A DNA stretch of 42,702 nt from Puniceicoccaceae bacterium (GTDB lineage Bacteria > Verrucomicrobiota > Verrucomicrobiia > Opitutales > Opitutaceae). This document shows positions 1 through 42,702 of the stretch, piece after piece. The position numbers and the translations under genes are program-made. Position 1 is the first letter of the stretch. Every line of letters starts with the position of its first letter. Below the pieces are notes generated by a model. That model was not told the DNA's origin, did not search any database, and saw nothing but the letters and a program-made list of their open reading frames with translations. Where the stretch lies: positions 1 to 42,702 of the forward strand of contig REEB01000262.1 in the NCBI GenBank assembly GCA_007695295.1. The letters are read 5' to 3'.

Positions 1-2
1 AC

Positions 3-626
3 GGCGAACCCCTCCTTGAAACCCTTCGCACCTTCCGCACCCCCTCCGACAGCGCGGTCGTCTACAAGGTCATCGGCAACCGCAAGATGGAGCCCGCCGA
101 AGCCAAGGAACTGGTGGAAAAGGGCCGCATCGGCCCGCTCGATGGCTTCGTCTCCAAAAACGGCAAACCCTACAGCGCCAGTCTCGTCCTCGGCGACGAG
201 GGCAAGGTGAAGTTCGATTTCGGAGGACCCTCCGCGGCCGCGGCCGAGGAAAACCCCGAGGAGCTGGACAAACTCGAGCCGGTCGGCCGCTGCCCCAAGA
301 CCGGCGGCGACCTCTTCGAAACCGCCAACAGTTTCCTCGTCCGGGTCAAGGAAAACGGTTCCGCCTCCATCCCCTTCAAGCTCAGCCGCAAGATCCTCGA
401 GCAGGAAATCCCCCGCGAGCAGGTCCTCAAGCTGCTCGAAACCGGAAAAACCGACGTCCTGCCCAGCTTCCGCTCCAAGCGTACCAAGCGCCAGTTCGCC
501 GCCAGCCTCGTCCTCAAGCCCGGCAACAAGATCGGCTTCGAATTTCCCCCCCGCGAACCGGGCAAGGGCAAGGGCCGCAAGCCCGCCGCCAAGGCCAAGA
601 CCACCGCCAAGGCCGACTCCGAATAG
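3..626 (+). CDS. topB: DNA topoisomerase III, C-terminal part (5' end outside window)
   Basis: The reading frame is open from the first bases of the window, so this is the last 207 codons of a longer gene. It carries two repeats of the topoisomerase C-terminal type (Toprim_Crpt). The first ends in FVSKNGKPYSASLVL. The second begins CPKTGGDLFET and ends in FRSKRTKRQFAASLVL. In the family these repeats follow the type IA topoisomerase core and contact DNA; the core with its catalytic tyrosine lies upstream of the window. The tail after the last repeat is rich in Lys, Ala and Gly, as in many DNA-binding tails. The first in-frame ATG (position 87) lies inside the first repeat and is not the start. 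A topA with the same repeats is the main alternative; topB is preferred because the repeat has the form usual in TopB. Confidence 0.8.
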   Translation, partial: GEPLLETLRTFRTPSDSAVVYKVIGNRKMEPAEAKELVEKGRIGPLDGFVSKNGKPYSASLVLGDEGKVKFDFGGPSAAAAEENPEELDKLEPVGRCPKTGGDLFETANSFLVRVKENGSASIPFKLSRKILEQEIPREQVLKLLETGKTDVLPSFRSKRTKRQFAASLVLKPGNKIGFEFPPREPGKGKGRKPAAKAKTTAKADSE

Positions 627-694
627 CGGGTGGCAGGGGCCTCGGGCGCGTCACCACTTTTTCACTACGCCGAACGCCGGCATCCCGGAGGCCT

Positions 695-3364
695 TCACGG
701 CGCCCACGCCGGCTGCGTGCCGGTGGTTATCTGCACGGCCGGGCCGCCGCCCTGCTCCGCTGGGATGCGGTAAATGACTTCGTCGTCCGCATAGGCGATC
801 CACTCCCCGTCCGGCGACCAGGTCGGCCCCATCCCCGCCACCAAGGGAAAGGTCGCGCCCGTCGCCAAGGTCCGCACGTAAATGAATCCGCCGTCATCAT
901 AAGCGATGCGCGTCCCGTCCGGAGACCAGGCTGGACGGCGGCCCGCGGACAGCCGGGAACTCCGGTTCGAGCCGTCCGCATCCATGATGTAGATGCCCGG
1001 GTCCTGGGATCCCCAGCTGGTGAAGTCGGGATCGCCCGCGAAAACGATTTGGGAGCCGTCGGGCGACCAGGCCGGATCAAAGCTCAGGGAGGCGTCTGTG
1101 CCGAGCAGGGGACTGCCACTGCCACCGGCGGAGGTCGTCAGGAAAAGGAGGGCCGGATTGCCTGCCGGCATGGCTCCGTCGTGGCGGCGGGCCGCGTAGA
1201 GAACCGAACCGTCGGACCTCCAGGTCGAGGCCATCACCTGTTGGTCGGTTTCCTCGTTCAGGCGAGTCTTGCCCGTTCCATCGGCATTGATCCGCCAGAG
1301 ATCGTTGTCGAGAAAGTCGGGCGCGTCGGCATAGAGGAGCTGGCTGCCGTCCGCAGACCAAGTCGGGAGGGTCGACCAGAAGATGGTGTTCCCGAGATCG
1401 GTGATTTTAACCCGGTTCGAACCGTCGGGATCGATGCGCCAGAGGGCGCCGTCATCGACAAAGGCAATCCCGGAGGGTGCGGTCGTGCTCACGGTCCCGA
1501 CCCACTCCCCAAACGACCAGGGGCTTTCCCGGTAGAAGGAGCCGAAGTGATAAAAGGGTGACTGGGGCGTCACCTCCACCACCACGCGCTCGTCAAACTC
1601 GATGCTGAAGAGGCCGTTGCTGTCGGTCGTGGTGAGGAAAACCTCTCCGGTATCCACTTCTTCCATACGGACGGTAATCCCGGGCAGCGCCTGGCCGTCC
1701 TCGTCCACCAGGGTGCCGTCAATGACTTCGACCTGGAAGATCTCAAACCCGACAAACAGCACCGGGCCGGCAAAGGTCTGGCTCGCGGGTTCGAACCGCC
1801 ATCCCCCGGCCAGCGAGGGCACCACCGTCACTTCACCCTCCACTTCCTGGAACCAGTCCTCGCCAATGAATGTGTTCTGGCTCCACTCCCCTTCCGGTCC
1901 GCTGAAGTCGAGCCGGATCGCCTCGAAGAACGACGGGGAGGGAGATCCGTCTTTGACCGTGATCGCTCCGGAAAGCACATAGGGACCGTCGCAGGGCTCG
2001 GCGTGCACGGTGTGGCCACGGTCCTTCAGGGTGTCGACGACGTAGCGGGTCTCGGCGTCGCACCAGTCGGCTTCCGGGGTCAGGGTGAGCCAGTAGGTGG
2101 TGGCGGTGGCGCCGAGCAGGGGGAGAAGGTTGTACACCATCGTCTCCCGCACATCGAGAAAATCCAGTGCGGGCAGGGCGGCCGGTACGCTCAGGTTGTT
2201 CACCGGCGTGCCCCGCAGGACCAGGCGCTCCAGTCCGGCCAGGCCTTCCAGCGGTCCCAAGTCCTCCACCTGGGTGTTGCGCAGGTTCAGGACCCGCAGG
2301 ACGGGATGGCCGGCCAGCGGACCGAGGTCCGTCACCGGGGTGCTCTGGAGATTCAAGTTTTCGAGATTCGGCAGGGTCGCGATCACGGCCAGGTCGGAGA
2401 CTTGGGTAAAGCTGAGGGTCAGCCGCACCAGCGCTTCCATCCCGGCCAGGGGCCCCAGCTCGCTGACGGGGCTTCCGTTCAGCTCCAGGGTGGCGAGGTT
2501 GAGCTGGGCCAGTGGGCCGAGGTCACTCAGGTTGCCGAGGTTGCGGAGACTGAGATCGTTCAGCCCGGTCATCGTCGAGAGCACGGAAAAATCGCTCGCG
2601 GCGATGTTCTGCAGGCTCAGCTCTCTCAGGGATCCGAGATCCGCGAGCGGCGTGAGATCCGTCAATCCGGGCTGGGTGGCGATGGAGAGACGCTCCAAGC
2701 CAGTGAGTTGGCCGATCCCGGCCAAGTCCTGCAAACCGCCGCCGGGGATCGAAAGCTCCTCCAGCTCCGCCGCCATCGCGGGCGTGATCGGAAAGTCCGG
2801 GTCACGAAGTTCCGGATACACTTCGGTCAGGGCGTCGCGGACGCTCTCCGCCAGCCGGATATCGGTGAAGACGACTGGATCGGCCCCGGTCTGGCGGACC
2901 ACGATGCGGAGAAACTGCCGCCCTTGCTTTTCCACTGGGACGGCATGCCGGACCACGAGATGCTCTGCCGTTTCTTCCAGAATTTCGACCGTCTTCTCGT
3001 CCGAGGACCAACCTCCCAGGCTGGTCGAACCTTCCACCACGACTTCGATCCCGGTGGTCTCGGGATTGAGGTCCACCTCCAGGAGCAGAAACGTGCCTTC
3101 ATCCATCCTCCTCAGCTCCGGCCGGGGCAAGCGGTCTTGGGAGGACTCCATCGGCGGCAGCCCGAGGGCGTAGCTCATGAGGTTGAATAGTCCGCTTTGT
3201 GCGGGATCATCCTCCGGCGCCCGCTGATCTGCGGGAACCCGCATATTTTCCAGCCATTCCTCCAGAGGCACGGCACCGATGGAAACCGACGGCCAAAGCA
3301 GCAGAACAAGCGGAAGCAGACGGATGAACACTCGAGGAAAAAATGGGAGGTTGGAACAGGCCAT
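695..3364 (-). CDS. Secreted leucine-rich-repeat / TolB-like propeller mosaic protein
   Basis: This 889-residue protein starts at ATG 3364 with a clear signal peptide (hydrophobic core about residues 12-28, likely cut after SIGA). Residues about 37-157 form a module also found at the C-terminus of the protein at 19572-23600 (shared LGGWSS, LVVR and QGxxFxRI). About 200-415 are internalin-like leucine-rich repeats of the form LxxLTxLxxL. About 460-545 are a beta-rich segment and about 548-600 look like a carboxypeptidase-regulatory-like domain (LVDEDGQALPGITVR). About 632-889 are PD40/TolB-like propeller blades with WSPDGxxIAY and IDPDGSN motifs. No transmembrane anchor or PEP-CTERM signal is visible at the C-terminus. 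It is probably an exported binding protein; its ligand is unknown. It is monocistronic, divergent from the oxidoreductase operon that starts at 3513. Confidence 0.85.
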   Translation of the reverse strand: MACSNLPFFPRVFIRLLPLVLLLWPSVSIGAVPLEEWLENMRVPADQRAPEDDPAQSGLFNLMSYALGLPPMESSQDRLPRPELRRMDEGTFLLLEVDLNPETTGIEVVVEGSTSLGGWSSDEKTVEILEETAEHLVVRHAVPVEKQGRQFLRIVVRQTGADPVVFTDIRLAESVRDALTEVYPELRDPDFPITPAMAAELEELSIPGGGLQDLAGIGQLTGLERLSIATQPGLTDLTPLADLGSLRELSLQNIAASDFSVLSTMTGLNDLSLRNLGNLSDLGPLAQLNLATLELNGSPVSELGPLAGMEALVRLTLSFTQVSDLAVIATLPNLENLNLQSTPVTDLGPLAGHPVLRVLNLRNTQVEDLGPLEGLAGLERLVLRGTPVNNLSVPAALPALDFLDVRETMVYNLLPLLGATATTYWLTLTPEADWCDAETRYVVDTLKDRGHTVHAEPCDGPYVLSGAITVKDGSPSPSFFEAIRLDFSGPEGEWSQNTFIGEDWFQEVEGEVTVVPSLAGGWRFEPASQTFAGPVLFVGFEIFQVEVIDGTLVDEDGQALPGITVRMEEVDTGEVFLTTTDSNGLFSIEFDERVVVEVTPQSPFYHFGSFYRESPWSFGEWVGTVSTTAPSGIAFVDDGALWRIDPDGSNRVKITDLGNTIFWSTLPTWSADGSQLLYADAPDFLDNDLWRINADGTGKTRLNEETDQQVMASTWRSDGSVLYAARRHDGAMPAGNPALLFLTTSAGGSGSPLLGTDASLSFDPAWSPDGSQIVFAGDPDFTSWGSQDPGIYIMDADGSNRSSRLSAGRRPAWSPDGTRIAYDDGGFIYVRTLATGATFPLVAGMGPTWSPDGEWIAYADDEVIYRIPAEQGGGPAVQITTGTQPAWAP

Positions 3365-3512
3365 AACATAGGTTCCTTCGCGAAGGACCCGGAAAGTGTT
3401 CCGACTTTTTCAGAATCACACCCCGCCCGAAATCCGTTTCTGCTTTTACTCCCGGGTTGCCGGTGGCACCCTGTTCCATCGGTTCAATCCACCACCCAAA
3501 ACCGTTTCCCCT

Positions 3513-4586
3513 ATGAGCAAGACTTGGAAAATCGCCGGCATCAATTTTGACCACATGCACATGGGCGACCTGCTCCGCAAGGTCCATGAGCATCCCACCG
3601 CCGAGATCGTCGGCATCTGCGACGAAACGCCCGCCCGCATGCAGGGCACGATCAAAAACTTCGGCATCCCCGCCGACCGGGTCTTCACCGACTACCGGGA
3701 GTGTCTTGAAAAAACCAAGCCCGACCTCGTCCTCCTTTGCCCCGCCACCGCCGAGCATGCGCTCTGGACCGAGCGGGTCGCCCCCTACGGTGTCCATGTC
3801 CTCGTCGAGAAACCTTTCGCCGCCAGTCTTAAGGACGCCGACGCCATGATCACCGCCCTCGAAAAAGCCGGTCGGCGCCTCGTCATCAATTGGCCGCTGC
3901 GCTGGTATCCGCCCTACGTCACCATCCGGCGTCTGCTCGATGAGGGCCGCATCGGCGAGGTCATCGAGGTCCACACTTCCGGCGGCAACCGCGGACCGCT
4001 CTTTCACCGGGCCGACAAGGTGCCCTGCGAACCGACCCTCGAGGAAAAGCAAAGCGCCTGGTGGTACAAGAAGTCCGCCGGCGGCGGATCCCTCCTCGAT
4101 TACCTCGGCTACGGGGTCACCCTCGGCACTTGGTACCACGACAACCGCGCGCCCATCGATGTCACCTGCATGACCTGGGCGCCCGAAGGCCTCGAGGTCG
4201 ATGAGCAGAGCATCACCATCGCCCGCTACCAGACCGGGCTCAGTTCCTTCCAGACCCGCTGGGGCACGTTCACTGATCCATGGATCACCCAGCCCCAGCC
4301 CAAGTGCGGCTTCGTCATCAAGGGTACCGCCGGCACCATCGCGGCTTACGATTACGACGACTTCATCAGCCTCCAGACCAAGGAAAAGGAGGAGATTCAC
4401 CGGCTCCCGGTCGACCAGCTCGAATTCCCCCACGCCGACCCGATCTCCCATGTCCTCCACGCCATCGAGACCGACACCCCCATCGAGGGACCCCTTTCTC
4501 CGAAGGTCTGCCGCATTGGTCAACAAATTGTGGATACCGCCGCCGAAAGCGCCCGGCAGGGCCGCACCCTCCCGTTGCTCGGCTGA
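3513..4586 (+). CDS. Gfo/Idh/MocA family oxidoreductase
   Basis: This is a 357-residue NAD(P)-dependent sugar oxidoreductase. The frame is open further upstream, but ATG 3513 (MSKTWKIAGI) starts exactly at the first strand of the Rossmann fold, so I chose it. The catalytic-lysine motif VEKPF is at residues 98-102, after the family pattern of a Rossmann domain followed by the alpha/beta substrate domain (SAGGGSLLDYLGYG about 190-205). The usual GxGxxG is replaced by AGINFDHMH, which is seen in some distant members. It is the first gene of a three-gene operon, 18 bp ahead of a second oxidoreductase and then a TIM-barrel protein, so it probably oxidises or reduces a sugar or a keto-sugar intermediate. 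The substrate cannot be named from sequence. No Shine-Dalgarno sequence is visible. Confidence 0.88.
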   Translation: MSKTWKIAGINFDHMHMGDLLRKVHEHPTAEIVGICDETPARMQGTIKNFGIPADRVFTDYRECLEKTKPDLVLLCPATAEHALWTERVAPYGVHVLVEKPFAASLKDADAMITALEKAGRRLVINWPLRWYPPYVTIRRLLDEGRIGEVIEVHTSGGNRGPLFHRADKVPCEPTLEEKQSAWWYKKSAGGGSLLDYLGYGVTLGTWYHDNRAPIDVTCMTWAPEGLEVDEQSITIARYQTGLSSFQTRWGTFTDPWITQPQPKCGFVIKGTAGTIAAYDYDDFISLQTKEKEEIHRLPVDQLEFPHADPISHVLHAIETDTPIEGPLSPKVCRIGQQIVDTAAESARQGRTLPLLG

Positions 4587-4604
4587 ACCTCCTTCCCACC
4601 CGCC

Positions 4605-5717
4605 ATGAGCGACGACCAGGAAAAAAACTACGACCTCAAGCAGGGGGCGGGCAAAACCATGCGCGCACCTGATCTGCCCTACCGCCCGGCCAAGCCGAAA
4701 AGCTACCGGCCGAGAATCGGCCTCATCGGCTGCGGGGGCATCACCCAACACCACCTCAAGGCGTATCAGAGGGACGGCTACGAAATCGCCGCCCTCTGCG
4801 ACCTGCGCGAGGAAAGCGCCCAGGCCCGTCGGAAGGAGTTCGCCCCTTCCGCGAAGGTCTTCACCGACTACCGCGATCTTCTCGGCCAGGCCGACGTCGA
4901 TGTCATCGATGTCGCCCTTCATCCCGCCCCCCGGTACGCCGCCGTCGAAGCCGCCCTCCAAGCCGGCAAACACGTCCTCAGCCAGAAGCCGTTTGTCCTC
5001 GACCTCGATCAGGGCGAAGCCCTCGTCCGCCTCGAGGAAGAGAAGGGGCTCCGCCTCGCCGTCAACCAGAACGGTCGCTGGGCGCCTTACGTCCAGTATG
5101 CCCACCAGGCCATCCGCGCCGGTCTCCTCGGCGAGGTCCAAACCGTCGCCATCACCATCAACTGGGACCACAGTTGGACCAAGGGCACCGAGTTCGAGAA
5201 GATCCACCACCTCGTGCTTTACGATTTCGCCATCCACTGGTTCGACATGGCCGCCCTCTTTTTCGACGGCCAGGAGGCAGGCCGCGTCGCCGCCGCCACC
5301 GCCTCTGCCAACGCCCAAGAAGTGAAACCGCCCCTGCTCGCCCACGCCTCGGTCACGTTTCCCAAAGGGCAAGCCGTGCTGACCTTCGATGCCGCCTGCA
5401 AATTCGGGCCCGGCGAGTCCATCCTCATCACCGGCAGCAAGGGCACGCTCAGCATGCGCGGCGCCGTCTGCACCGCCCACACCATCGAGCTGCACACCGC
5501 CGAAGGCGTGGCCCGCCCGCAACTCGAGGGCACTTGGTTCCCGGACGGTTTCCGCGGGTCGATGGGCGAACTGCTCTGCGCGATCGAAGAAAACCGCGAG
5601 CCCTCCAACTCCGCCCGCAACAACCTCCGCAGCCTCGGAATCTGTTTTGCCGCCCTCGGCGCGGCCGACAGCGGCGAACCGCGGCAGGCGGGCTCGGTCC
5701 GCTCCATCGCCAAGTGA
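4605..5717 (+). CDS. Gfo/Idh/MocA family oxidoreductase (second)
   Basis: This 370-residue protein has a leader of about 36 polar residues, then a Rossmann fold with the intact dinucleotide motif IGCGGIT (about 41-47) and the motif SQKPF (126-130), in which Gln replaces the usual Glu before the catalytic lysine. DFAIHWFD (about residue 208) is the typical central helix of the substrate domain. It is not a recent duplicate of the preceding gene: the two share only family motifs. The stop codon overlaps the GTG start of the next gene (GTGA), implying translational coupling. Family members oxidise or reduce hydroxyls of sugars, inositols or sugar acids. With a TIM-barrel isomerase-like partner, a catabolic keto-sugar pathway is likely, but this is inferred from context. 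Confidence 0.88.
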   Translation: MSDDQEKNYDLKQGAGKTMRAPDLPYRPAKPKSYRPRIGLIGCGGITQHHLKAYQRDGYEIAALCDLREESAQARRKEFAPSAKVFTDYRDLLGQADVDVIDVALHPAPRYAAVEAALQAGKHVLSQKPFVLDLDQGEALVRLEEEKGLRLAVNQNGRWAPYVQYAHQAIRAGLLGEVQTVAITINWDHSWTKGTEFEKIHHLVLYDFAIHWFDMAALFFDGQEAGRVAAATASANAQEVKPPLLAHASVTFPKGQAVLTFDAACKFGPGESILITGSKGTLSMRGAVCTAHTIELHTAEGVARPQLEGTWFPDGFRGSMGELLCAIEENREPSNSARNNLRSLGICFAALGAADSGEPRQAGSVRSIAK

Positions 5718-6586
5718 ACGCCGTTCTCTCCATCATCGGCAGCGGCGCCTACCCCTGGGCGCAGCGCCACCGCGTCTCCGCCGAAGCGCTCGATCCGTTT
5801 CTCGACACCGTTCTCGCCGAGGTTGCGGCCGCCGGCTTGGGGGCCTGGGAGCCTTTTCTGCCCTCTCCCGACCGCCTCCGGCCGATGCTTGACACCCTCC
5901 GCCGCCACGGTTTGCGAATGGTTTCGGCCTATGTCAACGCCCGTCTCCACGATTCGGATACGAGTGCGGAGATTGACCGGATTGTCGCCGGTTGCGCCGC
6001 CGCCCGCGAGCACGACCTCGAGGTGCTCGTTTGCAATCCCGTACCACTCGATTGGAACCAACCCCTCGACAAGGACGACGCCACCCTCCGCCGGCAGGCC
6101 GCCGCCCTCCAATCGCTCGGCGAAAAACTCCGGGCCATCGGCGTCAGGCTCGCCTACCACATGCATACCCCCGAACTGCGCCAGGCCGCCCGCGAGCTGC
6201 ACCACATGATGCTCGCGACCGATCCCGACGCCGTCGGCCTCTGCCTCGACGCCCACTGGATCTACCGCGGTGCGGGCCACAGCCACGTCGCCCTCGAGGA
6301 CATCGTCAAACTCCACGGCGCCCGCACCGTCTCGCTCCACCTGCGCCAGTCCCGCAACCACATTTGGCACGACACCCTCGAAGAAGGCGACATCGACCAT
6401 CCCTGGCTGGCCGCCCGCCTGCGTGAATTCGGCTTCACCGGTCCCGCCATCCTCGAAATGGCCATAGAAGCCGGCACCCCCGATCGGCTCGACTGGGTCG
6501 AACGCCACCGCCGCGCCCGCCTCTACGTGGAGCAGGTTTTCGCACCGGTAACCGAGCCCACCCGCAGCCGAAATCAAACAATCTAG
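5714..6586 (+). CDS. Sugar phosphate isomerase/epimerase family TIM-barrel protein
   Basis: This is a 290-residue protein of the xylose-isomerase-like TIM-barrel (AP endonuclease 2) superfamily. The frame is open upstream inside the previous gene, but the fold starts at NAVLSIIGSGAYPW, so the GTG at 5714, which overlaps the previous stop by four bases, is the natural start. Candidate metal or catalytic residues lie at strand ends as in the family: Glu46, His149/His151 (YHMHTPEL), Asp179 and His181 (CLDAHW), His209 (LHLRQ) and Glu248 (AILEMA). Family members isomerise, epimerise or dehydrate sugars and their keto forms. The gene ends the operon of two oxidoreductases and probably acts on their product. 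The exact substrate is not determinable. Confidence 0.85.
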   Translation: MNAVLSIIGSGAYPWAQRHRVSAEALDPFLDTVLAEVAAAGLGAWEPFLPSPDRLRPMLDTLRRHGLRMVSAYVNARLHDSDTSAEIDRIVAGCAAAREHDLEVLVCNPVPLDWNQPLDKDDATLRRQAAALQSLGEKLRAIGVRLAYHMHTPELRQAARELHHMMLATDPDAVGLCLDAHWIYRGAGHSHVALEDIVKLHGARTVSLHLRQSRNHIWHDTLEEGDIDHPWLAARLREFGFTGPAILEMAIEAGTPDRLDWVERHRRARLYVEQVFAPVTEPTRSRNQTI

Positions 6587-6622
6587 CCTTACCCCGCCGG
6601 GTCTGGCGAAAAACTCCCTTCC

Positions 6623-8203
6623 CTACCCCTCCAGGGCTTTCTCCGCCACGCTGGCGGGCTCGGGATCGCCTTCACGGGCCACCACTTCGTAGAGGTCCTT
6701 GCGGCGGTCGTTCCAGTTGCGGGTCGTGCCCTGCTGGCGGTGACGACGCAGGACTTCGAGATCGAGGTCGTTGATCTGCACCGTCTCCACCTCCGCGGCA
6801 CACTCGCCGGCAATGCCGTCGCGGGCGAAGGCATGGTCAGAGGGGGTCAGGATGGCCGACTGGGCATACTGGATGTCCATGTTGTCGACATGGGGCAGGT
6901 TGCCCACCGTGCCGGCCGCGGCCACGTAAACATGGTTTTCGATGCAGCGGGCCTGGGCGCAGTAGCGCACCCGCAGGTAGTCATGCCGCTCCGCCGTGCA
7001 GAAGGGCACGAAAACCAACTGCGCCCCCTGATCCACCGCGATCCGGCTGACCTCCGGAAATTCGATGTCATAGCCGGGCTGGATCGAGATCACACCCCGG
7101 TCAGTATCGAAAACCCGAATACGGGTGCCGGGACGCACTCCCCACCAGGAGGCTTCGTTGGGTGTCACATGGAGTTTGTATTGCCGGCAGACTTCCCCGT
7201 CCCGCTTGAAGAGGAAGGCGACGTTGTAGAGGAAATCGTCCTCCACCACGAAGGTGGTGCCGGCAACCAAGTTGATATTATACCGCAGGGAGAGGTCGGA
7301 AAACAGCTCCAGGTATTCGGGGGTGAACTCGGCCAGCTTGCGCGCCGCCTGCTCGGGCCGTTTCGCTTCGATAAACGAGAGCAGCTGGGTGGTGAATAGC
7401 TCGGGGAAAAGCGCGAAGTCGCACTTCTTGTCCGAGGCGGCATCGACGAAATACTGGCACTGCTGGGCGAACTCGGCAAAATCCTTCACCGGCCGCATCT
7501 GGTACTGCACACAGCAAATCCGCACCGGGCGGGACGGTTGGTAACGCCGCGAGGGCGTCGGGTTGTAGTCGAGATTGGTCCACTCCAGAAAAGTGGCGTA
7601 GCCGGCGGAGGCCTTGTCCTCGCCAAGATAGTCGCGGATGATCCGTTTGAGGGTGAAGCCGTTGGCGAGCTGCACGGTGAGGACGGGGTCATAGAGCGCC
7701 TTGGCCACGACTTTGTCCACGTATTCGCGCACATCCATCTTGTCCTGGTGGGCCTCATAGCCGGGCAGGCGGCCGCCGATCACGATCCGCATCAGGTTCA
7801 GCTCGCGCACCAGTTGCTTGCGTGCTTCATAAAGCCTTCGGGCGAGTTTCATGCCGCGGAAATCCGGTGAAACCATGATCTCGATCCCGTAAAGGGTGTC
7901 GCCGTCGGGGTTGTGGTTGCGCAGGTAGCCACGGTCCGAGATCTCACTCCAGCTCCGGCTCTCGGTATACATGTCGAAATCGACGATCAGGCTGGAGGAG
8001 GAGGCGACCAGCCGGCCCTCGACTTCGATGCAGATCTGGCCTTGGGCAAACCGCTCGAGTTGGCTCGCCAGTTGTTCCCGCTTCCACGGCGTCATCCCCG
8101 GAAAACACTCTTTCTGAAGGGCGACCAACTGGTCGTAGTCCTCCATCCTCAGGGTGCGCAGCTTGATCTCCTTCTGAAACTCCTCCAAGTCGATGCGTGG
8201 CAT
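6623..8203 (-). CDS. GNAT acetyltransferase - carbon-nitrogen hydrolase fusion lacking the nitrilase cysteine
   Basis: This 526-residue fusion has an N-terminal GNAT domain (about 12-210; acetyl-CoA region VSPDFRGMKLARRLYE, 111-126) and a C-terminal nitrilase-superfamily domain (about 226-510). Fusions of this type form a recognised branch of the nitrilase superfamily. In the catalytic Glu-Lys-Cys triad, Glu268 (LFPELF) and Lys343 (QYKLHV) are present. The nucleophile motif, normally xICYDxEFPE, reads IQPGYDIEFPE, so Gly377 stands where Cys is expected. The codon is GGC, one change from TGC. The domain may be catalytically dead, act as a binding scaffold, or carry a sequence error. A TTG at 8239 extends the frame by 12 codons; the ATG at 8203 fits the domain start better. 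It is divergent from glycerate kinase. Confidence 0.88.
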   Translation of the reverse strand: MPRIDLEEFQKEIKLRTLRMEDYDQLVALQKECFPGMTPWKREQLASQLERFAQGQICIEVEGRLVASSSSLIVDFDMYTESRSWSEISDRGYLRNHNPDGDTLYGIEIMVSPDFRGMKLARRLYEARKQLVRELNLMRIVIGGRLPGYEAHQDKMDVREYVDKVVAKALYDPVLTVQLANGFTLKRIIRDYLGEDKASAGYATFLEWTNLDYNPTPSRRYQPSRPVRICCVQYQMRPVKDFAEFAQQCQYFVDAASDKKCDFALFPELFTTQLLSFIEAKRPEQAARKLAEFTPEYLELFSDLSLRYNINLVAGTTFVVEDDFLYNVAFLFKRDGEVCRQYKLHVTPNEASWWGVRPGTRIRVFDTDRGVISIQPGYDIEFPEVSRIAVDQGAQLVFVPFCTAERHDYLRVRYCAQARCIENHVYVAAAGTVGNLPHVDNMDIQYAQSAILTPSDHAFARDGIAGECAAEVETVQINDLDLEVLRRHRQQGTTRNWNDRRKDLYEVVAREGDPEPASVAEKALEG

Positions 8204-8347
8204 GGGGTTTATACTGCCATTTTGGCACCCTGAAGGCAAGTGGCGGCTATGGACCGAGCCCCGGGTACTGCGGTTGCATTACCCGACCCCCTGCTCCGCT
8301 TTGCCCTTTGACACCACCCCGGTGCCCCCCACCCTTCGGCCAACGCC

Positions 8348-9541
8348 ATGCGCATCCTCGTCGCCTTCGACAAATTCAAGGGTTCCCTCACCGCCGCCCG
8401 CGCCTGCCGGATCGCCACCCGCGAAATCAAGCGCCTCCATCCCGACTGGACGGTGGAAAGCCTGCCGGTCACCGATGGCGGCGATGGCTTCGCCGCGCTG
8501 CTCACCGAAGCGGCCGGGGGCACGCTAAACGCCGCGCCGGTCAGCGGCCCCCTGCTGGAGCGGACCAACGCCAACGTTGGTCTCGTCACCTGGAGTCGGC
8601 TGCCGGCTGCGGCCCGCCGGCTGCTCGCTCCACGCCGCGAGCCCGCCGCGGACGCGGCCGTTGCCCTGGTCGAGCTGGCCGAGGCTTCCGGGCTCGCTCT
8701 CGTCCCCCCGGAGCATCGCGACTGCTGGCGCACCACCACCTACGGCACCGGCCAGCTAATCCGCGCCGCCGCCGAATGGGGCGCACGGCTCATCGTGCTC
8801 GGAGTCGGCGGAAGCGCCACCCATGACCTCGGCCTCGGCATCCTCAATGCCCTCGGGGTCGGCCTGCGTGCTTCCGATGGGAGCAAGATCCGCCCCGGTT
8901 CGCCTAACCAGTGGGACCGGATCACCCGCCTCGACGGGGATCTCTTCGATGCCATCCCGCCGATCCGCATCGCCTGCGACGTGGAAAACCCACTCCTCGG
9001 CCCGGCCGGAGCAGCCGCCGTCTTCGCCCCCCAGAAGGGCCTTCGCCCGGAAGATTCCGACGCCCTCGAAGCCGCCACCGCCGCCATGGCGGACCGCCTC
9101 CTCCAGCACTTCGGCGGCGACATATCGCTCCTTGCCCGGCCCGGCGCCGGTGCCGCCGGCGGCACCGCCTTCGGCCTCCTCGCCACCGGCCGCTGCGAAC
9201 GGGTCAGCGGGATCGATCTCGTCGCGGCCTGGCTCGACTTCGAAAAACGGATCGGGCAGGCCGACCTCGTGCTCACCGGGGAAGGCCGGTTGGACGCCTC
9301 CTCCCTCTCCGGCAAAGCCCCCGGCACCCTCGCCCGCCTCGCCCTCGCCGCCGGCAAACGCGTCGCCCTTTTCGCCGGCGAGGTGGACCCGGAGTTTTCC
9401 TGCGCCCTCGGCGCCAATCAACCGGCCTGCACGTCGACCGCCATCAACCCGGCCGACTTGTCCCTCGAGGCCGCCATCGCCGCGACCCCGAAATCACTCG
9501 CCACGGCCGTCGCCGCCTGGGCGGAGCGCGAGTCAGGGTGA
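8348..9541 (+). CDS. Glycerate kinase
   Basis: This is a 397-residue protein of the GlxK/GarK-type glycerate kinase family, which phosphorylates D-glycerate with ATP, usually to 2-phosphoglycerate. It begins MRILVAFDKFKGSLTA, the standard start of the family. It shows VTDGGDGF (about 61-68), the glycine-rich VGGSATHDLGLG (about 154-165) and TGEGRLDASSLSGKAP (about 312-327). The length matches the family (about 375-400). ATG 8348 has no Shine-Dalgarno sequence. It is a single gene between the divergent GNAT-nitrilase and the convergent nfnB (51 bp between stops). It would feed glyoxylate- or sugar-acid-derived glycerate into lower glycolysis. Confidence 0.93.
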   Translation: MRILVAFDKFKGSLTAARACRIATREIKRLHPDWTVESLPVTDGGDGFAALLTEAAGGTLNAAPVSGPLLERTNANVGLVTWSRLPAAARRLLAPRREPAADAAVALVELAEASGLALVPPEHRDCWRTTTYGTGQLIRAAAEWGARLIVLGVGGSATHDLGLGILNALGVGLRASDGSKIRPGSPNQWDRITRLDGDLFDAIPPIRIACDVENPLLGPAGAAAVFAPQKGLRPEDSDALEAATAAMADRLLQHFGGDISLLARPGAGAAGGTAFGLLATGRCERVSGIDLVAAWLDFEKRIGQADLVLTGEGRLDASSLSGKAPGTLARLALAAGKRVALFAGEVDPEFSCALGANQPACTSTAINPADLSLEAAIAATPKSLATAVAAWAERESG

Positions 9542-9592
9542 ACACACCTGGACATGGCCGCCGCCCGGTGTATCCGGCCGGCAACGACGGCT

Positions 9593-10990
9593 TCAGTGCT
9601 CGCCGCTCAGGTCGGCATGAATGGCGCGGGCGGCGCGCTTGCCGGCGCCGGCAGCCAAGATCACGGTGGCCGCGCCAGTGACGGCATCTCCCCCGGCATA
9701 AATGCGTCGGCGGGAGGTCTGCCCGGTCGTTTCCTCGGCCACGAGGCAGCCCCGCCGGGTCGTCTCCAGACCGGAAGCCGTTTTGATCAGGAGGGGATTG
9801 GGCGTCGTCCCGATGGCCAACACGACATTGTCGACCGGCAGGACAAACTCCGAACCCTCGATCGGCACCGGCCGGGCGCGACCGGAAGCATCGGGCTCGC
9901 CCAGACGCATCCGTTGGCACTTCAATCCGGTCACCCAGCCTTCCTTGTCACCGAGGATTTCGATCGGGTTGGTCAGCCAGTTAAACTGGACGCCTTCTTC
10001 GATCGCATGGTGGTACTCTTCCACCCGGGCGCTCATTTCCTTCTCACTGCGGCGGTACACGATCAGGGCCTCCTCGGCCCCCATCCGCATCGCGGACCGG
10101 ATCGCGTCCATGGCGGTGTTGCCCGCACCGATCACGGCCACCCTCCGGCCCACCTTCAATGGCGTGTCGGCGGCGGGAAAATCATAGGCCCGCATGAGGT
10201 TGATCCGGGTCAGGAATTCATTGGCGGAAAAGACCCCGTTGAGGTTTTCCCCCGGGATCCCGAGAAAGGCGGGCAACCCCGCTCCCGTGCCGACAAACAC
10301 CGCGGCAAAACCATAGTCGTCGAAAAGCGCATCGAGCGTCAGGGTTTTGCCAATGATGACGTTGCAGACGATCTCCACGCCGAGCCGCCGCAGGACTTCG
10401 ATTTCCCAGTCGAGGATCTCCTTCGGAAGACGGAATTCCGGGATGCCGTAACGGAGCACACCGCCGGGCGCATGGAGCGCCTCGTAAACGGTGACCGCAT
10501 AGCCGAGCCGGGCCAGTTCGCCCGCGCAAACGAGGCCGGCGGGACCAGCACCGATGACGGCGATCTTTTCCGCCCGAGTCGGAGTTCGAGGCTCCGGCAG
10601 GGGTGTTTCCATCCGTTCCCAGTCCGCCACATAGCGCTCCAAGTGGCCGATCGCGACCGGCCGGAATCGCTTCACCATGTGACAAAGCATTTCGCACTGT
10701 GACTCCTGCGGACAGACGCGCCCACAGATGGCGGGGAGTGGATTGGCTTCGCGCAACTGCCGGGCCGCTCCGGGCAGATCACCGGCCGCAACCGCATGTA
10801 TAAAATCAGGAATGGGGATGCCCACCGGACACCCTTCGATGCAGACCGGATCCTGGCAACGCAGACAGCGCTCCGCTTCGAAGGCGGCGTGAGCGAGGCT
10901 GTAGCCTTCATTGACCTCACGAAAGTCGTGGGAACGGATCCCCGCCGGCCGCTCCGGCATCGGGGTCTTGTTGGCGCGTTTAACCGGCAT
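9593..10990 (-). CDS. nfnB: NADPH-dependent glutamate synthase-like / NfnB flavoprotein subunit
   Basis: This 465-residue protein resembles the glutamate synthase small subunit. An N-terminal iron-sulfur domain has CLRCQDPVCIEGCPVG (from Cys42) and CGRVCPQESQC. An FAD-binding Rossmann motif is VIGAGPAGLVCAGELA (about 145-160), and an NADP-binding motif GAGNTAMDAIRSAMRMG lies near residue 295. GGDAVTGAATVILAAGAG closes the fold. The ORF extends upstream, but ATG 10990 fits: it follows a good ribosome-binding sequence (GGAAGGAA) and overlaps the upstream nfnA stop by 11 bases. Such proteins are often annotated gltA. No large glutamate synthase subunit is present; the partner is the PyrK-like gene upstream, which favours an Nfn role (ferredoxin and NADH to NADP+, electron-bifurcating) over glutamate synthesis. 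Confidence 0.85.
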   Translation of the reverse strand: MPVKRANKTPMPERPAGIRSHDFREVNEGYSLAHAAFEAERCLRCQDPVCIEGCPVGIPIPDFIHAVAAGDLPGAARQLREANPLPAICGRVCPQESQCEMLCHMVKRFRPVAIGHLERYVADWERMETPLPEPRTPTRAEKIAVIGAGPAGLVCAGELARLGYAVTVYEALHAPGGVLRYGIPEFRLPKEILDWEIEVLRRLGVEIVCNVIIGKTLTLDALFDDYGFAAVFVGTGAGLPAFLGIPGENLNGVFSANEFLTRINLMRAYDFPAADTPLKVGRRVAVIGAGNTAMDAIRSAMRMGAEEALIVYRRSEKEMSARVEEYHHAIEEGVQFNWLTNPIEILGDKEGWVTGLKCQRMRLGEPDASGRARPVPIEGSEFVLPVDNVVLAIGTTPNPLLIKTASGLETTRRGCLVAEETTGQTSRRRIYAGGDAVTGAATVILAAGAGKRAARAIHADLSGEH

Positions 10991-11828
10991 GGCAGATTCC
11001 TTCCGTTTCAAGGCGCTGGAGCGCCGCCTCCTGTTCGCGGACGTACATCTTAGTCCGCCGCATCGCTTCATCGAAATCCACCCGGTGGGCGTCGAAACAT
11101 GGTCCGTCGACACAGGCGAACTTAACTTCACCCCCGACCGTGATCCGGCAACCGCCGCACATACCGGTGCCATCGATCATGACCGGGTCCATCGAGACGA
11201 GGGTCGGAATCCCGGTCGGCCGGGTCGTCTCGGCCACCGCACGCATCATCGGCATCGGGCCGATGGCAACAACATGGTCGGGCCGACGGGGGCTGTCACC
11301 ATCGATCAATTGTTGCAGCCGCTGGGTGACAAAGCCCTTGAAACCGACGGAGCCATCATCGGTGCACAGTTCGAGGTGATCGCAGACGGCGCGCAACTCG
11401 TCAACCAGCAGCAGCAGATCCGCCCTGCGCGCCCCCATCACGATAGTGGTGTGGTCGCCGCGGCGACGCAATGCGCGCATCAGGCAGAGCAGGGCGGCGG
11501 AGCCGAAACCGCCGCCGACCCCGACGACGTGGCCGCCCGGCGCCAGCTCGATGGCGTTGCCGAGCGGGCCGACCATGTCGAGGATGGTTTCGCCGGGCTC
11601 AAGGGCGCCCAAGCGGCGGGTGGTTGCCCCCACCTCCTGGACCACGATGGTGACCAGGCCGGTGGCGGCATCATAGTCGGCAATGGTGAGGGGGATGCGT
11701 TCACCGCCTTCGCGGACGCGAACGATCAGAAACTGCCCGGGCCGGGCGGAGCGGGCGATCAGCGGCGCTTCCACGCGGAAGAGTTTTGTGATCGGGGTCA
11801 GGACACGCTTTTCAACGATGGTCGGCAT
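10980..11828 (-). CDS. nfnA: NfnA-like FAD/[2Fe-2S] subunit (sulfide/dihydroorotate dehydrogenase-like electron transfer protein)
   Basis: This 282-residue protein is of the PyrK/ferredoxin-NADP reductase type. It has an FAD-binding barrel (IPLTIADYD, about residue 45), an NAD-binding Rossmann part (GVGGGFGSAALLCLMRAL) and a C-terminal [2Fe-2S] motif (CGGCRITVGG, then CVDGPC). The C-terminal DAHRVDFDEAMRR tail is typical of NfnA/SudB proteins. The frame runs to 12176 without a stop, but ATG 11828 (MPTIVEKR) starts at the family N-terminus and lies 11 bp after the upstream stop. Pairing and coupling with the GltD-like gene downstream make the NADH-dependent reduced ferredoxin:NADP+ oxidoreductase the best reading. 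A sulfide dehydrogenase is the main alternative. Confidence 0.85.
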   Translation of the reverse strand: MPTIVEKRVLTPITKLFRVEAPLIARSARPGQFLIVRVREGGERIPLTIADYDAATGLVTIVVQEVGATTRRLGALEPGETILDMVGPLGNAIELAPGGHVVGVGGGFGSAALLCLMRALRRRGDHTTIVMGARRADLLLLVDELRAVCDHLELCTDDGSVGFKGFVTQRLQQLIDGDSPRRPDHVVAIGPMPMMRAVAETTRPTGIPTLVSMDPVMIDGTGMCGGCRITVGGEVKFACVDGPCFDAHRVDFDEAMRRTKMYVREQEAALQRLETEGICHAG

Positions 11829-11839
11829 GGCGGCTGGGG

Positions 11840-14167
11840 TCAGAGTTCCGGACTGTCGTGCATCGCCCGCAGCCGGCGCCAGCGGCGTTCGGTTTCCTTT
11901 TCGATCGACTCGAGGTAGGCGGCGTTGGCGGGGGTGAGCAGGTGGCGGGTTTTTCCCATCTGCTTGAGCCAGTCGGCCACCGGGCGGCGGCGGCCGAGCA
12001 GATCGGGATCGTAGGTGATGACGGTTTTGCCTTTCTCGACTTCGTAGAGCGGGAAGAAGCAGCAATCTATGGCGGCCTGGAGAACGGACTCCGCCCCGTC
12101 GTCGGCGGTGCGCCAGTTGAGCGGGCAAAACGACAGCACCTTTCCATAAACCAATCCCTCGTTCCGGGCATACCACTGGGCCTTGGCGGCCTTGCGCATG
12201 AGATCCTCGGGATAGCCTTCGGCGGCGGTGAAAACGTAGGGGATGTGGCAGGACGCGAAGATCTGGGCGGTGTCTTTGTGGTGGAAGCGCTTGCCTTGGA
12301 AGCGGGCCCCGATCTCGCTGGTGGAGGTGCGGTGGCCGAGCGGTGTGGCATAGGAGAGCTGCGCCCCGGTGTTCATGTATCCTTGATTGTCATACTCGAG
12401 GATAATGAGTCGGTGATTGCGGTGGGCGGTGCCGAGGGCCGGTCCCATCCCGATGTCCATGCCGCCGTCGCCGGAGACCATCACGAAGGTCATCTCATCC
12501 GAACCCGGCAATTCGCCGCGGCGGACGCGCTCGTGGTACATCTCGACCAAGCCGGAAAGGGTGGCCGCACCGTTCTGGAAGAGGTTGTGAATATAGGTGA
12601 TGCGGTGGGCGGTGGTCGGGTAGCCGGTGGTCACGACCATCGCGCAACCGGTTTGGAAGAGGACCACGATATCGCCCTCGAGCACACTGAAGACTTGGTG
12701 GAGCACGGGAAAAATGCCGCAGCCCGGGCAGGCCCCATGGCCCGGCGCCACCCGCGGTGGGATGGTGCTCATTTTCCAAAGCGGCTCCAGCTCGACCCGC
12801 AACCGGCCGGTGGCGGGATCGGGAGTGACCTTGGCCATGCCCCGGCTGACCTCCTCGGTGGTCAGCGGGGGCAGGCCCGGAGGCGGTTCGCGGCCGGGCT
12901 CGCCGGGCTCGGCGCCATAGTAGGCAAACGAAGCCACCCCTTCGGGATCGGCGGCCGCCTCAATCGCTTCTTCGAAAAAGTGCCGGGCATCGTGCAGGTA
13001 GAAGTCGCGCCCGCCGAGGCCATAGATCCGCGTCACCACCCGGGTGTGGTTTTCCGGATCGAGCTGGAGGGCGGCCCGCACTTCCAGCGAGAGGTTGCCG
13101 CCATCGGCGCCGTAGGAATCGGCCCGGTCGCCGATCGTGATCGCACGGACCCCGCGCAGGGCTTCGCGAATCGCCGCCCCGGGGAAGGGCCGCAGCACGT
13201 TTGGCGAGAGCACGCCCACGGCGCATCCTTCGCCCCGGAGCGTGTCGGCCATCTCCTTGGCCGTCTCCGCAGCGGTGTTCATCAGCACCACCGCGGTTTC
13301 GGCGTCCTCCATGCGGTAGGCATCGAGCACGGGATAGGATCGGCCGGTGAGCCGGGAAAGCTCACCCAAAACATCGGGAATGACCCGCCGGGCCGCCTCC
13401 ATGGCGAGGTGGAGCTGCATCTTGTTGTTGATGAGATCCGGATCGTTCATGTAGGGCCCGAAGGTCACCGGTTTTTTCGGATCCAAGGCGGTGATGGGCG
13501 GATTCGGCTTGCCAACGAAAGCGGCCACCGCCGCCGGGTCGTCAAAAACTTGGATGCGCCGCTTCTGGTGGCTGGTGAAAAAGCCGTCGTAGGCCACGAT
13601 CACCGGCAGGCGCACCTCCGGGTGTTCCCCGATGCGGATGGCCGCGAAATTCAGGTCATAGACCGCTTGGGGATCGCGGGCCATGAGGATGATCCATCCC
13701 GTGTTGAGCGCAAAATAAAGGTCGGAGTGATCGCCCCGGATGTCGAGCGGTCCGGATATGGCGCGGGTGGCAAGGTTGAGCACCATGGGCGCGCGCGTGC
13801 CGGATTGGACCGGAAACTGCTCGATGGCATAGAGCAGTCCCTGGGAAGAGGTGACATTGAGGACCCGCCCTCCGCCGAGGGCCGCTCCGTAGCAGATGCC
13901 GGCCGCCCCGTGCTCGCCGTCGCCGGGGATCATAACGATCTCGTGTTCACCGTTGGCGGCCATCCGGGAGAGGTTTTCCGCGACTTCCGTCGACGGCGTG
14001 ATGGGGAAAAAACCCATCAGATGATAGCCGATGTCACGGGCGGCCAGAGCGGCGGCTTCATTGCCCGACCTGAAGTCGACTTTCTGCGCGATACGCGCGG
14101 CCGACGCCTCCGGGATGGAGCGGTCGGGAGCGTTGGTGGTCGGAGCGGACTCGGAGAGTGTCTTCAT
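11840..14167 (-). CDS. 2-oxoacid:ferredoxin oxidoreductase, fused alpha+beta subunits
   Basis: This 775-residue protein joins the alpha part (about 28-430) and the thiamine-diphosphate-binding beta part (about 470-740) of a pyruvate:ferredoxin oxidoreductase-type enzyme. The alpha part has FFPITPSTEVAE, GDGEHGAAG and AYDGFFTSHQ; the last resembles FDGFRTSHE of NifJ-type pyruvate enzymes, so pyruvate is the likely substrate, though other 2-oxoacids are possible. The beta part has CPGCG (cluster or cofactor contact), GDGGMDIGMG (TPP/Mg) and YDNQGYMNTGAQ. No ferredoxin domain is present; it is supplied by the upstream gene. The enzyme would make acyl-CoA, CO2 and reduced ferredoxin. It sits 13 bp after the gamma/delta gene and 11 bp before nfnA. 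Confidence 0.9.
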   Translation of the reverse strand: MKTLSESAPTTNAPDRSIPEASAARIAQKVDFRSGNEAAALAARDIGYHLMGFFPITPSTEVAENLSRMAANGEHEIVMIPGDGEHGAAGICYGAALGGGRVLNVTSSQGLLYAIEQFPVQSGTRAPMVLNLATRAISGPLDIRGDHSDLYFALNTGWIILMARDPQAVYDLNFAAIRIGEHPEVRLPVIVAYDGFFTSHQKRRIQVFDDPAAVAAFVGKPNPPITALDPKKPVTFGPYMNDPDLINNKMQLHLAMEAARRVIPDVLGELSRLTGRSYPVLDAYRMEDAETAVVLMNTAAETAKEMADTLRGEGCAVGVLSPNVLRPFPGAAIREALRGVRAITIGDRADSYGADGGNLSLEVRAALQLDPENHTRVVTRIYGLGGRDFYLHDARHFFEEAIEAAADPEGVASFAYYGAEPGEPGREPPPGLPPLTTEEVSRGMAKVTPDPATGRLRVELEPLWKMSTIPPRVAPGHGACPGCGIFPVLHQVFSVLEGDIVVLFQTGCAMVVTTGYPTTAHRITYIHNLFQNGAATLSGLVEMYHERVRRGELPGSDEMTFVMVSGDGGMDIGMGPALGTAHRNHRLIILEYDNQGYMNTGAQLSYATPLGHRTSTSEIGARFQGKRFHHKDTAQIFASCHIPYVFTAAEGYPEDLMRKAAKAQWYARNEGLVYGKVLSFCPLNWRTADDGAESVLQAAIDCCFFPLYEVEKGKTVITYDPDLLGRRRPVADWLKQMGKTRHLLTPANAAYLESIEKETERRWRRLRAMHDSPEL

Positions 14168-14180
14168 GGCATCGTGGCTT

Positions 14181-15242
14181 TCAGGGCAGCAGGTCGGGGA
14201 AGAGAGGCACCCGGAGCCGGTCGGCCAGGCCCGGGGTCTCGGGTTCGCGGGTCAGTGCGCCCGTAGGGCAGGATTCGATACAGCGCATGCAACCCTTGCA
14301 GTAGCGGTAGTCGATGCCCTCCATGCGCACCCCGGCACCGTCGGCCTCCGGCCGCCAGACCAGGCAAAGGTCGGCGCAAACCATGTCGCAAAGGGCGCAG
14401 TGAATGCAGGCCTCCGGGTGAAAGACCGGGATGACACCGGTGCGCGAGGCGCTGAGGTCGTTCCAGGCCGAATTTCCGGGGCGCGGGATGACGCCGCCGG
14501 CCGGGGCGGTTTCATAACCCCAGACGGGGCCCGGCCGCACGATTGGCAGGTCGGTTTCGCCCCGGCCCACGCCTTCGAGGATCTCGTATTCGGATCCGCC
14601 ACGCAGGTAAGCGCGCTCGTTGGAGGCGACCGCATCGGCATGCTTGCCCGCAAATTCCTCCGCCAGCGCAGCCAGGATCACCTTGGGCTTGAGAAAGGGA
14701 TAGGCCGCCGTGAGCGTTCCAAGCAGCACGGCGTTGGGACGCGATTTTTCCTCGATGGCGATGCCAAGTGCATCGACCCGGATGACGCGGGCGTCTTTCG
14801 GCAGCCGGGCCAGCTCCGGCGGGGGTGGTCCGGGCGGAGCGTTGTAGATGAGCGTCCCGCCGGCCCGCAGGCCCGCCAAGCTGGTGGGCAGCCGCAGCAG
14901 CGCACCGTGAAATATCACCACCGCATCCGGACTCTCCACCGGCGAGCTGGTGCGGATCGGTTTCTCGGGCAGTCCGAGACGGACAAACGATCGCACCACC
15001 GATCCTTTTTTCTCCGAACCGTACGATGAAAAGTGGGCCCCATTGAGGCCCAGGCGAAGCACCGCCGCACCAGCCAGGATCTGCCCGGCGGCGTGTGCGC
15101 CAAGCCCGCCAATGGACTCGAAACGAATCTCAAAAAAGCGGTCCCGCACCGGAAAGTCAGAGCCGGGGCGGTAGCCGTTGCCGGCGACGGGGTCAGCTTC
15201 GGGCCGCGCGGCGAGCGGAGCGTTCTTTTGGGCTGAGGTCAT
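14181..15242 (-). CDS. 2-oxoacid:ferredoxin oxidoreductase, fused gamma+delta (ferredoxin) subunits
   Basis: This 353-residue protein has a gamma domain (about 35-215; GGLGAHAAGQILA, FSSYGSEKKGS) joined to a two-cluster ferredoxin domain (about 265-340). Cluster motifs are CIHCALCDMVC (Cys279, 282, 285, 289) and CKGCMRCIESCP (Cys315, 318, 321, 325). The first motif lacks the usual proline after its last cysteine and is followed by an extra Cys293. It completes the oxidoreductase with the alpha+beta protein encoded 13 bp downstream: electrons from thiamine-bound substrate would pass through the two [4Fe-4S] clusters. ATG 15242 starts a polar leader of about 33 residues before the fold. Confidence 0.88.
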   Translation of the reverse strand: MTSAQKNAPLAARPEADPVAGNGYRPGSDFPVRDRFFEIRFESIGGLGAHAAGQILAGAAVLRLGLNGAHFSSYGSEKKGSVVRSFVRLGLPEKPIRTSSPVESPDAVVIFHGALLRLPTSLAGLRAGGTLIYNAPPGPPPPELARLPKDARVIRVDALGIAIEEKSRPNAVLLGTLTAAYPFLKPKVILAALAEEFAGKHADAVASNERAYLRGGSEYEILEGVGRGETDLPIVRPGPVWGYETAPAGGVIPRPGNSAWNDLSASRTGVIPVFHPEACIHCALCDMVCADLCLVWRPEADGAGVRMEGIDYRYCKGCMRCIESCPTGALTREPETPGLADRLRVPLFPDLLP

Positions 15243-15273
15243 GGCATGGGGAAGGGGTTGGCGGTTTTCCCGC

Positions 15274-16269
15274 TCAGGATCTCCAGATCTGAAGGGTGCG
15301 CACGTAGTGGGAACGCCCGAAGGCCTCGGGATTGGGGCAGGAGCCCAGCCGCATCGATCCGGTCAGTTCTCCCAGCGAACGATAGCCATGGCGTTCGATC
15401 CAGTCCGCCAGCTCGCGCCGCAGTCCCTGCAGGTATTCCGGTCCATGTCCTAGAATTGCGGATACAATTTGGACCACGGAAGCACCCGCCATCAGGGCTT
15501 TGATCGCATCCTCGACCCGGTGGACTCCGCCACTGACCGCGAGATCGATCGGGAGGTGCTCGCGGAGAATGGCCAGCCAGCGCAGCCGCAGACCCAGCTC
15601 CCGCGAGTCGGAAAGCTCCACCTGGGGCACCACTTCCAGATCTTCGATATCGATGTCGGGCTGATAGGGTCGGTTGAAGAGCACCACTCCGTCGGCCCCG
15701 AGCGTGGCGATCTCAGCCGCCAAGTGGCAGAAGGAGGAGAAATACGGCGGCAGTTTCACCGCCAGCGGGATCGAGATCTGCGAACGGATTTCGCGCACCA
15801 GTTCCAGCACCCGCCGCTCCACGTCCGCGCCGCTGTCCCAAGGCCCGCCCGGCAGATAGTAGATGTTGAGCTCGAGGGCGTCGGCCCCGGCACTTTCCAT
15901 GAGAGCGGCGTTTGTGACCCAGCTGCCCACCCCGGCCCCGTTGAGAGAAGCGATCACCGGGATGCCGACGGCATCCTTGATCCGGCGCAGGTGGGCCAGG
16001 TAGGCGTCCGCGCTGACCACGTATTCCTGCCGGCGCGGCAGGTAGTTGCGGGCCTCGGCAAACGACTCTTCAAAACTTGCCCTCAGAAGCTCATCCGTGG
16101 ACGAATCGTCGCGGACCTGCTCCTCGAAGAGCGAGGGCATCACAATCGCGGCGGCGCCGGCATCCTCCAGGAGCCGGACAGTATCCAAGTTGTTGACCAG
16201 CGGGGATGCGCCGGGAATCAGGGGATGGGCCAGGGGCAGACCCAGGTAGGTGGTGCAAATATCGACCAT
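15274..16269 (-). CDS. Dihydroorotate dehydrogenase-like FMN protein
   Basis: This 331-residue TIM-barrel protein resembles class 1 dihydroorotate dehydrogenases: ASPLVNNLDTVRLLEDAGAA near the N-terminus, VIASLNG, ADALELNIYY, and the phosphate-binding end VSGGVHRVEDAIKALMAGAS with VQIVSAILGHGP. It lacks the usual active-site segment of true PyrD proteins. Proteins of this dihydroorotate-dehydrogenase-like class are known beside pyruvate:ferredoxin oxidoreductase genes, and their reaction is not established. Here it is the first gene of the redox operon, 31 bp upstream of the gamma/delta gene. It may be an extra flavin entry or exit point for ferredoxin electrons (inference). A role in pyrimidine synthesis is unlikely from context. 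Confidence 0.85.
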   Translation of the reverse strand: MVDICTTYLGLPLAHPLIPGASPLVNNLDTVRLLEDAGAAAIVMPSLFEEQVRDDSSTDELLRASFEESFAEARNYLPRRQEYVVSADAYLAHLRRIKDAVGIPVIASLNGAGVGSWVTNAALMESAGADALELNIYYLPGGPWDSGADVERRVLELVREIRSQISIPLAVKLPPYFSSFCHLAAEIATLGADGVVLFNRPYQPDIDIEDLEVVPQVELSDSRELGLRLRWLAILREHLPIDLAVSGGVHRVEDAIKALMAGASVVQIVSAILGHGPEYLQGLRRELADWIERHGYRSLGELTGSMRLGSCPNPEAFGRSHYVRTLQIWRS

Positions 16270-16489
16270 GGGGAACGGCGATCAGAATTTGGGGACCAGC
16301 CTGACCGGGGTATCATTCGGTCCACTAGCCCACTTTCGCACAGACCCGCTCCTCCTGCTGGCCCGATTTTGTCGGCTTCACCGCATCCTTTGCCCGACCA
16401 TGGGGAAAAACCACGCCAAGACAGAATTCGCTCTCCCTTTGACAGGGAATGCGCAGTTGCCCAGCCTCGCAGAGTCTACACTTTTATCC

Positions 16490-17950
16490 ATGAAGCAGCC
16501 ACCTGTCGGTTTCATCAACACGGTCCTGCGCGACGGCCACCAGTCCCTCGCCGCCACTCGGATGACCACCCAGCAAATGCTCCCGGTGGCGCCCTTGCTC
16601 GATGAAGCCGGCTTCACCGGCCTCGAAACCTGGGGCGGCGCCACCATCGATGCCTGCCTCCGTTTTCTCGGCGAAAACCCATTCGACCGCCTCCGCGCCC
16701 TCAAAAAGGTCGCCCCCCGCACGCCGCAGCTCATGCTTCTGCGCGGGCAGAACATCGTCCAATACACGAGCTTTCCGGACGATGTCGTCGAGGCTTTTGT
16801 CCGCGCCACCGCCGTCGCCGGGTGCGACATTTTCCGCATCTTCGACGCCCTCAATGATCCCGCCAACCTTCGCACCGCCATCCGCGCGGTCCGCGCCACC
16901 GGCAAACATGCCCGCGGTGAAATCTGTTACACCACCAGCCCGGTCCACACCCTCGACCGCTTCATCAGCTTCGGCAAAGAGCTGGCCGAACTCGGCTGCC
17001 ACTCCCTCGCCATCAAGGATATGTCGGGCGTCCTCACCCCGCATGTCACCGCCGCCCTCGTCGGCGGACTGCGCAAAGCCACCGGGCTGGAAGTCGCCGT
17101 CCACAGCCACGACACCGCCGGGCTCGCCGTCGCCTCCTACCTCGCGGCAGTCGAAGCGGGCGCTTCCGCGGTCGAAGTCTCCATCTGCCCTTTCGCCAAC
17201 GGCACCGCCCAGCCCGATACCCTCCGCATGCTCGCCGCTCTCGAGGGCCACCCGCGGCGTCCCCAGCATTTCGATACCGCCTTGCTGCAGAAAATCCGCG
17301 AAACGCTCGAACCCGCCTACGCCGAACTCAAAACTTTCACCAGTCCGGCCAATGAACGCACCGATCCCGACATCCTCGCCCTCCAGATTCCGGGCGGCAT
17401 GCTCAGCAATTTCCGCAGCCAGCTCAAAGACCTGAAAATGGCCGACCGGGAAGAGGAGGTTTGCCACGAAATCCCCCGGGTGCGCGAGGCCCTCGGCTGG
17501 ATCCCGCTGGTCACGCCGACCTCCCAGATCGTCGGCACCCAGGCCATGCTCAACGTCAAGTTCGGCCCTTGGAAAAACTTCGCCCCGGCCGCCCGCGAAA
17601 TCGCCCTCGGCAAATACGGCCGCACCCCGGGCCCGATCGAGCCCCGCATCCGCGACCTCGCCGCCGAACTCAGCGGCGAAGATCCCGTCACCTGCCGCCC
17701 CGCCGATCTCCTCGCCCCCGGCATGCCCGACCTCCGCCGCGAGGCCGCCGAGGCCGGCCTGCCCGACAGCGATGAGGCCTGCGTGCTCTTCGCCATGTTT
17801 CCCCAACAGACCCGCGACTGGTTCGCCGGCAAACGGCCGGATCCCCCCGCCCCGCCCAAACCCGCCGCGCCCGCCGCGCCCCGCAAGCGCAACATGCGCA
17901 TCACCGTGGCCGGCCGCACCCAGGAGGCCCACGTCGAGGAGTGGTCATGA
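16490..17950 (+). CDS. oadA: Oxaloacetate decarboxylase alpha / pyruvate carboxylase B-type carboxyltransferase without biotin domain
   Basis: This 486-residue carboxyltransferase begins at ATG 16490 (MKQPPVGFINTVLRDGHQSL). It carries the expected metal and carboxyl-lysine residues: Asp15 (RDGHQS), Lys176 (IKDMSGVLTP), His205 and His207 (VHSHDTAG), and FANGTAQPDT. The domain order is the TIM barrel (about 5-270) and the PYC_OADA helical domain (about 285-440). A Pro/Ala linker (about 450-465) follows, and the chain stops after MRITVAGRTQEAHVEEWS, which looks like the first strand of a biotinyl domain. The rest of that domain, including the MKM biotin site, is missing. It must work with a separate biotin carrier, or be inactive as a carboxylase. 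No OadB pump or biotin carboxylase is in the window. Confidence 0.85.
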   Translation: MKQPPVGFINTVLRDGHQSLAATRMTTQQMLPVAPLLDEAGFTGLETWGGATIDACLRFLGENPFDRLRALKKVAPRTPQLMLLRGQNIVQYTSFPDDVVEAFVRATAVAGCDIFRIFDALNDPANLRTAIRAVRATGKHARGEICYTTSPVHTLDRFISFGKELAELGCHSLAIKDMSGVLTPHVTAALVGGLRKATGLEVAVHSHDTAGLAVASYLAAVEAGASAVEVSICPFANGTAQPDTLRMLAALEGHPRRPQHFDTALLQKIRETLEPAYAELKTFTSPANERTDPDILALQIPGGMLSNFRSQLKDLKMADREEEVCHEIPRVREALGWIPLVTPTSQIVGTQAMLNVKFGPWKNFAPAAREIALGKYGRTPGPIEPRIRDLAAELSGEDPVTCRPADLLAPGMPDLRREAAEAGLPDSDEACVLFAMFPQQTRDWFAGKRPDPPAPPKPAAPAAPRKRNMRITVAGRTQEAHVEEWS

Positions 17951-18210
17951 GCGACGCCCCCGATCCCATTGTCCTGGCTGAGCGGATACAGGAGCTTGAG
18001 GCCCGGCTCGCCCGCCTCGAGCACCGGCTGGACGACGATTTGCCCGAGGTCCCCTGGCATGTCATCGTGGCCGCCGTCGCCGCCGTCCTCCCCAACGCCC
18101 GCATCCTCGGCGTCACCCAGCCAGGCGGCACTTCCGTGCAACGGACGCACTTGAGCTTCTGGAGCTTCGGCGGCCGACTCGACCACTTCGGCACCCACCG
18201 CGTGCGCTAG
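17947..18210 (+). CDS. Small conserved-type protein coupled to oadA
   Basis: This is an 87-residue protein whose ATG overlaps the oadA stop (ATGA), so it is translated with it. Residues about 10-30 are a predicted coiled coil (ERIQELEARLARLEHRL). The centre (HVIVAAVAAVLPNARILGVT) is a short hydrophobic helix and strand. The end (WSFGGRLDHFGTHRVR) resembles the Trp-x-x-x-Gly-Arg...His-Arg tail that I associate with small proteins encoded beside biotin-dependent carboxyltransferases and decarboxylases. I recognise the type only by pattern and cannot name a function. It occupies the place where a biotin carrier or OadG would be expected but has no biotinylation motif. Confidence 0.7.
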   Translation: MSDAPDPIVLAERIQELEARLARLEHRLDDDLPEVPWHVIVAAVAAVLPNARILGVTQPGGTSVQRTHLSFWSFGGRLDHFGTHRVR

Positions 18211-18316
18211 CCACTCCCCCTTCAAGGATCGGCGTTGGCGGCAGACCGGGAGCGGATTATCCGGACCCTTTCCGGACCCGCGCCGGCACCGCCGTGGGAA
18301 AAACGGTGACTTCCCC

Positions 18317-19306
18317 ATGGGCATGACGCACAACCGAAGCGGCCAACCGGCTACATGCGCGATGCCGCCACCTTCCCACCCAATGCCTGCACCATCCTCC
18401 CCGGCAACCCGGGCGCCGGACAGCTGCGTCATCTGCGGCGATCCCCTTCCTGCCCATCAGAAGTTCCTCAAAGCATCCTATTGCTTCCGGGCGACTTGCC
18501 GGCAGCAGTTCAACCGCTTTCGGCCCGACGACTTCTGCGCCGTCTGCGGGATCCTCTTGCCGACGGACCGCCGTGGCCGCGGCCTCTGCTCCGACTTCGC
18601 CTGTACCCTGGCCCACACCCGGCGAGAAACCAATCGCATCCAGCAACGCCTCCGCGAACAGTCTCTGCGCCTGCGCCGGGAAGCCGGCCGCAGCCTCGGC
18701 CTGAAACGCCCGGCGAGCTATCCCCTCGTCACCCTCCCTTCGACCCGGGCCCGGCCGGCCCCCCTGCCCGAGGAGCGACGGGAGGCTTTCCGCCGCCACC
18801 TCGAGCAGATCATTGCCGCCGCCGATCTCCCGCCCACGCCCGGAGAGGCCGACGATACTCTCAATTGCGAGCCGATCAACGTCCCACCGAAGCTGGCCCC
18901 GGTCCTTGAACAGGGTTGCGCAACCTGCCGAGGGTTCTGCTGCCTCCAAGGCGGCACCCATGCGTTTCTCAAGCCCGCTTCCATCCGTCGCTATCGCGAG
19001 CACTGGCCCGGCGTTTCCGCCAAGGCCATGGTGGAAGACTATCTCTCCCACATCCCCGAAAAACCGCTCATCAATTCCTGCGTCTTCCACGGAGAAAAGG
19101 GCTGCACCCTCCCGCGGCAAAAACGCGCCTCCATTTGCAACCTCTTCTATTGCGGCGGCTTGCTGCGTTTTCTCCTCGACCGCCCGAAACACGGCCGGCC
19201 CCGCGCTTTTCTCATTGCCACCGAGCATGACACGATCAACGCCGCCGGCTTCACCGATTCCGGCTCGGCGCTTCCACTTTCGCTACCGCCCAAGCAGGGG
19301 ACTTGA
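18317..19306 (+). CDS. Cys-rich putative metal-binding protein
   Basis: This 329-residue protein is of unknown function. Residues 37-61 and 74-96 are two copies of a treble-clef or zinc-ribbon-like unit: C-x2-C-G-x2-L-P... then C-x4-C (37/40/56/61 and 74/77/91/96). Residues about 100-130 are an Arg-rich helix. The C-terminal part has C201-x2-C204-x3-CC (208/209) and Cys255, 263 (GCTLPR), 274 and 279 (CNLFYC), a pattern close to the YkgJ-type CxxCxxxCC family thought to bind zinc or an iron-sulfur cluster. The start is uncertain: ATG 18317 gives a Pro-rich leader of about 36 residues, and ATGs at 18362 or 18383 are also possible. The antisense frame is an artefact; the cysteine pattern supports this strand. 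Confidence 0.72.
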   Translation: MGMTHNRSGQPATCAMPPPSHPMPAPSSPATRAPDSCVICGDPLPAHQKFLKASYCFRATCRQQFNRFRPDDFCAVCGILLPTDRRGRGLCSDFACTLAHTRRETNRIQQRLREQSLRLRREAGRSLGLKRPASYPLVTLPSTRARPAPLPEERREAFRRHLEQIIAAADLPPTPGEADDTLNCEPINVPPKLAPVLEQGCATCRGFCCLQGGTHAFLKPASIRRYREHWPGVSAKAMVEDYLSHIPEKPLINSCVFHGEKGCTLPRQKRASICNLFYCGGLLRFLLDRPKHGRPRAFLIATEHDTINAAGFTDSGSALPLSLPPKQGT

Positions 19307-19571
19307 CCCGCCCGAACTACCCCGGCGACCCTCCCCGGCCGCATTCAACCCCAACTTTATCCTTGTCATGACGAAATTTTAACATAGCTGTTAGGAAATC
19401 AGCCTTCGTTTCCCCGGTGCCCCTTTTGTCCGAACTCCTCCTCTCAACGGTGCCCGGCCGGCGGCCATCCGCCCGGCCGGTCAGCGCGTGTTTTTTGGGG
19501 AGGATGCGAATGGGATTGCCGGCCATGACTCGTCTTCAACCCTCGGTTTCCATCAGCCCGTTTCATCTCCC

Positions 19572-22500
19572 ATGAAGTCCATGCTCCGTTTCTCCACCCT
19601 CCTGCCAGCCTTGGCACTCCTCTCTATCGGCACGCTGCGTGCCGAGGACCGCCTCACTTTCGAGTGGGCGGTGACGACCGCGGACTCGCTCCCTTACCTC
19701 ACCACCACGAACGATCAGCGCTCCCTCGCCTACAATCCCGCCACGGGCAATCTCCTGCTGGTCAATCGGGCCGCCGGCCTTTCCGTCGTCGTTCTCGACG
19801 GCGAAAACGGCTCCCAAGTCGGCACCCTCGACGTCACCGGCGTCTCGGGTGGCTTCTGGGCGCTAAACTCCATCGCCGTCACCGAAGACGGCGTCATCTA
19901 CGCCGCCAACGCCACCAACCTCGGCGGCGTCACCGACGACTTCAAAATCTACCGCTGGGCCGATGAATCCGCCGCCCCCACCGTCGCCTACCAAGGCAAG
20001 CCCCTTGGCTCCGCGCGCGTCGGCGACGCCATCGCCGTCACCGGCACCGGCAACAGCACCCGCATTCTCGTCACCCCCGAGCCGGCTGATTTCACCTTCG
20101 ATTTCGCCGTCCTCACCACCACCGACGGCCTCTCCTTTTCCTCCACCACTTTCACCGTCAGTGATGACATCGGCTCGGTCGGCCCGGCCTTTGTCGCCGC
20201 GGACCGTTTCGTCACCACCCGCCAGGGCTGGGACCTCTTCGAGGTTCAATTCAATCTCGGCACCGGCACGGCCACGCTTGCGAAGAGTTTTTTCTTTACC
20301 GTGCTCAACGACGAACTCGGCTTTCTCGCCTTCGACGCTTCCCGTGATCTCCTTTTTGCGCGCCATGCCAACCAGGAAATCTGGGTCTTCCAATACTCCA
20401 CCCTCAGCCAGTCGTCGACCAACACCCCCGAGCAGATCATCCCCTTCGGCCCTTCGGGTTACACCCCCAATGCCAACGGCAACGCCACCGGCGCCCTCGT
20501 AATGGGCGAAAACACGCTGTACTACCTCGAAACCAACAACGGCATCAGCGCCTACTCGCTCGAAGAAACCTTCGACCTTCCCCTTCCCGAAGGCGTCGCC
20601 TGGCACATTACACCCGCCGCCGCACGCCCCTACATCACCACCGCCACCGGCGGCTTCCAGCGCGGCATGGCCTATAATTCCGCCACCGGCCACGTTCTCA
20701 TCGTCAACCGCGACGGCGGCCTCTCCATCCCCATCCTCGATGGCGAAACCGGCGCCGAAGTCGGCTTCCTCAGCACCGAGGGCATCACCGGCGGCAACTT
20801 CGCCCTCAACATGATTCAGATCGATGCCGACGGCGTCATCTACGCCGCCAACCTCGGGGTGGAGAATGGCCCCAATCTCAAGGTCTACCGCTGGGAAGAC
20901 GAAAGCGCCGATCCCGTGGTCATCTACGACGACCGGCCCTCCGCCAGCCGCTGGGGCGATGCCCTCGCGCTCAAAGGCAGCGGCGCCGAAACACTGCTCG
21001 CCCTCACCGGCGTCGACTTCTCCCAAGGCACCACCAATGAAGTCCTCTTCCTCTCCACCACCGACGGCGAGTCCTTCTCCCCGACGGTCATTCCGTTGGT
21101 CGGCGAAACCGCCGGCCGCATGGGCCTCGCCTTCGGCCACGACAACACCCTCTGGATGAAGCGTTCTGGTTCCGATCTGGTGGAGTATTTCTACGACCTC
21201 GGCGCCACCCCGAGCCTCACCCAGGGCCGCCGCCTCCTCAGCTCCCAGATCTCCCCCTCCATGGGACCCATCGGCATCGATGTCGAAAAGGACCTGCTCG
21301 TCGGCATCGATCCTTTCCAACGCTCCGCTTATTTCTACACCTATTCCAACTTGGCTGAAATGTTCATGCCCATCGAGCGGCGGGTGGATTTCCCCTTTGA
21401 ATCCCCCAATGGCAACGCTTCCGGCTCGATCGCTTTCGGTGAAGACAAGGTCTACGTACTCAGCACCAACCAAGGCCTCATGGCCATCGAGCTTGACGTC
21501 GAAGAACCCCCGCCCCCGCCGACCGATCCCGCCGTCGTTTGGCAGGCCGCCGCCGGCACCGCTCCCTACGTTTCGGATAACAACACCCAGCGCGGTCTCA
21601 CCGTCAATCCCGCCACCGGCAACGCCATCCTCGTCAACCGCAACGCCGGTCTCTTCATGCAGTTGCTCGACGGTCTCACCGGCGACCCCGTCGGCCAGAT
21701 GAGTGTCGAGGGCGTTTCGGGAGGCACTTTCCCCCTCAACCTCGCCGCCGCCGATGACGACGGCGTCATCTATGCCGCCAACCTCGCGCTCGACGGCCAG
21801 GCACTCAAGATTTACCGCTGGGCCGACGAGTCCGCCACCCCCTCCGTCGCCTACCAGGGCGAACCTGTTCCCGGCCAGCGCTTCGGCGACACCCTCGCGG
21901 TTCGCGGCTCCGGGAACACTACCCAAGTCATCCTCACTGCCCGCAACGGCAGCTCCGCCGTCCTCTTCACCACCGCCGACGGCGGCCTCTCCCTCACCCC
22001 CAATGTGCTCACGCTGAACGACAATCGCCTCGGCCTCGGCCTCGCTTTCGGTCCGGGCAACACCTTCTGGGCCACCGCTGTGGGACAGCCCCTCGTCGAG
22101 TACAGCTTCACCCTCAACTCCGCCGCTGCTGCCGAGCTGCGCACCATCGATACTGAAGTCTTCGACCCCTCGGTCGGGCCGATCGGCATCGATCCCGCCA
22201 GCGACCTGCTCGTCGGCATCAACACCGTCGCCCATATCGCCCGGCTTTACCGCCTCTCCGATATTGGTGAGGTCGGCTTCAACGCACCCTTCGCCTCGAT
22301 CGAATTTCCGACCACCAACACCAACGGCAATGGTGCCGGCGCGGTCGCCTTCGGCAACAGCCTCGTCTACGCTCTCGACACCAACAATGGCATCATGGCC
22401 ATCGATCCAATCGAAGCCGAACCCGTCGCCCCCGGCGATCTCTACTGGACCAACGCCACCGCCCTCCGCACCGGCGATCTCACTGGAGGCGAGGCCCGCA

Positions 22501-23600
22501 CCATTGAGGCCGGTCTTTCCCGGCCCATCGGTGTCGCCATCGACACCTCCGCCGGCGTCGTCTACTGGATCGAGAACATCGCCGCCGGACGTCTGATGGC
22601 GTCCAACCTCGACGGCACCGAAATCCGCACCGTCGCCTCCGGCCGTGACTTCGGCCAATACCTCGCCGTCGATCCCGGCCGTGACCTCCTCGCTTGGGCG
22701 CAGTTCTCTCCCCCCACCAACGGCGTCTGGACCGCCACCCTCGAGGGTGAAGACGTCACCCAAGTGACCACCGTTCCCGATGTCTCCCAGGATGTGACCG
22801 TCGCCGTGAACCCCGCCAACGGCCAGATCTATTGGAGTTCCGCTCAAAACAACACGCTCTACCGCGTCAACCCGGACGGATCAGAGTTTGAAACCGTCAT
22901 CGTCCTGGACGCGGCCGGCGCCGTTTACGGCACCGCCTACGACTGGTCCGCCGGCACGGTCTACTTCACCAACTTCGGCACCGGCGAGCTCAAGCGACTT
23001 GATCTCGGCACCGGCACTCGCACCACCCTCTACAGTGGTCTCGGCCAGCCCCTCGGCATCACCCTCAGTCCCGACGGCGCCACCCTCTACTGGGTCGAGC
23101 GCACCGGTGGGCTCGTCCGCAGCGCCCCCGCCGCCGGCGGCGCCACGCCCACCACCCTCTTCAGCGGTGAGGACAGCCCCTTCGGCATCGCCCTCAATGC
23201 CGCTCCTCCGGTCGGCCCCGGCCAGTCCTTCGCCAATTGGGCCGCCTCCTTCGGGGTCGCCAATGATCCCGAGGTCGATGCCAACAACGACGGCGTCACC
23301 CTCGGTTTCGCCTTCGCCCTTGGCCTCGACCCCAACGACAACAACTCCGGCAACATCCCCCAGCCGGAAATACTTAATATCGAGGGCGAGGATTTCCTCA
23401 CCCTCACCATTCCGCTCAATCCGCTCGCCGAGGGCGCCAGCATCCTCGTCGAGGTCTCCGATGATCTCGGCGGCTGGTCCTCCACCGGCAGCGAGGTTGT
23501 CATCATCGACCAAACCGAGGACATTCTCGTCGTCCGGGATGCTTTTCCCTACGCCAGTCAGGGCCAACGCTTCTTCCGCATCCGTGTAGTGTTGAATTAG
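19572..23600 (+). CDS. Secreted multi-propeller surface protein (three DUF4623-like repeats, YWTD-like propeller)
   Basis: This 1342-residue exported protein starts at ATG 19572 with a signal peptide (MKSMLRFSTLLPALALLSIG, likely cut after LRA). Three tandem domains of about 312 residues follow (about 27-333, 341-645, 653-950). Each has a YNPATGNLLLVNR-like strand, LDGxxGxxVGxL, a GGxFxLN turn, GVIYAAN and KxYRWxDESA. They resemble DUF4623-type beta-propellers. Residues about 955-1210 are an LDL-receptor YWTD-like propeller (LYWTNAT, VVYWIEN, IYWSSAQ, VYFTNFG, TLYWVER). The last 125 residues are the surface module shared with the protein at 695-3364 (LGGWSS, LVVRDA, QGQRFFRI), preceded by a calcium-loop-like DVDANNDGVT-type stretch. 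The ligand is unknown; an extracellular binding role is likely. No anchor is visible. Confidence 0.87.
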   Translation: MKSMLRFSTLLPALALLSIGTLRAEDRLTFEWAVTTADSLPYLTTTNDQRSLAYNPATGNLLLVNRAAGLSVVVLDGENGSQVGTLDVTGVSGGFWALNSIAVTEDGVIYAANATNLGGVTDDFKIYRWADESAAPTVAYQGKPLGSARVGDAIAVTGTGNSTRILVTPEPADFTFDFAVLTTTDGLSFSSTTFTVSDDIGSVGPAFVAADRFVTTRQGWDLFEVQFNLGTGTATLAKSFFFTVLNDELGFLAFDASRDLLFARHANQEIWVFQYSTLSQSSTNTPEQIIPFGPSGYTPNANGNATGALVMGENTLYYLETNNGISAYSLEETFDLPLPEGVAWHITPAAARPYITTATGGFQRGMAYNSATGHVLIVNRDGGLSIPILDGETGAEVGFLSTEGITGGNFALNMIQIDADGVIYAANLGVENGPNLKVYRWEDESADPVVIYDDRPSASRWGDALALKGSGAETLLALTGVDFSQGTTNEVLFLSTTDGESFSPTVIPLVGETAGRMGLAFGHDNTLWMKRSGSDLVEYFYDLGATPSLTQGRRLLSSQISPSMGPIGIDVEKDLLVGIDPFQRSAYFYTYSNLAEMFMPIERRVDFPFESPNGNASGSIAFGEDKVYVLSTNQGLMAIELDVEEPPPPPTDPAVVWQAAAGTAPYVSDNNTQRGLTVNPATGNAILVNRNAGLFMQLLDGLTGDPVGQMSVEGVSGGTFPLNLAAADDDGVIYAANLALDGQALKIYRWADESATPSVAYQGEPVPGQRFGDTLAVRGSGNTTQVILTARNGSSAVLFTTADGGLSLTPNVLTLNDNRLGLGLAFGPGNTFWATAVGQPLVEYSFTLNSAAAAELRTIDTEVFDPSVGPIGIDPASDLLVGINTVAHIARLYRLSDIGEVGFNAPFASIEFPTTNTNGNGAGAVAFGNSLVYALDTNNGIMAIDPIEAEPVAPGDLYWTNATALRTGDLTGGEARTIEAGLSRPIGVAIDTSAGVVYWIENIAAGRLMASNLDGTEIRTVASGRDFGQYLAVDPGRDLLAWAQFSPPTNGVWTATLEGEDVTQVTTVPDVSQDVTVAVNPANGQIYWSSAQNNTLYRVNPDGSEFETVIVLDAAGAVYGTAYDWSAGTVYFTNFGTGELKRLDLGTGTRTTLYSGLGQPLGITLSPDGATLYWVERTGGLVRSAPAAGGATPTTLFSGEDSPFGIALNAAPPVGPGQSFANWAASFGVANDPEVDANNDGVTLGFAFALGLDPNDNNSGNIPQPEILNIEGEDFLTLTIPLNPLAEGASILVEVSDDLGGWSSTGSEVVIIDQTEDILVVRDAFPYASQGQRFFRIRVVLN
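19650..22420 (+). repeat. Threefold internal repeat within the surface-protein gene
   Basis: The coding sequence holds three successive units of about 936-940 bp, starting near 19650, 20592 and 21528. They encode matching landmarks in the same order, for example DGVIYAAN, KxYRWxDESA, FGxxNTxW and a closing NGNxxGAxxFG...LxTNxGxxA. The units are diverged enough to be an old duplication, not an assembly artefact. Confidence 0.8.
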
Positions 23601-23609
23601 GGTAGCTTG

Positions 23610-23638
23610 GGCCGCCCGGTCCATCGGTCCGGGCGGCC
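23610..23638. terminator. Intergenic hairpin, weak terminator candidate
   Basis: A perfect 10-bp GC stem (GGCCGCCCGG, 23610-23619, with CCGGGCGGCC, 23629-23638) with a 9-base loop lies nine bases after the stop of the large surface protein and before the next one. There is no T run after it, so it may only attenuate transcription or stabilise the upstream mRNA end. Confidence 0.4.
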
Positions 23639-23675
23639 ATTCCCGCTTCCATCCGTCTTCCCAATCGTATCCATC

Positions 23676-25316
23676 ATGAACTCCGTATCTTCCGGTCTCC
23701 TCTTCGGAGCGGCCCTGCTCGCCGCCCCCGCGCTTATCGCCCAATCCTCCGTTCTCGAAGACAACTTCGAAACCTACGCCGATCAGGCCGCCCTCGACGC
23801 CGCCTGGCCCCGCCTTACCGGCGCGGAACCCAACATCTCCGACCTCCAGACCTCGGATCCCGACGCCACGGCCAACCGCAGCGTCCTCTCCGAAGGCGGC
23901 AACCGCGAGCGGGTCTTCGGCGAACGGATCCCCACCGACGAAGCCCCCGTCATTTTCAGTTTTCGCTTCTACGATCCTTTCGTCACCGTACCCGTCGATC
24001 CGGAGGATCCGGACAGCCCTCGGTTTCCCACCACCGGCCGGGAATACGCGGAAATCCGGCTGGCCGGAGCCAATGTCTTCGCCGCCGGCCTCCACAACAG
24101 CGTCAATGACGGCGTCTTCACCGCCGCCAAATACCAGGCCCGCGCCCTCAACGGCCCCGGCTGGATTCAGCTCGACGCCGACCGCTCACCGGGCTGGCAG
24201 ACCTTCACCATTGTGCTCCGCGCCACCACCTTCGACGTCTATGTCAACGGCGTTCTCGATCCCAACGCCACCAACCGCAACTGGTCCAACCAAGGCGTCG
24301 ACCGCGTCCGCCTCGGCGGCGGGCTCTCCACCCAGACCCCCGCCCGCTTCGACGACATCAGTGTGACCATCGGGACCGCCCCCGCCATCACCGTCACCGA
24401 GCAGCCCGAAGCCAAAAACGTCCTTATCGGCGGCAACGCTTCCTTCTCGGTCGAGGCCATCGGCCCCGGCACCCTCTCCTACCTCTGGCGCCGCAACGGC
24501 GTCCCGCTCGAAGACAACGCCCGTATCTCCGGAGCCACTACGCAAAACCTGTCCATCACCGACCTCACCCCGGATGACGCCGGCAACTACTCCGTCCTCA
24601 TCACCAATGATCTCGGTGACTCCGTGCAAAGCGCCAACGCCCTCCTCATCGTGGTGCCGCTCGGCGACTTCATCGTCGACGACGCCGACCCCGAACCGCT
24701 TTTCACCCTCAGCGGCACTTGGTCAACCAGCGCTTTCGGCGCTCCTTTCGGCGGCACCGCACGCTTCGCCAGCCTGATCGAGTTCGAAGCCGACCGCACC
24801 GCGACCTACACCCCCCAACTGCCCGAGGACCCGCGCACCTACAACCTCTTCACCTGGTATACCGCCGGCGGCAACCGCACCGTCGACGCCCAATACATCA
24901 TCAATCACCAGGACGGCCAGACTATCGTTTACGTCAACCAGCAGGAGAACGGTTCGCAGTGGGTTCCGCTGGCCGAGGGTCTGACGTTCGCCGCCGGCGA
25001 CAGCGTCACCATCACCAATCTGACCTCCAACCCCGTCATCGGCGGTGTCGTCATCGCCGATGCCGTTCGCTGGGTCGAAGTGGTGCCGGCGCCGCCCGCC
25101 CCGCCGGTCCTCGTCCCCGATGTCGATGTTTCCCAAGGAGTGGCCCGCATCACCCTCAAGGGAGTGCCCAACACCACCTACCGCATCGTCGCCTCCGATG
25201 ACTTGGTCAACTGGACCACCTTGACCATCGATACCACCGATGGTGACGGCAACCTTGTGGTCGAAGATCCTCTTTTCGCGCTTCTTCCCAAGCGCTTTTA
25301 CGCGATCGCCGACTGA
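23676..25316 (+). CDS. Secreted LamG-like / Ig-like / golvesin-like multidomain protein
   Basis: This 546-residue exported protein begins at ATG 23676 with a signal peptide (about 1-22, cut after LIA). Residues about 27-233 are a LamG/concanavalin-like beta sandwich. About 238-327 are an Ig-like domain (TEQPEAKNVLIGGNASFSVEA, LSYLWRRNG, DAGNYSVLITN). About 330-470 match the golvesin/xanthan-lyase C-terminal type (FIVDDADPEP, YNLFTWYTAGGNRTVDAQY, VYVNQQENGSQW, GVVIADAVRWVEV). About 485-546 are a short YRIVASDDLVNW...RFYAIAD module common at the ends of verrucomicrobial surface proteins. The combination suggests carbohydrate binding outside the cell, with no catalytic domain seen. It follows the multi-propeller gene after a hairpin and precedes a strong terminator. 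Confidence 0.87.
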   Translation: MNSVSSGLLFGAALLAAPALIAQSSVLEDNFETYADQAALDAAWPRLTGAEPNISDLQTSDPDATANRSVLSEGGNRERVFGERIPTDEAPVIFSFRFYDPFVTVPVDPEDPDSPRFPTTGREYAEIRLAGANVFAAGLHNSVNDGVFTAAKYQARALNGPGWIQLDADRSPGWQTFTIVLRATTFDVYVNGVLDPNATNRNWSNQGVDRVRLGGGLSTQTPARFDDISVTIGTAPAITVTEQPEAKNVLIGGNASFSVEAIGPGTLSYLWRRNGVPLEDNARISGATTQNLSITDLTPDDAGNYSVLITNDLGDSVQSANALLIVVPLGDFIVDDADPEPLFTLSGTWSTSAFGAPFGGTARFASLIEFEADRTATYTPQLPEDPRTYNLFTWYTAGGNRTVDAQYIINHQDGQTIVYVNQQENGSQWVPLAEGLTFAAGDSVTITNLTSNPVIGGVVIADAVRWVEVVPAPPAPPVLVPDVDVSQGVARITLKGVPNTTYRIVASDDLVNWTTLTIDTTDGDGNLVVEDPLFALLPKRFYAIAD

Positions 25317-25340
25317 GATAACGCTGAGACCGAAGCGACG

Positions 25341-25378
25341 GGCCGGGATTCCTCCGCGGAATCCCGGCCTTTGTCTTT
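25341..25378 (+). terminator. Rho-independent terminator after the surface-protein genes
   Basis: A perfect 12-bp stem (GGCCGGGATTCC at 25341-25352 and GGAATCCCGGCC at 25358-25369) with a 5-base loop is followed by TTTGTCTTT. It starts 24 bases after the stop at 25316, the expected place. Confidence 0.85.
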
Positions 25379-25529
25379 AACTTGAAACCGCCCTTTCCCC
25401 GCGGACGCACCCGCTCCCTCCGATTAGCAGCATACCGCCGGCCATCTGCGCGATCGCGTCACCAGCACCCCACGCGCCAGCACCTGCTTCCTCGGGAGCA
25501 GGGCATAACGCCGGAATTGAGCAATCCGA

Positions 25530-27515
25530 TCAGAGTAGCTCGCGGGCGACAGCGACCAGATGCCGGGCCGTCATCCCGAGATGGTCCATGACCTTGCCCC
25601 CGGGAGCGCTCAGGCCGAAGCGATCGATGCCAACGACCCGGCCCGCGCTGCCGACATACCGCCACCAGAGGCCGGTCACTCCAGCTTCAATCGCCACCCG
25701 GCGTTCGCAGGCCGCCGGCAGCACCGATTCACGGTAGTCGTCGGACTGGCGGTCAAAACGCTCAAAACTCGGCATGGAGACCACTCGGATCCCCTCCCCG
25801 AGTTCTTCCGCGGCGGCCATGGCATGCTGGAGTTCACTGCCGCTGGCCAGCAGGATGAGCTTTAAGTCACCGTTTTCCCGGCGCGCCACATATCCGCCAT
25901 TCAAGGCCCCCTGCCTCCGTTCGGTGGTCGGGATCGAGGCCAGTGTCGGCAGCGCTTGGCGCGTGAGCGCGAGCAGGGTCGGTCCTTCCAGGCGGGCCAT
26001 CGCGGCGGCGAAGGCCCCGGCTGTTTCTTCCGGATCGGCCGGGCGGATCACATCCAGATTCGGGATCAGACGCAGGGCGGAAACCGTTTCCACCGGTTGG
26101 TGGGTCGGCCCGTCTTCGCCCACCCCGACGCTGTCATGGGTGAAGATGTACACCACCGGCAGGTGCGAAAGCGCGGCGAGGCGGATCGACGGCCGGCAGT
26201 AGTCCGAAAAAACGAGAAACGTCGCCCCGGAGGCCCGGAAGACGCCGTCATAGGCGATGCCGTTGAGGATTGCCGCCATCCCGTGTTCGCGGATGCCAAA
26301 ACGGATGTTGCGCCCCACCGGCGTGCCAGGCTCGAAGTCCCCGCCGCCTTCGATCATGTTCAGGGTCGAACCGTGCAAGTCGGCGCTGCCGCTCATCAGC
26401 AAGGGCATCGCCTTCGCGATCGGCTGCAAAACCTCCGCGGCCGCCTTTCGCGTCGCCAGCTTGGCGTCGGCGGCAAATTCAGGAATGACTTCCAGCAGCC
26501 CGGCCGCATCCGGCGCTGTGCCCGCCGTCTCGAGCAGCGCGGCTTTCTCCGGCTCATCTTTTTTCCATGCCTCGAAGCACGCCTCCCATTCCTCGCATTT
26601 CCGGGCCAGCACTTCGCCATGGCGGAAAAAGTAGTCCCGCACTTCCTCGGAAACAAAATACGGTTCCGCCGGAAGGCCGAGCGCTTTCCGGGCCGCCTCG
26701 GCAAACTTGGCCCCGCCTTCCCCGTGGCCTTTGGCGGTTCCGGCCACCTCGGGGATGCCACGGGCAATCTCGGTCTTGGCGATAATCAACTGGGGCTTGC
26801 CGCGGCCTTGCCGAGCCGCCTCGTAGGCCTGCAAAAAGGCCGCCATATCGTGACCGTCCACCTGCCGCACCTCCCAGCCCATCGCCCGGTAGCGCGCCGC
26901 GGTGTCCTCGCTCTGGGTCTTCTCGGCCATCGCGTCCAGGGTGACGTCGTTGGAGTCGTAGATCAGGATGAGGTTGTCCAATTTAAAATGGCCGGCAAAG
27001 GCACTCGCCTCCATCGCCACGCCTTCCTGGAAACAGCCGTCCCCTGCCAGCACCACCACTTTGTAGTCAAATATCGGATGCTTTTGGGTATTGAAGCGGG
27101 CCGCCGCCATCTTGCCCGCCACCGCCATCCCGACCCCATTGCCCACCCCCTGGCCGAGAGGGCCGGTGGTCGACTCCACTCCGGGCGTCAACGGGTATTC
27201 GGGATGTCCCGGTGTCTTGCTGCCGAGTTGGCGGAAGTTGCGGATTTCCTCCATCGGCAGGTCAAAGCCGGTCAGGTGCAGCCAAGTGTAGAGAAACATG
27301 CTGCCGTGGCCGGCGGAGAGCACGAAGCGATCCCGGTTCAGCCAGCGCGGCTGAGCCGGGTTGACCCGCAGGGCATGACCGAAAAGGACCGCGCCCACCT
27401 CGGCCGCCCCCAGCGGGAGACCGAGGTGACCGGAACTGGAAGCGTGCACAGCGTCGATGGCGAGCCCGCGGGCTTCGTTGGCGGCTTTTTGGAGGATTTT
27501 GAGATCGAGAGACAT
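25530..27515 (-). CDS. tkt: Transketolase
   Basis: This is a 661-residue transketolase, which moves two-carbon ketol units between sugar phosphates with thiamine diphosphate and links the pentose phosphate pathway with glycolysis. Motifs in order: [14 protein letters not shown] and [14 protein letters not shown] near the N-terminus, [14 protein letters not shown], the TPP motif GDGCFQEG...IYDSND, the pyrimidine-domain [15 protein letters not shown] with the catalytic Glu, and [19 protein letters not shown]. The length is normal. The frame continues upstream for 85 codons without a stop, but ATG 27515 ([17 protein letters not shown]) begins at the family N-terminus. It has no Shine-Dalgarno sequence. 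It is a single gene, convergent with the surface-protein unit. Confidence 0.96.
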
Positions 27516-27830
27516 GGCGGTGAATCGGGATGGATCAAAAGCCCGGTTTCCGGGCACAAAACCAGAGCCATGCCCAAACCCTTCCACCATGGCAACCCCT
27601 AAGCCGCCGCCTGGACCGCCGAAGGAGGTAGTTTGGCCAAGCCGGGTCGGTCGTCCTGCTTTTGCCGCCGAGCGGACCGCGCCCATCCGGCCCGGCGGCG
27701 CCTCCGGCCCTTTCGATGCTCGTCCACGGCGCCTCCTTGCGGTGCCTCCCAAGAGCTGAAGGACGCCCATGATCAGTCTTGTGTCATTCCTAAATCGCTA
27801 CAGATTGTTGATCGTTTCACCCCTGCCCCC
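27516..27830. other. Non-coding spacer between tkt and the Dabb gene
   Basis: This is a 315-bp divergent intergenic region that should hold the tkt (minus) and Dabb (plus) promoters. The stretch 27771-27820 is noticeably more AT-rich than its surroundings. I could not pick out a convincing -35/-10 pair, riboswitch or repeat. The extended tkt frame across it encodes a low-complexity Arg/Gly-rich sequence and does not look like protein. Confidence 0.5.
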
Positions 27831-28133
27831 ATGCCCGTTGAACATCTCGTCTTCTTCCGCCTCAAAGCCGGTACCCCCGCCGCCGCCACCACCGCCGTCA
27901 TCGAGGCATTCAAAGCCCTGCACGGCGTCATCCCCGGCCTCCTCGAGGTCTCCATGGGGCCGAACATCACCATCGAAACCCAGTTCGCCAAAGGCAACGA
28001 TCTGGGACTCCGGATGCGCTTTGACACCGCCGAAAACCTTCGCGCCTACCTCGACCACCCCGCCCACGTCAAAGCCGCCGAACACCTCATCCCCGAGGTC
28101 GAAGACATCACCGTCTTCGACCTCGAGGCCTGA
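27831..28133 (+). CDS. Dabb (stress-responsive A/B barrel) domain protein
   Basis: This is a 100-residue single-domain ferredoxin-like barrel. It opens MPVEHLVFFRLKAGT, with the conserved His early in strand one. PGLLEVSMGPNI and the closing half RAYLDHPAHVKAAEHLIPEVEDITVFDLE are typical of Dabb proteins. The frame is open upstream, but ATG 27831 is at the family start. Small Dabb proteins are cytoplasmic dimers, mostly of unknown function. The DoxX-like gene follows on the same strand after 115 bp. Confidence 0.88.
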   Translation: MPVEHLVFFRLKAGTPAAATTAVIEAFKALHGVIPGLLEVSMGPNITIETQFAKGNDLGLRMRFDTAENLRAYLDHPAHVKAAEHLIPEVEDITVFDLEA

Positions 28134-28248
28134 GCCCCTCAGCCACCGCAACCCTCTCAGGCCGGTGCGGCCACCTTGCCTTCTTCTTCACTGGACAGCG
28201 TCTCCCGTGCCTTGACAGGTCCGGGCACCTAAGACCCTGGTAGGCTCC

Positions 28249-28689
28249 ATGGCCGCTACCGACTCTCCCTCCACGTTGCTTGATCGCCGCCTCGGCTTTG
28301 CCCTTCTCCGCATCCTGCTCGGGGTCAACATGCTCGGCCGCAGCATCCTGCGGCTGCCGGACTTGCCCGGTTTCGCATCCGGCATGGCGGCGGGTTTCGA
28401 GGACACTTTTCTGCCGTCGGCCTTTGTCTATGCTTTCGCTTTCGTCATCGTCCTGGCCGAAACGGTCATCGGCATTCTCCTCATCCTCGGCTGGAAAACG
28501 CGCTGGGCGTTGGTCGCGATGGGGCTGCTCATGTGCACCCTCACTTTCGGCATGATTCTGCGGGAACAGTTCGGCACCGTGGCCAACATCCTCGTCTACG
28601 GCATCGCGGTCAGTCTGCTCCTTTTCCACACCCGCTACGATGCCGTCGGGATCGACCGCGGATTCTCGTTAAAAGCCGAGGCCCACTGA
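28249..28689 (+). CDS. DoxX-like membrane protein
   Basis: This is a 146-residue inner-membrane protein with four predicted transmembrane helices (about 16-34, 58-82, 88-107 and 112-130). LGFALLRILLGVNMLGRSILRLPDL at the N-terminus and the FVIVLAETVIGILLILG helix resemble the DoxX/quinol-oxidase-subunit-like family. The function of the group is mostly unknown; some members act in redox or stress responses. A weak GGTAGG lies upstream of ATG 28249. It is convergent with thuA across a palindromic repeat cluster. Confidence 0.8.
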   Translation: MAATDSPSTLLDRRLGFALLRILLGVNMLGRSILRLPDLPGFASGMAAGFEDTFLPSAFVYAFAFVIVLAETVIGILLILGWKTRWALVAMGLLMCTLTFGMILREQFGTVANILVYGIAVSLLLFHTRYDAVGIDRGFSLKAEAH

Positions 28690-28747
28690 TTCGGACCGCC
28701 GGCAAGGCGACCGTTCGTGCCGGAGGCTCGAACGCATTTACATGCCC

Positions 28748-28891
28748 TCGAAACGACTCCGTCGTTCCGCTACGAGTCTTCACGTAGCGGAACGGTGGAT
28801 ACCGTTTCGATCACTCAAACCCCCGTAGCGGAACGGCGGATACCGTTTCGATCACTCAAACCCCCGTAGCGGAACGGTGGATACCGTTTCG
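28748..28891. repeat. Cluster of palindromic 41-bp tandem repeats with one inverted copy
   Basis: Three direct copies start at 28783, 28824 and 28865 (period exactly 41 bp). Each copy holds its own hairpin: CGGAACGGT, a GGAT loop, then ACCGTTTCG (28788-28809, 28829-28850, 28870-28891). The middle copy has one T-to-C change in the left arm. Copies one and two are separated by a conserved ATCACTCAAACCCC spacer. A fourth, inverted copy lies just upstream (28748-28774) with its own hairpin CGAAACGA-CTCCG-TCGTTCCG, so a long stem between it and the first direct copy is also possible. The cluster lies between convergent genes and ends seven bases from the thuA stop. This is the layout of REP/BIME-type elements. 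Confidence 0.9.
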
Positions 28892-28897
28892 ACCCCT

Positions 28898-29764
28898 TCA
28901 CGCCGGCAGCGGCCGCGGCGTGGCGTCGGCCGCGAGGTCGCCGAGCGCGTAGCGGATGCCGGCGTGGAAGTGACCAAGGACGGGTGGATTCCAGAAGAGG
29001 TGCGGGTTGTGGCCGAGCGAGGTATAGAAGACCCGGCCTTTTCCTTCCTCGCGAATCCAACTGATCGCGATGTCCCGGTCCGCCCGCCGTTCGGCCAGAA
29101 TGCGCCTCTCGGGACCGAAGTCACTTTTCTCAAGGTTGATCCGCAGGAGCACCCGGAGCCGGTCCCGCGAATAATGATCTTTCATCTGAAAGACTTCGTC
29201 CTGGATCTCGAAATCCTTCCCGCCGAAGGGCGCGTTGAGCGGGCTTTCCGCATCCTCCGGGGTCAGGGTAATGGTCTCTTTCGGCCCCCAGGGATGACCG
29301 CCGTTTTCATACCCGCCCAGCATCCGGCCGAATTCGGGAAACTGGTCGTAGCGCGGATACTGGCAGAAGGTCGCGGCCGCCGCATGGATACCGACAAATC
29401 CTTTTCCGCCCCGGACAAAATCGAGCAAGCCCTGCTGCCGGGCTTTGTCCTCCGTGAGCACTCCGAAGGTGTTGTTGAAACAGATCGCGTCGAAGTCTTC
29501 CAGGGCCGCAGGCTCGAAGCACGCCGGGTCATTGCTGAAAAAAGCGGTGAAACGGCCCGAGAGTTCACCGAGCCGGGCGATGGCGTAGTTGGACGGGTCG
29601 ATCGAGGGATGCCCGTCGAGAATGCGCCCGTCGCGGACATTGAGGTTGGTCACAAGAAGCCGGCGCCGGGCGCCCTTCCCTCCTCCGGCCATTCCAGGCA
29701 GCTTGAGGGCGGCTTCCACCGCCTGATCGATCACATTGCGTTGTTCGTCTCCAATTCGGTGCAT
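28898..29764 (-). CDS. ThuA-domain protein
   Basis: This 288-residue ThuA-like protein has a class I glutamine-amidotransferase-like fold. RRLLVTNLNVRDG opens the core (about residue 34). FDAICFNNTFGVLT and GGKGFVGIHAAAATF (about 115-132) form the central sheet. DEVFQMKDHYS and ISWIREEGKGRVFYTSLGHNP are the typical C-terminal blocks. The frame is open upstream to 29893, but ATG 29764 fits better because the GH43 gene ends at 29853. No signal peptide is visible, so it is probably cytoplasmic. ThuA proteins are linked to keto-sugar and disaccharide metabolism, often with Gfo/Idh/MocA enzymes. Here it is the last gene of the putative rhamnogalacturonan operon, 88 bp after GH43. Confidence 0.87.
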   Translation of the reverse strand: MHRIGDEQRNVIDQAVEAALKLPGMAGGGKGARRRLLVTNLNVRDGRILDGHPSIDPSNYAIARLGELSGRFTAFFSNDPACFEPAALEDFDAICFNNTFGVLTEDKARQQGLLDFVRGGKGFVGIHAAAATFCQYPRYDQFPEFGRMLGGYENGGHPWGPKETITLTPEDAESPLNAPFGGKDFEIQDEVFQMKDHYSRDRLRVLLRINLEKSDFGPERRILAERRADRDIAISWIREEGKGRVFYTSLGHNPHLFWNPPVLGHFHAGIRYALGDLAADATPRPLPA

Positions 29765-29852
29765 GGTGCCAGCATCGGGAAACTCACGGGCGGGACAAGG
29801 TTTGTCGCCGCATGACCAATCAAATCCCCAAGATCGCGCCGTGGCGGCCGGA

Positions 29853-31769
29853 TCACGCGCCGGGCGGCCGCAGCAGCACCCGGGCGGGCGCATCGCGGTC
29901 GCAGGTCAGCCAACCGTCGCAAAACCCCAGCTCCGCCACCTGGATGGAGCTGCGGCGGTCTTCCGGATAGGGTCGTTCATGCCGGTCGTGGGGATGGGTG
30001 AAATAGAACACAAAAGCCCTTTCGCCACTCACCACCACATCGGCATGCCGGCCCACCGCCTGGTCGTCACCACCCCGCCCCGGCTCCGCCAGCAGGAGAC
30101 CGGGCTGACGGGTCCACTGATTTGTATCCATGGACCGATACACGGCCTGCCCGGCCCAAACGTCCACCAACATCCAATACCAGCCCTGCCAGGAAAAAAC
30201 GTTCGGCCCCTCGCCGGCTTGGTCCTTGAGGATGCGGCCGCGGTCGGTCCAGCGCTCGAGGTCCGGACTTTCCGCGAGACAGATGGACTTGCCGTCGATT
30301 TCGTCGTTGTACCAGAGCCGCCAGCCGCCGTCGAGGAGTTGCAGGACGCAGGCGTCGATGACCCGGTCCGAGGTCAAATGGAGCGTTTCGCGGTGAGTCC
30401 AGCTCTCCAGATCCGAACTTTCGAGAACGGCGATCCGGCGCGGGCGGTTCCAGTCGGTGAAGATCCCCGGAACCACGCTGAGAAACATCCGGAAGCCGCC
30501 GGCATGAGCGACGATGTCCGGCGCCCAATGGCTGGCCTCGGCGCTCCCCAGTTCGGCCGGCAGGTCGATCCGGGCTTCGCCGTGGTGGCGCCACGTCACG
30601 CCGCCGTCGGCCGACTCCGCGATGCCGATGCGCGTACCGTGGACCCAGGCCACCCCGGGGACATCAGCGGGGGGTAGGTTGGCCCGCCGATTGGTGTAGA
30701 ACATCCACCAGCGGCGCCGCCGCGGATTCCAGACCACCACCGGATCGGCCGCTCCATCGAAGACCGGATCACGGAAGAGCGGCCGGGGGGCCGCGGGGGC
30801 ATCCGGCACCGGCCGCCCGAAGTCCGGCCGCCCGTCCGCCGTCCAACCCAACACTTGGGCGCGGGTGTGGCGGTTGGGATCGCGGAGTGGATCTCCGTCG
30901 ATATCCCTGTAGTTTCTGGCGTGATACACGAAGATCGTCTCTCCGCCGCCGGGCTGGCTCAGAAAGCAGTTGTGGCCGGGCCCGAACTGCCCGACGGCGG
31001 CATCGCTGCGGAAAACCGGCTCGGGAGACTTTTTCCATACGGAGGGGTCGAGCAGGTCGGCGGCGGCGGGTGCTTCCAACAGGCCGAGGCAGTAGTTGGC
31101 ATCGGTGGCGGAGGCGGAGTAGGTCAGAAAGACCCGGTCACCCTGGGCGAGAAAGGCGGGGCCTTCATTGACCCGGAAGCCGACGGTTTCCCAGGGAAGT
31201 TCGGGCTGGGAAAGCAGCACCGGCTGCGAGCGAAGGGTCGAGGGGGTTTCCAGCTCGGCAAGAAAGAGGCTGCTGTTGCCGCCGAAGTCCGGAAAGTGCT
31301 GCGCCCAGGCGAGGTAACGCCGGCCGCGATGGGCGAAGGTGGTCGCATCGAGGGCGAAGCTCTCCCAGCCGGTGCGGATCTGCCCCCGCTCGATCCATTC
31401 GCCTTCCAGCGGATCGGGGCTGGAGTTTTCCAGCACATACATGCGGATGGCCCAGATGTCCTCGGTGGCGCCGGCCGCGAAATAAATCACCCAGCGCCCG
31501 TCGATTCGGTGTAGTTCGGGAGCCCAGATGTGTGCCCCCATGATGCCGGTGGGGTGTTTTCGCCAGATGACCTTCGGGAAGGCATGGCGTAGGCCGTCGA
31601 GGGTGCGGGCGCGCCGGAGTTCGATTCGGTCGTACTCCGGCACGGTGGCAGTAAAATAGAACCAGCCGTCGTGGGCGGTGATCCATGGATCCGCCCGCTG
31701 TTCGACGAGGGGGTTGGTCCAGAGCGGCAATGACTGGGTGCCAGCGGCGCCGGTTGCGGGGCCGGTCAT
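29853..31769 (-). CDS. Double GH43-like glycoside hydrolase
   Basis: This is a 638-residue protein with two consecutive five-bladed-propeller domains of the GH43 type. Domain 1 (about 15-320) has candidate catalytic residues Asp27 (RADPW), Asp141 (ALDATTF) and Glu202 (NEGPAF), plus HIWAPELH. Domain 2 (about 330-625) has Asp342 (AADPVV), Asp472 (VIDACVL) and Glu520 (GEGPNVF), plus HWAPDIV. Both triads look complete, so both domains could be active. GH43 enzymes act mainly on arabinofuranosides, xylosides and galactan side chains, which fits removal of rhamnogalacturonan-I side-chain sugars. No signal peptide is visible, so it is probably cytoplasmic. The ATG overlaps the stop of the upstream esterase (ATGA). 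Confidence 0.85.
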   Translation of the reverse strand: MTGPATGAAGTQSLPLWTNPLVEQRADPWITAHDGWFYFTATVPEYDRIELRRARTLDGLRHAFPKVIWRKHPTGIMGAHIWAPELHRIDGRWVIYFAAGATEDIWAIRMYVLENSSPDPLEGEWIERGQIRTGWESFALDATTFAHRGRRYLAWAQHFPDFGGNSSLFLAELETPSTLRSQPVLLSQPELPWETVGFRVNEGPAFLAQGDRVFLTYSASATDANYCLGLLEAPAAADLLDPSVWKKSPEPVFRSDAAVGQFGPGHNCFLSQPGGGETIFVYHARNYRDIDGDPLRDPNRHTRAQVLGWTADGRPDFGRPVPDAPAAPRPLFRDPVFDGAADPVVVWNPRRRRWWMFYTNRRANLPPADVPGVAWVHGTRIGIAESADGGVTWRHHGEARIDLPAELGSAEASHWAPDIVAHAGGFRMFLSVVPGIFTDWNRPRRIAVLESSDLESWTHRETLHLTSDRVIDACVLQLLDGGWRLWYNDEIDGKSICLAESPDLERWTDRGRILKDQAGEGPNVFSWQGWYWMLVDVWAGQAVYRSMDTNQWTRQPGLLLAEPGRGGDDQAVGRHADVVVSGERAFVFYFTHPHDRHERPYPEDRRSSIQVAELGFCDGWLTCDRDAPARVLLRPPGA

Positions 31770-32557
31770 TGCAGGGCTTGTCCCGCTTTCGAGAGGGTCC
31801 CGGCGACCGGATTCGGTTGCAGATCGAGCAGGCCAAGGACGACCGCCTCGGCGTTGAAGCGGGCGCCCGCCTCGTTGGTGTGCGTGCGTTCGTCGGCGAA
31901 AAACGCCTCCACCGCCTCCGTCCCAAGCGCCTCGTAGCGCCGGCCGATGCGGTCATTGAGATCAAGAAAGAGCGCCCCTTCCTCCATCGCCACCGCCCGC
32001 GCCCAGCCGGCGTAGCGGTCGCGCGCGATGCGGCCGTTTTCCCAGATTTTCCGGGGCACCGGCGAGCAGATGACCGGCACTGCACCGGTGGCCTTTGCTT
32101 CGCGGATGTAGTGCCGCAGGTACCAGCCATAGGTGTGCACGACTTCCGGCTGTCCGGTGAGGAGGTTGTCAATCGCCTCGGTCTCGTCGCCGGTGCCGGG
32201 CAGGGTTCCGCGGGCGCGGGAGTCGTCGTTGATGGGTCCGCCGTCGTTGTGGCCGAACTGGATCAGCACCACATCCCCAGGCCGCAGTTCCTCCATAATG
32301 GCAGCCCAGCGACCTTCCGTGCGGAAGGTCCGGCTGCTGCGGCCGCCGATGGCGCGGTTGTCCACTTCGATTGCGGCCGGATCAAAGTAGCGGGAGATTT
32401 CCTCGCCCCAGCCCCTTTGCCCGGGCGTGCCCACCCGCACGGTGGAATCGCCGACCAGCCAGAGCCGCGGCGGCGGCGAATCGGCGCGCAGCATGGGCAA
32501 GACAACTCCCAACAGCAGGAACACAGTCCAAAACAGGGGAATGAACTCCAATTTCAT
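31766..32557 (-). CDS. SGNH/GDSL esterase, rhamnogalacturonan acetylesterase type
   Basis: This 263-residue exported esterase starts at ATG 32557, with a signal peptide (hydrophobic residues 5-22, likely cut after MLRA). SGNH blocks: Ser38 in VGDSTV, the block II glycine in AIGGRSSRTF (about 69-78), Asn104 in FGHNDGG, and His226 in DERTHTNEAGA. In the last block the acidic residue three before His is Glu, with Asp one earlier, instead of the usual DxxH. The pattern is that of CE12-like rhamnogalacturonan acetylesterases, which remove acetyl groups from the pectin backbone. It is coupled to GH43 downstream (4-bp overlap) and lies 28 bp after the symporter gene, in a locus with a rhamnogalacturonan lyase. 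Confidence 0.87.
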   Translation of the reverse strand: MKLEFIPLFWTVFLLLGVVLPMLRADSPPPRLWLVGDSTVRVGTPGQRGWGEEISRYFDPAAIEVDNRAIGGRSSRTFRTEGRWAAIMEELRPGDVVLIQFGHNDGGPINDDSRARGTLPGTGDETEAIDNLLTGQPEVVHTYGWYLRHYIREAKATGAVPVICSPVPRKIWENGRIARDRYAGWARAVAMEEGALFLDLNDRIGRRYEALGTEAVEAFFADERTHTNEAGARFNAEAVVLGLLDLQPNPVAGTLSKAGQALQ

Positions 32558-32585
32558 AAAAGGGTCGGTGCTTTGTTCGCAGCGC

Positions 32586-35069
32586 TCACCCCGCGTTGCG
32601 GCCCGTGCCAACAATGGCGATCTGCTCTTCGCTTTCCGGCCGGGCCTCCCGCAAGGTGTAGACGGTCAGGCCGCTGATGTTGCGGGGTTGCGACGGCAGC
32701 AGGAGGCTGAAGAGGTAGCCGGTCGAGAAGGTCACCACCGTGCCGACAAAGGTGAAGGCCCAGAAGGAAATGTCAGTGTAGTTCTGCAGGTAATACACTG
32801 AGACCATCCCGCAGGCCACGCCGAGGATCGCACCCCACTCGTGCGCCCGCTTCGTCAGCAGCCCAAGGGCGAAAAAACCTACAATGCCGTTGCTGATGAG
32901 ATTGGTCACCATCTGGGCCAGATCCCAGATTGAGGGCAGCTCGGACTGCGAGAGATAAAGGGCGGTGCCGGTGCCGACGATGCCGATGACGGCGGTCAGG
33001 ATCCGGCCGAGACGGGTTGCCGTCTGGTCCGTCATCTTGGGCCGGAAGCGGCGGGCGAAGTCTTCCATGCCGACGTTGGCCACCCCGCAGATGCTGCTGC
33101 TGATGGTCGACATCGTCGCCGCCAGGAGCGCTGCGATCACCAGCCCGGAAACCCCCGGCGGCAATTGCTGGGCGACGAAAAAGGGGAAGATCCCGTCGGT
33201 CTGCATGGTCGGGTCGAGCTGCTCGGGGCGCTGCCGGTAAAAGAGAAACAGGACCAGGCCAAGGGAGAAGAGGAGGATGTTGATCGGCACCGCCACCGCC
33301 AGTTGCGTCGCCACCGCGAGCTTGGTCTGCCGGAGATCCGGTGTGCACTGCACGCGCTGGACGAAGTTCTGGTCGCTGATGCCGCCGAGCGTCCCCAGCA
33401 CGGTTGTAATGAAGAGCAGGTACGCGGTCGGGTACGTCAGGTCCCAGCGCAGATCGAAGACCACCAGCTTGTCGAAGTGGCGCAGGGTTTCCCAAGTGTC
33501 GGCCGCGGGCGCATCGAGCCAATAGAGCGCCAGCGCCAGGCAGCCCACCACCGAAAGTACCATCACACCGCCCTGAATGGTATCCGTCCAGATAACGGCG
33601 GCGAGGCCGCCGAGGTAGGTGTAAATCGTCGTGACCACGCCCATGACCAGGATGCAGATCCAGATCTCGATGCCGGTGATGGCGGAGATGGCAATCGAGG
33701 GCAGAAGCATGACCGCGCCCATCCGCGCCCCCACCTGGGTGAAGCAGTAAATCGAAGCCGCCAGCATCCGTGCGGCCAACCCGAAGCGGCGCTCCAGGTA
33801 CTGCCCGGGCGTGGCGATGGCGAGCTTGCGCACCAACGGTGCGAGGATGAAGAGCGCGATCGGCAGGGCCATGACCGCATACAGACTGATCCCGAGGTAG
33901 GTGAGATCGGTGGAAAAGGATTTCCCCGGCATCGACATTAGGCTGATCGCGCTCGCCCCCGTCGCGAAGAGGCTCATCCCCGCGGCCCACCAAGGGATGG
34001 TGTTGCTGGCGCGGAAAAAGCTGTTCGTGTTCTTTTGCCGGCGCACGAAGTGGAAGCCGACCATGATCATGCCGCCGAGGTAGAGGAACACCATCGCATG
34101 GTCGAAGAGGCCGTATCCGGTTCTGGCAGGCAGCACCTCCATCGTGGTCGCCCGTATGCCATCGAGCACGTAAACCCCGGGACCGAAACCCAGCGCCGCC
34201 GGTGAGCGAAGCGGCCAGTCGGGTCCTTCGTCGAGTTCTACCCAGGTGCCGGTATACGTATGCAGCGCGAGCATGCGTGGGGCCTCGTCCGCCCAAGCGC
34301 CAAAAATAAAGATATGGGCATGACCGAAGGCGGCGGCGGTCGCGGCCCGCGGCCAATCCGGAGGCGCAGCCAGGCGGCGCCAGCCGTCGCGGGTTAGGTA
34401 GTCGGCCGCCCCATCAGAACCGGCCAAATAGAGCCGCTCCTGCGAGGCCATCAAGACCAAAGCCTCGCCCGGGTCGACGGGGGCCGGAGGAAGCACCTCC
34501 CACCCGCGCTCGGCAAACCGTAAATCAAGAGCCCAGAACCGGACTTCCCCCGTGTCGGTCCGTCCGCCCAACGTCACCACCGGCCCTTGGGCGACGCCGC
34601 CGGGATGCTCCACCGCCTCGGGCAGATCCGGCAGTGCCGCCACCGTGAGGGCTGCATCCGCCCGTGAAAGCAGGCGCACCTGCCGTGAAGGACCTTCCGC
34701 GGTCCGCCCACCGGCCACAATCAGTCCTTGCCCAGTGGATACAGCTACGGCCCCCGCGGGTGGATCTGCCAGGGAGCCCGCAAGTTCCCATGCCGAGGCT
34801 CCGTCGCGGAGCACATACACCGCCTCGGATATCCCGCCGTCGGGGTGACGCCCGCCGGCCACAATCCGGATTCCACTGTGCGCCCCCAGCGCGATCTCGG
34901 TCAGGTCGACCGGAAGGCCGGGTGCGGGGTGAAAGGCGAACCGCGCCGCCCTATCGACGGAAGCGCCCGCATCATCATCCATCCCCCAACCCGCCGGCAC
35001 CAGTACCGGCCCAAGTGCCAAGAGAAGCCAGCATAAGTACCGGCGGCTATTCACCTTGAGACGCGCCAT
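32586..35069 (-). CDS. Kelch-like propeller fused to sodium:solute symporter
   Basis: This 827-residue fusion has a signal or leading membrane segment (about 10-29), then an exported six-bladed Kelch-like propeller (about 40-310; GIRIVAGGRH, GLIVAGGRT, PVVTLGGRT, RLYLAGSDG, HIFIFGAW). From about 320 to 795 it is a sodium/solute symporter (SSS) with roughly 13 transmembrane helices; SLFATGASAISLMSMPG (about 366-382), TPGQYLERRFG and LLAATMSTISSSICGVANV are family hallmarks. Kelch propellers of this kind resemble sialic-acid mutarotases, so the domain may bind or mutarotate the sugar before uptake. ATG 35069 overlaps the upstream lyase stop (TGATG). The likely cargo is a lyase product such as unsaturated galacturonosyl-rhamnose; this is context only. 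Confidence 0.88.
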   Translation of the reverse strand: MARLKVNSRRYLCWLLLALGPVLVPAGWGMDDDAGASVDRAARFAFHPAPGLPVDLTEIALGAHSGIRIVAGGRHPDGGISEAVYVLRDGASAWELAGSLADPPAGAVAVSTGQGLIVAGGRTAEGPSRQVRLLSRADAALTVAALPDLPEAVEHPGGVAQGPVVTLGGRTDTGEVRFWALDLRFAERGWEVLPPAPVDPGEALVLMASQERLYLAGSDGAADYLTRDGWRRLAAPPDWPRAATAAAFGHAHIFIFGAWADEAPRMLALHTYTGTWVELDEGPDWPLRSPAALGFGPGVYVLDGIRATTMEVLPARTGYGLFDHAMVFLYLGGMIMVGFHFVRRQKNTNSFFRASNTIPWWAAGMSLFATGASAISLMSMPGKSFSTDLTYLGISLYAVMALPIALFILAPLVRKLAIATPGQYLERRFGLAARMLAASIYCFTQVGARMGAVMLLPSIAISAITGIEIWICILVMGVVTTIYTYLGGLAAVIWTDTIQGGVMVLSVVGCLALALYWLDAPAADTWETLRHFDKLVVFDLRWDLTYPTAYLLFITTVLGTLGGISDQNFVQRVQCTPDLRQTKLAVATQLAVAVPINILLFSLGLVLFLFYRQRPEQLDPTMQTDGIFPFFVAQQLPPGVSGLVIAALLAATMSTISSSICGVANVGMEDFARRFRPKMTDQTATRLGRILTAVIGIVGTGTALYLSQSELPSIWDLAQMVTNLISNGIVGFFALGLLTKRAHEWGAILGVACGMVSVYYLQNYTDISFWAFTFVGTVVTFSTGYLFSLLLPSQPRNISGLTVYTLREARPESEEQIAIVGTGRNAG

Positions 35070-37831
35070 CACTGCCTGCCCTCCGGTGCGTGATCGCCCG
35101 CCAGTGCCAGAACTTGGATCGCGGCCAGGCCCCACTGCGAGGATGCGTTGCAGGACATCCAAGGCGTCTCTTCGACGGGGTTGAGCACGGCCGGTCCTTC
35201 CTGCCGGTTGAACGCAGCCCGTTCCCGCAGGGGAAGTCCCGCGGCCGCCCCCAGAAATTCCTCCCAGGCGCGCCGCAGGAGGCGGGCGTCGTCGCGGCGC
35301 CGCCCGGCATAGGCGGTCAGTCGACTGTGGGCCTGCCCGAGATTGAGGCGGCCGAGACTGCGGCCGAGGCGGGCCTCCTGCTCCGATCCGCTCGCATTGA
35401 ACAACTCGCAATACTCCACCCAAGCCCGCTCGAAGCCCTCGTCGTCGACGAGATCGATGAGTTCCGCGGCGATCTCCACCAGGCCGAAGACCGCGCTCAG
35501 GTGCGAAACACCGATGCCGGGCTCGCCCGCGGGAGTGAAGGCCCCGCTGTGGGCGTTGAAGGTGGAATCCCGCGTGAAAAAGCCGTGCGGCAAGGCGCCG
35601 ATGGTGCGCATGGAAGAGACCAGTTTGTCCCGGATGATGGTGTCCCCGGTACGTTCCCACTCCGCCAGCCAGGCGGCCGCGAGCGACCCCCAGTCCGTGC
35701 CAAGACCGATGCTGAGACGCTCCGGGTCGGTCGAGGGCGGCGGTCCACGGCGAATCTTGCGGATCGGATCGAGCCGGGTGAAGGCATGGTCGGAATCGAC
35801 GAGGTCGCGCATCAGATCCCCCACCCGCTCGTCTGCGGTCAGAAAGTAGTAGATCCTCCGATACGCCGCAGTGCTGATCCGCACCTGCTTGGCGCTGCAG
35901 CCCCAGTGCTGAACGTTGTGGCGCGTGCCCAAGCCTTTGAACCGGCCGAGGTGGTAGACGTCCACCTCGCCGGTGTGGCGGGTCATCGCTTCCGCAAGCC
36001 GGAAGACGTCGGCCCGCCCCGAGCGGAGGTAGGCATACCAGAGCCAGAGGTCGGGCGAGAGTTCCGAATTCGCCCAGGCGAAGCCGCCCACGTCATAGCG
36101 CCAGACCTTCCGATCCGGGTCGTAACTGTGCATGAAATCCCCGTAGTCCCAGAATCCATACCAGCGGTGCTGTTCGACTTGGTTCATCCAGGAAGCGAGG
36201 AGTCGGTCGTGCATCGTTTCGATTCGCGCCTTGAGCGGATGGCCGCGGTCCGGCAGGCTCCAGGGGCCGAAGACGACGCACGCGTGCAGGTGCTCGGGAG
36301 CGGCCGCGAGCAGCGGCGGTGTCCTCACCGTCTCGGCCATGGCGGCAAACTGCTCCCGCGCCGGGGTCGCGTCGTGCACCCAGAGCATGAGTTCACTGGT
36401 ACGGGCCTTGCCGTGGGGGGTGCCGAAACCTTCTTCGTAATCCTCGTAGGTGATTTCGAGCCCCTCGAGTTCATCCCGGTGGGTTTCCATGCCCATGCCG
36501 TCGTGGTAAAAGCGCAGGTCCATCGGTGGGGCATCCGGCGCCCAAAGCCAAAGGGTTAGCCGGGCTTCCCCGGTATCCGCATTCCGGATATCAAGCTGGG
36601 TCGGATGGCGTTGCCAGAAATCCTTCATCCCCAGACTGAGCCCGCCGGAAATCCCGCCGATATAGGCCAAGCCCGAAGCACGCCGTCCCGCGCCGGCGGG
36701 AATCCAGCCGTGTCCGGCTTTGGTGCGCTTGCGGATTTGAAAGCCGTCCGCCGAGAGCTGGGCCAAGGTGAAATCCCCCCAGGCGGGTATCAGGTGCAGG
36801 CGATTGCCCACGCGGGGATCGAAGTCTTCCACCGGTCCTGTCGGGAGTCCGGCAACTTGGGCCTCCCGGACCGCGGCGCCGGGATCGCGGCGCAGCCCGG
36901 TCAGGCCGCGGACGGCTTCACCGAAAAGGCCGTCACCTTCCCCCGCGAAGCGTATGTGCCGGTCGTGCGGCTCGTCAGTCAGCGGCACCGAAAAGCGGAT
37001 GCCGAGACCACGGATAAAATCGCGGTGCTCATCGCCGTCATAGACGAAGGAATGCACCAGGCGGATGGAGGCGGCCCCGGCATAAAAGTAGAGACGCACC
37101 ACGAAGGGCAGCCAGGTGCGGTCCCCCTGCACGAGCCGGTGACTGCCTTCCAGCTTCACCACTGCCCGCACAGGCCCGTCCTGCTCCACCACCGTCCTGC
37201 TCAAGACGCTCTCACTGGCTTCCTGCCCGACCTTCCCCGACTCATCGGGATCGCCCTCCGCCAAGGCCACCAAGCGCCCGTCGCGGGCAATCTCACGACC
37301 GTCGCGAACGAGGCTTTCGATGAGTGCATTCCCGCTGCGTGGTATCCGAACCGTCATGACACCGATGTCGATTTCGATGCCATCGGGCCGCGTGCGCACC
37401 ACCACCGGCCTGCCCGCCGCCGCAGGGTTGGCTCCCGCCACCAGTTCCAGGGTCTCGGCCGAGCCCGCTTCCGCCGGGAGGGCATGAGCGGTCCATTTCA
37501 ACGAGCCGTCGGGCCAATAAGCGGTCGGCCAGCTCTGGAGCGGTAGTTCGCCACCCATGGGATCGCGAAGTCCGAAGGGAGTTCCGGGGGGATGGATGCC
37601 CTCCGGCCAGGAAACCCCCCAGGTGGTGCCGGGCCGCACCCGCGGGATGCCACCCTCCAGCCAGCGGAGTTGGGCACGATGGGATGAGACCGGGCCGGGA
37701 ACCGGCTCAGGGGACGGTTTGAAACTTTCCTCCATGGGTTGAGAGGCGGCTAGTTGACGCAGGGGGAGCGCCCCCGCGGCCAAGGCACCGACTTTGACAA
37801 ACTGGCGGCGGGATACGGAACGTATATTCAT
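35069..37831 (-). CDS. Tat-exported exo-rhamnogalacturonan lyase family protein (PcRGLX/YetA-like, PL26 type)
   Basis: This 920-residue protein has a twin-arginine signal (SRRQFVKVGALAAGA, residues 7-21) and is therefore exported folded. The N-terminal beta-sandwich (about 50-330) has the LRWLEGGIPRVRPGTTWGVSWPEG opening and SLKWTAHAL seen in the PcRGLX/YetA family. The large C-terminal part (about 530-910) is alpha/alpha-barrel-like, with HRWYGFWDYGDFMHSYD, WANSELSPDLWLWYAY, HVQHWG-type and GTDWGSLAAAWL motifs. Family members of polysaccharide lyase family 26 cut the rhamnogalacturonan-I backbone by elimination, releasing unsaturated galacturonosyl-rhamnose. It has a strong Shine-Dalgarno sequence, unusual in this window. 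It lies 72 bp after a Gfo/Idh/MocA gene and overlaps the symporter start by one base. Confidence 0.85.
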   Translation of the reverse strand: MNIRSVSRRQFVKVGALAAGALPLRQLAASQPMEESFKPSPEPVPGPVSSHRAQLRWLEGGIPRVRPGTTWGVSWPEGIHPPGTPFGLRDPMGGELPLQSWPTAYWPDGSLKWTAHALPAEAGSAETLELVAGANPAAAGRPVVVRTRPDGIEIDIGVMTVRIPRSGNALIESLVRDGREIARDGRLVALAEGDPDESGKVGQEASESVLSRTVVEQDGPVRAVVKLEGSHRLVQGDRTWLPFVVRLYFYAGAASIRLVHSFVYDGDEHRDFIRGLGIRFSVPLTDEPHDRHIRFAGEGDGLFGEAVRGLTGLRRDPGAAVREAQVAGLPTGPVEDFDPRVGNRLHLIPAWGDFTLAQLSADGFQIRKRTKAGHGWIPAGAGRRASGLAYIGGISGGLSLGMKDFWQRHPTQLDIRNADTGEARLTLWLWAPDAPPMDLRFYHDGMGMETHRDELEGLEITYEDYEEGFGTPHGKARTSELMLWVHDATPAREQFAAMAETVRTPPLLAAAPEHLHACVVFGPWSLPDRGHPLKARIETMHDRLLASWMNQVEQHRWYGFWDYGDFMHSYDPDRKVWRYDVGGFAWANSELSPDLWLWYAYLRSGRADVFRLAEAMTRHTGEVDVYHLGRFKGLGTRHNVQHWGCSAKQVRISTAAYRRIYYFLTADERVGDLMRDLVDSDHAFTRLDPIRKIRRGPPPSTDPERLSIGLGTDWGSLAAAWLAEWERTGDTIIRDKLVSSMRTIGALPHGFFTRDSTFNAHSGAFTPAGEPGIGVSHLSAVFGLVEIAAELIDLVDDEGFERAWVEYCELFNASGSEQEARLGRSLGRLNLGQAHSRLTAYAGRRRDDARLLRRAWEEFLGAAAGLPLRERAAFNRQEGPAVLNPVEETPWMSCNASSQWGLAAIQVLALAGDHAPEGRQ

Positions 37832-37840
37832 CTTTCCTCC
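37832..37840 (-). promoter_or_regulatory. Strong ribosome binding site of the lyase gene
   Basis: On the minus strand GGAGGAAAG stands immediately before ATG 37831. It is one of the few clear Shine-Dalgarno sequences in the window and fixes this start. Confidence 0.75.
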
Positions 37841-37903
37841 ATGGTTGGGTTCTCACCAGACAATCCGTATGGCATGGTGGGCGCAGGCACCGGGGACTCC
37901 CGG

Positions 37904-39157
37904 TCAGACCCTCGCATCACCGGGCAGAACTGTTCCAGAGACAGCCTCGGAAACCCGTGATGATGGCGCCAGCAACTCCGCCAAGCGGGGGAAAAACCAG
38001 TCTTCGAGTTTGCCCTGCCGGATGCCTTCGCCGACACACTCCCGCAGCCCGCGGATGGAGGGTACGACCAAGCCGTCCGGAGACGCCGGCTTCCACTCGA
38101 CCCGGTTCGCCTCGATGGGGCGGATGGAAGCGCGGGTGTGAACAGCTTCGATAAACGCGGTATGCGCCTCCGCCAGTTCGGTTCCACAGATAAAGACCGA
38201 GGGATCGCGCAACCGCCGGAGTACGGCGGAAAACATCGCCTGCCGGGAGGCCGCGGGACCACCCAGGATACGTTCCTCCGGCTCGGCGCCATTCGGGTAC
38301 AGGCAGCAGACTTTTTCATGGCGCCACTCGGCGGTGCCACTCTCACCCAGCACGGTGATTTCAGGCTCAAGCGGGTCCGCGCTGCAATGGCTGACAAAAA
38401 ACTCGAAATGCACGCCCTCGGGTGACCTTCCGGCAACAAAGCCCGTATCGAAGGTTTCGATGGCGTGAGCACGCCAGAGGCTGAGGCTCGTTGGCTCAAC
38501 CCGGGCCGACTTCCCGGGCTCCGCTCCAGCGAGAAAAAAGCTCAGGTTGACAAAGTGGGCGAAGGCATTGTTCAGCGGCGAATCCCGGACGGGTATGGTG
38601 TCGACCACGGACTTGCCGGCCCACGGGTTGCGTGCGTAGTAGGAGGCGGGCCGCGGCCACAACCCCACCATCCGCACCCGCCGCACTCGTCCGATGACCC
38701 CTGAGCAGAGCGCTTGCTTCAACCAATGGGTTTCCGCGCGGTACATGTCTTGGAATCCGACCGCCACCCAGCGGCCGAAAGAGCGTTCCGCATCCCGGAT
38801 GCGGCCCACCTCCGCCAGTGAGCCCGCGAGCGGCTTTTCGACCAACACATTCATCCCCGCTCGCAACGCCGCCACCGTCATCCGCGCATGCCACTGGATT
38901 CCTGTCGGGATCAGGCAGAGATCGATCCGGCCCGCCTCTTTGTCCATCATGTCTCCGTATTCCGGATACACCCGGGTCCCGAAGTCCTGCATCTCCCGAA
39001 GGGCGGTTTTCGCCTCGTCAGGGTTGATGACAACAGCCGCAGCCAGGCTGATCCGACCCTCCCGGACCGCCTTCCGGACAAATTGCCAGTACACCGAGCC
39101 GTAGCCGGTGACTCCGATAAGGGCAAGGCGGGGAGGTGGGCTCGACGGTTGGTACAT
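37904..39157 (-). CDS. Gfo/Idh/MocA family oxidoreductase (first gene of the pectin locus)
   Basis: This is a 417-residue NAD(P)-dependent oxidoreductase. The Rossmann opening is LALIGVTGYGSVYW (residues 11-24), where GVTGYG stands for the usual GxGxxG. VEKPLAGS with the catalytic Lys108 follows at 106-113. DTIPVRDSPLNNAFAHFVNL (about 188-207) is in the substrate domain. It is longer than the two paralogues at 3513-5717 and only distantly related to them. It starts the minus-strand six-gene block with the lyase 72 bp downstream. With ThuA at the other end of the block it may act on a keto-sugar or an unsaturated sugar derived from pectin (inference). No Shine-Dalgarno sequence is visible. Confidence 0.87.
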   Translation of the reverse strand: MYQPSSPPPRLALIGVTGYGSVYWQFVRKAVREGRISLAAAVVINPDEAKTALREMQDFGTRVYPEYGDMMDKEAGRIDLCLIPTGIQWHARMTVAALRAGMNVLVEKPLAGSLAEVGRIRDAERSFGRWVAVGFQDMYRAETHWLKQALCSGVIGRVRRVRMVGLWPRPASYYARNPWAGKSVVDTIPVRDSPLNNAFAHFVNLSFFLAGAEPGKSARVEPTSLSLWRAHAIETFDTGFVAGRSPEGVHFEFFVSHCSADPLEPEITVLGESGTAEWRHEKVCCLYPNGAEPEERILGGPAASRQAMFSAVLRRLRDPSVFICGTELAEAHTAFIEAVHTRASIRPIEANRVEWKPASPDGLVVPSIRGLRECVGEGIRQGKLEDWFFPRLAELLAPSSRVSEAVSGTVLPGDARV

Positions 39158-39270
39158 GAGGTGGAATGCGGGAGCAGCGGGCTACTATGATGTGGGTTTG
39201 ATGGCGGTGGCTTGGAAGCGTGGTCTTGGTCGGAAGCGGTTGTTATTCAGGATCAAGGTCAGGGACTTGA

Positions 39271-39299
39271 AAAGCCGCCGGGGAGATCCCGGCGGCTTT
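39271..39299 (-). terminator. Rho-independent terminator after the beta-strand surface-protein gene
   Basis: A perfect 12-bp stem (AAAGCCGCCGGG at 39271-39282, CCCGGCGGCTTT at 39288-39299) with loop GAGAT lies about 70 bases after the stop at 39371. On the minus strand the stem ends in TTT followed by TC, a short U tract. It also isolates the pectin operon promoter region from upstream transcription. Confidence 0.75.
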
Positions 39300-39370
39300 C
39301 GTCGTGTCATCCGGTCGGGCAGTCCTCGGTTTACGAGTTCAACCGTAAGGCGGAAGCGCGGTTCAGGGGA

Positions 39371-41803
39371 TCAATCCCGCTCGGCCACCACGCGCCAGAA
39401 GCCGCGGATCGCCTCGCCGATCTCGTCTGTGAAGGTGAGGTCCTCCCCGGTGCCGGATTGGGGGGGACCGATGGCCACATAGGGATCATTGAGCTGGTGG
39501 TCGGCAAAAGATTCAAGAGTGGGAACTACCAAGGTGGGCGGTATGATGGTGTCGCCGGAGAACGCATCGACCTGGCCGAGATTGGCGTTTTCCTTGGTGG
39601 CGATGGAGAACTCTCCATCCTGGTGGTTGGTATCAACCACGATCACAATGGTGACCAGCTCATTGGAACTGCCCCGGAGAAAGTCACCCAGAGGGACGAG
39701 GTCGGGATCGGTGGTGTAGGTGACACCTGAGCCCATGTTACCCAGAGACATCACTCCGAGCTGGGTGACGGCGGCGGTGTTGAAGTTCACCTCGCCGAAA
39801 CCGGCTGGTTGAAAAGCACCGAAGTTGTTATAGGTAATGCCGCCTTCACCGGACTCAATCCAATTGTCGAGCGTCTCATCAGTCACCCCGTAGAAGGCGA
39901 AATCACGGGTGCGGTTGGCCAAGGGGAAGAACACGCTGATGGTGGCTTCATCCAGAAGATGGTCCTCATCAAGTTCGGAGATATCGAAGCGAATGACGGC
40001 GATCTGCTGGCGGGTGCCGAAGAAGTTCCGGAGGTTCATAGTCCCGTTGGCGCCGTAGTTGGTGTCGGGATCGCGGATGGTGTCGGTGCCGACATCGGCG
40101 TCCGCTCCATTGCCGTCGGCGGTCGTGACCCGCGTGTGCATGATGGTGGGCACGCCGGGCGTGTTGGAACGTTCGACCCGATAAGCATAACCTTCGACGG
40201 ACGGCACCGTCATCAAGACTTGGTCGCCATCACGAACGAGGCTGCTGATGAGGACGTCGATTGCGACCGGCGGTGGCTCACCGTCGATGCCGGGAACAAC
40301 GGTGCCGTTGTTCTCCCATCCCTCGGGCAGGACCGCGTAGGATCCGGAGTAATCGAAGGTGCCATTGTTCACGAAGGTGCCTTCCACTTCCAGAAAGGCC
40401 CCGTTTTGGATCCGCAGGGTGCCGTTGTTGACAAAGTCGCCCGCAACTTGGAGCCGCCCCGCCGAGCCTGCGATGACGATCTCACCGTCATTGGTCACGT
40501 TGCCGGTGATGGAGCCTCGGCCGGTCAGGCTGCCTCCGGAGAGGACATTCATGCCTGCAATCGTAAGAGTGGCGCCGGAAAGATGGATTTCCGCACCATT
40601 GTGAACGGTCATCCCGTGGTTGGGAGAGGCGACGATGCGGTTGAACTGGAGCACGCCTTCGAAAACCGCGGTGGCGCCGCCGTAGGTGGCATTGGCGTCG
40701 ACGATGACCCGGCCCGGGCCGTGCTTGCTGAGGGTCCGGGTGCCGGCCTGCGCGTTGAGGGCGCCTCCGGGGCTGAGGATGAGATCACCCTGGGTGTTGT
40801 ACTGGAAAAGCTGAAGCCCGCCGGAAGTGTTGCTGGCGCGGATAAACCCAGGACCGCCAAGGCGGACATTCTGTGCGCCCACGTTTTCCGTGACCAGCAC
40901 AGAGGATACCGTAATAGTGCGTCCTCCCGCTGCGGTATCAACCAGCCACTCGTCAAAATTCGGATTGTGGGTATTGAAACGAAGATTGAAGACGCCTCGG
41001 TTTCCGGGAGCGCGCCCGCCGTAGGAGGAGGTCTCCGTGAAGTCCATCAGGAAGGTGAAAGCGGCGGCGTCACCGGGGAGATTGGGCAGGGTCAGGGGCG
41101 ACTCCGGATCTTCGGGATCCTCAGGAAAGATCCCGGGATTGGGTGTGTAGGAACCGGGAACCACTTCCATGCCGGGCAGAACCCGCGCGTTGAGAAAATT
41201 GTCCTCGAGGGCGGCGAAGTCGGTCCGGTTATGGATGGCGTAGAGCTGGGACCCGGCATTGATGAAGCCTCCCTCCAACCAATCCGTGATACCTGTATAA
41301 ATAACATTGCCGGTCGGCTCGATCTCAAACTCCAACCCGACTGCTCCGCGACGGGAAAGGTTGTTGATCCTGAGGGTGCGGCCGGAGGCCACTTTGATTT
41401 TTTGTGATTCCAAAAAGTCAATCGTGCTTCCGATGGTGAGATCCGCGGTGGCTTCGCTCAAGTCGATGCCGCCTGAGCCGAGGATGAGCGTACCACCGCT
41501 GATGGTGACGTTGCCGCCGGGATTGAGAATCCGGACACCACGCCAGCCCACGTCGCCTCCCAGGGGCGAGGCGTTGGGGCCGGTGACCCGATTGTCATAA
41601 ACGGCGATGGTATCGGCATCGGCCACCACGCCGTCCACCCAGGAATCCGCTGTGTTAAGCGACTGGGTGTTGTTGGCTTTGAAGGTGAATTGGGCGGAAA
41701 GGGCCGGGGCGAAACCGAGGGCAGCGCCAAGGGTCAGCCCGAGGGCGAGGCGTCTGGTCTGCAACAGACGTTGTGTCTTGGAGGAGGTGGTGGTTTTGTT
41801 CAT
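39371..41803 (-). CDS. Autotransporter-associated beta-strand surface protein with nested DNRLRE domain
   Basis: This 810-residue exported protein has a long signal peptide (about 1-37, cut after LSA). Residues about 40-500 are a beta-helix-like passenger with repetitive ISGGTLILGSGGID, TLSKHGPGRVIVDANATYGGATAVFEG-type strands and NNGT turns (autotransporter-associated beta-strand type). From about 512 to the end is the surface module (GYAYRVERSNTPG ... YVAIGPPQSGTGEDLTFTD ... GFWRVV). It is split by about 205 residues (554-760) that look like a DNRLRE/CBM96-type carbohydrate-binding domain (DTNYGANGTMNLRNF, IAVIRFDISEL, GGITYNNF, LVTIVIVVDT). No barrel domain and no PEP-CTERM signal are seen, so it is not a classic autotransporter. 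It ends at a strong terminator. Confidence 0.85.
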   Translation of the reverse strand: MNKTTTSSKTQRLLQTRRLALGLTLGAALGFAPALSAQFTFKANNTQSLNTADSWVDGVVADADTIAVYDNRVTGPNASPLGGDVGWRGVRILNPGGNVTISGGTLILGSGGIDLSEATADLTIGSTIDFLESQKIKVASGRTLRINNLSRRGAVGLEFEIEPTGNVIYTGITDWLEGGFINAGSQLYAIHNRTDFAALEDNFLNARVLPGMEVVPGSYTPNPGIFPEDPEDPESPLTLPNLPGDAAAFTFLMDFTETSSYGGRAPGNRGVFNLRFNTHNPNFDEWLVDTAAGGRTITVSSVLVTENVGAQNVRLGGPGFIRASNTSGGLQLFQYNTQGDLILSPGGALNAQAGTRTLSKHGPGRVIVDANATYGGATAVFEGVLQFNRIVASPNHGMTVHNGAEIHLSGATLTIAGMNVLSGGSLTGRGSITGNVTNDGEIVIAGSAGRLQVAGDFVNNGTLRIQNGAFLEVEGTFVNNGTFDYSGSYAVLPEGWENNGTVVPGIDGEPPPVAIDVLISSLVRDGDQVLMTVPSVEGYAYRVERSNTPGVPTIMHTRVTTADGNGADADVGTDTIRDPDTNYGANGTMNLRNFFGTRQQIAVIRFDISELDEDHLLDEATISVFFPLANRTRDFAFYGVTDETLDNWIESGEGGITYNNFGAFQPAGFGEVNFNTAAVTQLGVMSLGNMGSGVTYTTDPDLVPLGDFLRGSSNELVTIVIVVDTNHQDGEFSIATKENANLGQVDAFSGDTIIPPTLVVPTLESFADHQLNDPYVAIGPPQSGTGEDLTFTDEIGEAIRGFWRVVAERD

Positions 41804-41960
41804 GGAGAGTTTCGGAATGAGGCCGGAGAGCTGACTACTTTCCGGAGCGGGGTGGTTTGGAAATGGGACGTGAATGGGTGGCGCGACTTCCGGCTTGTCT
41901 CTGGCCTATCGAAGTCAGCACCAGCGCAGTCCGGAGGGCGATAACTTTGTAGGTTTACTG

Positions 41961-42680
41961 TCAGCGGTATATTTCGCTCCACGGCCCTTGATTTTCGTAC
42001 ATGGCCTCAAAGGAATGGTGATCGTTTTCGTGCGCGGCAAACCAGTGCACGGATCGGGTGTGACCGTCGGCGAAGACGGCGTTCATTTTTCCGCCATGGC
42101 GATCATAGGGGGGAGTGGTCAGGACCCGCACCCGCGTGCGGGCCTCGGCTTGGGAACTAATCCAAGGCGCGTCGGCCAGGGCACCGGAAACGTAGAAGGC
42201 GTCGACCATGAGGATGAGATTGGAGGGCTCGCTCGCCGAACTGATCGGAATGCGCTCGCGCGGGGGCGGGACTCCGCCGGCCGTCGGCCAGTTGAGCGCA
42301 TAGCTGGTGGTGCCTTCCGGCACATCGCGCTGGAGCGGGCAGGTCCGGAACTCCCGGGCAAGATCGCTCATCTGCAGGTAACGATTATAACCGCTGGTGG
42401 TGGAGTTCCAGTTCGATACCCCCACTTCGGGTGACCATTGGGCGCGGACGGCATAATGCCCGTCGTTGTCCGCCGCATACAACAAAACCGCCATTCCCCA
42501 TTGGCGAACATTGCTCAAACATTGAACATTGCGGGCGGAGGTGCGCACGCGGCTGACGGTGGGAATGAGGATGGAGGCGAGAATACCGATGATGGCAATC
42601 ACCGTCAGCAACTCGATTAAGGTGAAACCGGAAGCCGAAGGGAACCGGGATGGTGTTGATAGAGGGCGTGCTCGAATCAT
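41961..42680 (-). CDS. Prepilin-type N-terminal cleavage/methylation domain protein
   Basis: This is a 239-residue type II secretion/type IV pilin-like protein. A short basic leader is followed by the prepilin peptidase site (SG/FTLIELLTVIAIIGILA; Phe+1, Glu+5), a hydrophobic helix that continues to about residue 45. The globular part has two Cys (54 and about 113) and the C-terminal block FADGHTRSVHW. That H-x-DG-like end is typical of the many pilin-like paralogues of Verrucomicrobiota, Lentisphaerota and Planctomycetota, most of unknown function. ATG 42680 lies 22 bases from the window edge. The surface-protein gene follows 157 bp downstream on the same strand. Confidence 0.93.
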   Translation of the reverse strand: MIRARPLSTPSRFPSASGFTLIELLTVIAIIGILASILIPTVSRVRTSARNVQCLSNVRQWGMAVLLYAADNDGHYAVRAQWSPEVGVSNWNSTTSGYNRYLQMSDLAREFRTCPLQRDVPEGTTSYALNWPTAGGVPPPRERIPISSASEPSNLILMVDAFYVSGALADAPWISSQAEARTRVRVLTTPPYDRHGGKMNAVFADGHTRSVHWFAAHENDHHSFEAMYENQGPWSEIYR

Positions 42681-42702
42681 AGGTTGGGTGATTTTTTTGG
42701 GG

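Follow-up and report, generated by a model that had tools for sequence, protein, structure and literature searches.

GTAG-tagged hairpins between convergent doxX-like and thuA-like genes are very probably REP elements of a RAYT-associated family

Four hairpin elements lie in the gap between the convergent stops of a doxX/MauE-like gene and a thuA-like gene in the window, by which we mean the whole stretch of 42,702 nucleotides analysed here, from a Puniceicoccaceae bacterium. We consider it very probable that this cluster consists of GTAG-type REPs belonging to a RAYT-associated family, and most likely that the REPs were spread by a RAYT, after which the 41-bp array arose by local tandem duplication. 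The repetition of the units, their GTAG tag and their genome-wide family all exceed what chance provides, while a single hairpin does not.

Layout of the cluster and structure of its hairpins

Three of the four units point right at a period of exactly 41 bp, and the remaining element points left ahead of them (Table 1). The direct copies occupy 28783-28823, 28824-28864 and 28865-28905 with identities of 100/98/83%, the third diverging only past its hairpin. An earlier sequence-only reading of this DNA had described three self-complementary 41-bp units between convergent genes, separated by a conserved spacer, and this description is confirmed: the period is exact, and the 14 nt of the spacer are identical between units 1-2 and 2-3. 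The short distances to both stops, also claimed at that point, hold as well. The cluster begins 58-59 bases beyond the doxX-like stop codon (28687-28689), and 6 bases separate the end of the last hairpin (28891) from the thuA stop codon (28898-28900). According to the list of open reading frames, the cluster is extragenic at this locus. Apart from the REP array, the sole exact repeated 24-mer in the window is found at 19887 and 20829.

Table 1. Features of the doxX-thuA gap and its flanking genes (window coordinates).
Feature	Position	Strand	Evidence or description	Context
doxX/MauE-like membrane protein gene	28249..28689	+	ORF; Pfam MauE 2.9e-7, DoxX 7.5e-6	upstream convergent neighbour
Class C REP, inverted (GTAGCGGAACGACGGAGTCGTTTCG)	28749..28773	-	about two dozen similar places in the genome	
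Class D REP unit 1	28784..28809	+	GTAG and 9-bp hairpin, GGAT loop	
14-nt spacer ATCACTCAAACCCC, copy 1	28810..28823	+		
Class D REP unit 2	28825..28850	+	T-to-C at 28837 opens the apical pair	
14-nt spacer, copy 2	28851..28864	+		
Class D REP unit 3	28866..28891	+	hairpin end 6 bases from the thuA stop codon	
thuA-like gene	28898..29893	-	ORF; Pfam ThuA 1.6e-30	downstream convergent neighbour

Units 1 and 3 read GTAG-CGGAACGGT-GGAT-ACCGTTTCG and form 9 bp, including one G-T (G-U) pair, as had been proposed for each unit. Unit 2 has the same class D core with C at 28837, and the suspicion that this change weakens one pair proved right, as the apical T-A pair becomes C-A and the stem is left with 8 bp. 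The inverted element, read on the minus strand of 28749-28773, is GTAG-CGGAACGAC-GGA-GTCGTTTCG. It had been taken for a fourth, inverted copy; an inverted element is indeed present, but it belongs to a sister stem class and is no copy, being 88-94% complementary to the tandem units across 17 nt and nearest to unit 2. In all four units, an unpaired GTAG (GTRG is the permitted variant among GTAG REPs) directly precedes the palindrome. At 25-26 nt, with stems of 9 bp (8 in unit 2) and loops of 3-4 nt, they also fall within the size range of such REPs (20-40 bp, stem of 6-13 bp, short loop). Lone 9-bp hairpins are common, with 29 on the plus strand of the window if G-T pairs and loops of 3-5 nt are allowed; what carries the case is that the units are repeated and belong to a family.

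A dispersed family with four stem classes

The foot GTAGCGGA...TTCG is common to all classes of the family, and we recognized 86 of its elements on 36 contigs of the fragmented 4.6-Mb assembly. This number refers to a typed list, from which three hairpin-less matches to a looser pattern had been dropped and to which a class D copy on another contig (C192) had been added. The pattern GTAGCGGAAN{8,12}TTTCG matched the genome 59 times, versus 0 for the reversed pattern; the looser foot-based pattern gave 63 matches versus 4 reversed, and a class B pattern gave 25 versus 0. When the 166-bp region was used as a query against its own genome, 44 matches were obtained, the majority of them to the inverted element. 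The unit is thus present in many dispersed copies, as is typical of GTAG REPs.

These elements fall into four stem classes: A (AGCGC), B (GCCGC), C (ACGAC) and D (ACGGT). Class C is dispersed through the genome and class D is limited to 4 copies at 2 loci, namely the three in the window and one at C192:4171 with one mismatch. At C192:4126-4198 there is a second C/D tail-to-tail pair, with a class C-like partner and a spacer that differs from the window's. A hairpin recurring across the genome, as the sequence-only reading had envisaged, is therefore found at the level of the family; the exact tandem stem class is near-private, and the exact class D hairpin was found in 0 stretches of the genome-contig collection.

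As in GTAG REPs, the palindrome is kept by complementary changes. The inner stem arms pair in 15/16 distinct sequences from the own genome (shuffle mean 8.0, p 0.0002) and in 37/55 from all genomes (shuffle mean 6.5, maximum 15 in 5,000 shuffles). As the inner arms pair far above shuffled arms, the stems change by compensation. Eight matches pooled from single-match genomes paired as by chance (1/8), and the effect in one genome taken alone (G027) was not significant (p 0.13).

REP neighbours within 100 bp of each other form 18 head-head, 12 tail-tail and 7 head-tail pairs, and two of the head-tail pairs fall in the window. The elements also crowd contig ends, with 18/63 REP matches lying within 300 bp of an end versus 2.3 expected in this assembly of 278 contigs, so that the REP counts are lower bounds. 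REP clusters probably break the assembly. A total of 86 copies is low compared with other REP families, though the crowding at contig ends suggests under-assembly.

Two further repeats were seen near family members. First, C69 and C50 (L009, L010, L013, L024) carry, adjoining the present family, a second family of GTAG palindromes with the approximate form GTAGCTGACGTC-GTCA-GACGGCAG. Second, a recurrent stretch (approximately gaaaccacagattgctcagatagcacag) lies downstream of class A REPs on C24, C91, C122 and C209 (L056, L070, L075, L114), and is another dispersed repeat, which may belong to a longer unit.

Short, regularly spaced and partly palindromic repeats could also be read as a CRISPR-like array or an integron attC cluster. 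We give this reading practically no chance and reject it, considering that the spacers are identical and not unique, that the unit is dispersed genome-wide, and that no Rfam family is found anywhere in the window at the gathering threshold. Moreover, attC sites are longer than the units in the window.

A RAYT gene flanked by family REPs and its relatives in the order

The presence of a RAYT gene, which the sequence-only reading had raised, is borne out: an intact gene encoding a 197-aa protein lies at C222:3290-3880 (L183, L185) among class A and class B REPs. A class A REP ends just before the gene and a class B REP stands just after it in inverted orientation, and the RAYT is thus flanked by inverted family REPs, as in a REPtron, for classes A and B. 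NCBIfam NF047646 (REP_Tyr_transpos) finds the gene at C222:3389-3766 with 1.5e-13 and 50.8 bits, which is below the curated cut-off of 80, and the protein matches PDB 4er8 'TnpArep', a solved structure, at 1.3e-5. When the C222 protein was aligned with 18 relatives of the order, H85, H87 and Y145 were invariant in 19/19 sequences, giving the HUH motif and the catalytic Tyr. The C222 RAYT is approximately 41-51% identical to its relatives in the order and, judged from its sequence, represents a divergent clade with relatives in many genomes there. In the genome-contig collection, the protein had no relative.

Pfam Y1_Tnp (PF01797) gave 14 matches in approximately 11 genes, with no REPs of this family within the scanned stretches; a first scan of the 14 Pfam-RAYT loci for GTAG hairpins showed nothing consistent, the C222 gene having been missed by Pfam. 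At the end of contig C114, a RAYT is cut to a 17-aa C-terminus that adjoins a C/B hybrid REP. Several observations weigh against the REP/RAYT reading of the window: no RAYT was found adjoining an intact REP of class C or D (the REPtron on C222 is made up of class A and class B elements), the tandem class numbers just 4 copies, the family total of 86 is low for REPs, and the C222 RAYT has no Pfam match and scores below the NCBIfam cut-off.

Some additional transposase-like genes deserve mention. A degraded RAYT-like gene with three in-frame stops lies at C6:1483-1872 (L184). Six related Y1_Tnp genes of approximately 330-345 aa on C34, C252, C4, C16, C46 and C86 (L127-L131, L133) are preceded by a motif around 'TAGGGACAGGCTAttTAT' instead of GTAG REPs, and are likely a separate transposase group. 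On C101 and C178 (L125, L126), long inverted repeats starting GGGGTCAG bracket RAYT-like genes, and these repeats fit the GGGGWSAS motif that PMC3733652 gives for 'TIRYT' genes.

When the C222 RAYT was used as a query against 177 genomes of the order, 45 of them gave matches. In a separate search across relatives, no other same-genus genome was among those returned. GTAG hairpins lie within 500 bp of the RAYT relatives at 15/20 loci (the strongest matches, own C222 locus included; two further strong matches without a locus were left out), versus 1/29 control loci, which were doxX-like loci. Seven other tetranucleotides were found in the same role at 0-1 of the 20 loci. Among the 5 RAYT loci without a GTAG hairpin, one (L188) has GGAG-tagged hairpins. 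The hairpin stems vary between RAYT loci; one of them (G112, L190) reads GTAG-CGGAACGGG-GAA-CCCGTTTCG, a design near class D.

Upper stems are varied, with four classes in the own genome and a different stem at most relatives' RAYTs. We tentatively suggest, as a possibility that is more doubtful than not, that one RAYT clade of the order recognises only GTAG and a lower stem whose G-T pair marks the strand, leaving the upper stem free to change, and that a single RAYT could mobilise all four classes in trans, including class D. If this is true, the RAYT-stem pairs across the order would be naturally occurring data from which the recognition code could be studied.

Origin of the array, its place at gene ends and comparison with known systems

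In the history that we consider most likely, each unit would be a single-strand DNA hairpin signal, consisting of an unpaired GTAG followed by a stem. The lower stem (CGGA...TTCG, with a strand-marking G-T pair) is common to the family, and the upper stem varies by compensatory change. By analogy with the TnpA-REP literature, the C222 RAYT or a relative would have bound the hairpins on one strand, spread them as non-autonomous elements and placed a class C/class D tail-to-tail pair in the doxX-thuA gap. The class D element with 15 nt of flank would then have been duplicated twice in tandem, as the identical, private spacer suggests. GATCACTCAAACCCCC is present genome-wide at only the two spacer sites, even with up to 2 mismatches allowed; since the spacer is absent elsewhere in the genome, the array most likely grew in place, the element being duplicated together with its flank, rather than through independent insertions.

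The same spacer could speak for a local minisatellite, in which a chance hairpin was duplicated in tandem with no link to a transposase: spacer and unit were duplicated as one 41-bp block private to the locus, and the class D stem has just one other locus. However, the GTAG tag and foot of all four units are shared with approximately 80 other dispersed elements, the class of the inverted unit is scattered through the genome, and slippage accounts for the array but not for the unit. We thus regard a minisatellite as very improbable; it is largely refuted as an account of where the unit came from, and we keep it as the mechanism of array growth.

Another explanation is that the hairpins are a functional bidirectional 3'-end element, which ends or protects the doxX and thuA mRNAs and was selected for this role. 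The convergent setting is consistent with this, as is the closeness of the last hairpin to the thuA stop codon. In E. coli, REPs within approximately 15 nt of a stop codon cause ribosome stalling. The region also folds strongly as RNA, at -67.4 versus -46.1 kcal/mol in shuffles for the plus strand (z -5.5) and with z -3.4 for the minus strand, and such effects are described for REPs elsewhere (PMC8266576, PMC3733652). On the other hand, 0 terminator-like sites were found and no T tract follows the hairpins, so an intrinsic terminator (a hairpin with a T run) was rejected. Nor was the doxX-thuA junction found in close form elsewhere. Among 100 family genomes, no close homologue of the doxX-like protein was found (best identity 41%), and only 1/29 foreign loci examined (L224) also has a thuA-like match, at 39%. 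An empty version of the site was likewise not found among them.

The strandedness of the hairpin also argues against selection for the mRNA ends. The D hairpin folds at -11.1 kcal/mol on the GTAG strand versus -7.3 on the thuA-mRNA strand, and every D hairpin loses 2-4 kcal/mol on the thuA side, the foot G-T pair being G-U on the doxX-side strand and A-C on the thuA-side strand. This asymmetry is expected if the signal is read on one DNA strand. PMC8266576 reports that TnpA-REP acts on the REP strand but leaves the complementary strand unprocessed, and that the E. coli enzyme depends critically on GTAG. Overall, we consider a selected 3'-end element unlikely, while protection of both mRNA ends, which the sequence-only reading had raised, is a plausible conjecture: if transcribed, the hairpins would cap the 3' ends of both mRNAs.

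Returning to the REP/RAYT reading, the genome holds a complete REP/RAYT set of four stem classes plus one candidate transposase, and its group is one for which REPs are on record from few genomes. Many RAYT-hairpin pairs thereby become available for probing which features the transposase recognises, and the window adds an instance of array growth in which element and private flank were duplicated jointly in the rare head-tail orientation.

Among known systems, one close likeness is to the 24 GTAG-tagged REP families of Di Nocera, De Gregorio and Rocco 2013 (PMC3733652), of which families 17, 19 and 20 come from Opitutus terrae (Verrucomicrobia). Compared by description instead of consensus sequence, the families are like ours in having an unpaired GTAG, a stem of 6-13 bp with a short loop and G-T pairs, and sub-families whose stems differ by complementary changes. 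They also share dimers of the head-head, tail-tail and, rarely, head-tail type, heterodimers, and sites between convergent genes. The C222 locus resembles the REPtron/RAYT arrangement of E. coli, Stenotrophomonas and Pseudomonas, as given in Nunvar 2010 (PMC2817692) and PMC8266576, in which two inverted REPs flank the RAYT. It has two alternating REP forms, class A before the gene and class B after it, together with the HUH and Tyr motifs and the match to TnpA-REP 4er8, and its layout is that described for RAYTs in PMC2817692. Unlike the E. coli REPs, the family stems have a lower-stem G-T pair instead of an AA-GC bulge, and the 86 copies are fewer than the >100 given as usual in Nunvar 2010.

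The sequence-only reading had likened the cluster to a REP/BIME element. The REP part stands, given the GTAG tag, the dispersed family and the RAYT; the BIME part stands partly, as three of the four units have the same direction. Classes A and B do form head-head pairs with GTAG outside, most of them 20-35 bp apart and many in tandem, and these pairs are REPIN-like. In contrast, the window cluster is one tail-tail pair with two extra direct units, with no alternating pairs. The kind of element is already well known, and its host group is little studied.

Follow-up and report, generated by a model that had tools for sequence, protein, structure and literature searches.

The region with which Bacillus subtilis uses rhamnogalacturonan I (RG-I) relies on ABC import, PL11 endo-lyases and GH105, and its PL26 member is YetA; a PL26 match in B. 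subtilis was also found here. Another relevant group is formed by the 3-keto glycoside pathways, to which ThuAB of Agrobacterium belongs. A BT2157-type DUF1080 3-ketotrehalose hydrolase and LacABC systems have also been described for such pathways (PMC9007349). PL26 loci have been little studied in Verrucomicrobiota, and no description of the gene core considered here, Gfo-(RhaM)-PL26-KelchSSS-SGNH, was found in the literature searched, whose only mention of PL26 in Opitutaceae is an annotation (PMC12613999).

The locus lies on a 42.7 kb contig (C261) of a 4.6 Mb genome (G000) that is 98.6% complete, and the whole of this contig is the stretch of DNA analysed, referred to as the window. As its named relatives belong to Opitutia, Opitutaceae and Puniceicoccaceae, the genome is taken to be that of an Opitutales-type member of Verrucomicrobiota. 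Six ORFs, all on the minus strand, run in the 5' to 3' order Gfo/Idh/MocA oxidoreductase (hereafter Gfo), PL26, Kelch/SSS, SGNH, GH43-type and ThuA, with intergenic distances of 72, -1, 28, -4 and 88 bp down the operon. These ORF coordinates and spacings bear out the six-gene minus-strand layout with overlaps and short gaps proposed in the initial annotation, and Pfam backs the family assignment of all six genes. Overall, we give a probability of roughly 0.7 to the reading that they form an RG-I backbone utilisation operon with the division of labour proposed below. Genes for GH105/GH88, SusD or TonB were not found among the window ORFs scanned (some short ORFs fell outside the scan), so that the earlier claim that the window lacks TonB/SusCD and GH105/GH88 held among these ORFs. 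A hairpin on the minus strand (39271-39299; fold -27.8 kcal/mol, z -6.05) sits between the operon and a same-strand upstream gene and is probably the terminator of that gene and the boundary of the operon, while a consensus promoter scan at the operon gave no match. The upstream gene (39371-41803) encodes an exported-looking 810-aa protein with a sub-threshold CBM96 match. At the other end, directly past the ThuA stop codon, three 41-bp direct repeats and an inverted copy with the potential to form a hairpin occupy positions 28743-28892. The tandem repeat unit reads GTAGCGGAACGG[T/C]GGATACCGTTTCGA..., and its core was found neither elsewhere in the window nor, as an exact 12-mer, in the other loci compared. 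A further gene group at 11840-16269 encodes pyruvate:ferredoxin oxidoreductase-like and dihydroorotate-dehydrogenase-like proteins.

The PL26 protein (35069-37831, minus strand) has three PcRGLX domains and matches the structure of PcRGLX (5xq3) as a full-length, three-domain protein (821 bits, residues 50-914), and it carries the Tat motif SRRQFVK, which recurs in most Opitutales relatives checked. Its predicted identity as a PL26 rhamnogalacturonan exolyase is firm, and motif and structure match together support the previous description of a Tat-exported PL26-like exo-lyase. For the SGNH protein (31766-32557, minus strand), CE12 membership was judged by a GDS block and a C-terminal His block aligned to the rhamnogalacturonan acetylesterase RGAE (1deo), and both blocks (GDST and H-T-x-x-x-G) align in the comparison (1.4e-30). 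A CE12-like rhamnogalacturonan acetylesterase is thus firmly predicted, and its N-terminus, hydrophobic in the manner of a signal peptide, points to its export. Compartments were assigned by inspection of N-termini, by which Gfo, the GH43-type protein and ThuA have no signal peptide, in agreement with the claimed contrast between an exported lyase and esterase and signal-less GH43, ThuA and oxidoreductase. The disaccharides had been thought to be released outside the cell; periplasmic rather than extracellular release is more likely because Tat export by itself ends in the periplasm.

The gene that follows PL26 (32586-35069, minus strand) is firmly predicted to encode an N-terminal Kelch-like propeller fused to an SSS sodium:solute symporter (PF00474, 131 bits), and the cut-off of the SSS superfamily model TIGR00813 was passed (191.3 vs. 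184). The Kelch part scores below the mutarotase cut-offs (36.4 vs. 243.2 for TIGR03548 and 37.7 vs. 45 for NANM). From gene context alone, we infer that the substrate is an RG-I-derived sugar. The symporter had been placed "in place of" a SusCD system; however, SSS proteins serve the inner-membrane step, and the relative L063 has a TonB receptor beside the same operon. As an inner-membrane carrier, the SSS protein leaves outer-membrane entry to a TonB receptor or porin that must be encoded elsewhere. The GH43-type gene (29853-31769, minus strand) had been annotated as a double GH43 protein. Its N-terminal half resembles GH43 exo-arabinofuranosidases of the 3AKF type (exo-1,5-alpha-L-arabinofuranosidase; candidate subfamily 26), with 430-451 bits to GH43 structures (9nxj, 3akf) in a comparison at family level. 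The C-terminal half matches 7zei (Ch_Gaf159A, 283 bits) and keeps all three catalytic residues of GH159, D19, D142 and E190 in Ch_Gaf159A numbering, as read by hand from the alignment; mutation of any of them kills Ch_Gaf159A (PMC9278983). We therefore rejected the double GH43 in favour of a predicted cytosolic GH43-GH159 fusion, whose second half by homology is a member of the alpha-L-arabinofuranosidase/beta-D-galactofuranosidase family.

Conservation was assessed in the 80 loci of a PL26 scan, taken with their flanks, and in 20 further regions from family and order genomes; L063, L105 and L032 correspond to genomes G114, G167 and G178 (identical coordinates), respectively, and L130 to G039. 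Gfo is directly upstream of PL26 in L033-L036, L063, L066, L105, L115, L120 and L130, and in about half of the Gfo-PL26 loci a 104-aa L-rhamnose mutarotase, RhaM, stands between them (directly so in L033, L035, L036, L063 and L130). A Kelch-SSS gene comes after PL26 in L032, L036, L063, L066, L105, L125 and L130, and before it in the Latescibacterota locus L089. The complete core is shared with L036, L063, L066, L105 and L130. Most core-bearing loci are flanked by a divergent LacI regulator, and a TonB-type receptor is adjacent in L063 and L130, with the Plug domain confirmed for L063. The window operon has no adjoining RhaM or LacI and closes with GH43-GH159 and ThuA, an ending not seen in this form at any other of the PL26 loci examined. 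The earlier proposal of an RG-I operon in which exolyase and acetylesterase are exported, a symporter is encoded and trimming is cytosolic is supported, and its core is kept, with RhaM, in relatives. More distant Gfo homologues (486-516 bits) mostly sit in RG-I-type neighbourhoods with PL11, GH106 rhamnosidase, RhaM, SGNH, SSS and TonB genes.

Some loci stood apart in these comparisons. In L155 (genome G043), a Gfo homologue of 487 bits adjoins an SSS symporter amid five sulfatase genes, and our guess is that the target may be a sulfated rhamnose-uronate polymer such as ulvan. L034, from a record titled Akkermansia muciniphila, is an Opitutales-like PL26 locus (65% identity) and may be a misnamed MAG. 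Two PL26 genes per locus were seen in L079, L082, L083, L084, L087, L094 and L108 (Gilvimarinus, Kribbella, Hamadaea), adjacent to each other in actinobacteria.

Co-occurrence was counted in 273 genomes of the order, 23 with a full PL26 and 16 with Gfo at 480 bits or more. Gfo is specifically tied to RG-I genes: PL26 is present in 15 of the 16 Gfo genomes compared to 8 of the 257 others (Fisher p 4e-18, relatedness not corrected), and nine Gfo-PL26 pairs are adjacent, within 3.3 kb, and five more lie within 12-42 kb. Of the 23 PL26 genomes, 22 gave a GH88/105-family match, among them every one of the 15 that also have Gfo. Gfo and GH105 therefore do not generally stand in for each other, and Gfo as a general replacement for GH105 was rejected. 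Outside the phylum, PL26 genomes of Nonomuraea, Actinoalloteichus and Arthrobacter gave no PF07470 match, which shows that there are PL26 loci without GH105; the PL26 neighbours in Nonomuraea include GH42, an AP_endonuc_2 protein and an aldolase-dehydrogenase fusion, of which the latter two suggest a route by a rhamnose-isomerase-like enzyme and rhamnulose aldolase. KduI is present in 18 of the 23 PL26 genomes and missing from G000 (the window genome), G114, G167, G178 (only 67% complete) and G216. In the first four, PL26 has the Kelch symporter next to it, a trend that is suggestive only, because G039 has both the Kelch symporter and KduI.

In the window genome, the check for a GH105/GH88 system beyond the window led to just one divergent gene, the single GH88-family match of the genome search (contig C162; 101.9 bits, covering only profile positions 154-341). 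It lies ~2 kb from a GH43 gene, and its product has a signal-like N-terminus, a first half outside the family profile and a second half that matches YteR-type GH105 structures. An Asp in its ILID segment is spaced approximately as the catalytic Asp of GH105 should be; it was not put at that position by the automatic alignment, and the assignment of the ILID Asp as a putative GH105-type catalytic residue is our own reading. Neither KduI (PF04962) nor a PL11 endo-lyase was found in this genome, and its one RhaM (contig C75) stands without other recognised sugar genes. With a divergent GH88-like protein and no KduI or PL11 detected, the canonical RG-I follow-on route looks depleted here. ThuA (28898-29764, minus strand; PF06283, 107.4 bits vs. 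a cut-off of 33.4; an alternative start at 29893 would overlap the GH43-type gene) has its closest relatives in the order at 52% identity; among them is a fusion with an AP_endonuc_2 TIM barrel, while HEAT-repeat fusions near Gfo-type genes were also seen. The best homologues in the order sit in loci without PL26, phmmer found no match in the other PL26 loci examined, and ThuA was rejected as a conserved PL26 partner. Since the other PL26 loci examined all lack it, it makes a poor and weak general candidate for disaccharide cleavage. The proposed ThuA-oxidoreductase route does not stand as a general one, given this absence and the GH88/105 genes of the Gfo+PL26 genomes; within the window genome it is possible, in view of the divergent GH88-like protein, the missing KduI and the AP_endonuc_2-fused ThuA relatives.

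Gfo (37904-39157, minus strand; PF01408/PF22725) scores above the PF01408 cut-off, and the lysine of its EKP motif is K108. The usual catalytic triad of Gfo-type enzymes is K-D-H (PMC7535918). In the alignment, the PL26-linked orthologue group retains the Lys and His and has N197-x3-H201 where D-x3-H is usual, with Asn at the Asp position as in WlbA, with which it shares both N-x3-H and a WxRPxxY...WxG...DG stretch. WlbA, whose structure was crystallised with the uronic acid nucleotide UDP-GlcNAcA, is also the nearest structure to the AlphaFold2 model of Gfo (mean pLDDT 87.4; Z 34.2, rmsd 2.6, 326 aligned). Glucuronide-3-dehydrogenase (Z 32.4) and NAD-dependent sulfoquinovosidase (Z 30) are further neighbours; inositol dehydrogenases, glucuronide-3-dehydrogenase and others come within 1-2 Z of the WlbA score, and L-arabinose 1-dehydrogenase and other C1 sugar dehydrogenases are also among the structural neighbours. 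The NCBIfam model for the BT_2158 glycoside 3-dehydrogenase gives 29.6 against a cut-off of 750. Because K and H are kept, the Asn is WlbA-like and the structural neighbours are of this kind, Gfo is likely a sugar dehydrogenase, and oxidation of C3 of a uronosyl residue is plausible.

In the pathway that we propose, the acetylesterase and PL26 would deacetylate RG-I oligosaccharides and free unsaturated galacturonosyl-rhamnose disaccharides in the periplasm, some of which may still bear arabinose or galactose. The Kelch/SSS protein would import them over the inner membrane with sodium, its Kelch part perhaps binding or mutarotating the reducing rhamnose, and the cytosolic GH43-GH159 protein would strip arabinofuranosyl (or galactofuranosyl) decorations. 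The next step would fall to Gfo, most likely an NAD-dependent sugar dehydrogenase, with either the imported unsaturated disaccharide or a monosaccharide derived from it as the substrate, and the galacturonosyl-rhamnose bond would be cleaved by the C162 GH88-like protein, by Gfo with or without ThuA, or by another enzyme. It is conceivable that GH43-GH159 and ThuA are a separate downstream module for arabinan or another glycan and that the RG-I unit ends with the fourth gene, as conservation in relatives covers only the first four genes and a gap of 88 bp precedes ThuA. However, there is a 4-bp overlap between the SGNH and GH43 genes, and RG-I commonly bears arabinan side chains; we regard such a split as unlikely.

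Two accounts of Gfo itself have to be weighed. Gfo may be a monosaccharide dehydrogenase, for C1 oxidation of L-rhamnose or L-arabinose or for reduction of 4-deoxy-5-keto-uronate, with the exported GH88-like protein cleaving the disaccharide. The position of RhaM between Gfo and PL26 in five loci, the C1 sugar dehydrogenases among the structural neighbours and the signal-like N-terminus, YteR-type second half and nearby GH43 gene of the GH88-like protein all speak for it. Nevertheless, Gfo accompanies PL26 and RG-I loci rather than general rhamnose genes, the GH88-like first half is off the family profile, and an exported enzyme of this type would cut before import and leave little need for disaccharide uptake; we hold this account to be a tentative one, somewhat short of even odds. 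An alternative explanation is that C3 of the unsaturated galacturonosyl unit is the site of oxidation by Gfo, which would work either by itself, as an NAD-dependent glycosidase, or ahead of ThuA as lyase or hydrolase, giving a cleavage that is free of GH105 and a product that bypasses KduI. This agrees with the linkage of Gfo to PL26 across genomes, the WlbA-shared motifs, the structural neighbours WlbA, glucuronide-3-dehydrogenase and NAD-dependent sulfoquinovosidase and the AP_endonuc_2 fusions among ThuA relatives, as well as with G043, in which Gfo occurs without PL26 or any GH88/105 match, and with the Kelch-symporter genomes without KduI, including the window genome with its divergent GH88-like gene. 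It is doubtful, however, in that every Gfo+PL26 genome of the order has a GH88/105-family gene, G039 combines the same core with KduI, ThuA is missing from the other PL26 loci examined, the BT_2158 model is missed by far and a common fold does not establish function. The version in which NAD-dependent oxidation at C3 lets the PL26-linked Gfo subfamily cleave or activate unsaturated galacturonosyl-rhamnose, independently of GH105 and KduI, and ThuA was recruited as a partner in this lineage, is likewise doubtful. Our literature search on Gfo or ThuA acting on unsaturated rhamnogalacturonan found nothing on point. If Gfo did cleave the disaccharide, oxidative glycoside cleavage would reach pectin lyase products. 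We consider the locus a real and coherent RG-I operon, with an oxidative cleavage route as a possible feature. With unsaturated galacturonosyl-rhamnose, its conserved four-gene kit gives both an uncharacterised Gfo subfamily and a Kelch-SSS transporter a defined substrate.

Compared to the core of its Opitutales relatives (L036, L063, L066, L105 and L130), the window operon has the first four genes in the same order and orientation, but the relatives mostly add RhaM, LacI and sometimes TonB, where the window adds GH43-GH159 and ThuA instead. NanM-like mutarotase/SSS fusions likewise combine a Kelch propeller and SSS in a single protein, whereas the window protein stays below the mutarotase cut-offs and its context is RG-I, not sialic acid. 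As in 3-keto glycoside pathways, one operon holds a sugar oxidoreductase together with a putative partner for cleaving keto-glycosides; Gfo is far below the cut-off of the specific 3-dehydrogenase model. With the yes/yetA region of B. subtilis, the window shares PL26, rhamnogalacturonan acetylesterase and side-chain enzymes for RG-I use, yet it has neither PL11 nor an operon-borne GH105, and is set apart by its SSS symporter and linked Gfo.
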